A stretch of 64,000 nucleotides of DNA, from contig NZ_CP135963.1 in assembly GCF_032460525.1 (NCBI RefSeq), forward strand, positions 3,844,001 through 3,908,000. Direction: 5' to 3'. The translations under genes were made by a program, and so were the position numbers. The DNA is from Geodermatophilus sp. DSM 44513 (GTDB taxonomy: Bacteria; Actinomycetota; Actinomycetes; Mycobacteriales; Geodermatophilaceae). The notes beneath the pieces were generated by a model. The model did no database searches. It was given only the letters and a program-made list of their open reading frames with translations, and was not told the origin of the DNA. Positions within the stretch are counted from its first letter, which is position 1. Each line of letters begins with the position of its first letter. Shown here in pieces: positions 1-64,000 of the stretch.

Positions 1-754
1 CCCCACCGATCGGCGCCTCGGCGCCGGAGTCGGGCAGCCAGGTGTGGAACGGCACCAGCGGGGCCTTGATCGCGAAGGCGATGAAGAAGCCGAGGAACAG
101 CAGCCGCTGCACGTTCGGGTCGATCTCCAGCTGGCGCAGCGCGTCGAAGGCGAACGTGCCCTCGCCGAGCTGGCCGGCGCTGACCACGTACAGCCCGATG
201 ACCGAGGCCAGCATGACCAGCCCACCGACCAGGCTGTAGAGGAAGAACTTCACCGCGGCGTACTGCCGGCGCGGCCCGCCGAAGCTGCCGATCAGGAAGT
301 ACATCGGGACGAGCATCGCCTCGAAGAACACGTAGAACAGGAAGACGTCGGTGGCGGCGAAGACGCCGATCATGAACGACTCGAGCAGCAGCAGCCAGGC
401 GAAGAAGGTGCGCATCGACCGGTTGCCCGGTGCGGTGTCCCGCCACGAGGCGAGCACCACCACCGGCACGAGGACGCCGATCAGCAGCAGCATCACCAGC
501 GCGATGCCGTCCACGCCGAGGGCGAAGTCGACGCCGAAGTCGGGGATCCAGGCCACCGAGGTGGTCAGCTGGAACCGCTCGCCGCCGACGTCGAAGGCGG
601 CCGTCGTCAGCACGGCCAGCAGCAGCACCACCAGGCTCACACCGAGAGCGGTCTGCTTGGCGATCTGCTCCCGGCCCTTGGGCAGCGCCGCGACGACCGC
701 CGCACCGACCGCCGGGACGGCGATCATCGTGAGCAGCCAGGGGAAGTCGTTCAC
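1..754 (-). CDS. nuoM: NADH-quinone oxidoreductase subunit M (partial, C-terminus off the left edge)
   Basis: Membrane antiporter-like subunit of complex I, one of the proton-pumping modules of the membrane arm. The visible 251 codons begin VNDFPWLLTMI and run through several hydrophobic segments. They include the family stretch around FFEAMLVPMYFLIG and end in KAPLVPFHTWLPD, whose lysine and loop are typical of NuoL/M/N. I chose the GTG at 754 because the upstream ATG near 789 runs into a stop after 13 codons. It lies 34 bases after nuoL and is the last visible gene of the menJ-nuoA-M array. NuoN is expected beyond the edge. Confidence 0.95.
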   Translation of the reverse strand, partial: MNDFPWLLTMIAVPAVGAAVVAALPKGREQIAKQTALGVSLVVLLLAVLTTAAFDVGGERFQLTTSVAWIPDFGVDFALGVDGIALVMLLLIGVLVPVVVLASWRDTAPGNRSMRTFFAWLLLLESFMIGVFAATDVFLFYVFFEAMLVPMYFLIGSFGGPRRQYAAVKFFLYSLVGGLVMLASVIGLYVVSAGQLGEGTFAFDALRQLEIDPNVQRLLFLGFFIAFAIKAPLVPFHTWLPDSGAEAPIGG

Positions 755-788
755 GCGGCCGTCGCCTCTCGTCGGGTGGGTGTGGTGC

Positions 789-2684
789 TCATCCCGTCGT
801 CACCGCCAGCAGCGCGCCCGCGACGACGACGGCGCCGCCGAGCATGGACAGCGCGTAGGAGCGGACGAAGCCGGTCTGCGTGCGGCCCAGCCGGGACGAC
901 GAGCCGCCCAGCGTGGCGGCCAGGCCGTTGACCGCGCCGTCCACCCCGCGGTTGTCGACGAACACCAGCGCGCGGGTCAGCCACTGCCCGGGCCGCATGA
1001 ACAGCGACTCGTTGACCGCGTCGGCGTACAGGGCGCGGCGGGCGGCGCGGGTGACCGGGGAGACCCGCACCGGCGGGGTCACCGGCACCTCGCGGCGGCC
1101 GACGAACAGCCAGGCGGTGAGGACGCCGAGGGCCATGACGACGGTGACCAGGATGCTGACCACGACCGGTGCGACCACGTGCTCGGCGGCCTCCGGCTCG
1201 CCGAAGACGGGGGCCAGCCACTCCTCCAGCGGGAAGGCGACGACCAGCAGGAAGCCGGCGGCCACCGAGCCGAACGCGAGCAGCACCATCGGCGCGGTCA
1301 TCACCGCCGGCGACTCGTGCGGGTGCACGCCGGGCTCCCACCGCGGCCGGCCGAAGAAGGTCATGAGCATCAGCCGGGTCATGTAGAAGGCGGTGAGCCC
1401 CGCGGCCAGGATCGCCAGCCCGCCGAGCAGGTAGCCCCACCCGTCGCCGCGGTCGAACGCGGCCTCGATGATCGCGTCCTTGGTGTAGAAGCCGGACAGG
1501 AACGGGAAGCCGATCAGCGCCAGGTAGCCCAGTCCGAAGGTCACGAAGGTGACCTTCATGTGCAGGGCCAGACCGCCGAACCGGCGCATGTCCACCTGGT
1601 CGCCCATGGCGTGCATGACCGAGCCGGCGCCGAGGAACAGCCCGGCCTTGAAGAAGCCGTGCGTGAGCAGGTGCGCGAGGCCCGCGACGTAGCCGATCGG
1701 GCCGAGCCCGACGGCCAGGAACATGTAGCCGATCTGGCTGACCGTGGAGTAGGCCAGCACCTTCTTGATGTCGTCCTGCGCGCAGCCGGCGATCGCCCCG
1801 ATCATCAGCGTGACCGCCCCGACGGCGAGGACCACGGTCCGCGCGGTCGGCGTCGCGTCGTAGATCGGCGCGCACCGGGCGATGAGGTACACCCCGGCGG
1901 TGACCATGGTCGCGGCGTGGATGAGCGCCGAGACCGGGGTCGGGCCCTCCATGGCGTCGGGCAGCCAGGCCTGCAGCGGGAACTGGCCGGACTTGCCGCA
2001 CGCGCCGAGCAGCAGCAGCAGGCCGATCGCGGTGACCGTGCCGCCGGCCAGCAGGCCGATGGAGCCGAACACGCCGTCGTAGGAGACGGTGCCCAGCTGG
2101 GCGAACATCAGGAAGATGGCCAGCGCCAGCCCGACGTCGCCGACCCGGTTCATGATGAACGCCTTCTTCGCGGCGGTGGCCGCCGAGGGGCGCTCGTGCC
2201 AGAACGCGATGAGCAGGTAGGACGCCAGGCCCACGCCCTCCCAGCCGACGTAGAGGGCCACGAAGTTGTCGCCGAGGACGAGCAGCAGCATCGCGGCGAC
2301 GAACAGGTTCAGGTAGGCGAAGAACCGCCGGCGTCGCGGGTCGTGCTCCATGTAGCCGATCGAGTAGACGTGGATGAGCGAGCCCACGCCGGTGATCAAC
2401 AGCACGAACAGCGCCGACAGCGGGTCGAACAGCAGGCCGGCCCGCACGTCCAGCGAGCCGGTGGACATGAAGGTGAACAGCGCGACGTCCAGGCGCCGGC
2501 CGTCCAGCTGCAGCGTGCACAGCAGGCCCAGCACGAACGCCGCGACGACCGTGCCGGTGCCGAGCAGGTGGCCCCACCGGTCGGTGCGCCGCCCGCCGAG
2601 CAGCAGGACGGCGGCGCCGGCCAGCGGCAGCGCGATGAGCAGCCAGGACGCGGCGATCAGCCCGTCGGCCGGTGCGGTCTCCAT
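789..2684 (-). CDS. nuoL: NADH-quinone oxidoreductase subunit L
   Basis: Largest antiporter-like subunit of complex I, 631 residues, normal for the family. It starts [16 protein letters not shown] and has about 14-16 hydrophobic segments. Diagnostic stretches are [40 protein letters not shown] and the histidine- and lysine-bearing loop [20 protein letters not shown]. The C-terminal third carries the hydrophobic extension that forms the lateral helix in known structures. It lies 16 bases after nuoK and 34 bases before nuoM, so it is co-transcribed with them. Its role is proton translocation driven by quinone reduction in the cytoplasmic membrane. Confidence 0.97.
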
Positions 2685-2700
2685 CTACCGTTCCCCGTCC

Positions 2701-3000
2701 TCAGTACTTGAGCAGGTTGGCGTCGTCGACCGACGCCGAACGGCGGGTGCGGTAGATCGACATGATGATCGCGAGGCCGACGACGACCTCGGCCGCGGCC
2801 ACGACCATGACGAAGAACGCCATGACCTGGCCGTCGAGGGTGCCGCTGGCGCGGGCGAAGGTGACCAGCGTCAGGTTCACCGAGTTGAGCATCAGCTCCA
2901 CGCACATGAACACGACGATGGCGTTGCGCCGCACGAGCACGCCGACCGCGCCGATGGTGAACAGGATCGCGGCCAGCACCAGGTAGTACGTGAGGGTCAT
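2701..3000 (-). CDS. nuoK: NADH-quinone oxidoreductase subunit K
   Basis: Small three-helix membrane subunit of complex I, 99 residues, the usual length. It starts [20 protein letters not shown]. The conserved acidic residues of helices 2 and 3 are visible in [17 protein letters not shown] and [11 protein letters not shown]. The ATG overlaps the nuoJ stop by four bases (ATGA), so translation is probably coupled. Confidence 0.96.
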
Positions 3001-3809
3001 CGCTCGTCCCGCCCCGGCGCCGGGTCCAGGGTGCCCAGCGCCGCGTCCGGGGAGCCGAGCTGCCCGCGGCCGGTGGGACGGGGCATCTGGTCGACCTGCT
3101 GCGGCTCGATGCCGGTCGCCAGGCTGTCCTCGGCCGGCCGCCCGTCGGGCAGCAGCGCCGGGACGGCGACGGAGTTGCCGCGGGCGAAGACCCCGGGCCC
3201 GGGCAGCGTCTGCGGCCGGTCGGTGAGGAACCGGGCCTGCGACAGCTCCTTCTGGGTGCGCCGGCTGCCGGGCTCCTGCTCGATGTGGGCCAGCACCATG
3301 GCACCGACGGCGGCGGTGATGAGCAGCGCGCTGGTGACCTCGAAGGCCAGCAGGTAGCGGGTGAACAGCACCGCGGCGATCGCCTCGATGTTGCTGGTCT
3401 CCGCGTCCTGCACGCCGCCCAGGCCGGTGACCGCCAGGCCCTGGGTGGCCCGGGCGATGCCGGCGCCGACCAGCCCGGCGAAGCCCAGGCCGAGCACGAT
3501 CGCGGCCAGCCGCTGCCCGCGCAGCGTCTCCACCACCGAGTCGGAGGAGTCGCGGCCGACCAGCATGAGCACGAACAGGAACAGGATCATGATCGCGCCG
3601 GTGTAGACGATGATCTGCACCGCCCCGAGGAACGGCGCCTCCTGCACGACGTAGAACACGCCCAGCGACAGCATGGTGGTCACCAGCCACAGCGCGGAGT
3701 GCACGGCGTTGCGGGAGAACACCATGCCCAGCGCGCCGGCCAGCGCCACCGGGCCCAGCACCCAGAACACGACGGCCTCGCCCGTCCCGATGACGACCTC
3801 GGGGTTCAC
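2997..3809 (-). CDS. nuoJ: NADH-quinone oxidoreductase subunit J
   Basis: Membrane subunit of complex I, 270 residues, with five predicted helices in the first 170 residues. The pi-bulge helix region is [21 protein letters not shown] placed the start at the GTG of [15 protein letters not shown] because a strong GAGGAGGGG ribosome site precedes it. A frame open further upstream would add 19 non-conserved residues. The last 90 residues are hydrophilic and rich in Pro, Gly and Arg, a tail typical of actinobacterial NuoJ. It overlaps nuoK by four bases and follows nuoI after 73 bases. Confidence 0.93.
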
Positions 3810-3882
3810 CGCCCCTCCTCGCTGGCGCTCGTCGGGTCGGTGCCCCGGGTTGCTCTGCCTCTGCACGACCTCGCGAGCTCGG

Positions 3883-4563
3883 TCATGGCAGCTCCGCGGT
3901 GACCGGCTCGGCGGGCGAGGCGGGGTCCGGCGTCCGCAGGTAGTAGTCCTTCTCGTCGTCCCCGAGGCGCATGGCGTGCGGCGGGGCCTCCATGCCCGGC
4001 AGCAGCGGGGCCATCAGCTGCTCCTTGGTGTAGATCAGGTCGCCGCGGTTGTCGTCGGCCAGCTCGAAGTCGTTGCTCATCGTCAGCGAGCGGGTCGGGC
4101 AGGCCTCCACGCACAGCCCGCAGAAGATGCACCGCAGGTAGTTGATCTGGTAGACGCGCCCGTACCGCTCGCCGGGTGAGTAGCGGGCGTCCTCGGTGTT
4201 GTCGCCGCCCTCGACGTAGATCGCGTCGGCCGGGCAGGCCCAGGCGCACAGCTCGCAGCCGACGCACTTCTCCAGCCCGTCGGGGTGCCGGTTGAGCACG
4301 TGCCGCCCGTGGTAGCGCGGCTTGGTCACCTTGGGCACCTCGGGGTACTCCTCGGTGGTCACCTTGCGGAACATCTGCGCGAAGGTGACCCCGAAGCCCT
4401 GCCCCGGGCCGGGCAGCCAGCTGGTGCGCCGGGCCGGTTCGGCGCCGCGGTCCCGCGGGGCGAGCTCGCGCGAGGTCTGCGCCAGCGCGTCGTGGCCGGG
4501 CGCGTGCGGGTCCGGTGAGCGGCGGTCGGGGGAGCGGGAGCCGGGGTCACCGTGCTCGGTCAT
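3883..4563 (-). CDS. nuoI: NADH-quinone oxidoreductase subunit I (8Fe ferredoxin-type)
   Basis: Peripheral-arm subunit of complex I carrying clusters N6a and N6b, 226 residues. Two ferredoxin motifs are present: [17 protein letters not shown] and [15 protein letters not shown]. The start [13 protein letters not shown] follows a clear CGAGGAGG ribosome site that lies inside the 3' end of nuoH, so the two genes overlap by 17 bases. The N-terminal 55 residues are polar and low complexity, longer than in E. coli. It passes electrons from NuoG clusters toward N2 in NuoB. Confidence 0.95.
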
Positions 4564-6046
4564 CGACGTCCTCCTCGATCGTGGTGGTGCTGCGCCGTCC
4601 GGTGCCCACGACGGCACCGTCGGGCGCGACCGCCTCCCGGCGCCGCAGCCGTGGCGACGGCGGGACGGTGAGGTCCATGGGCGGGACGGGGAAGCCCCCC
4701 TCGGCGCGGCTGGGCCCCGTGGGGCGGGCCGGCCGGCGGCGCGGGCCGGGGGGTGGCAGCACGGTGCCCTCCTCCGCGCTCTCCGCCTCGGTCGGGTGGT
4801 TGGAGCCGGCCGCGGCCTTCGTCGCGGCGACCCGGGTCGCCCGGGTCCCGGCCCGGCCGGCCAGCAGGAGCACGCCGATGACCAGCAGCGCGATCGGCAC
4901 GCCGACGAACAGCGCCACCTGGCCGGTGGACAGGTCGGCCTCGCGGGCCACGGTGCGCATGGTGGCGACGGCGAGGATCCAGACCAGCGCGGTCGGGACC
5001 AGCACCTTCCAACCGAAGCGCATGAACTGGTCGTAGCGCAGCCGGGGCAGCGTGCCGCGCAGCCAGATGAAGACGAACAGCGCGGCGACCACCTTGAGGA
5101 AGAACCACAGCAGCGGCCACCAGCCGGAGTTGGCGCCGTCCCAGATGGAGATCGGCCACGGCGCCCGCCAGCCGCCGAGGAACAGCGTCGCGGCCAGCGC
5201 GGAGACGGTGACCATGTTGATGTACTCGGCGAGGAAGAACAGCGCGAACTTCAGCGACGAGTACTCGGTGTGGAAGCCGCCCACCAGCTCGCTCTCGGCC
5301 TCGGGCAGGTCGAACGGCGCCCGGTTGGTCTCACCCACCACGGCGATCACGTAGATGACGAAGGAGACCGGGAGCAGGACGGCGAACCAGCCGGGGCCGG
5401 TGAAGTCCAGTCCGAAGAACGACACCGGGTTGCCGTCGGCCTGCGCCGCGACGATCTCCGAGGTCGACATCGACCCGGCGTAGAGGAACACCGCGACGAT
5501 GGACAAGCCCATCGCGATCTCGTAGCTGACCATCTGCGCGGCGCTGCGCAGCCCGCCCAGCAGCGGGTAGGTCGAGCCGGAGGCCCAGCCGGCCAGCACG
5601 ATACCGTAGATCCCCATCGCCGAGCAGGCCAGGACGATGAGCACGCCGATGGGTGCGTCGGTGAGCTGCAGCGGGGTCTGCTGGCCGAAGATGCTGACCA
5701 CCGGCCCCAGCGGGATGACCGAGAAGGCCAGGAACGCCGGGACGCAGGCCAGGACGGGCGCCAGGAAGTAGACCGGCTTGTCCGCGAGCGCCGGCATGAT
5801 GTCTTCCTTGAACGCCAGCTTCAGCCCGTCGGCGAGGCTCTGCAGGTAGCCGCGCGGGCCGACCCGGTTGGGGCCGGTGCGCTGCTGCATCCGCGCGACG
5901 ACCTTGCGCTCGAACACGATGGCGAACAGCGTCAGCAGCACCAGGACGCCGAAGACGCCGACCACCTTGAGGACGACGATCCACCAGACGTCGGTGCCGA
6001 AGTCCGCCAGCGTGGGCTGGTCGGCGGCCGCGGCCAGGACGGTCAC
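4547..6046 (-). CDS. nuoH: NADH-quinone oxidoreductase subunit H
   Basis: Membrane subunit that, with NuoB and NuoD, forms the quinone pocket of complex I. It is 499 residues. Family stretches include [32 protein letters not shown] and [20 protein letters not shown]. About eight helices end near residue 400. A hydrophilic, Pro/Arg-rich tail of roughly 90 residues follows and makes the protein longer than the usual 330-430. The GTG start overlaps the nuoG stop by four bases (GTGA). The tail may be partly maintained because it encodes the nuoI ribosome site. Confidence 0.95.
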
Positions 6047-8517
6047 TGGGCCCCTCCGGCGATCAGGCGGACGACGCCGCCGGGTGCGGTGCCCAGCCCG
6101 GCGCGCAGCTCGCTGCCCGGGGAGCGCATCGGCAGCCAGACCACCTGCTCGGGCATGGCGGTGACCAGCACCGGCAGGGTGATCTCGCCCATGGCGCCGC
6201 AGACGGTGACCGGGGCGCCGTCGACCAGGCCCAGCCGGCGGGCGGTGTCCTCGCCGACGCGGGCGACCGGCGGGCGGGCGGTGCCGGCCAGCTCGGGCTC
6301 GTCCCGCTGCAGCGTCCCGACGTCGAGCAGCTGCCGCCAGGAGGCGAGCACCGCCTCGTCGTCGGCCAGCTCGGGCTCGGGAGCCGGGACGACGTCCAGG
6401 CCGGTGACCCGCGGGCGCTCGGCGACCACGCCGAGGGCGGCGAGCTCGGCGCGCGCGGCCTCTGGGGCGGGCAGCCGCAGGTCGACGTCCAGCTCGTCGG
6501 CCAGCCCCTGCAGGACGCGGCCGTCGGGCAGCTGACCGGTGCCGTGCAGGGTGGCGTCGAAGGGCCGCAGCCGGCCCTCCCAGTCCAGGTAGCCGCCGGC
6601 CTTCTCCGCGGCCGCGGCCACCGGCAGGACGACGTCGGCGTGCGCGGTGACCGCGCTCGGCAGCAGCTCCAGGCTGACCACGAAGGCCGCCCGGGCCAGG
6701 GCCGCCTCGGCCAGGCCGGGGTCGGGCAGGTCGGCGGGGTCCACGCCGCCGACCAGCAGCCCGGCCAGCTCCCCGGCGGCGGCCGCGGCGAGGATCCCGG
6801 TGGTGTCGCGCCCGGGTGCGGCGGGCAGGTCGGCCACCCCCCAGGCGGTGGCCACCTGGGCGCGCGCGGCGGCGTCGGTGACCGGCCGGCCGCCGGGCAG
6901 CAGGGTCGGCAGCGCACCGGCCTCGACGGCGCCGCGCTCGCCGGCCCGCCGCGGCACCCAGGCCACGCGCGCTCCGGTGGCGCGGGCCAGGGCCGCCAGC
7001 GCGGAGAACGCGCCGGGGGACTCGGCCAGCCGCTCGCCGGCGAGCACGACCGCGCCGGGCCGGCGCAGCGCGTCGACCGCCGGACCGCCCCAGCTGCCCT
7101 CGGCCAGCGCGGCCAGCGACCGGCCCTCGGTGCCGGGGCGGGTGGCCAGCACGGTGGCCTGCAGCTTCTCCGCGGCCCGGGTGGCGAAGGGCGCGAGGTC
7201 GTAGACCTGCATGCCCGTCGTGCGCACCGCCCGGCGCAGCCGCAGGAAGACGATCGGCGACTCCTCCTCCGGCTCGAGGCCGGCCAGCAGCACCACCGGG
7301 GCCGCGGAGAGGTCGTCGTAGGTGACCGATGCCCCTGCCGGCCCGCCGTACGGGCCGGTGCCGGCGACGTGCGCGGCGAGGAAGGCCAGCTCCTCGTCGG
7401 AGTGCGCGCGGGCGCGGGCGTCCACGTCGTTGGTGCCCAGGGCGACGCGGGCGAATTTGGCGTAGGCGTAGGCGTCCTCGACGGTCAGCCGGCCGCCCGG
7501 CAGCACCCCCACCCCGCCGGCCGCGCGGGCGGCGGCGAGCCCCTCGGCCGCCGCGGCCCACGCCTCCGGCCAGGACGCCGGCTCCAGCACGCCGTCGCGC
7601 CGGACCATCGGGGTGGTGACCCGCTCGTTGGCGGTGGCGTAGCGGAAGGCCCACCGGCCCTTGTCGCAGTTCCACTCCTCGTTGACCGCCGGGTCCTCGC
7701 GGGCCAGCCGGCGGGTGACCCGGCCGCGCCGGTAGTCGGTGCGCTGGGCGCAGCCGGACGCGCAGTGCTCGCAGACGCTGTCCTCGCTGCGCAGGTCGAA
7801 CGGCCGCGCCCGGAACCGGTACTTGGCGCTGGTCAGCGCGCCGACCGGGCAGATCTGCGTGGTGTTGCCGGAGAAGTAGGACTCGAAGGGCTCGTCCTCG
7901 TAGACCGCGACCTGCTCCAGCGCGCCCCGCTCGAACAGCTCGATGAACGGGTCGCCGGCCACCTGCGCGGAGAACCGGGTGCAGCGGGCGCACAGCACGC
8001 AGCGCTCGCGGTCCAGCAGCACCTCGGTGCTGATGGGCAGTGGCTTGGGGTAGGTCCGCTTGACGTCGACGAAGCGGCTCTCGGCGCGGCCGTTGCTGAT
8101 CGCCTGGTTCTGCAGCGGGCACTCCCCGCCCTTGTCGCAGGTCGGGCAGTCCAGCGGGTGGTTGATCAGCAGCAGCTCCATGGTGCCCTGCTGCGCCTTG
8201 TCCGCGACCGGGCTGGTGAGCTGGGTCTTCACCACCATGCCGTCGGTGACCGGCATGGTGCAGGAGGCCACCGGCTTGCGCTGCCCCTCCACCTCGACCA
8301 GGCACTGCCGGCAGGCGCCGACCGGCTCCAGCAGCGGGTGGTCGCAGAACCGCGGGACGAAGACGCCGACCTGCTCGGCGGCGCGGATGATCAGCGTCCC
8401 CTTCGGGACGGCGACGTCGAGGCCGTCGATGGTGCAGTGCACGGCGTCCGGCGGGGTGTGCGGGCCGGGGGCGCCGGGCGGTACGGCCGGCGCCGGGGTC
8501 GGGTTGACGAGGGTCAC
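6043..8517 (-). CDS. nuoG: NADH-quinone oxidoreductase subunit G
   Basis: Large iron-sulfur subunit of the peripheral arm, 824 residues. The N-terminal 2Fe-2S ligands are in [21 protein letters not shown]. The N5 and N4 regions follow in [14 protein letters not shown] and [11 protein letters not shown], with a further four-cysteine motif [10 protein letters not shown]. The remainder is the molybdopterin oxidoreductase-like fold, which in complex I carries no cofactor. The GTG start [10 protein letters not shown] overlaps the nuoF stop by four bases. The second half is Ala-rich and less conserved, as is normal for this subunit. Confidence 0.95.
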
Positions 8518-9845
8518 GAGGCAGCAGCTCCGACGGGCTCGAGGCGGAGGCTGCGGCCCAGTCGGGCCTGCTCCTCCGGGGGCAGCAGCGCGACGTACTC
8601 GTCGCGGAAGTACTTGAGCGAGCTGGCGATGCAGCTGGTGGCGCCGTCGCCGAGGGCGCAGAAGGAGCGGCCCAGGATGTTGTCGCAGGTGTCGGTGAGC
8701 AGGTCCAGGTCGGCCGCCGTCCCCCTGCCGTGCACCAGCCGCTCGAGGATCTGGACCAGCCAGTAGGTGCCCTCCCGGCACGGGGTGCACTTGCCGCAGC
8801 TCTCGTGCGCGTAGAACTCGGTGAACCGCAGGGTGGCCTCGACGATCGAGTCGGTCTCGTCGAACACCATGAGCGCGGTGGTGCCGAGCATGGAGCCCGC
8901 GGCGGCGACGGAGTCGAAGTCCAGCGGGACGTCGAGGTGCTCCGCGGTGAAGTACGGCGTCGAGGAGCCGCCCGGCGTCCAGAACTTGAGCTCGTGGCCG
9001 GGGCGCACGCCGCCGGCCATCTCCAGCAGCTCGCGCATCGTGGTGCCCATCGGGGCCTCGTACTGCCCGGGGGAGACGACGCGGCCGCTGATCGAGTAGA
9101 TCTTCGGGCCGGGGGACTTCTCCGGGCCGAACTCCTTGAACCAGTCCGCCCCGCCGCGGACGACGAACGGCACGCTGGCCAGCGTCTCCACGTTGTTGAT
9201 CACCGTCGGGGCGCCGTAGAGACCGGCCACCGCGGGGAACGGCGGCTTGAGCCGCGGCTGGCCGCGGTAGCCCTCCAGGGAGTCCAGCAGCGCGGTCTCC
9301 TCGCCGCAGATGTAGGCGCCGGCGCCGGCGTGCACCAGCACGTCGAGGTCGTAGCCCGAGCCGAGGATGTCGCGACCCAGGTAGCCCGCGGCGTAGGCCT
9401 CCTCGACCGCGCTGACCAGCCGGCGGTGGGCGTGCACGGCTTCGCCGCGCACGTAGATGACGGCGAAGTGCGAGCGGATCGCGTAGGAGGAGATGACCAC
9501 GCCCTCCACCAGGGAGTGCGGGTCGGTCATCACCGTCGGCAGGTCCTTGCAGGTGCCGGGCTCCCCCTCGTCGGCGTTGACCACGAGGTACTTGGGCATC
9601 GCGGCCGGGCCGGTGGGGGTCTCCCCCGGCTTGGGCTGCGGGATGAAGCTCCACTTCATGCCGGTGGGGAACCCAGCGCCGCCGCGGCCGCGCAGCCCGG
9701 AGTCCTTGACCAGCGCGACGAGCTCGTCCGGGGTCATGGACAGCGCGGTGCGCAGCGCGGCGTAGCCGTCCAGGGACTCGTAGGTGGCCAGCCGCCAGGG
9801 CTGGTCGGCTCCCCAGCGCGAGGTGAGGACAGGGGTGAGGGGCAT
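8514..9845 (-). CDS. nuoF: NADH-quinone oxidoreductase subunit F (NADH/FMN-binding)
   Basis: Catalytic entry point of complex I: it oxidises NADH with FMN and passes electrons to cluster N3. It is 443 residues, as expected. The glycine-rich NADH and FMN sites are visible in [18 protein letters not shown] and [12 protein letters not shown]. The N3 ligands appear as [15 protein letters not shown] plus the later cysteine in [11 protein letters not shown]. Five bases separate it from nuoE upstream. Confidence 0.97.
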
Positions 9846-9850
9846 GGGGG

Positions 9851-10882
9851 TCAGGCCTCCCGCTCGATGGACGTCCCCTGCCCCGACTGGCCGGGGTCAC
9901 GGGTGGGTGGGGTCTCGGTGCCGGCCTGCTCGCGGCCGCCGGGCGGCCGGCGGCGGCCGTACTCGGTGCCGCGGTCCGGGTGGTTGAGCGCGGCGCCGGC
10001 GCGCTCGGCCGGGTTGTCGGCGGCCGCGACGCGGGCGTCGGCGGCCTCCTCCTCGGGGGTCTCCCCGTCCCGGCCGGTCGGGCGGACGGTGGCGGCCGGC
10101 TCCCCGGCGTCCGGGGCGTGCCGTTCGGTGCCGGCGGGCATGGGCGGGGCGGTCTCGCCGCGCTCGGCGGCCAGGTGCACCCCGCGCAGGGTGGGGCCCC
10201 ACTCCCCCGGCGCGTCGATCGCGGCGCGGGCGGCCGCGGCGTCGGCGTGCTGGGAGAAGCCGGCCAGCTGGCGGGAGACGCCGCGGAAGTCCGTCAGGGG
10301 GGCGCCGCGGGTGGGGTGCGGCTTGTCCCCGCGGCGCAGCGCGGCGACCAGGGCGCGGGCACCCTCGACGTCCTGCTGGTCGTAGAACTCGTAGTCGACG
10401 GTGACCACCGGCGCGTAGTCGCAGGCGGCCAGGCACTCGGCGTGCTCCAGGGTCACCGAGCCGTCGGCGGCGGTCTCATCGTGGTGCACGCCGAGGTCGG
10501 CGGCCAGCGCGTCGAAGATCCGCTGCCCGCCGAGGACGGCGCACAGCGTGTTGGTGCACACGCTGACCAGGTGCCGGCCGGTGGGGCGGCGCTTGTACAT
10601 CGTGTAGAAGGTGGCGACCGCGCCGACCTCGGCCTTGGTCAGGCCCAGCTCCTCCGCGCACAGCGCGACGCCCTCGGGCGTGACGTAGCCCTGGTAGCTC
10701 TGCACCAGGTGCAGCATCGGCAGCAGCGCCGAGCGGGGCTGCGGGTAGCGGGCCATGATCTCCCGCGCCTCGAGCCGGGTCTGCTCGGTCAGCGGCGGCA
10801 GGTCCGCGGCCGGGGGCTGGACGGGGGTGGAGTCCAGCCCCGTCGTGGCGGTCGCCTCCGGGGACCCGGGGAGCGCGCTCAT
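9851..10882 (-). CDS. nuoE: NADH-quinone oxidoreductase subunit E with long C-terminal extension
   Basis: Thioredoxin-fold subunit carrying the 2Fe-2S cluster N1a. The ligands are in [12 protein letters not shown] and [13 protein letters not shown], matching the CxxxxC and CxxxC pairs. At 343 residues it is longer than the usual 160-250: from about residue 200 onward the chain is Pro, Arg, Glu and Gly rich with no recognisable domain. The ATG overlaps the nuoD stop by four bases. The first 25 residues are also low complexity. The function of the core is secure; the tail is unassigned. Confidence 0.93.
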
Positions 10883-12201
10883 CGGTCACACCCGCCCATC
10901 ACCGGGTCGAGCGAGGCGATGGCGGCGATGACGTCGGCGATCATGCCGCCCTCGCTCATCGCCGCGGTCGCCTGCAGGTTGACGAAGCTGGGGTCGCGCA
11001 CGTGCACCCGCCACGGTCGGGTGCTGCCGTCGCTCACCACGTGGTAGCCGAGCTCACCCCGGGGCGACTCGATCGGCACGTACACCTGACCGGCCGGTAC
11101 CCGGAAGCCCTCGGTGACCAGCTTGAAGTGGTGGATCAGGGCCTCCATGGACTGCCCCATGATGTGCCGCACGTGGTCCAGGGAGTTGCCCATGCCGTCC
11201 GGCCCGAGGGACAGCTGCGCCGGCCAGGCGATCTTCTTGTCCTCGACCATCACCGGGCCGGGCTCGAGGCGGTCCAGTGCCTGGGCGATGAGCTTCAGCG
11301 ACTCGTTCACCTCGGCCATGCGGACCAGGTAGCGGCCCCAGGCGTCGCAGGTGTCGGCGGTCGGCACCTCGAAGTCGTAGGTCTCGTACCCCAGGTAGGG
11401 CTCGACCTTGCGCAGGTCCCAGGGCAGCCCGGCCGCGCGCAGCACCGGCCCGGTGACGCCGAGCGCCACGCAGCCGGTGACGTCGAGGTACCCGGCGTCC
11501 TTGAGGCGGGCCTGCCAGATCGGCTGGCCGGTGAGCAGCTTGTGGGTGTCGGCCACCCGCGCCGGCATGACCTCGAGGAACTCGCGGATGTGCTCGACCG
11601 CGCCCGGCGGGAGGTCCTGCGCCAGCCCGCCGGGGCGGATGTAGGCGTGGTTCATCCGCAGCCCGGTGATCTCCTCGAGCAGGTCGAGGACCATCTCCCG
11701 CTCGCGGAAGCCGTTGGTCATCCCGGTGAGCGCGCCCATCTCCATGCCGAAGGTGGCCAGCGCGACCAGGTGTGAGGCGATCCGGTTGAGCTCCATGACC
11801 AGCACGCGGATCGTCCGTGCCCGCTGCGGCACCTCGACGCCGAGCAGCTTCTCGACGGCCATGCAGTAGCCGGCCTCGTTGAACAGCGGGGAGAGGTAGT
11901 CCATCCGGGTCACGAAGGTCGTGCCCTGCGTCCAGTTGCGGTACTCGGTGTTCTTCTCGATGCCGGTGTGCAGGTAGCCGATCACCACCCGCGCCTTGGT
12001 GACCGTCTCCCCCTCCAGGTCCAGCACCAGCCGCAGCACGCCGTGCGTGGAGGGGTGCTGCGGGCCCATGTTGACGACGAGGCGCTCCTCGCCGAGCGCA
12101 TCGGCGCCCAGCGTCTGGTCCCAGTCGCCGCCGGTGACGGTGTAGACCCGGCCCTCGGTGGTCTCCCGCGAGCCGGCGTAGGGGTCGTAGGTGGTGCTCA
12201 T
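10879..12201 (-). CDS. nuoD: NADH-quinone oxidoreductase subunit D
   Basis: 49 kDa-type subunit related to the large subunit of [NiFe]-hydrogenases, 440 residues. It lines the quinone site with NuoB. Recognisable stretches are [21 protein letters not shown], with the quinone-site His of the family, [31 protein letters not shown] and the C-terminal GGCDR. Ten bases separate it from nuoC. Confidence 0.97.
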
Positions 12202-12211
12202 CGGGAGCCCC

Positions 12212-12949
12212 TCATCGGTAGGCCCGCCGGGTGTCCGGCGGCGGGACGGTGGCGTCGTGGTACTCGACCGGGACCCCGCCCAGGGGGTAGTCCTTGCGCT
12301 GGGGGTGGCCGTCCCAGTCGTCGGGCATGAGGATGCGGGTCAGCGCCGGGTGGCCGTCGAAGACGACGCCGAACATGTCCCAGGTCTCCCGCTCCTGCCA
12401 GTCCGCCGTCGGGTAGACGCCGCTGACGGAGGGGACGTGCGGGTCCTCGGCGGTGACCGCCACCTCCAGCCGGATCCGCCGGCGGTAGGTCATCGAGGTC
12501 AGGTGGTAGACGACGTGCAACCGCGGCCGCGCCGGGGTGGCCGCCGGGCCGCCGCTGCCCTCGTAGTCGACCCCGGACACGCTGCTGCACAGCTCGAAGC
12601 GCAGCGCCTCGTCGTCCCGCAGCGTCTGCACGAGGGTGAGCAGGTGCTCCCGGGCGACGAAGTAGGTGATCTCGCCGCGGTCGACCAGCACGCGCTGCAC
12701 CGCGGCGTCGTAGGTGGCCTGGCCGAGGGCGTCGACCAGGGCGTCGGTGACCTCGTCGAAGTACCCGCCGTAGGGCCGCTCGGTCGAGTGCAGCGCGACC
12801 GCGCCGCCGGGCTCCACGCGCACCAGCCCGCCGAAGCCGGAGGTGTCCCCACTGCCGCTGACCCCGAACGCGCCCTTGCGGAACCCGCCCGACGGCGCGC
12901 TCGCGCCCTGGCCGGCGTCGACGCCGCTGCGGTCCCCCGGGCCGGTCAC
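12212..12949 (-). CDS. nuoC: NADH-quinone oxidoreductase subunit C
   Basis: 30 kDa-type subunit of the peripheral arm, 245 residues. The family signature is [16 protein letters not shown], followed by [20 protein letters not shown]. The GTG start ([11 protein letters not shown]) overlaps the nuoB stop by four bases. The first 60 residues are a polar leader common in actinobacterial NuoC. It bridges NuoB and NuoD in the connecting module. Confidence 0.95.
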
Positions 12950-13626
12950 CGGTTGCCCCGCACGTAGGGCTCGGGCAGCAGGACGGCGTCCCCGCCGCGC
13001 TGCTCGATGGCGAACTGGCCGGTGCGCCGCTCGGCGGCGGCCTGCTCGTAGGCCGCCCGCTTGGCCTTGTCCACCCGCACCGACGAGGGCATCTCCACCA
13101 GCGGGTCGGGCAGCCGGCCCTCGGCGCGGGCCTGCTCCAGCTCGCGCGCCCGCCGGGGCCCCAGCGGCTCCTGCATGATCTTGTGGTGCAGCTTGAGGAT
13201 GGCGTCGGTGAGCATCTCCGGCCGCGGTGGGCAGCCGGGCAGGTACATGTCCACCGGGACGACGTGGTCGACGCCCTGGACGACGGCGTAGTTGTTGAAC
13301 ATCCCGCCGGAGCTGGCGCACACACCCATGGCCAGCACCCAGCGCGGCTCGGGCATCTGGTCGTAGATCTGGCGCAGCACCGGCGCCATCTTCTGGCTGA
13401 CCCGGCCGGCCACGATCATCAGGTCGGCCTGCCGCGGCGAGGCGCGGAAGACCTCCATGCCGAAGCGGGCCAGGTCGTAGCGGCCGGCACCGGTGGCCAT
13501 CATCTCGATCGCGCAGCAGGCCAGCCCGAAGGTGGCCGGCCACAGCGAGGACTTGCGGGTCCAGTTGACCAGCTTCTCCACGCTGGTCAGCAGCACCCCG
13601 CTCGGCAGCTTCTCCTCGAGACCCAT
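12946..13626 (-). CDS. nuoB: NADH-quinone oxidoreductase subunit B (cluster N2)
   Basis: Carries the terminal 4Fe-4S cluster N2, which reduces menaquinone. The ligands are the tandem cysteines in [11 protein letters not shown] plus [10 protein letters not shown] and LPGCPPRPE. It is 226 residues, with a charged C-terminal tail of about 50 residues beyond the usual core. The start [18 protein letters not shown] follows an AAAGGAG ribosome site 7 bases upstream. Eleven bases separate it from nuoA. Confidence 0.97.
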
Positions 13627-13637
13627 CGTCTGCTCCT

Positions 13638-14000
13638 TTAGTCCCAGTCCAGGCCGCCGCGTCGCCACACGTAGACGTAGGCGATGAACACGGTGCCGAT
13701 GAAGACGACCATCTCGACCAGCCCGAAGACGCCCAGCGCGTCGTTGGCGACGGCCCACGGGTAGAGGAAGACGATCTCGATGTCGAAGATGATGAAGATC
13801 ATCGCCGTCAGGTAGTACTTGATCGGGAAGCGGCCGCCGGTCAGTGGCTGGTCCACCGGCTCGATGCCGCACTCGTAGGCGGCCAGCTTGGCGCGGTTGT
13901 ACCGGCGGGGGCCGGTGTAGGGCGCGAACGTCACGGAGAACAGCGCGAAGCCCGCGGCCAGCACGAACAACCCGACGATCGGGACGTAGTACGACAGCAT
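13638..14000 (-). CDS. nuoA: NADH-quinone oxidoreductase subunit A
   Basis: Small three-helix membrane subunit that holds the quinone-site loop, 120 residues. The loop is visible as [20 protein letters not shown], containing the conserved cysteine, and is followed by the motif [13 protein letters not shown]. It is the first nuo gene and starts 27 bases after the menJ stop. No promoter-like sequence is evident in that gap, so nuo is probably transcribed from the Rex-controlled promoter upstream of menJ. Confidence 0.97.
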
Positions 14001-14027
14001 CAGCGGCTCCTCGGCTCGGTGGGCACG

Positions 14028-15287
14028 TCAGACCGCCGGCGCCAGCCGGGTGAGGACGGCGACGGCGCGGTCGAACCGGTCGCCGTCCCGGCCGTCGGTG
14101 AGGTTGCCCATGAGCCGCAGCGCCCGGGCCACCAGCGCCGGCCGCCGGAGCCCGTGCGCGGTGGCGAAACGGACCAGGTCGGGGCGCGCCAGCAGCGCCA
14201 GGAAGCCGGTGCCCAGCCGGTGGTGGCCGCCGTACTCCGCGCGCAGCCGGGCCGGGTACCGGCGCAGCACGGCCTCCCGGGCCGGGCCCGCGGGCGCGGC
14301 GAGGGCCTCGGTCGCCGCCTCGGCCGCCATCCGGCCGGTCTCCAGGGCGTAGCTGATGCCCTCGCCGTTGAACGGGTTGACGGTGCCCGCCGCGTCGCCG
14401 GCCAGCAGCAGCCCGCGGGTGTAGGCCGGGCCGCGGTGCAGGGCCATCGGCAGGCCGGCGCCGCGCAGCGGGGTGACCGCGTGCTCCTCGCCGAGCTGCC
14501 ACTCCGGCGGGAGGGTGTCCAGCCACCGGCGCAGCACGGCCCGCGGCTCGGCGCCGGAGCCGCGGCGGGTGTCCAGCAGGCCGAAGCCGACGTTGCTGGT
14601 GCCGTCGCCCATCCCGAACGCCCAGCCGTAGCCGGGCATCGAGTCGGCGTCCGGGCCGGCCGGGGACAGGTCGAAGGAGATGTCGAGGTACTCGTCGGAG
14701 GTGCGCGGGGACGACACGTAGCGGCGGACGGCGACGCCGAGCGGCCGGTCCTCGCGGCGGAGCAGGCCCAGCGCCTTGGCCAGCCGGCCGGACAGGCCCT
14801 CGGCGGAGACCACCAGTGGCGCGCGCCAGGTGGCCGGCGCCCGGTCGGGCCCCTCGGTGGCCCGCACCCCGGTGACCCGGCCGGCGTCGTCCAGCAGCGG
14901 GCCGGTGACCGTGACCTCCTGCACCAGCCGCGCGCCGGCCGCGACGGCGTGTGCGGCCAGCCCGGCGTCGAGGTCCCGGCGGCTGCGGATGAGGCCGTGG
15001 GACGGCCAGGACCGCAGCTGCGGCCAGTCCACCTCGACGACCTCGCCGCCGCCGGTGACCCGCAGCCCCCGGTGCCGGACCCAGCCGGTGGTGTCCACGC
15101 CCATGTCGGCCAGCGCCTTGACGCCGCGGGGGGTCAGGCCGTCGCCGCAGACCTTCTCCCGGGGCAGCCGGGCCTTCTCCAGGACGGCGACGTCCAGCCC
15201 GGCCCCCGCCAGGTGCCAGGCGGCCGAGGAGCCGGCGGGACCGGCGCCGACGACGAGCACGTCGGCCCGCCGGTCGTGGTCGTCCAC
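14028..15287 (-). CDS. menJ: Geranylgeranyl reductase family protein, likely menaquinone reductase
   Basis: FAD-dependent reductase that in mycobacteria saturates one isoprene unit of the menaquinone side chain. It is 419 residues. The dinucleotide motif is [20 protein letters not shown], followed by the family signature [14 protein letters not shown] and the C-terminal FAD motif [20 protein letters not shown] chose the GTG at 15287 because GGAGGGGG lies 6 bases before it. An upstream in-frame GTG at 15344 would fall inside the Rex operator. Its location at the head of nuoA-M couples quinone tailoring to complex I. Menaquinone as substrate is inferred from context and family. Confidence 0.85.
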
Positions 15288-15328
15288 CTCGGCCCCCTCC
15301 GCCTCGATGTCGGGTGTTCCCGCGCAGC

Positions 15329-15346
15329 TTGTGAAATGCTTCACAA
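15329..15346. promoter_or_regulatory. Rex operator upstream of menJ-nuo
   Basis: The 18 bases read TTGTGAA-ATGC-TTCACAA, a perfect inverted repeat with 7-base arms and a 4-base centre. This matches the known Rex consensus (TTGTGAA-N4-TTCACAA form) closely. It lies 42-59 bases upstream of the chosen menJ start. A weak TACAGT box sits at 15361-15366 on the minus strand just upstream. The gene for Rex itself is in this window (41605-42267). Confidence 0.8.
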
Positions 15347-15456
15347 AGTCGCCCGGTCCCTACTGTAGGCCGGTCTGTGAGCTCGCTGACAGGGGGCCGC
15401 CGGGACCGGGGCGTCACGGTTGGGTCTCGCCGCACCCCACTCGTCCCGGCCGCAGC

Positions 15457-16182
15457 TCAGCCGGCCGGCCGGCGCCCGCGGTGCAGGGCGACGACGCCGC
15501 CGGTGAGGTCGCGCCAGGCCACGTCGGCCCAGCCGGCGGCCTGCAGCCGGGCGGCCAGCGCCGGCTGGTCGGGCCAGGCCCGGATCGACTCGGCCAGGTA
15601 GACGTAGGCGTCGGGGTTGCTGCTGACCGCCCGCGCGACCCGCGGCAGGGCCCGCACGAGGTACTCGGTGTAGACGGTCCGGAACGGGGCCCAGGTGGGG
15701 CTGGAGAACTCGCAGACGACCAGCGTGCCGCCGGGCCGGGTGACGCGGGCGAACTCACGCAGCGCGGCATCGGGGTCGGCGACGTTGCGCAGGCCGAAGG
15801 AGATCACCACGCCGTCGACGCTCGCGTCGGCCAGCGGCAGCGCCATCGCGTCGCCGGCCACCTTGGGCACCGGCCGCGCGGCGCCGGCCCAGAGCATCCC
15901 CTGGGAGAAGTCGCAGGCGATCGCGTGCACGCCGCCGGCGGCCAGCTCCACCGTGGAGACCGCCGTGCCGGCGGCGACGTCGAGCACCGTCTGGCCCGGG
16001 CGCGCACCGAGCGCCTCCCGGGTGGCCCGCCGCCACGAGGCGTCCCGGCCACCGGACAGCACGGTGTTGGTCAGGTCGTAGCGCCGGGCAACCCGGTCGA
16101 ACATGGCCGCGACCTCGGCCGGCCGCTTGTCCAGGCCGGCCCTCGTGCCCGCGGTGTGTGCGCTGTCTCGCCGGTCCGCCAC
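15457..16182 (-). CDS. menG: Demethylmenaquinone methyltransferase (UbiE/MenG family)
   Basis: SAM-dependent C-methyltransferase making menaquinone from demethylmenaquinone, 241 residues. UbiE signatures are [18 protein letters not shown], the SAM motif [16 protein letters not shown] and [14 protein letters not shown]. The GTG start ([12 protein letters not shown]) is only 8 bases downstream of a TAGCGT box on the same strand, suggesting a leaderless message. It is divergent from menF across 36 bases. Downstream, 110 bases separate it from the Rex operator. Confidence 0.93.
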
Positions 16183-16218
16183 GCCGATCGACGCTACCGG
16201 CTGCCTACTCTTGACCTC
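16183..16218. promoter_or_regulatory. 36-base divergent promoter region between menG and menF
   Basis: On the plus strand TACTCT (16206-16211) ends 7 bases before the menF GTG. On the minus strand TAGCGT (16196-16191) ends 8 bases before the menG GTG. Both fit an xAnnnT -10 box whose transcription start would fall on or next to the start codon, i.e. leaderless transcription. No clear -35 boxes are seen. Inference from sequence only. Confidence 0.55.
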
Positions 16219-17499
16219 GTGAGCGTGGCGGCGGTGACCACAGCGGGGGCGGTCACGCCTGCGGTGACCACCACGCCGCTGCACGAGGCGCCGGCCCTGC
16301 TGGACCTGCTGCCGGTCTCCGGCGCGCTGTCCTGGGTGCGCCGCGGCGAGGGCCTGGTCGGGTGGGGCGAGGTGGCCCGCCTGGAGGTCACCGGCCCGGG
16401 TGCCCTGGCCGAGGCGGCCGCGTGGTGGGCCGACCACAGCGCCGGCCTCGACGTCGACGACCGCGCCGGGGTGCCCGGCTCCGGGCCGGTCCTGTTCGCC
16501 AGCATCGCCTTCGACCCGGCCGCCGGGACGTCGGTGTTCGTCGTCCCGGAGGTGGTGGTCGGCCGGCGGGACGGCGTGGCCTGGGTGACCACCACCGGGG
16601 ACGCCGACCCCGCCGAGGTGCTGGCCGGCGGGTCGACGGGCACGGTCCCGCCGGCTCCGCCGGGCCGGCTGCGCTACGCCGACGGCGCCCTGGACCCCGC
16701 CTCGTGGTGCGCGCGGGTGACCACCGCCGTGGCCCGCATCGGCGCCGGTGAGCTGGCCAAGGTGGTGCTCGCCCGCGACCTCCTGGTCACCGCCGACGCG
16801 CCGCTGGACGTGCGCTCGCTGCTCGCCCGGCTGGCCGACCGCTTCCCCGACTGCTGGACCTTCGCCGTCGACGGCCTGCTCGGGGCGACCCCGGAGCTGC
16901 TGCTGCGCCGCACCGGCCGGCAGCTGTCCTCCCGCGTGCTGGCCGGCACCGCACCCCGCGGCGCCGGTGCCGAGGACGCGCGGCTGGCCGCGGACCTGCT
17001 GTCCTCGGCCAAGGACCGCGCCGAGCACGCCCTGGCCGTCGAATCCCTGGTGCGGGCGCTGGAGCCGTACTGCACGACGCTGAGCGCGCCCGCGGAGCCG
17101 GAGCTGCTCACGCTGGCCAACGTGCGCCACCTGGCCACCGACGTCACCGGTGCACAGCGCGCCCGAGGCACCCGGGGGCGCGCCGGGCTGCTGGAGCTGG
17201 TCGGCGCGGTGCACCCGACGGCCGCCGTCTGCGGCACCCCGACCGACGCCGCCGCCGCGCTGATCGGGGAGCTGGAGGGCATGGACCGCGGCCGCTACGC
17301 CGGTCCGGTCGGCTGGGTGGACGCCCGCGGGGACGGCGAGTTCGGCCTGGCGCTGCGCTGCGCAGAGCTCTCCGCCACCGACCCGGCCTCGGCGCGGCTG
17401 TTCGCCGGCTGCGGCATCGTGGCCGGCTCCGACCCGGCCGCGGAGCTCGCCGAGACCCAGGCGAAGTTCGCCGCCGTCCAGGCCGCGCTGGAGAGCTGA
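16219..17499 (+). CDS. menF: Isochorismate synthase
   Basis: Converts chorismate to isochorismate, the first committed step of classical menaquinone synthesis. It is 426 residues. The C-terminal chorismate-binding domain shows [10 protein letters not shown], the PELLLRRTG region, [23 protein letters not shown] and a final [18 protein letters not shown]. The GTG start is preceded by a leaderless-type promoter. A siderophore role (EntC/DhbC) is the alternative, but the adjacent menD, menC, menE and menA favour MenF. Confidence 0.88.
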
Positions 17500-17521
17500 C
17501 CGCCGGCCGGGTCTCCCCGGC

Positions 17522-17565
17522 GCCGCTCGTGCTCTGCCCACCACCGTGGGCAGAGCACGAGCGGC
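17522..17565. terminator. Perfect 20-bp hairpin between convergent menF and menD
   Basis: The left arm at 17522-17541 and right arm at 17546-17565 are exact reverse complements, with a 4-base loop (CACC). The arms contain GTGCTCTGCCCA and its complement. There is no long T tract on either side. It lies 23 bases after the menF stop and 52 bases beyond the menD stop, so it can serve both strands. Confidence 0.75.
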
Positions 17566-17616
17566 CACACGACCGGTTGGCCGGGCCGCGGTGCCGGGAC
17601 CGACCGGTCCGGGCCC

Positions 17617-19338
17617 TCAGCCGGCCAGCGCGTCGGCGGCGGCGGCCCGCAGCCGGACGGCGAGCCCGGCCTCGGCGCGCTGGTCGGTGCCGACGACGAC
17701 CACCTGCGGCCCGCCGGCGGCGACGGCGTCCCGGAGCCCGGCCGGCGAGGACACCCGCTGCGCCGGCCAGCCCAGGGCCTCGGCCACGGCGACCAGGTCC
17801 TGGCCGTGCGGCGTGCCGAAGACCCGCCGGTAGCCGGCCTCGTACCGGGGGTCGCCGGGCTCGAGCTGGGCGAAGATGCCGCCGCCGTCGTTGTCCGCCA
17901 CGACCAGGGTGAGGTCCGGCCGCGGCTCGCCCTCCCCCAGCAGCAGCCCCTGCAGGTCGTGCAGGAACGTCAGGTCACCGAGCAGCGCGAACGCCCGCCC
18001 TCCGCCGGATCCACCGCCATCATCGCGATGTCGGCGGTCCGCCCGCTGGTGCGCGCGGGCCGCGCCGACCGCGGTGGAGACCGTGCCGTCGATGCCGGCG
18101 ACCCCGCGGTTGGCCAGCACCGTGAGCCCCGCCCGCGGGAGCGCGAGCCGGTCGACGTCGCGCACCGGGGTCGACGAGCCGAGGACGAGGAGCGCGCCGT
18201 CGGGCAGGCCGGCGACCAGGTCGCGGGCGAGCCGGCCCGCGGTCAGCGCGGGCTCGGCGTCGAGGAGGCCGTCGACCGCCGTCCCGACCCGGTCGGCGGC
18301 GGCGCACCACGCGGCCCGCCAGGAGGGGTCGGCCGGGGCGCCGGGCGCCGGCAGCGTGCCCACCCGGGTCGTCGAGCGGCCGGCGTCGGGCCAGCGCGGG
18401 CTCGCCGAGACCGTCTCCACCCGGACGGCGGGGTCGGCGAGCAGCGCGGAGACCGGCCGGGACAGCGTCGGCCGCCCGACCACCAGCACCCGGTCGGGCC
18501 GGTGCGCGGCCAGCCAGTCCGGCACCCCCAGCAGCAGCGCGCCGCCCCGCACCGACCCGCCCCACGCCCCGCTGGAGGGCTCGGCGACGACCGGCCAGCC
18601 CTGCGCCCGCGCCAGCTCGCCCGCCGCCCGCCCCAGTCCCGGCGGGCCGTCCCCGACCACGACCAGGGTGCGCGCGGGTCCGCCGTCGGCCGGCCGCGCC
18701 GCGGCGGTGACCGCGGCGCCGGTCCACGGCGCGCCGTCCGGCCGCCCGGCCCAGGGCCCGTCCGGGGGGACGTCCGCGTCGTCGGGCAGCAGCGGCTCGC
18801 GCAGCGGCAGGTTGAGGTGCACCGGGCCCGGGTCGCCGGAGAGCGCGCCGCGGGCGACCAGCAGGACCTTGGCCACCAGGGAGCGCCAGTAGCGGTTCTG
18901 CGCCTCCTCGCGGCCGGCCTCGGGCACGCCGACGTCGACCGCGGCCCGCACCGCGCCGCCGTAGAGGCCCGGCTGGGCGATCGTCTGGTTGGCGCCGGTG
19001 TCCCGCAGCTCCGGGGGCCGGTCGGCGGTCAGCGCGAGCAGCGGCACGCCGGCGGCGTCGGCCTCCAGCACGGCGGCGTGCAGGTGCGCGGTCGCCGTCC
19101 CGGAGGTGGTGAGCACCGGCACCGGCCGCCCGGACGCCTTGGCCAGGCCGAGGGCGAGGAAGGCCGCCGTCCGCTCGTCGATGCGCACGTGCAGGGTCAG
19201 CCGGCCGGCCCGCTCGGCGGCGGCCAGCGCCAGCGCGACCGGCGCGGACCGGGAGCCGGGGGCGACGACGGCGTCGGTGACCCCGCCGCGGAGCAGCTCG
19301 TCGACGAGCACCCGGGCCAGCGCGGTGGAGGGGTTCAC
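17617..19338 (-). CDS. menD: 2-succinyl-5-enolpyruvyl-6-hydroxy-3-cyclohexene-1-carboxylate synthase
   Basis: Thiamine-diphosphate enzyme condensing isochorismate with 2-oxoglutarate, 573 residues. Visible signatures are VVAPGSRSAPVALALA at the N-terminus, the catalytic-Glu region RIDERTAAFLALGLA, and TTSGTATAHLHAAV. The ThDP/Mg motif runs from LLGDLTFLHDLQGL to ADNDGGGIF. A 17-residue polar insert rich in Arg, Asp and Gly lies at about residues 431-447 just before the ThDP motif. The GTG start overlaps the menC stop by four bases. Confidence 0.95.
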   Translation of the reverse strand: MNPSTALARVLVDELLRGGVTDAVVAPGSRSAPVALALAAAERAGRLTLHVRIDERTAAFLALGLAKASGRPVPVLTTSGTATAHLHAAVLEADAAGVPLLALTADRPPELRDTGANQTIAQPGLYGGAVRAAVDVGVPEAGREEAQNRYWRSLVAKVLLVARGALSGDPGPVHLNLPLREPLLPDDADVPPDGPWAGRPDGAPWTGAAVTAAARPADGGPARTLVVVGDGPPGLGRAAGELARAQGWPVVAEPSSGAWGGSVRGGALLLGVPDWLAAHRPDRVLVVGRPTLSRPVSALLADPAVRVETVSASPRWPDAGRSTTRVGTLPAPGAPADPSWRAAWCAAADRVGTAVDGLLDAEPALTAGRLARDLVAGLPDGALLVLGSSTPVRDVDRLALPRAGLTVLANRGVAGIDGTVSTAVGAARAHQRADRRHRDDGGGSGGGRAFALLGDLTFLHDLQGLLLGEGEPRPDLTLVVADNDGGGIFAQLEPGDPRYEAGYRRVFGTPHGQDLVAVAEALGWPAQRVSSPAGLRDAVAAGGPQVVVVGTDQRAEAGLAVRLRAAAADALAG

Positions 19339-20270
19339 CGGGACACCGCGGCCAGTCGGGCCCGCCAGCGCGCCGCGACGTCCGGCCCGGCCGCGACGTC
19401 GGCCAGCCGGTCGGGCACCACGGCGCGCACCGGCAGGGCGCCGTCCACCGGGAGCAGCGGGTCGCTCGTGACGTCGCCGGCCAGGAGCGCGACGGTGGCC
19501 AGTCCGCAGGCGAACGGCAGCTCGGGCAGCGCCGCGGCCAGCGCCACCCCGGCGGCGATGCCGACCGAGCTCTCCAGCGCCGAGGACACCACGCACGGCA
19601 GGCCGTGCGCCTGCGCCACCTCCAGGGCCGCGCGGACCCCACCGAGCGGCTGCACCTTGAGGACGACGACGTCGCAGGCCTCGCGCAGGTCCACCCGCAG
19701 CGGGTCGGCCGCGCGCCGGACCACCTCGTCGGCGGCGATGCGGACGTCGACCCGCCGGCGCAGCGCGGCCAGCTCGGCCAGGGACGCGCAGGGCTGCTCG
19801 GCGTACTCCAGGCCCACCCGGTCCAGCTCGCGGATCCGCGCGACCGCGGTGTCGACGTCCCAGGCCGCGTTCGCGTCGACCCGGATCGCGCCGGCCGGCC
19901 CGAGCGCGTCGCGCACCGCCTCGACGCGGGCGAGGTCGTCGGCGGGGGTCTGGCCGGGCTCGGCGACCTTGACCTTCGCCGTCCGACAGCCGGAGGCGGT
20001 CACGATCGCGTGCGCCCGCCCGGCGTCCACGGCCGGGACGGTCACGTTCACCGGCACGCTGGCGCGCAGCGGCGCCGGCCACCCCGTGCAGGCGGCCTCC
20101 ACCGCGGCGGCCCACCAGCGGCGGCTCTCCGCGACGTCGTAGTCCCAGAACGGGGAGAACTCCCCCCAGCCGGCCGGGCCCCGCACCAGCACGCCGTCGC
20201 GCACGTCGATGCCGCGGAACCGGGTCCGCATCGGCACCGACCAGACCCGCGCCCCGCCGGTGTCGATCAC
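19335..20270 (-). CDS. menC: o-Succinylbenzoate synthase
   Basis: Enolase-superfamily dehydratase making o-succinylbenzoate from the MenD/MenH product, 311 residues. The catalytic lysine appears in TAKVKVAEPG, metal ligands in IRVDANAAWD, LEYAEQPC and IAADEVVR, and the second lysine in VVVLKVQPLGG. The GTG start follows a TACGCT box by 7 bases on the minus strand (20283-20278), implying a leaderless transcript. It is translationally coupled to menD and divergent from menE. Confidence 0.93.
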   Translation of the reverse strand: MIDTGGARVWSVPMRTRFRGIDVRDGVLVRGPAGWGEFSPFWDYDVAESRRWWAAAVEAACTGWPAPLRASVPVNVTVPAVDAGRAHAIVTASGCRTAKVKVAEPGQTPADDLARVEAVRDALGPAGAIRVDANAAWDVDTAVARIRELDRVGLEYAEQPCASLAELAALRRRVDVRIAADEVVRRAADPLRVDLREACDVVVLKVQPLGGVRAALEVAQAHGLPCVVSSALESSVGIAAGVALAAALPELPFACGLATVALLAGDVTSDPLLPVDGALPVRAVVPDRLADVAAGPDVAARWRARLAAVSR

Positions 20271-20356
20271 GCCGCCAAGCGTATGCGGCCCTCCTGCAGG
20301 GCCCCGCCGCGAGCGTGCGAGTGGTGGGGGCAGGAGGGTCCTTATCCTCGGATCCC
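20271..20356. promoter_or_regulatory. Divergent menC/menE promoter region containing a GC hairpin repeat
   Basis: TACGCT (minus strand, 20283-20278) serves menC and TATCCT (plus strand, 20343-20348) lies 8 bases before the menE ATG. Between them, 20287-20341 is one copy of the dispersed hairpin family, with outer arms GGCCCTCCTGC and GCAGGAGGGTCC. The repeat therefore occupies the -35 regions of both promoters. Also visible is the core CCGCCGCGAGC shared with the copy at 57562-57618. Confidence 0.6.
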
Positions 20357-21475
20357 ATGCCCCGGCACCTCACCCCCGTGCCGGCGCCGGCCGACCCGCG
20401 CGCGCTGCTGCCGCACCTGCGCGCCGCCCTGGACGGCAGCGCACCCCTCGCGGTGCTGCCCGCCGGCCCGCCGGCCGCCGTCGACGCCGCCCTCGCCGCG
20501 CTGCGGCCCGGCGAGCCGCTGGAGGACGGCGCGGACCTCGTCGTCGTCACCTCCGGCTCGACCGGCGGCGGCCGCGGGGTGCTGCTGGCGGCCGGCGCGG
20601 TGCGGGCGTCCGGCGAGGCCACGCTGCGCCGCCTCGGCGGTCCCGGCGCCTGGCTGCTGGCCCTGCCGGTGTCGGCGGTCGCCGGCCTGCAGGTGCTCTG
20701 CCGGTCACTGCTCGCCGGCACCGACCCGACCGTCCTGGCGCCGGGCGAGCCGCTGGCCGCCGCGGTCGCCCGGATGCCCGCCGGCCGGCGGTACACCGCG
20801 CTGGTGCCCACCCAGCTGCGCCGCCACCTCGACGCCGAGCCCGCGGCGCTGCGGGCCTTCGACGCCGTCCTCGTCGGCGGCGCGGCCACCGACCCGGGCC
20901 TGCTGGCCCGCGCCCGCGGCGAGGACGTCGCTGTCGTGACCACCTACGGGATGACCGAGACCGCCGGCGGGTGCGTCTACGACGGCGTGCCCCTCGACGG
21001 GGTCGGCGTGCGCGTCACCGAGGGGGTCGAGCTGGCCGGGCCGACCCTGGCGCTGGGCTACCGGCTGGACCCCGGGGGCACGGCCGCCGCCTTCGCCGAC
21101 GGCTGGTTCCGCACCCGCGACGCCGGCTCGCTGGAGGACGGGCGGCTGACCGTGCACGGGCGGCTGGACGACGTCGTGGTCACCGGCGGGGTCAACGTCG
21201 CCCCGCAGGCCGTGGAGGGAGTGCTGCGCGAGCACCCCGACGTCGCCGACGCCGTCGTCTTCGGCCGGCCGGACGACGAGTGGGGCCAGCGGGTGGTCGC
21301 CGCGGTCGTCGCGGCACCGGGCGCGGAACCGGCCCTCGCCGAGCTGCGGCCGTGGGTGGCCGGGCGGCTGGGCGCGCCGGCCGCACCGCGGGAGCTGCAC
21401 CGCATCGCCGCCGTCCCCACCCTGCACACCGGCAAGCCCGACCGGCGCGCCGTCGCCGCCGCGGTGGCCCGTTGA
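20357..21475 (+). CDS. menE: o-Succinylbenzoate-CoA ligase
   Basis: AMP-forming ligase activating o-succinylbenzoate, 372 residues, in the compact size range of actinobacterial MenE. Motifs are the ATP loop VVVTSGSTGGGRGVLL, TTYGMTETAGGCVYDG, the aspartate of WFRTRDAGSLEDG, RLDDVVVTGGVNVAP and the C-terminal lysine in LHTGKPDRRA. The ATG at 20357 is 8 bases after TATCCT. It overlaps menA by one base (TGATG). Confidence 0.93.
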   Translation: MPRHLTPVPAPADPRALLPHLRAALDGSAPLAVLPAGPPAAVDAALAALRPGEPLEDGADLVVVTSGSTGGGRGVLLAAGAVRASGEATLRRLGGPGAWLLALPVSAVAGLQVLCRSLLAGTDPTVLAPGEPLAAAVARMPAGRRYTALVPTQLRRHLDAEPAALRAFDAVLVGGAATDPGLLARARGEDVAVVTTYGMTETAGGCVYDGVPLDGVGVRVTEGVELAGPTLALGYRLDPGGTAAAFADGWFRTRDAGSLEDGRLTVHGRLDDVVVTGGVNVAPQAVEGVLREHPDVADAVVFGRPDDEWGQRVVAAVVAAPGAEPALAELRPWVAGRLGAPAAPRELHRIAAVPTLHTGKPDRRAVAAAVAR

Positions 21476-22350
21476 TGGCCACCCCGGCCCAGTGGCTGGC
21501 CGGCGCCCGGCCCCGCACGCTGCCCGCCGCGCTCGCCCCGGTGCTCGTGGGCAGCGGGGCCGCCGCGGCCCTCGACGGCTTCCGGCCGCTGCCCGCCGCG
21601 CTGGCCCTGGTGGTCGCGCTGGCCCTGCAGGTGGCGGTCAACTACGCCAACGACCACTCCGACGGGGTGCGCGGCACCGACGCGACCCGGGTGGGGCCGA
21701 TGCGGCTGGTCGGCTCGGGCGCCGCGACCCCGCGGCAGGTGCTCGGCGCGGCGCTGGCCGCCTTCGCCGTCGCCGCGCTCGCCGGGCTGGCGCTGGCCGC
21801 GCTGTCCAGCTGGTGGCTGGTCGCGGTCGGCGCGGCCTGCATCGCGGCCGCCTGGACCTACACCGGCGGCCCGCTGCCCTACGGCTACCGGGCGCTGGGC
21901 GAGGTGTTCGTCTTCGTCTTCTTCGGCCTGGTCGCCGTGGTGGGGACGGCGTTCGTGCAGACCGGCTCGGTCGACGGGCTGGCGGTGGCGGCGTCGGTCC
22001 CGGTCGGCCTGCTGTCGGTGGCGCTGCTGGTGGTCAACAACCTGCGCGACATCGAGGGCGACGCCGCGGTCGGCAAGCGGACGCTGGCCGTGCTGCTCGG
22101 CGACCGCGGCACCCGGGTCGCCTTCGCGGGCCTGCCGGCCGCGGCCTTCGCGGTGGTCGCCGCGATCGGCCTGGCCCGGCCGTGGGCGCTGCTGGCGCTG
22201 CTCGCCGTCCCGCTGGCGGTGCCGCCGGTGCGCACCGTGCTCACCGGTGGCCGCGGGCCGGCACTGGTCGCGGCGCTGCAGGGCACCGGGCTGCTCACCC
22301 TGGCCACCGGCGTGCTGCTCGGTGCCGGGCTGGCCCTCAGCGGCTGGTGA
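21475..22350 (+). CDS. menA: 1,4-Dihydroxy-2-naphthoate polyprenyltransferase
   Basis: UbiA-family integral membrane prenyltransferase that attaches the isoprenoid chain to DHNA, 291 residues with about eight to nine helices. The prenyl-diphosphate/Mg motifs are visible as NYANDHSDGVRGTD and NNLRDIEGDAAVGKRTLA. The start overlaps the menE stop. No menB or menH is present in the window, so these must be elsewhere. Confidence 0.95.
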   Translation: MATPAQWLAGARPRTLPAALAPVLVGSGAAAALDGFRPLPAALALVVALALQVAVNYANDHSDGVRGTDATRVGPMRLVGSGAATPRQVLGAALAAFAVAALAGLALAALSSWWLVAVGAACIAAAWTYTGGPLPYGYRALGEVFVFVFFGLVAVVGTAFVQTGSVDGLAVAASVPVGLLSVALLVVNNLRDIEGDAAVGKRTLAVLLGDRGTRVAFAGLPAAAFAVVAAIGLARPWALLALLAVPLAVPPVRTVLTGGRGPALVAALQGTGLLTLATGVLLGAGLALSGW

Positions 22351-22351
22351 A

Positions 22352-22405
22352 GGACCCCCTCCTCCCCACCCCTCGCGAGCTCGGGGCGGTGCCCGGGAGG
22401 GGGCC
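22352..22405. terminator. GC hairpin between convergent menA and the degenerate kinase gene
   Basis: Outer arms at 22352-22362 and 22396-22405 pair (GGACCCCCTCC with GGAGGGGGCC). It starts 2 bases after the menA stop and ends 2 bases before the stop of the minus-strand gene. It has the same plan as the other intergenic hairpins in this window and lacks a T tract. Confidence 0.6.
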
Positions 22406-22406
22406 G

Positions 22407-23948
22407 TCAGGCGTCGGCGAGGGCGGCGGCGACCAGCTCCGGCTCGGTGTAGGACCGCAGCTCGGCGGCGTACCGCTCGCACTGCAGCAGCAGGCCGGGC
22501 ACGAAGGCGCCGGCGGCGACCAGGTCCCCGGTCGCCGCGGCGGCGGCCAGGGCGGCGCAGGTGCCGGCCACCGCGGTGGCCCCCATGCTCTCGCTGGAGG
22601 TGCGCAGCGACTCCGCGGCGGCCTGCACCGCCCGCGGCTCCCGCCGGCGCAGCGAGGCCTGGATGCGCAGCCGCCGTCCGGGCAGTTCGCCCAGGTAGGT
22701 GCCGACCAGCTCGGCCGCGGCCCGGGCGTCGCCGTCGACCCGCCCGACGACCGCCCGCAGCGCCGCGGGCACCGGCGAGCCGGCGCCCTCCCGGGGCAGC
22801 ACCCGGTCGCCGCGGTCGATCGCGGCGGCCGCCCGGGCCAGCGCGGCCGACAGCGACCCCAGGTCCACCGGCTTGGTCAGCACCTCGTCCATGCCCGCGG
22901 CCGCGCACGCCTCCCGAGCGTCGGCCGTGGCGTCGGCGGTCACCGCGATCACCGGCAGGTAGCGCCGGTGCGGCGACAGCGCGGCGCTGATCCGCCGGGT
23001 GGCCTCGCAGCCGTCGACGTCGGGCAGGTGGCGGTCCATCAGCACCACGTCGACGTCGTCCTGCAGCGCCGCCTGGACGCCGGCCTCCCCGGTGGCCACC
23101 GCGGTGAGCCGGTGGCCCAGCCGGGCCAGCTGGCGCTCGGTGAGCAGCCGGTTGGTGGCGTTGTCCTCGACGAGCAGCACGTGCAGCGGGCGCACCGCGC
23201 CACCGGCGGCGACCTCGGGTGCCGCCACGGGCTCGGTGACCGGCGCCGTGCCGGCGGCCGACACCGGCAGGTTCACCTCGACGTGCGCGCCGGCCGCGCT
23301 GGGCAGCACCCGCAGGGTGCCGTCCAGCAGCGCGGTGAGCTGCTGCACGAGCAGCAGCCCCAGCCCGGCGGGGGCCGCGGCGGCTCCCGGGCCGGCCAGC
23401 GCCTGCCGGACCGGCGCCGGCAGGCCGACCCCGGCGTCGCTGACGGTGATCCTGACCCGGTCGGTCCGCGGCCCGTCCGGGGTGACGGACAGGACGACGG
23501 GGGCCCGGCCGTGCACGACGGCGTTGGTGACCAGCTCGGTCACCAACCGGTGCAGCGCGGCGAGGTCGGTCTCGAGGTGGGCGGGGGCGTCGGGTGCCAC
23601 GACCACGGACACCGGCCGGGCGCTCTCCGCGGCCAGCTCGGCGACGAAGACCGCCAGGTGCACCCGTGCCGGGCGCGGCCGGTGCTGCCCGCCGAGCAGC
23701 CGCACCAGCCAGAGCACGCGGTCGCTGCCGGTCAGCAGGTCCTCGGCGCTGTCGACGAGCTGGTCGTGCAGGCGGCGCTGGTCGGGCTGCAGGGGGCTCA
23801 TGCCCAACAGCTCCAGGAAGCCCAGCAGCGAGTGCAGCGGGGTCCGGACGGCCTGACTCAGCGCCCGCTCGACCGTGGGCGCACCGGCCGGGTCGGCCGC
23901 CGCGGCCGCGCGGCCGCCGACGGGGCCGCTCCCCACCGGGCCGGTCAC
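22407..23948 (-). CDS. Degenerate hybrid histidine kinase: pseudo-DHp, HATPase, receiver, Hpt-like domain
   Basis: 513 residues, soluble. Domain order: a DHp-like helix (about 25-90), HATPase (about 125-228) with N box ELVTNAVVH and G1 box DAGVGLPA, an intact receiver (255-375, phospho-acceptor D305 in VVLMDRHLP, lysine in LTKPVD), and a C-terminal Hpt-like helical domain (about 395-490). The phospho-accepting histidine is missing from both places where it should be: the DHp reads LSQAVRTPL (Q32 for His) and the Hpt motif reads AAESLRTSS (E446 for His). The GTG overlaps the stop of the upstream kinase by four bases. Probably an effector or decoy receiver rather than a kinase; function unknown. 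Confidence 0.8.
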   Translation of the reverse strand: MTGPVGSGPVGGRAAAAADPAGAPTVERALSQAVRTPLHSLLGFLELLGMSPLQPDQRRLHDQLVDSAEDLLTGSDRVLWLVRLLGGQHRPRPARVHLAVFVAELAAESARPVSVVVAPDAPAHLETDLAALHRLVTELVTNAVVHGRAPVVLSVTPDGPRTDRVRITVSDAGVGLPAPVRQALAGPGAAAAPAGLGLLLVQQLTALLDGTLRVLPSAAGAHVEVNLPVSAAGTAPVTEPVAAPEVAAGGAVRPLHVLLVEDNATNRLLTERQLARLGHRLTAVATGEAGVQAALQDDVDVVLMDRHLPDVDGCEATRRISAALSPHRRYLPVIAVTADATADAREACAAAGMDEVLTKPVDLGSLSAALARAAAAIDRGDRVLPREGAGSPVPAALRAVVGRVDGDARAAAELVGTYLGELPGRRLRIQASLRRREPRAVQAAAESLRTSSESMGATAVAGTCAALAAAAATGDLVAAGAFVPGLLLQCERYAAELRSYTEPELVAAALADA

Positions 23949-26035
23949 GACCCCGCCAGGTGCTCGTCGACGACGGCCAGCAGCTGGCGCACGTCGATGG
24001 GCTTGGACAGGAAGCGGGTGGCGCCGGCCTCCAGCATCCGGCGCTCGATGCCCGGGCTGAGGTCGGCGGTCACCACCACCACCGGCACCCCGGCCAGCCG
24101 GGTGTCCTCGCTGCCGCGGAGCCGGGCGAGGACCTCCTCCCCGGGCACGCCGGGCAGGTGCAGGTCGAGCAGCACCAGGTCGGGCCGCACCGCCGCGGCG
24201 GCGGGCAGCGCCTCCGCGCCGTCGGCCACGACCTCCAGGTGCACGTGCGGCCGGCGGGCGAGGACCTTGCGGACCAGCGTGGTGTTGGACGGGTTGTCCT
24301 CCACGTAGAGCACGGTGTGGGTGAGCACGGCGTCGACCACCGGGGCCGCCGGCACGACCAGCGGCTCGGCGGCGGGCAGGTCCACCCAGAAGGTCGACCC
24401 GCGGCCCGGCTCGCTCAGCACGCCGATGACGCCCGACTGGGCCTCCACCAGCGTCTTGGTCAGCGACAGCCCGACCCCGGTGCCCTCGATCCCGCTGTTC
24501 TCCGCACCCAGCCGGTCGAACGGCACGAACGCGTCGTCCAGCCGGTCGGCGGGGATGCCCTGCCCGGTGTCGGTGACCGCCAGCCGCAGCCGCTGCGGGT
24601 CGTCCGGGGACGGCCCCCACGCGACCGTGACGTCCCCGCCGTCGCGGTTGTACTTCACCGCGTTGGACAGCAGGTTGACCAGCACCTGCTTGAGCCGCTG
24701 CCGGTCGGCGACGACCACCGCCCCGTCGAGCCGGGTCGGGGTGCGCAGCGAGATCCCCCGCGGCGCCGCGGCGGTCCGGACCAGGTCCAGGCTCTCCGCG
24801 ACCACCTCGCGCACGGCCACCGGCTCCAGCGACAGGCTCAGCCGGCCGGACTCGATGCGGACCACGTCGAGCACCTCGTTGATCAGGTCCAGCAGGTGCG
24901 TGCCGGCCCGCATGATCTGGCCGAGGTTCTCCGCGTCCTCACCGGTGAGGTCGCCGAGCTCGAGCAGCTGCCCGAACCCGAGGATGGCGTTGAGCGGGGT
25001 GCGCAGCTCGTGCGACATCCGCGAGAGGAACTCGGACTTGGCGCGGGAGAGCCGCTGCGCCTCGTCCCGGGCCGTCTCGGCGTCGGCCAGCGCGGCCTCG
25101 GCCTGGGCGAGGGCGGCCCGCACCTGCTGCTCGGCCTCCACCCGGACGGTCACGTCGTGCAGGATGCCGCGGAGCCCGACGAGGTCGCCGGCGTCGTCGA
25201 ACACCGGGCGACCCCGGACCGACATCCACCGCGTGCTGCCGTCGGGCACCAGGAAGCGCACCTCGCACGCCGTCTCCGGGCCCGCGGTGTCCGCGCCGCC
25301 GAGCCCCGCGGCGACCTGCGCCTCGGCGATCGGCCGGTCGTCGGGGTGCACCCGGTCCAGCAGCCCCCAGCCGGCCATGTCCTCGAGGCGGACGCCGGTC
25401 AGCTCGGTGAAGGCCCGGTTGACGTAGGTGAAGTGACCGGCCGCGTCGGTCTCCACGACCAGGTCGCCGAGGTCGTCGATCAGCGAGCGGTACCGGGTCT
25501 CCGAGGCCACGACCTCGGCGGAGCGGGCCGCCTCCCGGGCCCGGCCGCGGGCCAGCTCCTGCTCGCGGGACATGAGGGCGCCGGCGAACTCGAGCACGGC
25601 GAGCTGGTCGTCGGTGAACTCGCGGGGCTCCCGGGTGTAGACGCACACCGTCCCGGTCGGCCACCCGGCGGTGTCCCACAGCGGTGTCGTGGCGTACCCG
25701 CGCACGCCGAGCCACTCACGGACCGGCAGGTCGGCGAACGGCCCCTCGACGAGGTCGGCCCACACCGACGGGGCCTCCCCGCGCAGCACGCGGTCGCAGA
25801 AGGTCTCCGCGGCCGGCACCCGCATCCCGACCTGCAGGCCCAGCCCGAGCGCGTCGTCCACGCCCAGCAGCTCGACCTGGCTGCCGCGGATGCCCTGGAC
25901 GAGCACCACGTCGGCGTGCAGCGAGGTGCGGACGAGCCGGGCGACGTCCGCCGCCGCCTGGCCAACCGAGTCGTAGGAGCGGGACAGCAGCTGGTGCACC
26001 ACCGGGCGCAGCTGCGGGGACAGGAGCTTCTCCAT
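23945..26035 (-). CDS. GAF-PAS hybrid sensor histidine kinase with C-terminal receiver
   Basis: 696 residues with no signal peptide or membrane segment, so a cytoplasmic sensor. GAF domain about 20-155, a linker helix, PAS about 175-300 (ETDAAGHFTYVNRAF, RVHPDD), a coiled coil 300-335, HisKA with H342 in MSHELRTPLNAILGF, HATPase with N458 and DTGQGIP, then a receiver with D624 in LVLLDLHLPG. It is translationally coupled to the degenerate kinase downstream and divergent from the oxoamine synthase fusion. The ligand of the GAF/PAS domains cannot be read from the sequence. GAF-PAS kinases with receivers are common in this family of bacteria. Confidence 0.88.
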   Translation of the reverse strand: MEKLLSPQLRPVVHQLLSRSYDSVGQAAADVARLVRTSLHADVVLVQGIRGSQVELLGVDDALGLGLQVGMRVPAAETFCDRVLRGEAPSVWADLVEGPFADLPVREWLGVRGYATTPLWDTAGWPTGTVCVYTREPREFTDDQLAVLEFAGALMSREQELARGRAREAARSAEVVASETRYRSLIDDLGDLVVETDAAGHFTYVNRAFTELTGVRLEDMAGWGLLDRVHPDDRPIAEAQVAAGLGGADTAGPETACEVRFLVPDGSTRWMSVRGRPVFDDAGDLVGLRGILHDVTVRVEAEQQVRAALAQAEAALADAETARDEAQRLSRAKSEFLSRMSHELRTPLNAILGFGQLLELGDLTGEDAENLGQIMRAGTHLLDLINEVLDVVRIESGRLSLSLEPVAVREVVAESLDLVRTAAAPRGISLRTPTRLDGAVVVADRQRLKQVLVNLLSNAVKYNRDGGDVTVAWGPSPDDPQRLRLAVTDTGQGIPADRLDDAFVPFDRLGAENSGIEGTGVGLSLTKTLVEAQSGVIGVLSEPGRGSTFWVDLPAAEPLVVPAAPVVDAVLTHTVLYVEDNPSNTTLVRKVLARRPHVHLEVVADGAEALPAAAAVRPDLVLLDLHLPGVPGEEVLARLRGSEDTRLAGVPVVVVTADLSPGIERRMLEAGATRFLSKPIDVRQLLAVVDEHLAGS

Positions 26036-26191
26036 GACCGCCGCATCGGCGGGGCAACCGCGCTGCTGCAGCGACCTGCCCCTCCCGGGTGAGACGCCGC
26101 CGACCGGGACGTCGTGCCGGCCCCGGCCTGCCGATGACACCGGCGTCCCCGCGCTGCCGGTTGCACGGGGCCGGAGGACACGGAGGCCCCC

Positions 26192-28657
26192 ATGGCGACG
26201 ACGGAGCAGCTGCTGGACGCGGTGGACGAGGTGGTCTCCGACGGCGTCCGCCGCGGGATGCTGCACAACCACGTGGAGGACGCCGAGCTCGACGGGCGGC
26301 ACGTGACCATCGACGGGCGCCGGCTGGTCAACTTCGGGTCCTGCTCCTACCTCGGGCTGGAGACCCACCCCGCGCTCAAGGCCGCCGTCCGGGACGCGGT
26401 GGACCGCTACGGGACGCAGTTCTCCTCCTCCCGCGTCTACGCCTCCGCACCGCTGTACCGGGAGGCCGAGGCCGCGCTGGCCGGCCTGTTCGGCCGGCCG
26501 ACGATCCTCACGCCGTCCACCACCCTGGGTCACCTCGCGGCGATGCCGGCGCTGATCGGGGACCGGGACGTGCTGCTGCTGGACCACCAGGTGCACAACT
26601 CGGTGCAGACGGCGGCCAAGCTGGTGCAGGCCGGTGGCGCGCGGGTGGAGCTGCTGCCGCACAACGACCTGCGCACCCTGGACCGGCGGCTGGCGCAGTA
26701 CCGGCGGACGCACCGGCGGGTCTGGTACGCCGCCGACGGGCTGTACTCGATGTACGCCGACTTCCTCCCCGCCGCCGGGCTGGACGACCTCGCCGCCCGG
26801 CACCCGCACCTGTGGCTGTACGTGGACGACGCCCACGCGGCGTCCTGGACCGGCCGGCACGGGCGCGGGTACGCCCTGGAGCAGCTGTCCCCGGGCACCC
26901 TGGCCCGCACCGTGGTGGCGCTGTCGCTGAACAAGTCCTTCGCCGCGGCCGGGGGCGCGCTCACCTTCCCGGACGCGGCGGCCCACCGGCGGGTCTCCCA
27001 CGTCGGCGGCCCGCTGATCTTCTCCGGCCCGGTGCAGCCGCCCATGCTCGGCGCCGTGCTGGCCTCGGCCCGGCTGCACGCCACCCCCGAGGTGGCCGCC
27101 CGCCAGGAGCTGCTGCGCTCCCGGATCCGGCTGTTCAACCGGCTGGCCGCCGACGCCGGCCTGCCGGTGGTGTCGGCCTCGGAGGCCCCCATCCGGTGCG
27201 TCGGCGCGGGCGTCACCGCGGTCGCCTACCGGCTCACCGAGCTGCTGCGCGGCTCGGGCTTCCACGTCAACACCGCCTCCTTCCCCGCCGTCCCCGCCAA
27301 GCGCAGCGGCGCCCGGCTCACGCTCACCGCCCACCACACCGAGGACGACGTCGCCGGGCTGGTGGCCGCACTCGCCGAGCACCTGCCCCGGGCGATCGCC
27401 GACGAGGGGGCCACGGTGGAGGACCTGTACCGGGCCTTCGCCCGGCAGCTGGGCACCCGGCCGGCACTCCCGCCGCGGGGCGCGCCGGGCCCGGCGCCGG
27501 CGCTGCGGCTGGAGCGGGCCCGCTCCGTCGACGCACTCGACACCGCGGAGTGGGACCGGCTGCTCGGGGCGACGGCGTTCTCCGGCAGCGCGGCCCTGCG
27601 GACCCAGGAGGCCGTGTTCGAGGCCGGCGGCACGGGCGCGGCCGGGCAGACCGAGGACGCCTGGGACTTCCACTACTGGCTGGTGCGCGGCCCGTCGGGG
27701 CGGCCGGTGGCGGCGACCTTCGGCACCACCGCGCTGTGGAAGGAGGACATGCTCTCCCCCGCGCACGTCTCCGCGGAGGTGGAGCGCCTCCGGGTGCGCG
27801 ACGCCGACCCGCACTTCCTCACCTCGCCGGTGCTGGGCCTGGGGTCGCTGCTCACCCAGGGCGACCACCTGTGGCTGGACCGGACCGCGGACTGGCGGGG
27901 CGCGCTGCGGCTGGTGCTGCAGGCGGCCCGCGCCGAGGAGGACGCCGCCGGGGCGTCCGGCCTGGTGCTGCGCGACCTGCCCGACGGCGACGACGAGCTG
28001 CACGAGTTCCTGCTCGGCGAGGGGTTCTTCCGGGTCCCGCTGTGGGACACCTGGGTGCGCGACCTGGACTTCGCCGACGACGCCGGGTTCCTGGCCCAGC
28101 TGGACCGCAAGCGCCGGCAGCACCAGCGCCGCCACGTGCTGCCGTGGGAGGAGCGCTACCGGGTCGAGGTGGTCACCGGGGGCAGCCCCGCGGCGGCCGC
28201 GGTCGCCCCGGCGCAGCGCGACCGGCTCTACGCGATGTACCGCGCCGTCCACGCCCGCGCCCTCGAGCTCAACGTGTTCCCGCTGCCGCGCCGGGTCGTC
28301 GACGCCGTCCTGGACTCACCGGGCTGGGAGACGGTGCTGCTGCACCTGCCGGAGGAGCCCGACGGCCCGGTGGCCTTCGGCACCCTGCTGGTCACCGGGG
28401 ACAGCGTCGCCACGGTGTTCCTCGGGCTCGACGACCGGTTCGTCGCCAGCCACCGCAGCTACCAGCAGCTGCTGTGGCAGGCGCTGCGGGCCGGACAGCG
28501 GCACGGGGCGCGGCAGGTGCTGTACGGCATGAGCGCGGACCTGCAGAAGTCCCGCTTCGGCGCCCGTCGCGAGCGGCGCTGGGGGTACGTGCAGGCGGGT
28601 GAGACGTTCGGCGCCGACGTCCTCGCGCAGATCGCCCGCAGCGTGGTCCCGGGGTGA
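26192..28657 (+). CDS. Fusion of alpha-oxoamine synthase family PLP enzyme with a BioF2/FemAB-like acyltransferase
   Basis: 821 residues. Residues 40-405 are an alpha-oxoamine synthase (BioF/KBL/SPT family): CSYLGLETHP, the PLP-stacking H135 in DHQVHNSVQ, DGLYSMYADFLP, D213 and H215 in YVDDAHAASWTGRHGRG and the Schiff-base lysine K248 in SLNKSFAAAGG. The class therefore condenses an amino acid with an acyl-CoA and loses CO2. After a Pro/Gly linker (about 420-440), residues 445-815 resemble the BioF2-like acetyltransferase/FemAB family, with the basic helix DRKRRQHQRRHV and the closing LYGMSADLQKSRFG. The ATG follows GGAGG. It stands alone, divergent from the hybrid kinase pair, with no biotin or sphingolipid genes nearby. 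Substrates unknown. Confidence 0.82.
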   Translation: MATTEQLLDAVDEVVSDGVRRGMLHNHVEDAELDGRHVTIDGRRLVNFGSCSYLGLETHPALKAAVRDAVDRYGTQFSSSRVYASAPLYREAEAALAGLFGRPTILTPSTTLGHLAAMPALIGDRDVLLLDHQVHNSVQTAAKLVQAGGARVELLPHNDLRTLDRRLAQYRRTHRRVWYAADGLYSMYADFLPAAGLDDLAARHPHLWLYVDDAHAASWTGRHGRGYALEQLSPGTLARTVVALSLNKSFAAAGGALTFPDAAAHRRVSHVGGPLIFSGPVQPPMLGAVLASARLHATPEVAARQELLRSRIRLFNRLAADAGLPVVSASEAPIRCVGAGVTAVAYRLTELLRGSGFHVNTASFPAVPAKRSGARLTLTAHHTEDDVAGLVAALAEHLPRAIADEGATVEDLYRAFARQLGTRPALPPRGAPGPAPALRLERARSVDALDTAEWDRLLGATAFSGSAALRTQEAVFEAGGTGAAGQTEDAWDFHYWLVRGPSGRPVAATFGTTALWKEDMLSPAHVSAEVERLRVRDADPHFLTSPVLGLGSLLTQGDHLWLDRTADWRGALRLVLQAARAEEDAAGASGLVLRDLPDGDDELHEFLLGEGFFRVPLWDTWVRDLDFADDAGFLAQLDRKRRQHQRRHVLPWEERYRVEVVTGGSPAAAAVAPAQRDRLYAMYRAVHARALELNVFPLPRRVVDAVLDSPGWETVLLHLPEEPDGPVAFGTLLVTGDSVATVFLGLDDRFVASHRSYQQLLWQALRAGQRHGARQVLYGMSADLQKSRFGARRERRWGYVQAGETFGADVLAQIARSVVPG

Positions 28658-28672
28658 GGGAGGAGTGGGCCG

Positions 28673-28984
28673 TCAGTCGCCGGCGAGCCGGGCCTCGCGC
28701 TGCTCCTTGGCCTGCCGGCGGGCGACGCTGCGCGCGGCCAGGGCCTCGGTCAGCCGCTCGCGCGAGGGGCGCAGCAGCAGGTAGGACACCGGCATCGACA
28801 GCAGCAGGCCGAACAGCGCGCCGGACCACAGGTCCAGGCCGAGGGTCCACAGCAGCACGACCAGCGCCGCGGCGATCCCCAGCCGGCCCACCGTGTAGAC
28901 CGCCAGCCACGGCGCCACCCGCGGCGGGCTCGCCGGCCCTCCCGTCGGCGCGCCCGGCACCGTCGCGTCAGCCCTCTCCGCCAT
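28673..28984 (-). CDS. Small two-helix membrane protein, DUF4229 type
   Basis: 103 residues. Two adjacent hydrophobic segments (about 33-50 and 53-72: LGIAAALVVLLWTLGLDLW and LFGLLLSMPVSYLLL) are followed by a charged amphipathic tail rich in Arg, Glu and Ala. This matches the small actinobacterial DUF4229 family, whose function is unknown. It overlaps the end of the Lrp gene by 17 bases, so the two are co-transcribed. In mycobacteria a similar protein lies near the men genes. Confidence 0.75.
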   Translation of the reverse strand: MAERADATVPGAPTGGPASPPRVAPWLAVYTVGRLGIAAALVVLLWTLGLDLWSGALFGLLLSMPVSYLLLRPSRERLTEALAARSVARRQAKEQREARLAGD

Positions 28985-29432
28985 GGCGGCCCTCCCACTT
29001 GGTGCTCAGCACGACCGTCGTCCGCGTGCGGGCGACGCCTCTCACCCGGTTCAACGCACTGATGGCCGCCTCCAGTGCCGGGATGTCGGTCACGCGCACC
29101 TTCAGCAGGTAGCCCTCGCTGCCGGCCACGCGCCAGCAGTCCTCGACCTCGGGCATCGCGGCGAACGCCTCCACCAGACCGTGGTCGTCGACCGAGTCGC
29201 TCTCGATGACGCCCACCAGGGCGGTGACGCCCAGCCCCACGGACGCCGGGTCGACCTGCGCCCGGTAGCCGGTGATGACGCCGGCCGCCTCCAGCTTGCC
29301 CACCCGCTCGTGCACCGCCGGCGACGAGAGGCCCACCCGCCGGGCGAGCTCGGCGTAGCTCGCCCGGCCGTTGGCACGCAGCAGGTCGATCAGCTGCCGG
29401 TCGACGGCGTCGATGGCCGATCCCTCCTCCAC
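28968..29432 (-). CDS. Lrp/AsnC family transcriptional regulator
   Basis: 154 residues from the GTG at 29432. The winged HTH is IDAVDRQLIDLLRANGRAS through LSSPAVHERVGKLE, and the C-terminal RAM/effector domain ends in RTRTTVVLSTKWEG. Start choice is uncertain: family members usually begin at the equivalent of IDAVDRQ, where the codon here is ATC. A strong GGAGGAGGG lies 8 bases before that ATC. A GACAAT box lies about 25 bases upstream of the GTG. The target amino acid is not predictable; it is divergent from a small membrane protein gene. Confidence 0.88.
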   Translation of the reverse strand: MEEGSAIDAVDRQLIDLLRANGRASYAELARRVGLSSPAVHERVGKLEAAGVITGYRAQVDPASVGLGVTALVGVIESDSVDDHGLVEAFAAMPEVEDCWRVAGSEGYLLKVRVTDIPALEAAISALNRVRGVARTRTTVVLSTKWEGRHGGEG

Positions 29433-29518
29433 TGCGGCGGCGCTGGGGCAGGCCGCGATTGTCCCCCGCGCACGTACTGTGGGGACAGTCGACTCGAACG
29501 ACGAGGGGGTGGGCCGCC

Positions 29519-29725
29519 GTGGCCTTCGTGCTGGTGTTGATCGTGGCGGTCGCCGTCGTGGTGCTGGTGCTGCGCGCAGCCGAGCGGAGCGGCGCCAGGG
29601 GCGCCGGCGCACCCCGCCCCCGCCCGCCGCAGCGAGCGGTGCGCCCGGTGGCCCCGGACGACGACCCGGAGTTCCTGCGCGAGCTCGAGCGCCGCACCCG
29701 GCGCGACGACGGCTCCCCCGCCTAG
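29519..29725 (+). CDS. Small single-helix membrane protein
   Basis: 68 residues from the GTG at 29519. One N-terminal hydrophobic segment (AFVLVLIVAVAVVVLVLRAA) is followed by an Arg/Pro-rich region and an acidic/basic end, DPEFLRELERRTRRDD. It looks like a bitopic membrane protein with a cytoplasmic tail. GAGGGGG lies upstream, but the spacing of about 12 is long. Not assigned to a family. It is followed directly by a strong hairpin. Confidence 0.6.
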   Translation: MAFVLVLIVAVAVVVLVLRAAERSGARGAGAPRPRPPQRAVRPVAPDDDPEFLRELERRTRRDDGSPA

Positions 29726-29727
29726 CT

Positions 29728-29800
29728 CTCTGGACGGGACCGCGGCCCCGTCCAGAGGCTCACCGTGAGCTCGCGAACGGTGAGGAGGACGGGGTCCTCC
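29728..29800. terminator. Three consecutive hairpins between convergent genes
   Basis: Three inverted repeats follow each other. The first has 11-bp arms at 29728-29738 and 29747-29757 (CTCTGGACGGG). The second has 8-bp arms at 29759-29766 and 29777-29784 (CTCACCGT). The third has 7-bp arms at 29784-29790 and 29794-29800 (GGAGGAC). They fill the whole space between the two convergent small genes. A bidirectional terminator is the simplest reading. Confidence 0.7.
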
Positions 29801-29801
29801 T

Positions 29802-30032
29802 TCAGGCGGCCGCGGAGCGTCCGCGCTGCGGTCGGCCGGCGTCCCGGTCGGCCTCGGTCGTGTCGCCGGGCCAGCCCAGGCCCTCGTGCGTCGTCGACGT
29901 CCCCGGCCAGCCCAGGCCGCTGCCGTCGTCCCCGGCGCGCCGCCCGGAGGGTGCGTCGGGTGCCCGCTGGGCGAGGGCGGCGGCGACCACCGGGTCCACC
30001 GCGGCCCCCTCGGGAGCGGAGTGCCTACCCAC
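29802..30032 (-). CDS. Short hypothetical protein with a duplicated GLGWPG motif
   Basis: 76 residues from a GTG with GGAGGGGG 8 bases upstream. It begins VGRHSAPEGAAVDPVVAAAL and contains two copies of a short unit, GLGWPGTSTTHE and GLGWPGDTTEAD. It is hydrophilic and probably disordered, with no membrane segment. I recognise the GRHSAP opening as common in small actinobacterial proteins but know no function. It lies 122 bases downstream of ccsB on the same strand; that gap shows only GC-rich hairpin potential. Confidence 0.55.
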   Translation of the reverse strand: MGRHSAPEGAAVDPVVAAALAQRAPDAPSGRRAGDDGSGLGWPGTSTTHEGLGWPGDTTEADRDAGRPQRGRSAAA

Positions 30033-30154
30033 GCGGTGTCCCCCTCCGGCGCGACATGCGTACATGGGAGCACGGACCCGCCGCGCGGAGCGGCGACCGA
30101 CACGCCGCGGGCCCGGGGCCGTGCTGCACGGGCCCGTGACGCGAGGTCCTCCCG

Positions 30155-31084
30155 CTACTCGAGCCCGCCGTAGCTGTGCAGGCCGGTCGAGACCATGTTC
30201 ACGTACAGCAGGTTGAACACCATGACGCCCAGGCCGACGACGTTGACCCAGGCCGCGGGGCGACCCCGCCAGCCGGCGGTCGTCCGGGCGTGCAGGTACC
30301 CGGCGTAGACGACCCACGCGATGAACGCCCAGGTCTCCTTGGGGTCCCAGCCCCAGTAGCGGCCCCACGCGCTCTCCGCCCAGACGGCGCCGGCGATGAC
30401 GGCGAAGGTCCAGACGGGGAAGCCGAAGACGGCGGTGCGGTGGGCGACCCGGTCGAGGGTGACCGCGCTCGGCAGCCGGGACAGCACCGACCTGTCGGCC
30501 TCCGCGCCACGGGCGTCGGTGCGCAGCTTGAGCAGGTACAGCACGCTGGCGATGCCGCTGACGAAGAAGACGCCGAAGCCCAGGATGGCCGTGGACACGT
30601 GGACGGCCAGCCAGCTGGAGCGCAGCGCGGCGACCAGCGGCCCGGTCTCGGTGTAGAGGAACAGGCCGGTGGCGACCAGCGCGAGCACGACCGGCGCGAG
30701 CACGAAGGCGCCGATGTCGCGGACCACCGGGACGCGGACGGCGAGCACCAGGTAGGCCACCACGCCGACCAGGACGACGGCCGTGGCGAACTCGTACATG
30801 TTGCCCCAGGGCAACCGGTCGGCGGCCATCCCGCGGGTGAGGAGCACCCCGGTGTGCACGACCGCGCCCAGGACGGTGAACGCCAGGCCGACCACGCCCC
30901 AGCGGTCGGTGCGCGCCGGCGCGGCCGGGGCCTCGGCGACCCCGCCGGCCGCGACCAGCTCGCGCACCGGGCGCCGGCCGAACGCCAGCTGCGCGGAGAA
31001 CGCGACGACGGCGACCGAGTAGAGCGCGACGGCGACGGAGAACAGCGTGTCCGACAGCTGCGCCAGCGACGGGTCAACGGTCAC
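30155..31084 (-). CDS. ccsB: Cytochrome c biogenesis protein CcsB (CcsA/ResC type)
   Basis: Heme-handling membrane subunit of System II cytochrome c maturation, 309 residues with about eight helices. The tryptophan-rich WWD signature is WGRYWGWDPKETWAFIAW, and flanking histidines occur in GAVVHTGVLL, WLAVHVSTAI and LHARTT. It works with ResB to export heme and ligate it to apocytochromes outside the membrane. It overlaps resB by 11 bases and ends the resA-ccdA-resB-ccsB set. Confidence 0.95.
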   Translation of the reverse strand: MTVDPSLAQLSDTLFSVAVALYSVAVVAFSAQLAFGRRPVRELVAAGGVAEAPAAPARTDRWGVVGLAFTVLGAVVHTGVLLTRGMAADRLPWGNMYEFATAVVLVGVVAYLVLAVRVPVVRDIGAFVLAPVVLALVATGLFLYTETGPLVAALRSSWLAVHVSTAILGFGVFFVSGIASVLYLLKLRTDARGAEADRSVLSRLPSAVTLDRVAHRTAVFGFPVWTFAVIAGAVWAESAWGRYWGWDPKETWAFIAWVVYAGYLHARTTAGWRGRPAAWVNVVGLGVMVFNLLYVNMVSTGLHSYGGLE

Positions 31085-32720
31085 GCGGGGGGACCTCCGG
31101 TTCTGCGTTCGGCCCGCCGGGAGACGCCGGCGGAGGGGTCGGGGAGCGCTCGTCGAGCGCGGCCCGCAGCCGGTCGGTCCACTCGGCGAACGAGGTGGCG
31201 CTCTCGCCGCCCCCGCGGGTGAGCGAGCCGACCGACAGCACGGTACCCCCGCCCGGTGCCGGGGTGGCGCGGGCGAAGAACCGCTCCCGGCGGACCAGGA
31301 GCAGGGCGAGCAGGCCGGCCAGCAGGGCGATGGAGGAGCCGAGCACCCACACCTGCCCGGGGTCGTGGGAGAGCTGCAGCGCGGCGAACTGGTCGACGCC
31401 GGTGAAGGTGACCGCCGTCCCGTCGGGCAGGGTGAGCGTCTCCCCGACCGACAGGTTCGCCCCGCCCACCTCGGTCAGCCGGCCGCGCTCGATCTGGCTG
31501 CGGTCCAGGGAGTACACCGACTGCGGCAGGCCGGAGTCCAGGCCGAGGTAGCCCTCGAAGGCCCGGATCGCCACCTGCGGGTTGAGCGGCTGCGGGTCGA
31601 TGGAGGTCAGCAGGCCGCCCTGCACCAGCCCGGTGGGGGCGAAGAAGCCCTCCAGCGCCAGCTGGTCCTCCGCCCCCGCGCCCAGGTCCGGCAGCTTCAG
31701 CGCACCCTCGCTGGACATCGTCGTCTGGTCGGTGGGCAGGAAGGGGGCGGAGACGTCGGTGAACGCCGTCCCGTCGGGGAGGGTGACGGTGAACCGCGGC
31801 GCGTAGCCGTGCCCGGTGACGTACACCCGGTCGCCGTCCAGGCGCAGCGGGTCGTTGACGCCGATCGTGGTCGGCACGCCCTCCTCGTCGGGCCCGCCGT
31901 AGGTGATGTCGGCGGTGAAGGTGGCCGCGGTGAGGTCCTCCTCGTAGGTGGCCTCGAAGTCGACGAGGTCGACGCACAGCGGGGTGAGGTCCGAGCTGTC
32001 GACCAGCGCCCCGGAGGAGTGGGTGTCGTACTGCTGGAAGGCGTTGCAGAAGCCGCGGCCCTCGGTGACCAGGATGCTGCCCTCGTAACCCCACAGCTTG
32101 CCGCCGGCCAGGCCGAGCAGCAGCGCCAGCAGCGACAGGTGGAACAGGATGTTGCCGGTCTCCTTGAGCCGGCCCCGCTCCGCGGACAGCTCGGGCCCCG
32201 CCGCCCCGGTGCGCCGGACGACGCGGTAGCGGCGCACCCGCAGCTCCTCCTCGACCACGTCGAGGGCCGCCGGACCGGGCAGCGGGGTGGCCAGCTCGTC
32301 GGAGTCGGGCAGCCGGTGCAGCCGGCGGGGCGCGGGCGGCGGGGCGGCCCGCAGCGCCCGCACGTGCTCGGCCAGGCGGGGGACGACGCAGCCGACGAGG
32401 GAGACGAACAGCAGCAGGTAGACGGCGGCGAACCAGGGCGAGCCGAAGACGTCGAAGGCCCAGAGCCGGTCGAGCACCGGCGCCAGCGTCGGGTGGTCGG
32501 CGTAGTACTGCCGGACGGCGTTCTGGCTGAGCGAGCGCTGCGGCAGCAGCGACCCGGGGATCGCGGCCAGCGCGAGCAGGAACAGCAGGACGATCGCCGT
32601 CCGCATGGCGGTCAGCCGGCGCCACCAGCGCAGCCACAGGCCCCGGGCGCGGGCGGCGGCGGACGGCCGGGCCGGGGGCTGCGGCGCGGCGGGCGGCCGC
32701 GGCGGGGCGGTGGTCGTCAC
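31074..32720 (-). CDS. resB: Cytochrome c biogenesis protein ResB
   Basis: Partner of CcsB in heme ligation, 548 residues. Three N-terminal helices (about 40-60, 90-115 and 190-210) are followed by a large extracytoplasmic domain of about 220 residues and a fourth helix near residue 465 (GSSIALLAGLLALLLVRRER). Family features include AIPGSLLPQRSLSQ and GRLKETGNILFHLSLLALL, with the conserved histidine. The GTG start overlaps the ccdA stop by four bases. Tails at both ends are Pro-rich. Confidence 0.93.
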   Translation of the reverse strand: MTTTAPPRPPAAPQPPARPSAAARARGLWLRWWRRLTAMRTAIVLLFLLALAAIPGSLLPQRSLSQNAVRQYYADHPTLAPVLDRLWAFDVFGSPWFAAVYLLLFVSLVGCVVPRLAEHVRALRAAPPPAPRRLHRLPDSDELATPLPGPAALDVVEEELRVRRYRVVRRTGAAGPELSAERGRLKETGNILFHLSLLALLLGLAGGKLWGYEGSILVTEGRGFCNAFQQYDTHSSGALVDSSDLTPLCVDLVDFEATYEEDLTAATFTADITYGGPDEEGVPTTIGVNDPLRLDGDRVYVTGHGYAPRFTVTLPDGTAFTDVSAPFLPTDQTTMSSEGALKLPDLGAGAEDQLALEGFFAPTGLVQGGLLTSIDPQPLNPQVAIRAFEGYLGLDSGLPQSVYSLDRSQIERGRLTEVGGANLSVGETLTLPDGTAVTFTGVDQFAALQLSHDPGQVWVLGSSIALLAGLLALLLVRRERFFARATPAPGGGTVLSVGSLTRGGGESATSFAEWTDRLRAALDERSPTPPPASPGGPNAEPEVPPRDR

Positions 32721-33529
32721 AGCGAGGTCTCCGCGAGGCCGCTGGCGGCCAGCCAGCCCTGCAGCCAGCGCATCATCTCGGTCCACGCGCCGGTGACCAG
32801 CAGCAGCCCGACGACGACGAGGACGACGCCACCGACACGGGTGACCGCCTGCGCGTGCCGGCGCAGGAACGACGTGGCGCCCATCGCCCAGCGGGCACCG
32901 AGCGCGACGAGCACGAACGGCACGCCCAGGCCCAGGCAGTAGGCCAGGGCCAGCAGCGCGCCCCGCCCGGCCGTCGCCTCGGTGTAGGCCAGCGAGTACA
33001 CCGCGGCCAGCGTCGGACCCAGGCACGGCGTCCAGCCCAGGCCGAAGACCACGCCGAGCAGCGGTGCCCCGGCCAGCCCGGCGGCCGGCCGCACCGACAG
33101 CCGCGCGGTGCGCTGCAGCAGCGGCACCCGGCCCAGGAAGGCCAGGCCGACGACGACCACCACCACGCCCATGACCCGGGTGATGACCTCGCTGTGCTGC
33201 AGCAGCAGCCGGCCCAGGCCGCCGAACGCGGTGCCGACGGTGACGAAGACGGCGGTGAAGCCGAGCACGAACAGCACCGCGCCGGCCACCATCCGCCCGC
33301 GGGTCGAGCGCTCGTCGACGCGCACGGCCGTCGCCGTGCCCCCGCCGGTCGGGGCGGGCGCGGCGGCCCGCGCACCGGTGCCGACCAGCCCGGTGACGTA
33401 GGACAGGTAGCCGGGCACCAGCGGCAGCACGCACGGGGAGGCGAAGCTGACCAGTCCGACCAGCGCGGCGACCGCGGCGGCGACGAGCAGCGGGCCGTCG
33501 GTGACCAGGCCGCTCAGGGTCTCCCCCAT
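32717..33529 (-). CDS. ccdA: Cytochrome c biogenesis protein CcdA (thiol-disulfide carrier)
   Basis: Polytopic membrane protein of the DsbD/CcdA family, 270 residues with six to seven helices. It moves reducing power from cytoplasmic thioredoxin to the extracytoplasmic ResA. The two redox cysteines lie in FASPCVLPLVPGYLSY and FGLGWTPCLGPTLAAV. A polar loop of about 25 residues follows the first helix pair. It overlaps resA by one base and resB by four. Confidence 0.95.
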   Translation of the reverse strand: MGETLSGLVTDGPLLVAAAVAALVGLVSFASPCVLPLVPGYLSYVTGLVGTGARAAAPAPTGGGTATAVRVDERSTRGRMVAGAVLFVLGFTAVFVTVGTAFGGLGRLLLQHSEVITRVMGVVVVVVGLAFLGRVPLLQRTARLSVRPAAGLAGAPLLGVVFGLGWTPCLGPTLAAVYSLAYTEATAGRGALLALAYCLGLGVPFVLVALGARWAMGATSFLRRHAQAVTRVGGVVLVVVGLLLVTGAWTEMMRWLQGWLAASGLAETSL

Positions 33530-34110
33530 CAGCCCGCCTCGCCCTCGGCGGTCAGCAGGTCCAGCACCGCGCGCAGGTCCTCCTGCTGCACGGCGCCGGT
33601 GTAGACGGCGGCCACCCGGCCCTGCGCGTCGAGCACGACGGTGGACGGGATGGCATTGGCCGGGTAGTCGCGGAACGCCAGGGCCACCTCCCCCCGCGGG
33701 TCGTACAGCGAGGGGAACTCGATGCCGAAGCTGTCCTCGAACGCGCGGGCCAGCTGGTCGGTGTCCTTGACGTTGACGCCCAGGAACTGCACGCCACGGT
33801 CACGCACCTCGGCGTAGACCTCCTGGAACTCCGGGGACTCCACCCGGCAGGGCGCGCACCACGAGCCCCAGAAGTTCAGGACCGCGATGCCGCCGTCGAG
33901 CTCGGTGGAGTCGAACGGGGCGCCGTCGAGCGTCTCGCCGCTGAACTCCGGCGCCGCGGCGCGCTCCGCGAGCGGGATCACCTCGCCGGACGGCGTGCCC
34001 TGGACGAAGCGGAACTCCCCCCCGTTGGCCACGTCGACCGCGCCGTCCCCGGAGGTGCAGCCGGTGAGCAGCAGCGCACCGGCCAGCGCGCCGAGCAGGA
34101 CCCGTCTCAT
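33529..34110 (-). CDS. resA: Thioredoxin-like lipoprotein ResA/TlpA
   Basis: Extracytoplasmic thioredoxin that reduces apocytochrome c cysteines before heme attachment. It is 193 residues with a lipoprotein signal MRRVLLGALAGALLLTGC, lipobox LTGC, so anchored to the outer face of the membrane. The active site is NFWGSWCAPCRVES and the cis-proline is in NAIPSTVVLD. It is translationally linked to the phosphatase gene before it and to ccdA after it. Confidence 0.93.
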   Translation of the reverse strand: MRRVLLGALAGALLLTGCTSGDGAVDVANGGEFRFVQGTPSGEVIPLAERAAAPEFSGETLDGAPFDSTELDGGIAVLNFWGSWCAPCRVESPEFQEVYAEVRDRGVQFLGVNVKDTDQLARAFEDSFGIEFPSLYDPRGEVALAFRDYPANAIPSTVVLDAQGRVAAVYTGAVQQEDLRAVLDLLTAEGEAG

Positions 34111-34756
34111 GCGCCGGGCACCTGGTCGGGCGGTGTGGCGCCGGCGGGCTCCGCGTAGGTGATGCCGGTGACCCGGTCGCCGTCGTAGGTGACCGAGGTG
34201 ACGCTGGCCAGGCCGCACTGGCGGCGGCGCGGGTCGTGCGCGTACCGGCGTCCCTCCAGGTGCAGCCGCAGCGTCCAGATGGGCAGCTGGTGGCTGACGC
34301 ACACCGCGGCGGCCCCGCGGGCGGCGTCGCGGGCGGCCTCGACCGCGGCGAGCATCCGGGTGGCGATCTCGACGTAGGGCTCGCCCCAGGACGGGCGCAC
34401 CGGGTTGCGCAGCTTCCACCAGTGCTGGGGGGAGCGCAGCACGCGGTCGCCGACCCCGACGCGCAGCCCCTCGAAGGCGTTGCCCGCCTCCAGCAGCCGC
34501 TCGTCGACCTCCACGGGCAGGTCCAGCTTGGTGGCGATCGGCGCGGCGGTCCGCCGGGCCCGCTCCAGCGGGCTGGACACCAGGTGCGTCACGGGTGGGC
34601 GGGCGGAGAGCCAGTCGGCGGCCGCGACGGCCATCGCCTCGCCGGTCTCCGACAGCCGGTAGCCGGGCAGCCGGCCGTAGAGCACCTTCTCCGGGTTGTG
34701 CACCTCGCCGTGGCGCAGCAGGTGGACGACGGTGGTCTCCCCGGTCGCGGCGGCCA

Positions 34757-34757
<1 letters not shown>
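34107..34757 (-). CDS. Histidine phosphatase (phosphoglycerate mutase-like) family protein
   Basis: 216 residues. The RHG motif is VVHLLRHGEVHNPEKVLYGR, the second catalytic region SSPLERARRTAAPIA, and the second histidine is in AAVCVSHQLPIW. It sits between hemL and resA with a one-base (TGATG) and a four-base overlap. The same gene order occurs in mycobacteria. The substrate is not evident; unlike the gpmA at 62155 it lacks the mutase-specific insert, so a phosphatase role is more likely. Confidence 0.88.
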
Positions 34758-36138
<1,381 letters not shown>

Positions 36139-36142
<4 letters not shown>

Positions 36143-36624
36143 GACCCCAGTGTCCCCCTCCGGCCGGCCGGCCCGTCGGTGGTGTGCGGCACTCCGGCGA
36201 GCAGCGCCCGGGCGAGCGCGGCGGGGTCGCGGGTGGGCACCAGCACGGTGCGCCCGTCGGTCAGCCGCAGCGGCAGGGCCGCCCGGCCCCGCGGCAGCGA
36301 CGACGCCCCGCCGAGCAGCGGGGCGCCGGCGTCCACCCCCGCCGTCCCCTCGGTGACCGCGCGCAGGTGGGCGGCGTCGACGTGCGCCAGCGGCACCCGC
36401 TCCCGGCCGACGGTGAGTGCCTCGCCGTCCACCCGCACCGTCCTCGTCCGCCGGGCCAGGAGGACGTGGCCGACGGTCAGGACGAGGAGGCCCTGGGAGA
36501 TCCCCAGCGCCGTGGACGGAGCCGTCGACCCGGGCAGCAGGAGACCCAGGGTGACGGCCAGCCCGCAGAGTCCGGCGACCAGCCACAGCGGTCGCCAGGA
36601 GGCCCCCGGCTCGACGTGGGTCAC
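36139..36624 (-). CDS. Small membrane protein between hemB and hemL
   Basis: 161 residues. Two hydrophobic segments (about 11-31 and 37-57) are followed by a soluble domain of about 100 residues with alternating strands ([36 protein letters not shown]) suggestive of a small beta fold, possibly PH-like. It overlaps both hemB and hemL by four bases, so it is expressed with heme synthesis. Small membrane proteins occur after hemB in related actinobacteria. No specific function can be assigned. Confidence 0.75.
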
Positions 36625-37619
36625 CGCAGCCAGCGGGCGGCCTCCACCGCCCAGTAGGTCAGCACGGTGCCGGCCCCGGCGCGGCGGATGGCGGTGAGCG
36701 TCTCCAGGACGGCCCGCCGCCGGTCGATCCAGCCCTGGGCGGCGGCCGCCTCGACCATCGCGTACTCGCCGCTGACCTGGTAGGCGCTGACCGGGACGTC
36801 GACGGCGTCGGCGACCCGGGCCACGACGTCCAGGTAGGGCAGCGCGGGCTTGACCATGACCGCGTCGGCGCCCTCGGCGAGGTCCTGCGCCACCTCGCGC
36901 AGCGCCTCGTCGAGGTTGGGCGGGTCCATCTGGTAGGTCGAGCGGTCGCCGAACTGCGGTGCGCCCTCGGCCGCCTCGCGGAACGGCCCGTAGAACCCCG
37001 AGGCGTACTTGGCGGCGTAGGCCAGGATCGGCGTCTCGGTGAACGCCGCGCCGTCCAGCGCCCGCCGGATGGCCGCGACCTGGCCGTCCATCATCCCGCT
37101 GGGGGCGATGACGTGCGCCCCGGCCCGGGCCTGGGCGATCGCCACGGCGGCGTAGCGGTCCAGCGTCGGGTCGTTGTCGACGACGCCGGCGGGGGTGACC
37201 AGCCCGCAGTGCCCGTGGTCGGTGTACTCGCACAGGCACAGGTCGGCCATCAGCACCAGCTCGTCGCCGAGGTCGGCGCGCAGCTGGCGCAGGGCGGCGT
37301 TGACCACGCCGTCGGCGGCGTCGGCCTGCGAGCCCACGGCGTCCTTGTCCGACGGGATGCCGAACAGGACCAGCCCGCCGGTGCCGGCCTCGGCCGCCTC
37401 GTGGGCGGCCTTGCGCAGCGAGTCGGTCGTGTGCTGCACGACGCCGGGCATCGAGCCGATCGGCTGCGGCTCGGTCAGGCCCTCCTTGACGAACACCGGC
37501 AGCACCAGGTCCGCGGGGTGCAGCCGGGTCTGCGCGGTGAGCCGCCGCAGCGCGGGCGTGGACCGCAGCCGGCGCCCGCGCGCGAAGCCGGGCGTGGACC
37601 CGCCCTGCGCCGGACTCAC
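36621..37619 (-). CDS. hemB: Porphobilinogen synthase (5-aminolevulinate dehydratase)
   Basis: Condenses two 5-aminolevulinates to porphobilinogen, 332 residues. The zinc-type cysteine triad is visible in [14 protein letters not shown]. The catalytic lysines are in [14 protein letters not shown] and [13 protein letters not shown]. The GTG start ([11 protein letters not shown]) overlaps the hemD stop by four bases. Confidence 0.96.
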
Positions 37620-39145
37620 TCCCCGGCCTCCGCCCGCCTGGCCTCGGCGAACTCGGCGAGCGCGTCGACCAGCGGGCCGACGGCGGCGGTCTCCGGCTGG
37701 ACGTCGACCCGCAGGCCGAACTCCTGCGCGGTGGCGGCGGTCTGCGGGCCGATCACCGCGACGACGGTCTTGGCGTGCGGCTTGCCGGCGATGCCGACCA
37801 GGTTGCGCACGGTGCTGGAGGAGGTGAAGCACACCGCGTCGAAGCCGCCGCCCTTGATCGCCTCGCGGACCGGCGCGGGCGGCGGGGCGGCCCGGACGGT
37901 GCGGTAGGCGGTGACGTCGTCGATCTCCCAGCCGCGCTCCTTGAGCCCGGCGGCGAGGGTCTCGGTGGCGATGTCGGCGCGGGGCAGCAGCACCCGGTCG
38001 ATCGGGTCCAGCACGTCGTCGTACTCGGGGAAGTCGGCCAGCAGGCCCTCGCTGGACTGCTGCCCGGTGGGCACCAGCTCCGGCACGATGCCGAAGGCCC
38101 GCACCGCGTCGGCGGTGGACTCCCCCACGCAGGCGACCTTGACGCCGGCGAACGCGCGGGCGTCCAGGCCCAGCTCGACGAACTTCTCCCGGACGGCCTT
38201 CACCGCGTTGACCGAGGTGAACACGATCCAGCCGTAGCGGCCGGTGACCAGGCCCTTGACCGCGCGGTCCATCTGCGCGGGGCTGCGCGGGGGCTCGACG
38301 GCGATGGTCGGGACCTCGACCGGGACGGCGCCGTGCGCGCGCAGCCGGTCGCTCATCTCGCCGGCCTGGTCCTTGGTGCGCGGCACCAGCACCCGCCAGC
38401 CGAACAACGGCCGGCTCTCCCACCAGGAGAGCTTCGCCCGCTTGTCGACGGCCGAGCCGACGGTGGCCACGACCGGTCCGGTGACGGCGTCCAGCCCGGC
38501 GGTCTTCTCCGCGACCGCGGCGAGCTTGGCCACCACGCTGCGCTGGCCGGTGCCCGAGCCGCCGGTGGTGACGACGACCGGCGTGCTGCCGGGCAGGCCG
38601 CCCTCGACCAGCCGGGCGGCGGCGTCGGGGAGGTCCTCGGCGGTGCCCTGCAGGACCAGCGGGGCGTCCAGGGCCCGCGCCGCGGCGGCCAGCGCGGGGA
38701 GGTCCGCCTCGCCGCCGCGCAGGTCGGCCGACAGCGAGGTGCTGCCGAGGGCGACGCCGGCGAACGCCGGGACGGCGGTGGAGACCGCCACGCCGGGGAC
38801 CACGTCGAAGCCGACGGAGGTGCGGCCCACGGCCAGCACCTCCTTGACCACGGCGTCGTCGGTGAACGGGTCACCGGCGACCAGCCGCACGACGGTGCCG
38901 CCGGACCGGGCCGCGGCGACGGCGGCCCTGGCGACCTCGGCCGGCTCACCGGTGGCGGGGGTCTGCTCGAGGTCGGGGCGCTCGGCGCGGACGGCGTCGG
39001 TGATCGCCACCGGGACGTCGAGGTCGACGAGGACGGTGTGCGCCCCCGCCAGCGCCGCGGTCGCGCGGGCGGTCAGCATCCCGGGGTCGCCCGGGCCGGC
39101 GCCGACGAAGACGACCGTGCCGGCCGCGCCGTTCTTGCGCGTCAT
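37616..39145 (-). CDS. hemD: Uroporphyrinogen-III synthase fused to a SUMT-like methyltransferase domain
   Basis: 509 residues. The first about 235 residues are a tetrapyrrole methylase-like domain (VVFVGAGPGDPGMLTARA, VRLVAGDPFTDDAVV); the rest is the HemD domain, from FGWRVLVPRTKDQAGEMSDR to CFTSSSTVRNLVGIAG. The methylase half lacks the usual GDPF-x-FGRG continuation, as in the mycobacterial homologue, so its SAM activity is uncertain. The HemD half cyclises hydroxymethylbilane to uroporphyrinogen III. It lies 142 bases after hemC, a gap with GC-rich repeats and no evident gene. Confidence 0.92.
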   Translation of the reverse strand: MTRKNGAAGTVVFVGAGPGDPGMLTARATAALAGAHTVLVDLDVPVAITDAVRAERPDLEQTPATGEPAEVARAAVAAARSGGTVVRLVAGDPFTDDAVVKEVLAVGRTSVGFDVVPGVAVSTAVPAFAGVALGSTSLSADLRGGEADLPALAAAARALDAPLVLQGTAEDLPDAAARLVEGGLPGSTPVVVTTGGSGTGQRSVVAKLAAVAEKTAGLDAVTGPVVATVGSAVDKRAKLSWWESRPLFGWRVLVPRTKDQAGEMSDRLRAHGAVPVEVPTIAVEPPRSPAQMDRAVKGLVTGRYGWIVFTSVNAVKAVREKFVELGLDARAFAGVKVACVGESTADAVRAFGIVPELVPTGQQSSEGLLADFPEYDDVLDPIDRVLLPRADIATETLAAGLKERGWEIDDVTAYRTVRAAPPPAPVREAIKGGGFDAVCFTSSSTVRNLVGIAGKPHAKTVVAVIGPQTAATAQEFGLRVDVQPETAAVGPLVDALAEFAEARRAEAGE

Positions 39146-39287
39146 GTCCTGCTCCTGGTTCCTGCCCGACAGGGCTCTGGTGGCGTGGCCCCGGAGGGCT
39201 CGTGTGCGGGGGTGTGGGGGGCCGGGGCCTGCTGCCCGGCCCGGGGGGTGGGGCTCACCGTGTCGCGGGGCGACCTCGCCGGCTCGG

Positions 39288-40223
39288 TCACCGGGACGCG
39301 GCCATCAGCTCGGCGGCGCCGCGGTCGAGGAGCTCCGCGGCGAGCTCGCGGCCGAGCCGCTCGGCCGCGTGCGGCGGCCCGGTGGTCGACCCGCGGACGC
39401 CGTCGCTGCCGTCCAGGGCGGTGACCGAGGCGCGCAGGAACAGCTCGGGGCCGTCCTCGCCCTCGGCCAGCTCGGCGTAGGCGGCGACCGGCGCGCTGCA
39501 GCCGGCCTCCAGGGCGGCCAGCGTGGTGCGCTCGGCGAGCACGCAGGCCCGCGTGGGCCCGTGGTCGAGGGCGGCGAGCACCTGGCGGGTGCGCTCGTCG
39601 TCGGCGCGGCACTCCACGGCCAGCGCGCCCTGCGCCGGCGCGGGCAGCACCTGCAGCGGGTCGAGGGTCTCGGTGACCGCGCCCAGCCGGCCGAGCCGGG
39701 CGAGCCCCGCCCGGGCCAGCACCACGGCGTCCAGGTCACCCGGGACCACCCGGTTCATCCGGGTGTCCACGTTGCCGCGGATCGGCACGACGTCCAGGCC
39801 GAGGCCGAGCGCGCGCAGCTGGGCGACCCGCCGCGGGGCGCCGGTGCCGACCGTGGCCCCGGCCGGCAGCTCCCCGAGGGTGAGGCCGTCACGGGCGACC
39901 AGCGCGTCGCGCGGGTCCTCCCGGGGCGGGACGGCGGCGATGGCGAGGCCGGGCTCGGGGAGGGTGGGGAGGTCCTTGTAGCTGTGCACGGCGACGTCGA
40001 CGGTGCCCTCGAGCAGCGCCTGGCGGATGGCGGTGACGAAGACGCCGGTGCCACCGAGCTGGGCGATCGCCACCGAGGAGCGGTCGCCCTCGGTGCTGAT
40101 GTGCACCAGCGAGACCGGGACACCGCTGGCCGTGGTGATCGCGTCGGCGACGGTCCGGGACTGCGTGGTGGCCAGCTGACTGGCGCGGGTGCCCAGCCGC
40201 AGCGTGCCGGTGGTGGTGCTCAC
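39288..40223 (-). CDS. hemC: Hydroxymethylbilane synthase (porphobilinogen deaminase)
   Basis: Assembles four porphobilinogens on a dipyrromethane cofactor, 311 residues. Motifs are [21 protein letters not shown] with the conserved lysine, [21 protein letters not shown] and the cofactor-bearing cysteine in [13 protein letters not shown]. The GTG start overlaps the hemA stop by four bases. Confidence 0.96.
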
Positions 40224-41608
40224 GCCGTCCCCCCGGGCCGCAGCTCGTCGGGGTCCACGGTGACCGCCTCGGCCAGGGTGGTGCGCTCGGGGACCACCTC
40301 GGCGTCGATGCCCAGCCCGAACAGGGCGCGCAGCGCGTCGGCGTAGTCGACCCCGCCGGGGGCGCTGGCCAGCTCCTTGACCCGCACGGTCGGCTCGTGC
40401 AGCAGCTTGTCGACGACGCGGTGCACGGTGCGGGCCACCTCGGCGCGGGCCCGGGCGTCGAGGCCGGGCACCCGGGTGGACAGCCGCAACAGCTCGGCGT
40501 CGACCACCTCGGCGGCCTGGCTGCGCAGGGCCGACACCGTCGGCGCGACCGCGGCGGCCTGGCGCTCCGCGCGCAGCAGGGCGATCTCCAGCTCGATGAG
40601 GGCGTGTGCGGCGGCGACGTCGTCCGCGGCCACCGGGCCGGCCGACGAGCGGCCGTCGACGTCCCGACCGTCGGGCAGCAGCGCCCCGCCCCTCTCGCTC
40701 TGCAGGAGAGCCAGGTCCACCACGTGCACGCCGGGCAGCGAGGCCACCCCGGGGTCGACGTCGCGGGGCAGCGCCAGGTCGATGACGACCAGCGGCCGCC
40801 CGGCACGGTCGGCCATGCCGGCGGCGACGACGTCGGTGCCGATGACGGTGCCGCGGGCCCCGGTGCAGGTGACCAGCACGTCGGCGGCGGCGATCTCCGC
40901 GGGCAGGTCGGCGAGGTCGGCGGCCCGGCCCTCGACGGAGGCGGCCAGCCGGCGGGCGTGCGCGGGGGTGCGGCTGATGACGGTGGCCCGCGCGCCGCGG
41001 CGGGCCAGCGTGCTGGCGGCCAGCGCGCCCATCGACCCCGCGCCGACGACCAGCACCGGCCGGCCGGCCAGGGCGCCGACGCGCGCCTCGGCACGGTCGA
41101 GGGAGACCGACACCAGCGAGGCGCCGGCCCGGTCGATGCCCGTCTCGGAGTGCACCCGCTTGCCCACCCGCAGCGCCCGCTGCGCGACCGGGTGCATCGC
41201 CCGGCCGACGGTGCCCTGCTCCCGGGCCAGCGCGTAGGCGGTGCGCAGCTGCCCGAGGACCTGGGTCTCGCCGACCACCATGGAGTCCAGCCCGGCGGCG
41301 ACGGTGAACAGGTGCGCGACGGCCTGGTCCTCGTAGTGGACGGTGACGTACGGGGACAACTCCTCCACCGTGGCGCCGGCCTGGCGGGCGAGCACCCGGC
41401 TGACGTCGGACACGCCGCCGTGGAAGCGGTCGACCTCAGCGAAGACCTCGACCCGGTTGCAGGTCGCCAGCAGGATCGCCTCGCTGACGTGGTCGCCGCC
41501 GACCAGCTCGTGCAGCGCCTTGACGGTCTCGTCGGCGCCCATGGCGAACTGCTCGAGCAGCGCGACGGGCGCGGTCTGGTGGCTCACGCCGACGGCCAGG
41601 AGACTCAT
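40220..41608 (-). CDS. hemA: Glutamyl-tRNA reductase
   Basis: First enzyme of the C5 heme pathway, reducing glutamyl-tRNA to glutamate-1-semialdehyde, 462 residues. The catalytic cysteine is in [14 protein letters not shown], the NADPH site in [15 protein letters not shown], and the helical dimerisation domain forms the last 150 residues. The ATG overlaps the rex stop by four bases, so heme synthesis starts under rex control. HemA is a known point of heme feedback in other bacteria. Confidence 0.96.
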
Positions 41609-42267
41609 GCGGTCACCTCCGCCGCCGCGGCCGCGCCGCGCTGCTGGCCGAGGAAGGCGAGCACCTGCAGCTCGACGGACAGGTCGACCTGGCGGACGTC
41701 GACCCCCGCGGGCGCGCTCAGCGCCACCGGCGCGAAGTTCAGGATGCTGCGCACCCCGGCCGCGGTCAGCCGGTCGCAGACGGACTGGGCGACGTCAGCC
41801 GGGGTGGCGATGACCCCCAGGGTGGCCGCGGTCGCGGCCACGACCTCGTCGAGCTCGGTGAGCGGGCGCACCGGCTGGCCGCCGATCTCCTGGCCGACCC
41901 GCCCCGGGGCGGCGTCGAACAGCCCGACGAAGCGGAACCCGCGGCTGCCGAAGCCGGCGTAGTCGGCCAGGGCGGTGCCCAGGTTGCCGATGCCCACCAG
42001 CACGCACGGTCGGGACCGCTCGACGCCGAGGACGCGGGCGATGCGGTCGCGCAGCGTGACGACCTCGTAGCCCACCCCGCGGACCCCGCAGGGGCCCAGG
42101 TGGGAGAGGTCCTTGCGCAACCCGGCCGGGTTGACACCGGCCGCCGAGGCCAGCTCGCCGGAGGAGACGTTGCTGCGCCCCGCGTCGGCCAGGGCGGCGA
42201 GCACCCGCAGGTACACGGCCAGGCGGGCGACGGTGGCCTCCGGGATCCGGGGCCGGGGTGAGGACAC
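41605..42267 (-). CDS. rex: Redox-sensing transcriptional repressor Rex
   Basis: 220 residues. The N-terminal winged helix reads SSGELASAAGVNPAGLRKDL and the Rossmann domain has LVGIGNLGTALADY for NAD(H). Rex represses respiratory genes when NAD+ dominates and releases DNA when NADH rises. The gene heads rex-hemA-hemC-hemD, the order known in Streptomyces. A matching operator-like repeat lies at 42378-42395 upstream and a perfect one upstream of menJ-nuo. The GTG start is followed by SSPRPRIPEATVARL, typical of the family. Confidence 0.95.
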   Translation of the reverse strand: MSSPRPRIPEATVARLAVYLRVLAALADAGRSNVSSGELASAAGVNPAGLRKDLSHLGPCGVRGVGYEVVTLRDRIARVLGVERSRPCVLVGIGNLGTALADYAGFGSRGFRFVGLFDAAPGRVGQEIGGQPVRPLTELDEVVAATAATLGVIATPADVAQSVCDRLTAAGVRSILNFAPVALSAPAGVDVRQVDLSVELQVLAFLGQQRGAAAAAEVTA

Positions 42268-42371
42268 GGGCGTACCACTCCACAGCGGTCGCGCCCGGGT
42301 CCGGCGGGGTGCCGGTGCGGTCGCGCGACATCGGGGGCCCGGGCACAGGATCGCCCGGCGAACGCCACGGT

Positions 42372-42395
42372 AACCGCTTGTGAACGCAGGAACAA
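42372..42395 (-). promoter_or_regulatory. Probable rex promoter with overlapping degenerate Rex site
   Basis: On the minus strand TTGTTC (42395-42390) and TACCGT (42372-42367) are 17 bases apart, a plausible -35/-10 pair for rex. Overlapping the -35 and spacer, the plus strand reads TTGTGAA-CGCA-GGAACAA at 42378-42395: one perfect Rex half-site and one with three changes. The flank ACAAAGTCGCC is identical to that next to the perfect operator at 15329. Confidence 0.55.
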
Positions 42396-42495
42396 AGTCG
42401 CCGGGGGGCCCACGGGCCGCTCCCCAGCACGGATCCGCCCCGCTGTGGTGGAGACCATACCCGGGGAGGCGTACGGCGCCCCGCCGGGCCCCCGG

Positions 42496-43131
42496 TCAGG
42501 AGGCCCGCAGGCCGGCCAGCAGCAGGGCCGCGTGGCCGCGGGCGAGGGTCTCCACGTCCAGCGGGCGCACGCCGCTGCCGCCCAGGCCGTCCTGGTGCAG
42601 CAGTGCCAGGACGACCGGGGACAGCACGCCGAGGGCGGCGGCGCGGCGCTGGTCGGCGTCCAGCGGTGGGAGCTCGCCCCGGCCGACGTGCTCGGCGAGC
42701 AGCTGCTCGACGGCCTGCAGGAACGGCTCGAGCAGCCCGGAGACGAACGCGGGGCCGCGCCGCGGGCTGCCCAGCCCCAGCGCCAGCCCCCCGGCGAAGA
42801 CGCGGCCCAGACCGAAGCGCCGCCAGGCCAGCACGGTGCCCAGCAGCAGGCCCGGCAGCGTCTCCTCGGGGGGGCGGCCCCCGGCCGAGGTGCCCGAGGC
42901 GAGGAAGTCCGCGGCGTCGGCGCGCACCGCCTCCAGGACGGCGGCGTAGAGGCCGTCCCGGTCGCCGAAGTAGTGGGTGAGCGTGGTGGTGCTGACCCCG
43001 GCGGCCCGGGCCAGGTCGACGAGCGTCGCCGGCGTCCCGTCGTCGCGCAGCAGGGCAGCGCTCAGCGTGGCGGCCAGCGCGTGCCGGGTCTGCTCGTAGT
43101 CGCGGTTGCGTGCTCCCGGTCGGCGACCCAT
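42496..43131 (-). CDS. TetR family transcriptional regulator
   Basis: 211 residues. The HTH is ATLVDLARAAGVSTTTLTHYFGDRDGLYAAVLEA, canonical for TetR. The C-terminal ligand domain is helical and Leu/Ala rich. The ATG (MGRRPGARNRD) is 6 bases after TACCCT on the minus strand (43143-43138), again a leaderless arrangement. It is divergent from the quinone oxidoreductase gene, with a 16-base palindrome between them. Local repression of that pair is the likely role. Confidence 0.9.
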   Translation of the reverse strand: MGRRPGARNRDYEQTRHALAATLSAALLRDDGTPATLVDLARAAGVSTTTLTHYFGDRDGLYAAVLEAVRADAADFLASGTSAGGRPPEETLPGLLLGTVLAWRRFGLGRVFAGGLALGLGSPRRGPAFVSGLLEPFLQAVEQLLAEHVGRGELPPLDADQRRAAALGVLSPVVLALLHQDGLGGSGVRPLDVETLARGHAALLLAGLRAS

Positions 43132-43154
43132 GGCCAGAGGGTAGACGAACGGAC

Positions 43155-43170
43155 AGGATATCCGTATCCT
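43155..43170. promoter_or_regulatory. Predicted TetR operator between the divergent genes
   Basis: AGGATA-TCCG-TATCCT, a perfect dyad with 6-base arms. It is flanked on the left by GGAC and on the right by TTGTC, giving partial outer symmetry. TATCCT (43165-43170) is also a good -10 for the oxidoreductase gene, with TAGACG at 43142-43147 as a -35 17 bases away. A bound repressor would cover that promoter. Confidence 0.65.
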
Positions 43171-43201
43171 ATTGTCACCCCGACAAGCTATGGAGGTCGA
43201 C

Positions 43202-44212
43202 GTGAGAGCAGTGGTGTACGACCGGTACGGCCCGGCGGACGTGCTGGAGGTCCGCGAGGTCCCCGTCCCGCGCCCGGCCCCCGGCGAGGTGCTCGTCCGG
43301 GTCGCGGCCGCCGGGCTCAACCCGGCGGACTGGCGGCTGCGCAGCGGCCAGTTCCGGTTCGCGCTGCGGCTGCGCTTCCCCTTCGTCCCCGGAGCCGACC
43401 TCGCCGGTGTGGTGGAGGCGGTCGGCGACGGGGTGGACGACGTCCGGTCCGGTCAGCCGGTCATGGCCATGCAGGCCACCCGCACCGGGGGCGCGTGCGC
43501 CGAGTACGCCGCCGTCCCCCGCGAGCACCTGGCCCCGGCACCAGCCGGGGTGCCGCTGCTTGAGGCCGCCGGCGTCCCGCTGTGCGGGTCGACCGCGCTG
43601 CAGGCGCTGCGCGACCGGGCCGGACTGCGGGCCGGACTGCGGGCCGGTCAGCGGCTGCTGGTGCACGGCGCCGCCGGCGGCGTCGGCTCGCTGGCCGTGC
43701 AGGTCGGCCGGGCGCTCGGTGCCACGGTGACCGCCGCGGCGAGCCGGGACGCCGCCGCCCTGCTGCGCGACCTGGGCGCCGAGGAGGTGCTCGACCGCGG
43801 GACGGTCGACCTGACCCGGCCACCCGAGCGGCTGCGGGAGGCGTTCGACGTCGTCCTGGACGCGGCCAACGCGCTGTCCTTCCGGCACGCCCGGGCGCTG
43901 CTGACCCCCGGCGGCACCGCGGTGAGCGTCAACCCCTTCGCCGAGCGGCTGTCCCCCGGCCTGCTGGCCCCGCTGCGCGGCGGGCGCCGGCTGCGCTCGG
44001 TGCTCGTCGCCCCGCGGGCCGCCGACCTGGCGGTGCTCTCCGGCTGGCTGGCCGAGGGCACGGTGCGACCGGTCGTGCAGCGCACCCTGCCGCTGGTGGA
44101 GGTGCGCGCCGCGCACCGGCAGCTCGAGGCCGGGCACGCACGGGGCAAGACCGTGCTGGTCGTCGACCCGGTGCTGGCCGGGCTGGTGCCGGGGCGGGAG
44201 GTGCCCGCCTGA
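43202..44212 (+). CDS. Zinc-independent alcohol dehydrogenase/quinone oxidoreductase family protein
   Basis: 336 residues, MDR superfamily. It begins VRAVVYDRYGPADVLEV and contains AAGLNPADWRLRSG and the NADPH loop LLVHGAAGGVGSLAVQVGRALGA. No structural-zinc cysteine cluster is seen. I chose the GTG at 43202 because GGAGGT lies 7 bases upstream; the ATG at 43190 lies before that site. A 12-base tandem repeat encodes AGLRAGLRAGQR before the Rossmann motif. Probably an inducible reductase of a quinone or enone controlled by the adjacent TetR protein. Confidence 0.88.
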   Translation: MRAVVYDRYGPADVLEVREVPVPRPAPGEVLVRVAAAGLNPADWRLRSGQFRFALRLRFPFVPGADLAGVVEAVGDGVDDVRSGQPVMAMQATRTGGACAEYAAVPREHLAPAPAGVPLLEAAGVPLCGSTALQALRDRAGLRAGLRAGQRLLVHGAAGGVGSLAVQVGRALGATVTAAASRDAAALLRDLGAEEVLDRGTVDLTRPPERLREAFDVVLDAANALSFRHARALLTPGGTAVSVNPFAERLSPGLLAPLRGGRRLRSVLVAPRAADLAVLSGWLAEGTVRPVVQRTLPLVEVRAAHRQLEAGHARGKTVLVVDPVLAGLVPGREVPA

Positions 44213-44230
44213 GCGGAGGCGGGTCCCCCT

Positions 44231-44482
44231 TCAGCCGATGCCGAGGTCCCGGCGCAGGCGCGGCACATCGACGGTGAAGTAGGAGTGCTCGCGGCCGTCG
44301 AGGAGCACGACGGGCACGCGGTCGCCGTACTCCGCCTGCAGCTCGGGGTCGGCGTCCACGTCGACGGTCGCCACCCCCAGGCCGGCCTCGTCCGCCAGCC
44401 GGTCCAGCGTCTCGGCGGCCACGGCGCACAGGTGGCAGCCCGCCCGGGTCAGGAACTGCAGCCGGGGCACCTCAGGACGCAT
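44231..44482 (-). CDS. Glutaredoxin-like (DUF836-type) small protein
   Basis: 83 residues with a thioredoxin fold. The redox motif is [19 protein letters not shown] and the cis-proline is in [13 protein letters not shown]. It is similar to small glutaredoxin-like proteins encoded near hemA in mycobacteria. I used the ATG at 44482 ([19 protein letters not shown]); it overlaps the ligase stop by 11 bases. The partner is unknown. Confidence 0.85.
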
Positions 44483-46019
44483 CGTCGTCCCCGGCCGTGA
44501 CCTCACCGGCGCCGGCCAGGCCCAGCTCGCGCAGCCGGGCCCGGCTCACCTTGCCGGTCAGCGAGTGCGGCAGCGCGGGCAGCACCTGCACCGACGTGGG
44601 CACCTTGTACCGGGCCAGGGAGGTCGCGGCGTGCGCGCGCAGCTCCTCGAAGCCCAGCCGGGCGCCCGGGCGCAGGGCCACCACGGCCCGGACGGCGGCG
44701 CCGGTCCGCGGGTCGGGCACGCCGATGACCGCGCTCTGCGCCACGGCGGGGTGGGTGGCCAGCACCCGCTCGACCTCGGCGGGGTAGACGTTGAAGCCGC
44801 TGACCAGGATCAGGTCGCTGCGGCGGTCGACCAGGTGCAGGTCGCCGTCCTCGTCGGCGTAGGCCAGGTCGCCGGTGGCCAGCCAGCCCGCGGCGTCGGG
44901 CCCGTCGGCACCGTCGGGCCAGTACCCGGCGAACAGGTTGGGGCCGCGGACCCACATCTCGCCCGGGCCGTCCTCCACCAGGTCACCGGCCGCCGGCACG
45001 TCGTCGACCGGCGCGCGCAGGGCGGTGTCGCGCAGCTGCACCTCCACCCCGGGGACGGCGCCGCCGATGCACCCCGGCTTGGCCCGCCCGGTCGCCAGGG
45101 TGCTGGCCACCACCGGGCAGGCCTCGGTCAGCCCGTACCCCTCCCAGACGGTCACCGCGGCCCGGTCCCGCATCGCCGTCCAGACGGCGGGCGGCAGCGG
45201 CGCGGCACCGGAGGAGGCGACCCGGACGGCGGCGAACGCGCGGCGCAGGTCGGCGTCGGACCCGGCGGCGTCGGCGGCGGCCAGCCAGGCCTGGTAGACG
45301 GGCGGGGCGCCCGGGACGGTGGTGACCCCCTCGCGCGCCATGACGGCGAGGGAGTCGACCGGGTCGAACGCCTCCACCAGCACCGCGCACGCGCCGGTGG
45401 CCGCCACCAGGCCGAGGCCGGTGTTCAGCCCGTAGACGTGGAACAGCGGGAGGGCGAGCAGCACGCGGTCGTCGGACCGCACCGGCGGGGGTGCCATCCG
45501 CAGGCACTGCTCCTGGTTGGCCCGGAGCGCGGCCACCGACAGCATCGCGCCGCGCGGCCGGCCGGTCGTGCCGCTGGTGTAGGCGAGGAAGGCCAGGCGC
45601 TCGAGGTCCTCCGGCTCCTCCGGTGGTGCGGCGTCGTCGGAGGGCGGCCCGGCGAGCACCGGCACCCCGGCCACCGCCGTCCGCTCTCCCGCCACGACGA
45701 GCAGCGCGGCACCGGAGTCGGTGAGCACGTGCTCCAGTTCGGGATCGGTGTAGGCGGTGTTCACCGGGACCACGACCAGCCCCGCGCGCAGGGCGCCCAG
45801 CGTCGCCCGCAGCCAGGCGACGCCGTTGGGCAGCTGCACCGCCACCCGCTCGCCGGGCGCCAGCCCGCGGGCGGCGTACCCGGCGGCCGTCCGGTCGACC
45901 GCGGCGTCCAGCTCGCCCCAGGTGAGCCGCTGGTCCCCGGCCACGACGGCCGGCGCGTCCGGGCGCTCGCGGGCCGCCGCGCGCACCAGCGCGGACAGCG
46001 AGGGGACGGCGTCGGTCAC
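44472..46019 (-). CDS. AMP-dependent acyl-CoA synthetase/ligase
   Basis: 515 residues, ANL superfamily. The phosphate loop is [19 protein letters not shown], followed by [47 protein letters not shown] and the catalytic lysine in [13 protein letters not shown]. The GTG start follows GGAGGAG by about 3-5 bases. It overlaps the glutaredoxin gene. The FNVYPAEVE form is typical of fatty acyl- or aryl-CoA ligases; the substrate cannot be fixed from sequence alone. Confidence 0.88.
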
Positions 46020-46196
46020 GCTCTCCTCCTCGGCACGCAGCGCCTCCGGCCACCCTGGTCCGGGCCCCCGCGATGGTGTCACCCGGGGTCCGTGCCCGCA
46101 GCACCGCACCCGGGGCCGCCGGGCACGGGGCCGCCGATAGGGTCCAGGCGTCGTCGGTGCACCCAGCCGGTGGTGGCGGAGCGACAGGAGGTCGTC

Positions 46197-47108
46197 GTGG
46201 CGGGACTGCCCTTCCGCGGCCGCCGCGCGCGCCGGGCCGGCGTGCCGGACGAGGAGACGCGGGCGCACGTCGCCGGTGCCGCCTCGGCCGCGGCCGCCGA
46301 GGTCGAGCCGGCGCCGGCCGTCGTCCCCGACCTGACCGCGGCGGCGTTCTTCGACGTCGACAACACGATGATGGTGGGCGCGTCGATCTTCTGGTTCGCC
46401 CGGGGGCTGGCCGCCCGCAAGTACCTGACCGCCCGTGACATGTCGCGGTTCGTGTGGCAGCAGGCGAAGTTCCGGATCGCCGGCAACGAGAGCACCGACG
46501 ACATGCTCTCCATCCGGGAGAGCGCGCTGGCCTTCGCCGCGGGGCGCGCGGTCACCGAGATCGTGCAGGCCGGCGAGGAGATCTACGACGAGCTCATGGC
46601 CGACCGGATCTGGGCCGGCACGCGGGTGCTCGCCCAGCAGCACCTCGACGCCGGGCAGCGGGTCTGGCTGGTGACGGCGACGCCGGTGGAGCTGGCCAGC
46701 ATCATCGCCCACCGGCTGGGGCTCACCGGCGCGCTGGGCACCGTCTCGGAGATCGTCGACGGCCGCTACACCGGGCGGCTGGTCGGGGAGATGATGCACG
46801 GCGAGGCCAAGGCCGAGGCGGTGCGGGCGCTGGCCGTGCGGGAGGGCCTGGACCTCACCCGGTGCACCGCCTACAGCGACAGCTCCAACGACCTGCCGAT
46901 GCTCACGCTCACCGGCCGGGCGGTCGCGGTGAACCCCGACACCGAGCTGCGCGCGGTCGCCCGCTCCCGCGGCTGGGAGGTCCGGGACTTCCGCACCGGG
47001 CGCAAGGCCGCGCGCACCGTCGTCCCCACCGTGGCGGCCGCGGCGCTGTCCGGCGGGCTGGTCGGCGGCGCCATCGCCCTGCGCCGGCGCGACAAGCTCC
47101 CCTGGTGA
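46197..47108 (+). CDS. HAD-superfamily hydrolase, subfamily IB (SerB-like)
   Basis: 303 residues. The nucleophile motif is [22 protein letters not shown], motif [13 protein letters not shown], the lysine region [13 protein letters not shown] and the metal motif [15 protein letters not shown]. The C-terminal end has a hydrophobic segment ([20 protein letters not shown]) that may anchor it to the membrane. AGGAGG lies 5 bases before the GTG, and TAGGGT at 46137-46142 is a candidate -10. Homologues near this locus are annotated SerB1 in mycobacteria, but phosphoserine specificity is not shown. Confidence 0.88.
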
Positions 47109-47140
47109 GGTGCGGGAACGGCCCCGGCGGCTGTGACGGT

Positions 47141-47194
47141 GGCCCTCGTCAGGGGCCCGCGTCGAGCGAGCGAGGCGTGGGGGGACGAGGGTCC
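47141..47194. terminator. GC hairpin (dispersed family) at convergent gene ends
   Basis: Outer arms GGCCCTCGTC (47141-47150) and GACGAGGGTCC (47184-47194), with inner pairing CCCGCG to CGTGGG using a G-U wobble in the plus-strand transcript. The right arm ends 4 bases before the stop of the acyltransferase gene. It shares plan and core with copies at 20287, 49536 and 57562. Confidence 0.65.
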
Positions 47195-47198
47195 TCCT

Positions 47199-48107
47199 TC
47201 AGCCCCAGACCGACCTGCGCTGCAGGAGCAGCCGGTACAGCGACTGCTGGATCGTCTCGCGCACCTGGTCGGTGAGGTTGAAGACGAGCATCGGGTCCTC
47301 GGCGGCGGCCGGCCCGTAGGACGCCGTCTCGATCGGCTCACCGAAGGCGATCAGCCACTTCGACGGCAGCGGCACCAGCCCCAGCGGTCCCAGGGCCGGG
47401 AAGGTCGGCGTGACCGGGAAGTAGGGCAGGCCGAGGAGCCGGGCGAGGGGCCGGACGTTGCCCAGCATCGGGTAGGCCTCCTCGGCCCCGACGATCGCGC
47501 ACGGGATGATCGGCGCCCCGGTGCGCAGAGCCGCTGTGACGAAACCCCCGCGGCCGAACCGCTGCAGCGTGTACCGCTCGCGGAACGGCTTGCCGATCCC
47601 CTTGAACCCCTCCGGGAACACCCCGACCAGCTCCCCGCCGGTCAGCAGGCGCTCGGCGTCCTCGTTGCAGGCCAGCGTCGAGCCGAGCTTGCGCGACAGC
47701 GAGCCGACCACCGGCAGCTCGAAGACCAGGTCGGCGCCGAGCAGCCGCAGCCGGCGCCGGGCCGGGTGGTCGTCGTGCAGCGCGACGGTGGCCATCATGG
47801 CGTCGAGCGGCACCGTGCCCGAGTGGTTGGCGACGACCAGCCCGCCGCCGGTGTGCGGCACGTGGTCCACGCCGAGGGTCTCCACGCGGAACCAGCGGGA
47901 GAACAGCGGCCGCAGCGCCGGCAGCAGCACGTGGTCGGTGAGGTCGGGGTCGAAGCCGAACTCGTCGGTGGCGTAGTCGCCGGTCAGCCGGCGGCGCAGG
48001 AACTCCAGGCCGCCGGCGACCTGCTCGTCCCAGGACGCGGTCGACGGCGGCGGGAGCCGGGGTTCGTCGTCGTCGCGCCGCAGCGGGATGACCCGCGCCT
48101 CAGGCAT
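47199..48107 (-). CDS. PlsC-like lysophospholipid acyltransferase family protein
   Basis: 302 residues. The acyltransferase motifs are GGLVVANHSGTVPLDAMM (His and Asp with spacing longer than the classical HX4D), the VFPEGFKGIGKPF block and IIPCAIVGAEEAYP. The first 80 residues are a hydrophilic helix-rich region. It overlaps the epimerase gene by 8 bases. The pair is conserved in mycobacteria beside proC and suggests a role in membrane lipid or glycolipid formation; the substrate is unknown. Confidence 0.88.
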   Translation of the reverse strand: MPEARVIPLRRDDDEPRLPPPSTASWDEQVAGGLEFLRRRLTGDYATDEFGFDPDLTDHVLLPALRPLFSRWFRVETLGVDHVPHTGGGLVVANHSGTVPLDAMMATVALHDDHPARRRLRLLGADLVFELPVVGSLSRKLGSTLACNEDAERLLTGGELVGVFPEGFKGIGKPFRERYTLQRFGRGGFVTAALRTGAPIIPCAIVGAEEAYPMLGNVRPLARLLGLPYFPVTPTFPALGPLGLVPLPSKWLIAFGEPIETASYGPAAAEDPMLVFNLTDQVRETIQQSLYRLLLQRRSVWG

Positions 48108-49206
48108 CGCGCACCGCTCGCAGCCCGGGGGCCGGCGGCGCCGGCCGCAGCCGCTCCCCCACCGAGTCCGCCGTGCGACCGACCCGGTGGACGAGGTCCT
48201 GCGCGCGAGAGGTGACCGCGGCGACGGCCTGCGGCGGCACCACCGGCACGATCGTGCTCGCGTAGTCGGCCAGCGCCTGCTCGGTGGTGAACCGGGGTGT
48301 GTAGCCGAACGTCTCGCGCAGCACCGTGGTGTCCACGACCCGGCCGAAGTTGAGGAAGCGCATCTGTTCCGGGGAGTAGTCGACGTAGCCGAAGCGGCGG
48401 GTCAGCCGGCCCAGCGAGCCGAGGGCGGGCGCGGGCAGCGGCACCTGCAGGCGGCCCAGCCGGCGGATGACCTGGGACAGCAGCAGGGTGCCCTCCCCGC
48501 CCACGTTGACGGTGCCGGTGAAGGTCCCGGTGGTGGCGCGGGTCAGCACGGCCAGGGCGTCGTCCTCGTGCAGCAGCTGCACGCGCGCGTCGTAGCCGAG
48601 CGCGGTGGGGACCACCGGCATGCGCAGGAACTGCGTGAGCACCGAGTCGATCCGCGGGCCGATGAAGTTGGTGAACCGCAACGCGGCCACGCCGACGTCG
48701 GGACGACGCCGGGAGAAGGACCGGACGTAGCCCTCGATGTCCAGGCTGTCCCGGGCGAAGCCGCCCGAGGGGACCCGGCGGGCCTGCATGGGCTCGGTGA
48801 AGACGGCCGGGTCACGCGGGGAGGCGCCGTAGACGGCACTGCTGGACTTGAGCACGAACCGGCGCACCGAGGACGCGCGCTGGCAGGCCGCGAGCAGCTG
48901 CATCGTGCCGATGACGTTGAGCTCCTTCATCGGCCCCCGCCCACCGGAGCCGGCGGGTGTGGAGCTGATGTTCATGTGCACGACCGTGTCGACCGACGCG
49001 GTCGCGATGACCTTGCCGATCAGCGGGTTGCGGATGTCGGCCCGCACGAACTCGGTCCGGCCCAGGCGGCGGAGCACCTCCGGGGACGGGGGGACGGTGT
49101 CCACCCCGATGACGCGCTCGATGGCGCGGTCGCGAGCGAGCTCGGCCGCCAGCGCTCCGCCGAGCCACCGGCTCACACCGGTGACCAGGACGACGGACGG
49201 CGGCAC
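48100..49206 (-). CDS. NAD-dependent epimerase/dehydratase family protein
   Basis: 368 residues, extended short-chain dehydrogenase family. The nucleotide motif is VVLVTGVSRWLGGALAAELA, with ADIRNPLIGKV and FVLKSSSAVYGASPRDP. The active-site YxxxK is not in its usual form, so the tyrosine of SSAVYG is followed by a different context and the catalytic role is uncertain. The last about 50 residues are a low-complexity tail. Located between the bS22 gene and the acyltransferase, as for mycobacterial galE2. Confidence 0.85.
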   Translation of the reverse strand: MPPSVVLVTGVSRWLGGALAAELARDRAIERVIGVDTVPPSPEVLRRLGRTEFVRADIRNPLIGKVIATASVDTVVHMNISSTPAGSGGRGPMKELNVIGTMQLLAACQRASSVRRFVLKSSSAVYGASPRDPAVFTEPMQARRVPSGGFARDSLDIEGYVRSFSRRRPDVGVAALRFTNFIGPRIDSVLTQFLRMPVVPTALGYDARVQLLHEDDALAVLTRATTGTFTGTVNVGGEGTLLLSQVIRRLGRLQVPLPAPALGSLGRLTRRFGYVDYSPEQMRFLNFGRVVDTTVLRETFGYTPRFTTEQALADYASTIVPVVPPQAVAAVTSRAQDLVHRVGRTADSVGERLRPAPPAPGLRAVRDA

Positions 49207-49216
49207 GAGCGTCAGC

Positions 49217-49315
49217 TCACTTCTTGTTGCGTCGCTGGACGCGGGTCTTCTTCAGCAGCTTGCGGTGCTTCTTCTTCGCCATCCGCTTGCGGCGCTTCTT
49301 GATGACCGAACCCAT
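49217..49315 (-). CDS. 30S ribosomal protein bS22 (AURKAIP1/COX24 domain)
   Basis: 32 residues, extremely basic: MGSVIKKRRKRMAKKKHRK and on to VQRRNKK. This matches the tiny actinobacterial protein found bound to the 30S subunit near the decoding centre. It is too short for most gene callers. Ten bases separate it from the epimerase gene downstream. It lies downstream of the HTH gene, as in mycobacteria. The 220 bases upstream up to the hairpin show no other gene. Confidence 0.9.
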   Translation of the reverse strand: MGSVIKKRRKRMAKKKHRKLLKKTRVQRRNKK

Positions 49316-49535
49316 GTCCGTGCTCCCGACGTCGTTGCGGCACGGCAGCCACCGTCGACCGGGAGGTCGTTCCGGGCGCCGCGCGGGGTGATCAGTGCGA
49401 CGACCCGGGCCTGACGGCCCGGCGTCGCTCGGCGTCCGAGAGTACCCGGCGCCCCCGTGGCGACGTTGCCGCGGGACCAGCCGGCGTCGAGGCCCACCCG
49501 CAGGGGTGGGAGTGGTGCAGGTGACCTGCTGGAAC

Positions 49536-49591
49536 GGCCTCGGTGCAGGGACCCGCGTCGAGCCTGCGAGGCGCGGGGGGCACCGAGGTCC
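49536..49591. terminator. GC hairpin (dispersed family) after the HTH gene
   Basis: Outer arms GGCCTCGGTGC (49536-49546) and GCACCGAGGTCC (49580-49591). The core ACCCGCGTCGAGCCTGCGAG resembles the copy at 47141. It ends 4 bases from the stop of the HTH gene and lies between two genes transcribed in the same direction. Confidence 0.6.
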
Positions 49592-49595
49592 TTCT

Positions 49596-49943
49596 TCAGG
49601 CGATGTCGGTGTAGGCGTCGCGCAGGTAGTCCTGGACGGCGCGCTCGGGGACGCGGAAGGACCGGCCGACGCGGACGGCGGCGAGCTCACCGGCGTGCAC
49701 GAGGCGGTACACGGTCATCTTGGACACGCGCATCATGCTGGCGACCTCGGCGACCGTCAGGAAGGTGACGGCGGCGCGCGGGGCCGGGACGGGCGGGCGG
49801 CCGACGGGCATCGCGGCCGGGTGCTGCGGGGGGATGGGGCGGGCCATCGTGGCGGCCGGGATGGGCCGGCCGACGGGACGCGGGCCGGGGACACCCGGAC
49901 GGGCGTAGGCGGCGGCGGGGATCGTGCGCTGGGGCATGGTCAT
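49596..49943 (-). CDS. Helix-turn-helix (excisionase/MerR-like) DNA-binding protein
   Basis: 115 residues. The C-terminal 60 residues are a complete excisionase-type HTH: FLTVAEVASMMRVSKMTVYR, then LVHAGELAAVRVGRSFRVPE. The N-terminal half is a Pro/Arg/Ala-rich segment with short repeats (GRPIPAATMARPIPP) that the mycobacterial homologue lacks. The start could be 49943 or 49937. About 250 bases upstream separate it from proC and hold its promoter region. A developmental or housekeeping regulator is likely; the target is unknown. Confidence 0.85.
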   Translation of the reverse strand: MTMPQRTIPAAAYARPGVPGPRPVGRPIPAATMARPIPPQHPAAMPVGRPPVPAPRAAVTFLTVAEVASMMRVSKMTVYRLVHAGELAAVRVGRSFRVPERAVQDYLRDAYTDIA

Positions 49944-50082
49944 CTCTTCATCTCCGGCCTGGCACGTGTCGCTCGTCGGCTTCCCCACCGACTACGGGGC
50001 ACGCACGTGCTGATACAGAGAGTAGGGGGGCATGCGTGACGGAAGCGATGGAAGAAACGAACAGGCAGAACGGTCCGTCCTG

Positions 50083-50096
50083 GGCACATCTGTGCC
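50083..50096. promoter_or_regulatory. Palindrome upstream of the HTH gene
   Basis: GGCACA-TC-TGTGCC, perfect arms of 6 bases, within the 250-base gap between proC and the HTH gene. A TACTCT box on the minus strand at 50025-50020 could be the -10 for that gene, with the palindrome 58 bases further upstream. The gap is visibly less GC-rich than its surroundings. Nothing else gene-like was found in it. Confidence 0.35.
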
Positions 50097-50193
50097 TCAA
50101 GCTCCTCGTCGACATGTCTCCGGGCGCGTCGCGGACGACACGTCCCGATCCCCTCACGCTGAGTCGACACATCGACCCCGGGTCGGGGTAGGG

Positions 50194-51024
50194 TCAGCGG
50201 TCCTGCGTGGCCCGCCCCAGTTCCACCGAGCGCGCGTGGGCGGCCTCGATGGCGGCGATCAGCGCGGCGCGCACGCTGTGCCGCTCCAGCTCGCGGACCG
50301 CCGCGATGGTCGTCCCGCCCGGGCTGGTCACCGCCTCCCGCAGCTGCACGGGGTGCTCACCGGAGTCGCGCAGCATGACCGCCGCGCCCAGGGCGGTCTG
50401 CACGATGAGGTCCGCGGCCAGGTCGCGCGGCAGGCCCAGCAGGATCCCGGCGTCGATCATGGCCTCGACCAGGTAGAAGAAGTAGGCCGGCCCGCTGCCC
50501 GACAGGGCGGTGACGGCGTCCTGCTGGCTCTCCGGCACGCGCCGCACGCGCCCGACGGCGGCCAGCAGCGTCTCGGCCTCGTCCAGGTGGCGGTCGTCGG
50601 CGTGCGCACCGGCGGACAGCACGCTCATCCCCTCGTCGACCAGCGCGGGGGTGTTCGGCATGACCCGGACGACGGGGACGCCGGCGGGCAGCGCCGCCTC
50701 GATGACCGACGTCGGGACGCCGGCCGCCACCGAGACCACCAGGTGTCCGTCGTCCACCGAACCCGCGAGCGCGCCGAGCAGCGCGCCGATGTCCTGCGGC
50801 TTGACCGCCAGCAGCAGCACCCGCGCGCGGGCGGCGGCCTCGGCGAGCGCCACCACCGGGACGCCGTAGCGGGCGGTCAACTCGGCCGCGCGCTCGGGGT
50901 GGCGCTCGCAGACGACGATGCCCCCGGACCCGCCGCGGCGGACCAGCCCGGACAGCAGCGCCTCGCCGATCTTCCCGCCGCCGACGATCGCCAGACCCGA
51001 GCGGCCGGCGTCCCCGGCGCTCAC
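50194..51024 (-). CDS. proC: Pyrroline-5-carboxylate reductase
   Basis: Last step of proline synthesis, 276 residues. The NAD(P)H motif is LAIVGGGKIGEALLSGLV. The signatures VRVMPNTPALVDEGMSV, LSGSGPAYFFYLVEAM and EAVTSPGGTTIAAVREL are all present. The GTG start is used. It stands alone, divergent from the PfpI-like gene. Confidence 0.95.
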   Translation of the reverse strand: MSAGDAGRSGLAIVGGGKIGEALLSGLVRRGGSGGIVVCERHPERAAELTARYGVPVVALAEAAARARVLLLAVKPQDIGALLGALAGSVDDGHLVVSVAAGVPTSVIEAALPAGVPVVRVMPNTPALVDEGMSVLSAGAHADDRHLDEAETLLAAVGRVRRVPESQQDAVTALSGSGPAYFFYLVEAMIDAGILLGLPRDLAADLIVQTALGAAVMLRDSGEHPVQLREAVTSPGGTTIAAVRELERHSVRAALIAAIEAAHARSVELGRATQDR

Positions 51025-51158
51025 GACCGGCCCGCCGGCCGGTGCTGCTGCTGCCTGCGGACCTGCCCCGGCATGACGCCCTCCCCGCTGTCGGTCGCTC
51101 GCCCGAACCTAGTGCGCGCGGCGTGTGCCCTCCTCGGGGGCGGGGTAGCCGCCGCCCC

Positions 51159-51722
51159 ATGCCAGGAGAACTGAACGGGATGAAGGTGGCCGTCCTCGCG
51201 ACCGACGGGGTGGAGCAGGTCGAGCTCGACCGGCCATGGCAGGCGCTGGAGGAGGCCGGTGCGGAACCGGTGCTCGTCTCCCTCGAGGCCGGGGAGATCA
51301 CCGCCTTCCAGCACATCGACAAGGGCGACACCAAGCAGGTCGACGCGGTGGTCAGCTCGGCCGACCCCGACGAGTACGGCGCCCTGCTGCTGCCCGGCGG
51401 GGTGGTCAACGGGGACTTCGTGCGCGCCGACGCCGACGCGGTCGCCTTCGTCACGGCCTTCTTCGAGGCGGGCAAGCCGGTGGCGGCCATCTGCCACGCG
51501 CCGTGGGTCCTCGCCGAGGCCGACGTCGTCCGCGGCCGGCGGATGACCTCCTGGCCCTCGCTGCAGACCGACCTGCGCAACGCCGGCGCCACCTGGGTCG
51601 ACGAGGAGGTCGTCGTCGACGGCAACCTGGTCACCAGCCGCAACCCCGACGACCTCGACGCCTTCAACGCCGCGATCGTCGAGCAGTTCGCGCTGCAGCC
51701 CGCCGGCGACCGCGAGGGGTGA
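51159..51722 (+). CDS. DJ-1/PfpI family protein (general stress protein type)
   Basis: 187 residues. The nucleophile elbow is PVAAICHAPWVLAEADVV, with the cysteine and adjacent histidine, preceded by the conserved acidic residue in TDGVEQVELDRP. Other signatures are GALLLPGGVVNGDFVR and TSRNPDDLDAFNAAI. The ATG at 51159 gives MPGELNGMKVAVLATDG; the alternative ATG at 51180 has AGGAGA upstream. Homologues are described as intracellular proteases, glyoxalases or deglycases; the activity here is not known. Confidence 0.9.
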   Translation: MPGELNGMKVAVLATDGVEQVELDRPWQALEEAGAEPVLVSLEAGEITAFQHIDKGDTKQVDAVVSSADPDEYGALLLPGGVVNGDFVRADADAVAFVTAFFEAGKPVAAICHAPWVLAEADVVRGRRMTSWPSLQTDLRNAGATWVDEEVVVDGNLVTSRNPDDLDAFNAAIVEQFALQPAGDREG

Positions 51723-51728
51723 CCCCCG

Positions 51729-51779
51729 GCTCCTCTGCCCCCCGCTCGCAGGCTCGCCGCGGGACCCCGCAGGGGGCCT
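51729..51779. terminator. GC hairpin (dispersed family, inverted orientation) at convergent ends
   Basis: Arms GGCTCCTCTGC and GCAGGGGGCC with an inner core which, read on the minus strand, is CCGCGGCGAGCCTGCGAG, the same core as at 57562. It is therefore an inverted copy. It starts 6 bases after the PfpI gene stop and directly abuts the next stop. Confidence 0.55.
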
Positions 51780-52565
51780 TCAGCCCGTGGCGAGCAGGCC
51801 GGCGGCCGGGGCGATGGTGAGCAGGGTCCCCGCGAAGACCAGGACGGCCACCAGCCGCACCCCGGCCGGCTCCTGGTCCAGCCGCTGCCGCCACACGCCG
51901 ACGCCGCCGACCAGCGCGGCCACCGCGACCGGGACCAGCAGCACGGCCAGGTAGGGCAGCTGCTGCCAGAGCACGGTGAACAGGAAGAAGGTGCCCACCC
52001 CGGCGGCCAGTGCCAGCACCAGCTCGCCGCCGAAGCGCACCCAGGCAAGCACGCCCTCCCCGGCGCCGGCGGTCCCGTCCTCGAGCATCGGCGGCTCGCC
52101 GCCGCGGACGACGGGGATCGGCCCGGTCTGCGGCTCCCGGCCGGACCCCGCCGCGGCCCGGCGGGGCGCACGTTCGCGCACCGTCCCCGTCCGGGGCGAG
52201 CCGTCGGGGGCACCCGCCGTGGCAGCGCCCGGGACGCCGGGCTTGCGGGAGGGCCGCAGGCCGGGGATGGCCGCGGTCGAGGGCTCGGCCGGGCGCCGTC
52301 GGTCGGTGGCGGGGGCGACGCCGTCCCCGGCCGGGGCAGCGGGCTGGTCACCGGCCCGCCGGCCGAACTCCGGCCGCTCGGCGACCCGACCGGTGTCGCC
52401 GGTGCCGCGCTGGCGCACGCCGGTGTCCTCGAACTCGTCCCCCCGGCGGCGCCGGCCGCGCGTCGGGGACTCCACCCCGGCCTCGCGCAGGATGTCGGCC
52501 AGCGGCCGGCCGCCGGTCTCCGGGTCACGGCGTCCCTCGCCGCGGCCACCGGGAGGAGTGCTCAT
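51780..52565 (-). CDS. Membrane protein with long disordered N-terminus
   Basis: 261 residues. Residues 1-165 are polar and rich in Arg, Gly, Pro and Asp. Three hydrophobic segments follow (GELVLALAAGVGTFFLFTVL, LPYLAVLLVPVAVAALVGGV, VRLVAVLVFAGTLLTIA). A short conserved start, GRPLADILREAGVES, is also seen in homologues next to ppx in other actinobacteria. It overlaps the ppx stop by four bases. Function unknown. Confidence 0.8.
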   Translation of the reverse strand: MSTPPGGRGEGRRDPETGGRPLADILREAGVESPTRGRRRRGDEFEDTGVRQRGTGDTGRVAERPEFGRRAGDQPAAPAGDGVAPATDRRRPAEPSTAAIPGLRPSRKPGVPGAATAGAPDGSPRTGTVRERAPRRAAAGSGREPQTGPIPVVRGGEPPMLEDGTAGAGEGVLAWVRFGGELVLALAAGVGTFFLFTVLWQQLPYLAVLLVPVAVAALVGGVGVWRQRLDQEPAGVRLVAVLVFAGTLLTIAPAAGLLATG

Positions 52566-53509
52566 CTCTCGTCCTCCAACGAGTCCAGTCGCCGGAGGAT
52601 GACGCCCTCCCGCAGCGCCCACGGACAGATCCGGACGGACGGTACGGCCAGAGCGCGCATGGTGGCCCGCGCCACGACGGCGCCGCCGGGGATCTGGTGG
52701 GCGCGGTCGGGCGACACGCCCTGCAGCTCGGCCAGCGCCGAGGACTCGATGCGGGCCACGAACCCCAGCAGCTGGGCCAGCCCGTCGACGGTGAGCTGGC
52801 GGGGGGCCCGCAGCCCCGCCGAGTAGGGGGCCGCGCCGGTCAGCCGGGCCAGCGTGCGGAACGTCTTGGACGTGGCGGCGACCAGGTCCGGCGGGCCACC
52901 GGCGAGCAGCTTCTTCGCCGCGGGCCGGAGCAGGTGGGTGGCGTGCGCGTCGAGCTCGGCGAGCGCGGCCAGGTCGGGGCGCCCACCCGTGCGGGCCGCG
53001 GGCAGGAAGCGGCGGGTCATCCGGCCGGCGCCCAGCGGCAGCGACAGCGCGACGTCGGGGTCCTCGTCCATGCCGCTGGCCAGCTCCAGCGACCCGCCGC
53101 CGATGTCGAGCACCAGCAGCCGCCCGGCGCTCCAGCCGAACCACCGGCGGACGGCGAGGAAGGTCAACCGCGCCTCCTCCTCCCCGCTGGTCACCTTGAG
53201 CTCCACGCCGGTGCGGCGCCGGACCCGCTCCAGCACCTCCGTGCCGTTGCCCGCCTCGCGGATGGCGGAGGTGACCAGGGCCAGCACCTCGTCGCAGCCC
53301 TGCTTCTCGGCCTGCTCGCAGGCCTTGCCCACCGCCTTGAGCAGCGCCTTCTCGCCCTCCTTGGACAGCAGGTCGTCGTCACCGACGTGCTCGGCCAGGC
53401 GCAGCAGCCAGCGGTCGTCGTGCTGCGGCGTGGGGTGGCCGCCGCGGTGGGCGTCGACCACCAGCAGGTGGACGGTGTTCGATCCGACGTCCAGCACCCC
53501 GAGCCTCAT
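52562..53509 (-). CDS. ppx: Exopolyphosphatase/guanosine pentaphosphatase (Ppx/GppA family)
   Basis: 315 residues, the short actinobacterial form. The ASKHA phosphate motifs are [18 protein letters not shown] and [25 protein letters not shown] and the ending [11 protein letters not shown] also fit. Start chosen at MRLGVLDVG (53509), 6 bases after CAGACT on the minus strand, a further leaderless-type arrangement. It acts on inorganic polyphosphate or pppGpp, in keeping with the phosphate regulators nearby. Confidence 0.92.
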
Positions 53510-53524
53510 GCGCTCAGTCTGCCC

Positions 53525-53578
53525 GGCCCCCTCCGGAGGCTCGTGCCGAGCGGAGCGGGGCATGAGCTGGAGGGGGCC
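53525..53578. repeat. GC hairpin (dispersed family) in a divergent promoter region
   Basis: Outer arms GGCCCCCTCC (53525-53534) and GGAGGGGGCC (53569-53578) are perfect. Inner arms GCTCGTGCC (53539-53547) and GGCATGAGC (53559-53567) pair with one G-U. It lies between divergent ppx and the Cys-rich gene, so it is not a simple terminator. The plus-strand -10 TACGCT (53586-53591) follows by 7 bases. Confidence 0.6.
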
Positions 53579-53597
53579 CTCTCTCTACGCTGGCCCG

Positions 53598-54413
53598 GTG
53601 CACGACGACCCGCAGGAGGTCCCGCCCGAGGTGCCGCTGGACTTCGCCCGCGAGTGGGTCGAGTTCCCCGACCCGGCCGACCCGCGGCACGTCGTCCGCG
53701 CCGACCTCACCTGGCTGTCGTCGGCCTGGACGTGCGTGTTCGGCCGGGGGTGCGCCGGCGTCGTCGCCGGACGCCCGGACGACGGCTGCTGCAAGCACGG
53801 CGCCTTCTTCACCGACGAGGACGACCTGGCCCGGGTGACCGCCGCCGTCGCCGACCTCACCGACGCGGACTGGCAGCTGGCGCCGGTCGGCCGCGGGTCC
53901 TGGACGGAGGAGGACGCGGCCGACGACGAGGACGGCGGCGTGCGCTCGCTGCGCACCCGGCTGGTCGACGGCGCCTGCGTCTTCCTCAACCGCGCCGGCT
54001 CCCCCGGTGGCGCCGGCTGCGCGCTGCACAGCATGGCGCTGCGCGAGGACCTGCACCCGATGCTGACCAAGCCCGACGTGTGCTGGCAGCTGCCGCTGCG
54101 CCGCGAGCAGGAGGAGGTCGAGCGCCCGGACGGCACGCGCGTCCTGGTGTCGACCATCGGCGAGTTCGACCGGCGCGGCTGGGGCCCCGGCGGGCACGAC
54201 CTGCACTGGTGGTGCACCGGGTCGCCGGCCGCGCACGTGTCCGCCGAGCCGCTGGTGGACACCTGCGCCGCCGAGCTCACCGCCCTGCTCGGGCCGGCCG
54301 CCTACGCCGAGCTGCGGCGGCTGACCGGACGGCGGCTGGACCTCGGCCTGGTCGCCCCGCACCCGGCCAGCCCTCCACCGGTGCCCCTGACCCTCCAGCG
54401 CCGGCGGCCCTGA
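53598..54413 (+). CDS. Conserved hypothetical protein with a cysteine cluster
   Basis: 271 residues from a GTG 6 bases after TACGCT. Cysteines are grouped: [19 protein letters not shown], then [11 protein letters not shown], then GACVFLN with [12 protein letters not shown], and later DVCWQLP. The spacing resembles metal- or Fe-S-binding proteins of the YkgJ/DUF3109 type, but I cannot confirm the family. It is acidic and soluble, with a Pro-rich end. No operon partner is clear; the MFS gene follows after 90 bases with its own promoter. Confidence 0.8.
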
Positions 54414-54503
54414 GCCCTCCCCCGTCCGGAGGTGAGGGACCCCGGCCGGCCGCCTCCCGCCACTACCCTTCAGCGGACGGACCACGAGCGGACGGCGGGG
54501 ACT

Positions 54504-56726
54504 GTGAGCGAGGAGCGCGCGGTGGCGGGCCCTCCCCCGGCCGGGGGGGCGCCGCCGGACAACGCATCTCCGGACGACGCATCTCCGGACAACGCATCTC
54601 CGGACAACGCCTTCCTGGCGCTGGTCCGCATCCCGGTGTTCCGCCGGCTGTGGGCGGCGATCACCGTCTCCAGCCTCGGTGACTGGCTGGGGCTGCTGGC
54701 CACGACGGCGATGGCCCAGCAGCTCACCCGCGAGGAGTCCCTCGCGGTGCAGGGCGCGGCGATCTCCGGCGTCATCCTCACCCGGCTGCTGCCCGACCTG
54801 CTGCTCGGCCCGCTGGCCGGGGCGCTGGCCGACCGGCTGGACCGGCGGACGACGGTCGTCGTCGGCGAGGTGCTGGCCGCCGCCCTGTACCTGTCCATGG
54901 CGGTCAGCTACGAGCTGACCTGGCTCTACGTGGCCCAGTTCCTCGTCGAGGCGGTCGGGCTGTTCACCAACCCCGCCAAGCAGGCGATCTGGGTGTCCAT
55001 CGTGCCCCGCGAGCGGCTGGCCGTGGCCAACCAGGTGTCGCTGTTCTCCGTCTACGGCGCCGTCCCGGTCGCCGCGCTGCTGTTCGCGCTGCTGTCCACC
55101 GTCAGCCGGCTGATCGGCGAGGACGACGGCAACGAGGCGCAGACCGCGATCGTCGTGGCCCTCGTCGTCAACGCGGCCAGCTTCGGCGTCAGCGCCGTCA
55201 CCGTGCTGCTCTCCCGCCGGCTCATCCCGGGCACGCCGGTCGACCGGGACGGCGGGCAGCGCAACGTCTTCTCCCTGGTCGTGGAGGGCGTGGCCTTCCT
55301 GCGCGGGCAGCCGTTCATGCGCGCCCTCTACGTCGGCGTCATCGGCGCGTTCGGCGCCGGCGGGCTCACCGTCGGCGTCGCCCAGCTCTACGTGGCCACC
55401 CTGCAGGCCGGCACCGCCGGGTACTCCGTCGTCTTCGGCGTGGTCTTCACCGGCCTGGCCATCGGCATGCTGGCCGGGCCACGCATCCTGCCCACAGTGC
55501 CGCGGCGCAGCGTGTTCACCCACGCCATCGGCCTGGCCGGGGTCGCGCTGCTGGTGATGTCGGTGCTGCGGGACTTCGTGCTGGCCACCGCCGCCGCCTT
55601 CTGCGTGGGGCTGTTCGCGGGCGTCAGCTGGATCATCGGCTACACCCTGATCGGCTACGAGGTGGAGGACCGGCTGCGCGGCCGGGTCTTCGCCTTCGTC
55701 ATCTCCTCGGTGCGCGTGGTCCTGCTGCTGACCGTGGCCGTCGGCCCCGGGCTGGCCGGCCTGCTCGGCACGCACGACGTCCGCCTCGGTGACCTGGTGC
55801 TCACCCTCACCGGGCCCGGGCTGACCCTGCTGGTCGGCGGGCTGATCGCGCTGGCGGTCAGCGCCTACGCCACCCGCCAGGTGGTGCCCGCCCGCTCGCG
55901 CACCCGGGTCCGGGACCTGCTGCGCCTGCTGTGGGGCCGCTCGGACCTGTTCTCCGCCTCCTCCAGCGGCGTCGGGCTCTTCGTCGTCGTCGAGGGGGCC
56001 GACCGCGAGCTCACCCGCCGCTACACCGCGGACCTCGCCCAGGTGCTGCGCGAGGAGTCCCGGCGCCCGGTCGAGGTGACCGCCGAGCCGAGCGACACCC
56101 GGCTGGGCCACCAGGTGCGCGGCCTGCTGTTCCCGGCCCCGCCGGACGCGGCCGCCGCCCCGCGGTCGGAGCCGTCGATCGACGACACCGGCCGGCCGAT
56201 CGGCGCGCACACCGCCGCCCTGCTCGCCGCCGCCGACCGCGCGCAGCACGTGGCCACGGTCATCCGCCCGGCGCTGGAGGACCACCGGATCGTGGTCAAC
56301 ACCCACTACGTGGACACCTCGATCGCCTTCCACGGCGCGGGTCAGGGCCTCGACGGCGACCGCATCTTCCGCACGTCGCTGTGGGCCACCCGCGGCCTGC
56401 TGCCCGACCTCACCGTGCTCGTCGACTCCCCCGTCACCGCCGCCCCGCCGGGCGCCGACGCCCAGGCGGTGCGCCGCGCGTTCCTCGAGCTGGCCGAGGC
56501 CGCGCCCGACCGCTACGTCGTCGTCCCCGGGGAGCTGCTGGACGCCACCAGCACCGGCGGGCTGGTCTCCCCCGTCGTCCGCCGGCGGCTGGCCGCCCTG
56601 GTGGCCACCCGCTACCCGGCGCCCGCGGACGGTGACGGCGACGGCGACGGCGACGGCGGGGTCGGTGCGACGCCCGGCGCGGGCTCCACCGCTGCCGCGG
56701 AGCAGGCCGGCCGCTCCGTAGGCTGA
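54504..56726 (+). CDS. MFS transporter fused to a degenerate thymidylate kinase domain
   Basis: 740 residues. After a repeat-bearing polar N-terminus (1-37), residues 40-460 are a 12-helix MFS transporter with the motif GALADRLDRRTTVVVGE. Residues 488-705 align with dTMP kinase in order, as in known actinobacterial MFS-dTMP kinase fusions. The catalytic motifs are damaged, however: the P-loop is VVEGADRELTRRY (about 495-507) with no GKS/T, and the DR motif region reads NTHYVDTSIAFHG. The C-terminus carries a DGDGDGDGDGG run. The GTG start follows TACCCT (54464-54469). Likely an MFS protein with a regulatory pseudokinase tail; the transported substrate is unknown. Confidence 0.85.
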   Translation: MSEERAVAGPPPAGGAPPDNASPDDASPDNASPDNAFLALVRIPVFRRLWAAITVSSLGDWLGLLATTAMAQQLTREESLAVQGAAISGVILTRLLPDLLLGPLAGALADRLDRRTTVVVGEVLAAALYLSMAVSYELTWLYVAQFLVEAVGLFTNPAKQAIWVSIVPRERLAVANQVSLFSVYGAVPVAALLFALLSTVSRLIGEDDGNEAQTAIVVALVVNAASFGVSAVTVLLSRRLIPGTPVDRDGGQRNVFSLVVEGVAFLRGQPFMRALYVGVIGAFGAGGLTVGVAQLYVATLQAGTAGYSVVFGVVFTGLAIGMLAGPRILPTVPRRSVFTHAIGLAGVALLVMSVLRDFVLATAAAFCVGLFAGVSWIIGYTLIGYEVEDRLRGRVFAFVISSVRVVLLLTVAVGPGLAGLLGTHDVRLGDLVLTLTGPGLTLLVGGLIALAVSAYATRQVVPARSRTRVRDLLRLLWGRSDLFSASSSGVGLFVVVEGADRELTRRYTADLAQVLREESRRPVEVTAEPSDTRLGHQVRGLLFPAPPDAAAAPRSEPSIDDTGRPIGAHTAALLAAADRAQHVATVIRPALEDHRIVVNTHYVDTSIAFHGAGQGLDGDRIFRTSLWATRGLLPDLTVLVDSPVTAAPPGADAQAVRRAFLELAEAAPDRYVVVPGELLDATSTGGLVSPVVRRRLAALVATRYPAPADGDGDGDGDGGVGATPGAGSTAAAEQAGRSVG
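54555..54611 (+). repeat. 15-base tandem repeat inside the MFS fusion gene
   Basis: Nearly four copies of CCGGACAACGCATCT (units start at 54555, 54570, 54585 and 54600; the second has GAC for AAC and the last is cut). It encodes PDNAS-PDDAS-PDNAS-PDNA just before the first transmembrane region. Frame-neutral copy-number change is possible. Confidence 0.9.
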
Positions 56727-56730
56727 CCAC

Positions 56731-57555
56731 GTGACGGAGCCCGTGCGGTGGACGGCCGAGGACACCGAGGACGTCGTCTGCTGCCTGTGCCGGGTGCCCG
56801 GCACGCTGGTGCACGACCTCGCCCCGTTCGGGGTGGTCCGCTGCCCGCAGTGCGCGCTGGTGTTCATCAGCCCGCGGTTGCGCCCAGAGGCGCTGCAGCG
56901 GCTCTACGACGACGCCGGCTACTTCGAGGGCGGCGTCTACGACGCCGGCGTCCGCGCCGAGGGCCTCTCCCCCGCCATGCTACTGCAGCGGACCTGGACG
57001 GCCGGCCGGCTGGCGCTCGTCGACCGCGAGCGCGGCCTCCCCGCGGGCGGGCGGCTGCTCGAGGTCGGCGCCGGCTACGGCCTGTTCCTGGCCGCCGCCC
57101 GGGACGCCGGCTGGGCGACCTCCGGCGTGGAGCTCTCCCGCACCGGGGCGAAACACGCGCAGGACGCCCTGGGCCTGGACGTGTTCCGCGGCCAGCTGGA
57201 GGACGCGCCGCTGGAGCCGGGCTTCGACGTGGTGTGCGCCTGGGACACCGCCGAGCACGTGCCCGACCCCGTGTCCTTCTGGCGGGCGGTGCGCTCGCTG
57301 GTCGCCGACGACGGGATCGTGGTGTTCTCCACGCCCTACGTGGACTCGCTGCCGGCCCGGCTGCTGGGCACCCGCTGGTGGACGCTCAAGCCGGCCGAGC
57401 ACATCTGGCACTTCACCCCGCGCACCCACGCGCTGCTGCTCGCGCGGGCCGGGCTGGCGCTCACCCGGGTGGTCCGCAACCCGCTCGCCCCGGCGAACGC
57501 CGGCCGGCTGGACTCCCTCGTCGGCGTCGCCCGCCCCATCCCCGCGACGCCGTGA
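56731..57555 (+). CDS. Class I SAM-dependent methyltransferase with N-terminal zinc-ribbon
   Basis: 274 residues. N-terminal cysteine pairs CCLCRVPG and RCPQCALVF suggest a zinc ribbon, as in sugar C-methyltransferase-like proteins. The SAM motif is LLEVGAGYGLFLAAAR, followed by FDVVCAWDTAEHVPDP. The end, EHIWHFTPRTHALLLARAG, fits the Methyltransf_23 group. The GTG lies 4 bases after the MFS stop and 6 bases after TAGGCT, so it may have its own leaderless promoter. Substrate unknown. Confidence 0.88.
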   Translation: MTEPVRWTAEDTEDVVCCLCRVPGTLVHDLAPFGVVRCPQCALVFISPRLRPEALQRLYDDAGYFEGGVYDAGVRAEGLSPAMLLQRTWTAGRLALVDRERGLPAGGRLLEVGAGYGLFLAAARDAGWATSGVELSRTGAKHAQDALGLDVFRGQLEDAPLEPGFDVVCAWDTAEHVPDPVSFWRAVRSLVADDGIVVFSTPYVDSLPARLLGTRWWTLKPAEHIWHFTPRTHALLLARAGLALTRVVRNPLAPANAGRLDSLVGVARPIPATP

Positions 57556-57561
57556 CCGACG

Positions 57562-57618
57562 CGGCCCGTCTGCAGGGGCCCGCCGCGAGCCCGCGAGTGG
57601 TGGGGGGCAGAGGGGTCC
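57562..57618. terminator. GC hairpin (dispersed family) at convergent gene ends
   Basis: Outer arms GGCCCGTCTGC and GCAGAGGGGTCC. The core CCGCCGCGAGC, followed by GCGAGTGGTGGGGG, is almost identical to the copy at 20287-20341. Inner pairing CCGCCGC to GTGGTGG uses G-U wobbles in the plus-strand RNA. It ends 4 bases before the stop of the regulator gene. Confidence 0.65.
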
Positions 57619-57622
57619 TCCA

Positions 57623-58627
57623 TCAGGCGGCGCGGTCGTCGTCCCCCCGCGGGGCGGTCGCCGCGCGGCGGAAGGTCTGCCGGTAGGCCCGCGGTGAGAC
57701 ACCGCGGCGGCGGGCGAACTGCTCGCGGAACCCGGCCGCGGTGCCGAAGCCGACCAGCCGGGCGACCTCCTCGACCGGGGCGTCGCTGCCCTCCAGCAGC
57801 GCCTCGGCGGCGGCGAGCCGCTGGGTGAGCAGCCAGGCGTGCGGCGTCGTCCCGGTGGTCGCCCTGAACCGCCGGGCGAAGGTGCGCGGGCTCATCAGGG
57901 CCCGCCGGGCGAGCAGCTCGACGGAGAGGTCGTCGGCGAGGTGGGCCTGCGCCCACTCCAGCACCGCGCCGAGCAGGTCGTCCTGCACCCGGGCCACCGG
58001 GGCGTCGATGAACTGCGCCTGCCCGCCGTCGCGGTGCGGCGGCACCACCATCTCCCGAGCCAGCGCGTTGGCCGCCGCGGCGCCCCACTCGCGGCGCACC
58101 AGGTGCAGCAGGGTGTCCACGCCGGCCGCCGTCCCCGCGCCGGTGACGAGCCGGCCGTTGTCGACGTAGAGCACCGCGGGGTCGACCCGGACGGCGGGGT
58201 GGCGGGCGGCCAGCTCACCGGTGTACCGCCAGTGCGTGGTGGCCCGGAGCCCGTCGAGCAGGCCGGTGGCGGCCAGCACGAACGCGCCCGAGCACTGGCT
58301 GACGACCACGGCCCCGCGCGCGTGCGCGGCGCGCAGCGCGTCGAGCACCGCCGGCGAGGGCGCCCGGTCCAGCCGCTCCCAGGCGGTGACCGTGACGACG
58401 TCGGAGGCGACCAGCCGGTCGAGGCCGTGCTCGACGGTCATCGCCAGCCCGGTGTCCGTGCGGACGACGCCCGGGTGCTCGGTGACCGGCGCGAAGTCGA
58501 ACAGCGGCAGCCCGAGGTGCCGGCGGTCGTAGGCGAAGACCTCCGCGGCCACGCCGAGGCCGAAGCTGCCGACCAGCCCGTCGGCGACCAGGGTGCTGAC
58601 GACGACGGGGCGGTCGGGCGTGGCCAT
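57623..58627 (-). CDS. GlxA family transcriptional regulator (DJ-1 domain plus AraC HTH)
   Basis: 334 residues. The N-terminal DJ-1/PfpI-like domain (about 8-180) includes GAVVVSQCSGAFVLAATGLL and a following LLDGLRATTHW. The C-terminal AraC domain (about 225-325) shows LARRALMSPRTFARRFRATT and VARLVGFGTAAGFREQFARR. Start chosen at MATPDRPVVVSTL; other ATG codons lie just upstream. Such regulators sense small metabolites through the DJ-1-like domain. The target is unknown. Confidence 0.9.
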   Translation of the reverse strand: MATPDRPVVVSTLVADGLVGSFGLGVAAEVFAYDRRHLGLPLFDFAPVTEHPGVVRTDTGLAMTVEHGLDRLVASDVVTVTAWERLDRAPSPAVLDALRAAHARGAVVVSQCSGAFVLAATGLLDGLRATTHWRYTGELAARHPAVRVDPAVLYVDNGRLVTGAGTAAGVDTLLHLVRREWGAAAANALAREMVVPPHRDGGQAQFIDAPVARVQDDLLGAVLEWAQAHLADDLSVELLARRALMSPRTFARRFRATTGTTPHAWLLTQRLAAAEALLEGSDAPVEEVARLVGFGTAAGFREQFARRRGVSPRAYRQTFRRAATAPRGDDDRAA

Positions 58628-58709
58628 GCCCGTCATGATGGCAGGAAAACTGCGTTGGTGGTCGGTCCTGCCACTCGTCCGGGAGCACGGACGGTCGCAG
58701 GCTGCACCC

Positions 58710-58926
58710 GTGCTGCTCATCACCTGCCCCGTGACGGGGTCCCACGAGCTGGTCGGCGACCGGCGGATCCGCTCGGTGGTCAACCACCCGAACCACATCG
58801 CGCTGCACGTCTCGTGCCCGTGCGGCGGCGTGCACGTCTACCGCACCGGCCGCCGCTGGGCGGCGGGCCGGGCAACCGCCACGGCTCGACCTGCGCCGCA
58901 GCCGACCTCCGCCTACTCTCGAACAC
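58710..58926 (+). pseudogene. Cys-rich short protein frame without a proper stop (possible frameshift remnant)
   Basis: From the GTG at 58710 the frame reads VLLITCPVTGSHELVGDRR, then HVSCPCGGVHVYRTGRRW. This looks like a real small zinc-binding actinobacterial protein with CP and CPCG knuckles. The frame then has no stop until 60080, running through the next gene and antisense to regX3. In the +2 frame a stop occurs at 58928-58930, overlapping the next ATG as ATGA, so one frameshift near 58850 would restore a normal end. Tentative. Confidence 0.35.
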
Positions 58927-59136
58927 ATGAGCGAGCCCACCGCGAACGAGGACCGCAGCGCCGAGAAGGACCCGTCGGACTGGGTGACCGGCGACGAGCC
59001 CGCCACCGGCGCGCAGAAGAGCTACCTGCACACCCTGGCCCGCCAGGCCGGCGAGGACGTGCCGGACGACATCACCAAGGCCGACGCGTCGATCAAGATC
59101 GACGAGTTGCAGGACGAGACCGGCCGGGGCCAGTAG
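58927..59136 (+). CDS. DUF3072 domain-containing protein
   Basis: 69 residues, acidic and soluble. The DUF3072 core is PATGAQKSYLHTLARQAGE followed by DDITKADASIKIDELQ. The ATG is 7 bases after TACTCT, a leaderless-type promoter. The domain is common in actinobacteria and plant-associated bacteria but has no known function. It is convergent with regX3, only 14 bases apart. Confidence 0.85.
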   Translation: MSEPTANEDRSAEKDPSDWVTGDEPATGAQKSYLHTLARQAGEDVPDDITKADASIKIDELQDETGRGQ

Positions 59137-59150
59137 CCCCGGCCGGCAGG

Positions 59151-59831
59151 TCAGGCCTCCAGCTTGTAGCCCAGCCCGCGCACGGTCACCAGGTACTTGG
59201 GGTTGGCCGGGTCGGGTTCGATCTTGGCCCGCAGCCGCTTGACGTGGACGTCGAGGGTCTTGGTGTCGCCGACGTAGTCCGACCCCCACACCCGGTCGAT
59301 GAGCTGGACGCGGGTGAGCACCCGGCCGGCGTTGCGCAGCAGGAGTTCGAGCAGGTCGAACTCCTTGAGCGGCAGCGCGATCGGCTCGCCGTCGACCGAG
59401 ACGACGTGCCGCTCGACGTCCATGCGCACCGGGCCGGCCTCCAGGGCCGACTCCGCCGGCGCCTCGACGTCACCGCGGCGGCGCAGCACCGCACGGATGC
59501 GAGCGACCAGCTCGCGGGCCGAGTACGGCTTGGTCACGTAGTCGTCGGCGCCGAGCTCCAGGCCGACCACCTTGTCGACCTCGGCGTCCTTGGCGGTCAG
59601 CATGATGATCGGCACGCCGCTGCGGGAGCGCAGGGCGCGGCAAACCTCGGTCCCGGGCAGACCCGGCAGCATGAGGTCCAGCAGGACGATGTCGGCACCA
59701 CCCCGGTCGAACTCCGCGAGGGCCTCCGGCCCGGTGCCGGCGACGACCGGGTCGAACCCCTCCTTCCGCAGCATGTAGGACAGCGCGTCGGAGAAGGACT
59801 CCTCGTCCTCCACGACCAGCACTCGGGTCAT
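59151..59831 (-). CDS. regX3: Response regulator RegX3 (OmpR family)
   Basis: 226 residues. The receiver has D52 in DIVLLDLMLPG and the lysine in YVTKPYSARELVARI. The winged-helix DNA-binding domain includes LPLKEFDLLELLLRNAGRVL and VDVHVKRLRAKIE-like sequence near the end. It is coupled to senX3 by a four-base overlap. In mycobacteria and streptomycetes the orthologue (RegX3/PhoP) activates phosphate-starvation genes. A PHO-box-like repeat lies upstream of the divergent phoU. Confidence 0.93.
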   Translation of the reverse strand: MTRVLVVEDEESFSDALSYMLRKEGFDPVVAGTGPEALAEFDRGGADIVLLDLMLPGLPGTEVCRALRSRSGVPIIMLTAKDAEVDKVVGLELGADDYVTKPYSARELVARIRAVLRRRGDVEAPAESALEAGPVRMDVERHVVSVDGEPIALPLKEFDLLELLLRNAGRVLTRVQLIDRVWGSDYVGDTKTLDVHVKRLRAKIEPDPANPKYLVTVRGLGYKLEA

Positions 59832-61060
59832 GACCGTCCCTTCGGGGCGTGTGCGGCGGTCGGGCCGCCGGCGAGGTCGTGCTCGTCCGGCGCGTCGCCG
59901 GGAGGTGGAGGGGTCGCAGCGCGGTCGGCCAGCGGGATCCGCAGGGTGAAGGTGGAGCCGAGCCCCTCCTCGCTCCACACGCTCACCGAGCCGCCGTGGT
60001 TCGTGGCGACGTGCTTCACGATCGCCAGCCCGAGTCCGGTGCCACCGGTGCGGCTGGCCCGGGACTGGTCGACCCGGTAGAAGCGCTCGAAGACGCGCGA
60101 CCGGTCCTCGCGGGGGATGCCGATGCCGCTGTCGGTGACGGTGATCTCCACGAGCCCGGCGCGGGCGCGGGCGCCGACGGCGATGCGGGTGTGCTCGGGG
60201 CTGTAGGCGACGGCGTTGGCCAGCAGATTGGTGACCGCGGTGGCCAGCTGCGACTCCACGCCCTTCACGACCAGCCCCCGCTCGCCGCCGGCGACGATGG
60301 CGATCTGCTTGGCGGTCGCGGCCAGCTTGGTGCGGTCGACCGCCTCGGCGATGACCGTGTCCACCTCGAGCGGCACGAGCTCCGGCAGCGGCTCACCACC
60401 CTGCAGGCGGGACAGGTCGATGAGCTCGCGGACCAGGCGGGCCAGCCGGTCGGCCTCGTGGGTCATCCGGGAGGCGAACCGGCGCACGGTCGGGGGGTCG
60501 TCGGCGGCGTCCTCCACCGCCTCGGCGAGCAGCGACAGGGCTCCCACCGGCGTCTTGAGCTCGTGCCCGACGTTGGCGACGAAGTCGCGGCGGACCGCCT
60601 CGACCCGCCGGGCCTCGGTCACGTCCTGCAGCACCAGCGCCACCGGGCCGGGTGACCCGGCAGCGCGCTCGAGGCGGACGCCGAGCACCCCGAGCTGGCG
60701 CGGACCCCCGCCGACGACCGAGCTCGGCAGGCTCACCTCGGCGCGGCGGCGCCCGCCGTCGCGCACCGTGCGGGCCAGCTCCAGCAGCTCGGGGACCAGC
60801 AGCCGGGTCTCGCGCACGATGCCCAGGGAGCGTGCCGCCGGGTTGGCCAGCAGGACGACGTCACCGGGGTCGAGCAGGACGACGGCGGGGTCGATGAGGT
60901 CGAGCAGCCGCCGGGCCAGGACCGCCTCGGGGGCCGCGCCGTCGGCCGGAGGGGCGTCCTGGGGGTCGGGACGCCGGGACCGGTGCAGCAGCGCGGCGAC
61001 CAGGACGCCACCGACCAGGCCGACGACCAGGCCGGCCAGCAGGGCGACCGACGAGCTCAC
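59828..61060 (-). CDS. senX3: Sensor histidine kinase SenX3 (PhoR-like)
   Basis: 410 residues. One N-terminal hydrophobic segment (VALLAGLVVGLVGGVLVAALL), then a PAS-like domain (about 45-160), HisKA with the histidine in FVANVGHELKTPVGALSLL, and HATPase with NLLANAVAYS, DSGIGIP and GTGLGLAIVKHV. The C-terminal 35 residues are low complexity. It signals to RegX3 in response to phosphate supply, with PhoU (encoded divergently) as the usual negative link to the Pst transporter. Confidence 0.92.
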   Translation of the reverse strand: MSSSVALLAGLVVGLVGGVLVAALLHRSRRPDPQDAPPADGAAPEAVLARRLLDLIDPAVVLLDPGDVVLLANPAARSLGIVRETRLLVPELLELARTVRDGGRRRAEVSLPSSVVGGGPRQLGVLGVRLERAAGSPGPVALVLQDVTEARRVEAVRRDFVANVGHELKTPVGALSLLAEAVEDAADDPPTVRRFASRMTHEADRLARLVRELIDLSRLQGGEPLPELVPLEVDTVIAEAVDRTKLAATAKQIAIVAGGERGLVVKGVESQLATAVTNLLANAVAYSPEHTRIAVGARARAGLVEITVTDSGIGIPREDRSRVFERFYRVDQSRASRTGGTGLGLAIVKHVATNHGGSVSVWSEEGLGSTFTLRIPLADRAATPPPPGDAPDEHDLAGGPTAAHAPKGRS

Positions 61061-61132
61061 GGCCCGATGCTAGATCGCGGCGACACGCGCGGATCCCTCG
61101 TCGGGGTGATCGGGGCAGCCGGCACCGCGACT

Positions 61133-61165
61133 GTTCACGCGCCGGTGCCCGCCCGTTCACCGCTT
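61133..61165 (+). promoter_or_regulatory. PHO-box-like direct repeats upstream of phoU and senX3
   Basis: Three 11-base units in a row: GTTCACGCGCC (61133), GGTGCCCGCCC (61144) and GTTCACCGCTT (61155). The first and third match the GTTCAC core of the actinobacterial PhoP/RegX3 box, with the expected 11-base phase; the middle one is degenerate. TACCCT (61194-61199) downstream is a candidate -10 for phoU. Confidence 0.6.
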
Positions 61166-61284
61166 CGGGCGGGGCGGATCGGCAGACGGTCCTACCCTCG
61201 AGGTCCAGAGGCGTCGGGACCTCGCGGCGCGGGTAGCCCCGACTGGCTGCGCCAGCGGCTGGCCCGGCCGACGAGGAGGACGAC

Positions 61285-61944
61285 GTGCGTCAGCACTACC
61301 ACGAGGAACTCGACGACATCAACAACTGCCTGGTCGAGATGGCGAACACGGTCGGGTCGGCCATGAGCAAGGCGACGACCTCGCTGCTGGACGCCGACAT
61401 CGAGCTGGCGAACCTGGTGATCGAGGGCGACGAGGGCATCGACGCCCGCCGGGAGAACATCGAGCAGCGCTGCTTCACCCTGCTGGCCCGCCAGGCCCCG
61501 GTCGCCACGGACCTGCGCACCATCACCGCGGCGATGCGGATGATCAGCGACCTGGAGCGGATGGGCGACCTCGCCGTCCACGTCGCCAAGCTGGCCCGCA
61601 TGCGCTTCCCGGAGCACACCGTGCCCCAGGAGCTGCGCCCGCTGTTCCTCGAGGCCGGGCACGTCGCCGAGAGCCTGGTGGCCCAGACCGCGACCGTCAT
61701 CGCCAAGCTCGACGTCGAGGCCGCCGCCGCGCTCGAGGCCGACGACGACCTGATGGACCAGCTGCACCGGCAGCTGTTCAGCGAGCTGCTCAGCACCGAC
61801 TGGCCGCACGGCATGGAGGCGGCCATCGACATCACCCTGCTGGGCCGCTACTACGAGCGGTTCGCCGACCACGCGGTCAGCGTCGCCCGCCGGGTGGTCT
61901 ACCTGGTCACCGGCGAGCGGGAGATGTACGCGGTGTCTGATTGA
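61285..61944 (+). CDS. phoU: Phosphate signalling complex protein PhoU
   Basis: 219 residues, two three-helix bundles. Acidic metal-binding motifs appear in both: DLRTITAAMRMISDLERMGD and ITLLGRYYERFADHAVSVAR. It links phosphate transport to the SenX3-RegX3 pair encoded on the other side of the promoter region. The GTG start has GAGGACGACG upstream. Length is normal for the family. Confidence 0.94.
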   Translation: MRQHYHEELDDINNCLVEMANTVGSAMSKATTSLLDADIELANLVIEGDEGIDARRENIEQRCFTLLARQAPVATDLRTITAAMRMISDLERMGDLAVHVAKLARMRFPEHTVPQELRPLFLEAGHVAESLVAQTATVIAKLDVEAAAALEADDDLMDQLHRQLFSELLSTDWPHGMEAAIDITLLGRYYERFADHAVSVARRVVYLVTGEREMYAVSD

Positions 61945-62154
61945 GGTCTGCTGAGCGGGGGCCCGGAGGGCTCCCCGAAGCAGGCCTCGTCCGAGGCCGC
62001 CCTGCGAGGCGCCCCGACGAGAGGGGGCCGGAGGCCTCCCCGAGGAGGTGGCGGAGGGGGCTCCATGCCACGGGGGGACGGCTCCTGGCCGCGGTGTCGG
62101 CCGGTAGGCCGACAGTGTCGCAGCGCTTCGTCGGGGGGCCTCCGGCCCCCCTCC
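61945..62154. repeat. 210-base intergenic region packed with inverted repeats
   Basis: Between convergent phoU and gpmA. Clear hairpins are GTCGGCC-GGTA-GGCCGAC at 62096-62113 and GGGGGGCC-TCC-GGCCCCCC at 62133-62151, the latter 3 bases from the gpmA stop. Several further GGGGCC/GGCCTC arms lie at 61960-62050. No coding potential on either strand beyond chance open frames. Likely transcription termination from both sides. Confidence 0.6.
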
Positions 62155-62904
62155 TCAGCGCTTGCCCTGGTTCTTGACCGCCTCGATGGCGGCGGCTGCG
62201 GCCTCGGGGTCGAGGTACTCCCCGCCGGGGTTGGTCGGGCGCAGGTCGTCGTCCAGGTCGTAGCGCAGCGGGACGCCGGTGGGGATGTTCAGCCCCACGA
62301 CCTCGTCCTCCCCCATGCCGTCCAGGTGCTTCACCAGCGCCCGCAGGCTGTTGCCGTGGGCGGCGACGAGCACGGTCCGGCCGGCCCGCAGGTCCGGGAC
62401 GACGGCGTCGTACCAGTACGGCAGCATCCGGACGACGACGTCGGCCAGGCACTCCGTCCGCGGGCGCACCTCCGGGGGCAGCACCGCGTAGCGGGCGTCG
62501 CCGTCCTGGGAGTACTCGCTGCCCGGGTCGATGGGCGGCGGCGGGGTGCTGTACGACCGCCGCCAGGTGGTGAACTGCTCCTCGCCGTACTCGGCCAGCG
62601 TCTGGGCCTTGTCCTTGCCCTGCAGCGCGCCGTAGTGCCGCTCGTTGAGCCGCCAGGAGCGCGACACCGGGATCCACTGCCGGTCCGCGGCGGCCAGCGC
62701 CAGCTCCGCGGTGGTGATGGCCCGCTTGAGCACCGAGGTGTGCAGCACGTCGGGCAGCAGCCCGTGCTCGGCGAGCAGCTCGCCACCACGCGCAGCCTCG
62801 CCGCGGCCCTTCTCCGACAGCGGCACGTCCACCCAGCCGGTGAACAGGTTGGCCTTGTTCCACTCGCTCTCGCCGTGGCGGAGCAGCACCAGGGTGTGCG
62901 TCAC
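62155..62904 (-). CDS. gpmA: 2,3-Bisphosphoglycerate-dependent phosphoglycerate mutase
   Basis: Glycolytic interconversion of 3- and 2-phosphoglycerate, 249 residues. The phospho-histidine motif is [20 protein letters not shown]. The acid residue and specificity loop are in [17 protein letters not shown], and the second histidine is in [17 protein letters not shown]. The GTG start is used. The position next to senX3-regX3 matches mycobacteria. Confidence 0.96.
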
Positions 62905-62953
62905 GCCGCCATCCTGCCCGACCCCGGGGCCGACGGGACGGCCTCCCCGGACC

Positions 62954-63265
62954 TCACGCGGCCAGCAGCGGCCACAGCAGCCAGGCCTCGAACGCCGCCG
63001 GCGGCAGCAGGCCGGTCAGCAGCCACGGGCTGGGCACCGGCCGGTCGACCCCCCAGCGCAGGGCCGCGACGGCGGCCACGCTGCACCCGGCTCCGGCGAG
63101 CAGCCAGAACACGATGTTCCCGACGTCGACGACCAGCAGCTGGGCGACCGTCAGCTGCACCGCGCACAGCAGCAGCGGGTACACCAGCGCGGTCGCGGCG
63201 AGCAGGCCGACGAGGGCCCGGACCTGCCGCTGCTGCTGCCCGGGACGCTCCTGCACCGCCGCCAC
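62954..63265 (-). CDS. Small hydrophobic membrane protein
   Basis: 103 residues. Three predicted helices: about 18-38 ([20 protein letters not shown]), 44-66 ([20 protein letters not shown]) and 80-102. A Gln/Arg-rich N-terminus probably faces the cytoplasm. No family recognised. It lies 49 bases upstream of gpmA in the same direction and could be co-transcribed with it. Confidence 0.6.
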
Positions 63266-63308
63266 GCTAACCGCTGCCGCCGCCGGTCACGCCCACCGGC
63301 GGTGCAGC

Positions 63309-64000
63309 TCAGGTCGGTGGCGTGTCCAGCGGGCGGCGCCGCCCGGGGAGCCAGGTGAACACCACCACCGCCGCCAGCACCGCGGCCGACGCGGTGCCCA
63401 CGGCGGTCAGGTGCATGGCCGAGACGAACGCGTCCGCGGCCCGGTCGGCCAGCGCAGCCGCGGCCACCGCGGACCCGTCCTCCCCGCTGGCGGCCAGCCG
63501 CTCGACGGCACCGAGGGTGGCCACGATCGAGGAGTCGGCCTCACCGCGCGCCGCCGCCGGCAGCACGTCCACCGCGTCGCCCAGCTGGGCGGCGTAGGCC
63601 GCGGACAGCAGCGAGCCGAGGATGGCCACCCCCAGCGCGCCGCCCACCTGCCGGACCGAGTTGTTGACCGCCGCGCCGGCGCCGGCCTTGTGCCGCGGCA
63701 CCACCGACATGATCGACTCCGTCGTCGGCGCCATCACCGCGCCCATGCCGAGGCCCTGCACCGTCAGGATGGCGACCATCAGCCACAGCGGGGAGACCCG
63801 GTCCAGCAGCTGGAAGCCCGCGAACGACGACGCGATGAGCAGGAAACCGCCGCCGACGACGGCCTTTGGCCCGAAGCGCTCGGCCAGCCGAGAGCTCTGC
63901 GGCGCCATCAGCGACATGCCCAGCGCCACCGGGATGAGCGTCGCGCCGCTGGCCAGTGGGCCGTAGCCGAGCACCCCCTGCAGGTAGTAGACGAGGTAGA
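63309..64000 (-). CDS. MFS multidrug transporter, EmrB/QacA (DHA2) type (partial, N-terminus off the right edge)
   Basis: 230 visible codons of the C-terminal half, still open at the edge (YLVYYLQGVLGYGPLASG). The DHA2 pattern includes GATLIPVALGMSLMAPQSSR, MGAVMAPTTESIMSVVP and AGAGAAVNNSVRQVGGALGVA. A periplasmic loop of about 50 residues and a last helix (VLAAVVVFTWLPGRRR) complete the 14-helix type. It presumably exports a drug or metabolite; substrate unknown. The start is outside the window. Confidence 0.9.
   Translation of the reverse strand, partial: YLVYYLQGVLGYGPLASGATLIPVALGMSLMAPQSSRLAERFGPKAVVGGGFLLIASSFAGFQLLDRVSPLWLMVAILTVQGLGMGAVMAPTTESIMSVVPRHKAGAGAAVNNSVRQVGGALGVAILGSLLSAAYAAQLGDAVDVLPAAARGEADSSIVATLGAVERLAASGEDGSAVAAAALADRAADAFVSAMHLTAVGTASAAVLAAVVVFTWLPGRRRPLDTPPT

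Follow-up and report, generated by a model that had tools for sequence, protein, structure and literature searches.

An alpha-oxoamine synthase fused to an acyltransferase-like domain, divergent from two kinase genes in Geodermatophilus, and its relatives beside signalling genes in distant bacteria

The fusion gene and its kinase neighbours

The window, i.e., the whole 64,000-nucleotide stretch of Geodermatophilus sp. DSM 44513 that was analysed, contains a gene joining an alpha-oxoamine synthase to an acyltransferase-like domain. It is divergent from two kinase genes, HK1 and HK2, which overlap by GTGA (Table 1). The coordinates, the divergent layout and the presence of the fusion beside both kinases were as given in a preliminary description of this locus. 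A shared promoter signal between the divergent genes was rejected, the gap containing no long block in common with the orthologous locus L002.

Table 1. Features of the locus, in window positions
Feature	Position	Strand	Description
UbiA prenyltransferase gene (read as menA), flank	21475..22350	+	
HK2	22407..23948	-	513 aa; degenerate HisKA-HATPase-REC (Asp305)-degenerate Hpt
HK1 hybrid kinase	23945..26035	-	696 aa; GAF (marginal)-PAS-HisKA-HATPase-REC
Intergenic region HK1/fusion (divergent genes)	26036..26191	.	156 bp
Fusion gene	26192..28657	+	821 aa, ATG start
Fusion protein layout (residues)			alpha-oxoamine synthase ~1-410; linker ~421-438; C-terminal domain, putative GNAT/FemAB-like acyltransferase ~439-817
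DUF4229 gene, opposite border of site	28673..28984	-	

HK1 had been described as a GAF-PAS hybrid kinase; its PAS, HisKA, HATPase and REC domains exceeded the Pfam cut-offs, while GAF fell slightly short (28.2 versus 28.6 bits) and is therefore marginal. His342 in HisKA and Asp624 in REC, as a multistep (His-Asp-His-Asp) phosphorelay requires, were both present. In HK2, the HisKA, HATPase and REC domains exceeded the cut-offs and Hpt did not (22.3 versus 24.6 bits). At the motif positions of the phospho-acceptor sites of HisKA and Hpt, HK2 has Gln32 and Glu446 in place of histidine, as does its L002 ortholog. With both phospho-acceptor histidines missing, HK2 provides no canonical relay step, and the two-protein phosphorelay formerly proposed is borne out only in part. 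Neither protein had a predicted membrane segment (top 19-residue hydropathy 1.57 in HK1 and 1.67 in HK2), and Pfam identified no DNA-binding domain in either.

Architecture and affinities of the fusion protein

The fusion ORF was intact, with G-C proportions of 0.78, 0.51 and 0.99 at successive codon positions. At least 1163 homologs were found, the best 120 of which covered 92–100% of its length, and the AlphaFold2 model had a mean pLDDT of 90.6; it is therefore not a chance ORF. The family is old, being present in Actinomycetota, Myxococcota and Bacteroidota, and its distribution is patchy.

The PLP lysine, aspartate and two histidines, together with the fold, place the protein in the alpha-oxoamine synthase superfamily. 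H135, D212, D213, H215 and K248 were identical in all 61 aligned relatives. Since the D-E-A-H of Alb29, a solved synthase, aligns with D212-D213-A-H215, the PLP aspartate is D212; among the PLP residues listed earlier, H135, H215 and K248 were correct and D213 was off by one. The best curated family was NCBIfam PRK07505 (BioF-like, unnamed), a model of 405 positions that spans the synthase part only, where the score (252 bits) was under the cut-off of 342. Identity with the CqsA/LqsA autoinducer synthases (PRK07179; 61 bits, cut-off 428), with the 8-amino-7-oxononanoate synthase BioF (170 bits, cut-off 426) and with serine palmitoyltransferases (137, 130 and 95 bits, cut-offs 640, 500 and 670) was rejected. 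Alb29, an alpha-oxoamine synthase of albogrisin synthesis, was the top match both among PDB sequences and by Foldseek, at 28–30% identity; it differs in being a single-domain enzyme from a natural-product pathway, and at the selectivity position (Alb29 versus fusion: Leu instead of Ser).

The window's own C-terminal domain had no match in Pfam or among PDB sequences. Its GNAT label (PF13480; FemAB_like, PF04339) comes from relatives, several of which do match, the FemAB_like match being seen in L012. Residues K517, D519 and K786 were identical in 61 of 61 rows, and all three phyla retain the domain. With the 821-residue model, the best 50 rows of each fold list all corresponded to the synthase half, so that structure barely tested the acyltransferase half. 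Dactylosporangium and Nocardia have relatives that consist of the synthase alone; the suggestion of a split synthase and acyltransferase (in these two genera and in L193) was rejected, as the flanking DNA fetched contained no called GNAT gene.

Genes adjoining the fusion in other genomes

A UbiA/menA gene immediately precedes the fusion in L003–L006, L008 and L188, and Blastococcus and its relatives carry the fusion at this same menA site without kinases. The kinases were missing at 6 of 8 readable Geodermatophilaceae fusion loci, and M. deserti likewise has the fusion without them. HK2 occurred in 2 of 112 genomes (E 1e-50), adjoining the fusion each time. The independence of fusion and kinases, raised in the preliminary description as an objection to any functional link, therefore applies to the fusion but not to HK2. 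The fusion, HK1 and HK2 were kept together in two genomes, at two unlinked places. In one Motilibacter genome, an HK1-like kinase is divergent from the fusion in the same position as HK1; the N-terminal parts of the two kinases do not align, and both Motilibacter genomes have another kinase, distant from the fusion, with a core nearer to that of HK1 (61–62% versus 55%). A search of the Motilibacter order recovered the fusion from 2 of 5 genomes, each of them already known.

Genes in fetched loci were called with a simple in-house script, and signalling genes were recognised by HMMs seeded from fusion neighbours and iterated on fusion loci. Across Actinomycetota, signalling neighbours were present at 3 of 10 fusion loci and beside 8 of 73 control genes, a weak contrast. 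In Myxococcota, a signalling gene lay within two genes of the fusion at 21 of 30 loci, compared with 12 of 234 controls, which are somewhat disadvantaged by the seeding of the HMMs and were taken from contig starts and other arbitrary places rather than by random draw. (There were 32 loci; L164 and L175 were dropped, the gene caller having missed the fusion.) The Fisher comparison of neighbour counts takes no account of relatedness and is not used as a probability. The other nine loci had no signalling gene within this distance, and several had biosynthetic neighbours instead.

Among the Myxococcota neighbours were proteins bearing an H-NOX/V4R-like domain, some of them kinases, as well as receivers and GGDEF proteins. 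Many of them carry an unannotated sensor domain without a Pfam or NCBIfam match, the predicted structure of which agreed with the H-NOX/V4R/Bet3 fold when tested. The A2 sensor model was built from 16 fusion-adjoining domains, and their top scores against it are therefore by construction. Haem-binding H-NOX domains require a conserved proximal histidine. No histidine was invariant among 16 rows of the Myxococcota domain (the commonest histidine column had 6 of 16), so it does not qualify as a haem-binding H-NOX. A protein search with this domain returned two matches and was uninformative.

In Bacteroidota, DUF7793 adjoined the fusion at all nine loci read, although the eight main loci are not independent, a long synteny being common to all; an AraC-type regulator was also present. 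Two-component labels alone would have scored these loci as 0 of 9, and a tenth match (G482), covering the synthase part only, was outside the context count. One DUF7793 copy of G113 was distant from any fusion (L253). In a literature search at title and abstract level, mainly of open-access journal papers, none dealt with DUF7793, the fusion family or the gene set. In some other clades, an acyl-AMP ligase and a carrier protein adjoin the fusion, FAD-oxidoreductase and methyltransferase-like genes are neighbours in some, and cytochrome c-like genes adjoin it at L165, L169 and L172.

Possible roles of the fusion and the adjoining sensors

The adjacency of fusion and kinases looks like more than coincidence, because HK2 was detected only next to the fusion, the three genes stay together at two unlinked places, one Motilibacter genome has an HK1-like kinase next to the fusion, and other signalling or regulator genes adjoin it in Myxococcota and Bacteroidota. 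From architecture, conservation and neighbourhood we infer, tentatively, that the fusion is a bifunctional N-acyl-aminoketone synthase within a synthase-sensor module that changes partners. The enzyme would probably make a fatty aminoketone first and add a second acyl group afterwards: in the PLP domain, an acyl thioester and an amino acid would be condensed, and the GNAT/FemAB-like domain would N-acylate the resulting alpha-aminoketone. The sensor half would have been swapped repeatedly, being HK1 (with HK2) in Geodermatophilus, the HK1-like kinase in Motilibacter, H-NOX/V4R-like kinases and proteins, receivers or GGDEF proteins in Myxococcota, and, in Bacteroidota, DUF7793 accompanied by a regulator of the AraC type. 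Its ligand may be the fusion product or a precursor, the level of which it would read. As output, HK1 would phosphorylate the receiver that it carries and, perhaps, the HK2 receiver as well; the direction of control is likewise putative.

Two known systems bear comparison. According to PMC11324152 and PMC11087976, Caulobacter makes ceramide with Spt and bCerS as separate proteins, along with AasR and AcpR, and cerS and spt are in different operons. The order of an alpha-oxoamine synthase followed by an N-acyltransferase would be the same here, and the acyl-ligase and carrier domain have counterparts beside some fusions, whereas the fusion would have both activities on a single polypeptide. The preliminary description compared the locus with CqsA-CqsS. 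According to PMC3376566, CqsA first makes the aminoketone Am-CAI-1, its partner CqsS is a six-helix membrane sensor, and a PLP synthase gene adjoins a histidine kinase gene in both CqsA-CqsS and LqsA-LqsS-LqsR, Lqs also having a receiver protein. The window's synthase is unlike CqsA and LqsA in its low score for that family and in its acyltransferase-like extension, and its kinases, lacking membrane segments, are not six-helix sensors. The parallel is thus one of analogy only, in which the fusion and kinases might still work like CqsA-CqsS.

The occurrence of fusion relatives by unrelated types of sensor or regulator in distant bacteria hints at an undescribed lipid-like signal, or a sensed lipid. 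An extended version seems unlikely as a whole: a class of N-acyl-alpha-aminoketone communication or self-sensing, in which one bifunctional enzyme serves at least four unrelated sensor types in three phyla (PAS hybrid kinases; H-NOX/V4R-like kinases; DUF7793 with AraC-type regulators; receiver-GGDEF/Hpt relays) and a selectivity residue in each clade tunes the product. If the synthase-sensor reading is right, a widespread enzyme family would unite two consecutive ceramide-like steps in one protein and link them with sensing, beyond the alpha-hydroxyketone systems of Proteobacteria; it would also supply testable ligands for orphan kinases and the H-NOX/V4R-like domain, and a genomic handle for DUF7793.

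It is possible, if somewhat doubtful, that the product of the fusion is a membrane lipid with a structural or stress role, such as a ceramide-like amide, and no signal, the kinase, AraC and GGDEF proteins merely timing synthesis in response to redox, gas or membrane state. The acyl-AMP ligase with carrier domain, FAD-oxidoreductase and methyltransferase-like neighbours of some clades, the cytochrome c-like genes, the modelled H-NOX fold and the patchy distribution would all suit a regulated lipid, but HK1 and HK2 have no DNA-binding output domain and the H-NOX-like domain lacks an invariant histidine for haem. Given the lipid-biosynthesis look of some fusion clades, a modified lipid, the second suggestion of the preliminary description, is favoured, at least for the chemistry.

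A rather improbable alternative has the C-terminal domain acting on something other than the aminoketone (aminoacyl transfer of the FemAB-like kind, or a protein substrate) or serving a structural or regulatory purpose, with a plain aminoketone as the product, as for CqsA. This would accord with the unmatched domain in the window, the FemAB_like match of L012 and the synthase-only relatives whose flanks have no called GNAT gene; against it, the domain and its three invariant residues persist in three phyla, and ceramide synthesis has the same two activities as consecutive steps. Finally, that HK1 and HK2 are chance neighbours with no joint function with the fusion, as its solitary position at the menA site in Blastococcus and relatives and the commonness of hybrid kinases might suggest, is very improbable when HK2 is found only where the fusion is, the corresponding divergent gene in one Motilibacter genome encodes an HK1-like kinase, and recurrence in Myxococcota exceeds the control.

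Neighbours of the fusion across phyla

The preliminary description likened the synthase fusion and its kinases to the CqsA-CqsS signal system. The fusion and kinases were confirmed; the interpretation was supported in part, and the proposed link broadened to the whole family, but the fusion did not belong with CqsA. Whole-protein relatives (31–45% identity) were found in 30 of 329 Myxococcota genomes (E 1e-100), a few being truncated or synthase only, and in 9/345 Bacteroidota genomes, one synthase only and one broken in two. A draw of 394 Actinomycetes genomes contained three full fusions, the window counted, and one further synthase part. A 57-row tree (quick method, SH-aLRT support) contained one actinobacterial, one Bacteroidota and several Myxococcota clades, which the neighbouring genes tracked.

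Signalling neighbours (HK, REC, Hpt, GGDEF or H-NOX-like-domain genes within two genes of the fusion) were present in 21 of the 30 Myxococcota loci where a fusion was called, out of 32 examined. Such neighbours were present for 12/234 genes in arbitrarily chosen stretches from 20 of these genomes, and for 0/30 genes of the fusion loci that lay at least five places away from the fusion. L009 and L015 shared the gene order Hpt, REC-GGDEF, fusion, hybrid kinase, although in L015 a methyltransferase-like gene preceded the kinase. Four loci (L166–L168, L178) had instead an acyl-AMP ligase with a carrier-protein (phosphopantetheine) domain, and look like a lipid or natural-product operon. An FAD-oxidoreductase-like gene occurred in L171 (by Pfam) and L170 (by clustering), the latter also with a methyltransferase-like gene. 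In L165, L169 and L172, a cytochrome c-like gene (PF13442) adjoined the fusion, alongside an H-NOX-like-domain kinase. At ~451 kb from its fusion, the window's genome encodes a GGDEF protein that weakly matched the H-NOX-like sensor domain (E 6.9e-12); G062 encodes a similar protein (L248).

Two-component labels alone identified 0/9 Bacteroidota loci. DUF7793 adjoined the fusion in all nine loci read, and an AraC-type gene followed it in eight, which shared long synteny; the AraC-type protein of L184 had a PAS match below the Pfam cut-off. L012 carried two DUF7793 genes, then a hybrid kinase. Among 29 Bacteroidota genomes searched, DUF7793 was confined to the eight that carry a fusion, whether full or broken; it occurred in 0/14 control genomes. 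Of its 12 copies, ten were next to a fusion, another neighboured a synthase remnant and an AraC-type gene (L252, apparently a decayed second fusion locus of G513), and the last had neither fusion nor remnant for a neighbour (G113, L253).

In Actinomycetota, 3/10 loci had a signalling neighbour, against 3/43 flanking genes at least five places away and 8/73 control genes, a weak contrast. Synthase-only relatives in Dactylosporangium and Nocardia neighboured a methyltransferase (L010, L011) or a P450 and an acyl-CoA dehydrogenase (L014).

The kinase pair in Geodermatophilaceae and Motilibacter

Nine of 112 Geodermatophilaceae genomes carried the fusion, one (G034) as a fragment only. In six of eight readable loci (L003–L006, L008, L188) it directly followed a UbiA gene, read as menA, without kinases; in the window the kinases were interposed between the two. 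The other kinase-bearing genome, G062, had the HK2-HK1-fusion triple at a different place (L002; identities to the window 84% for the fusion, which is the window's sister in the tree, and 69% for each kinase). The menA site was empty in G062, G040, G043, G048 and G056. The proposed kinase–fusion link was weakened by absence of the kinases from most close relatives, although HK2, found in only 2/112 genomes (E 1e-50), adjoined the fusion in both.

HK1 was sought in 13 genomes (E 1e-60); among the ten Geodermatophilaceae it occurred in G000, the window's genome, and G062 only. In Motilibacter, G853 had one match beside the fusion and one elsewhere, and G868 matched only away from it. In the remaining genome, G900, none was found at this threshold. 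The G853 locus (L192) placed a PAS-HisKA-HATPase-REC kinase divergent from the fusion across 170 bp, with 55% identity to HK1 over residues 162–694 by genome search (50%, 166–694, by BLASTP); their N-terminal parts did not align. At the M. deserti fusion (L007, the same place as G868) the divergent kinase was absent.

The genes next to the kinases, from the TPP enzyme to UbiA, were interpreted as menD, menC, menE and menA, jointly forming a menaquinone cluster. The receiver-like gene and neighbouring ORF, both matched by the L002 hybrid kinase, are perhaps a further two-component pair.

Coordinates of features in the window and other loci
Feature	Sequence	Position	Strand
TPP enzyme, enolase-like, AMP-binding, UbiA genes	window	17617–22350	
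HK2, 513 aa	window	22407–23948	-
HK1, 696 aa	window	23945–26035	-
Fusion, 821 aa	window	26192–28657	+
Cytochrome c assembly gene	window	30155–31084	
Receiver-like gene	window	59151–59831	
Receiver-like gene plus ORF	window	59151–61060	
GGDEF protein	L247 (G000:C1)	2471–4540	
Synthase remnant, 169 aa	L252 (G513)	5172–5681	

Phosphorelay residues

The kinases had been described as a two-protein phosphorelay. HK1 retained His342 and Asp624, but no canonical relay passes through HK2, which by its residues is degenerate: at the histidine positions of the H-box and Hpt motifs, it has Gln (SQAVRTP) and Glu, respectively, with the receiver Asp kept. These changes are common to the window and L002 orthologs at ~69% identity, and are therefore not a sequencing slip. 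HK1 can thus serve as a kinase that carries a receiver of its own; for HK2, the most that can be expected is the role of a receiver or regulatory partner. In L009 and L015, where Hpt is a separate protein, it passed the Pfam cut-off.

Proposed product and substrates

Alpha-oxoamine synthases form alpha-aminoketones by joining an amino acid to an acyl thioester, according to the excerpted text of PMC11906848; in Caulobacter, the excerpt of PMC11087976 places the successive Spt and bCerS steps in the cytoplasm. Steps of this type, if fused, would release an N-acyl-aminoketone. Since the sensor partners recur and are non-homologous, this suggests that the cell reads the level of that product. Nearly as likely, the product is a membrane lipid, its synthesis switched by the neighbouring regulator.

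The same excerpt of PMC11906848 describes a selectivity position in ThAOS. In the window this position is Ser79, matching SPT and AONS; the eight Bacteroidota loci with shared synteny have Leu instead, and L170, L171, L175 and L176 have Tyr. The clades may therefore use different amino acids, judging from this residue.
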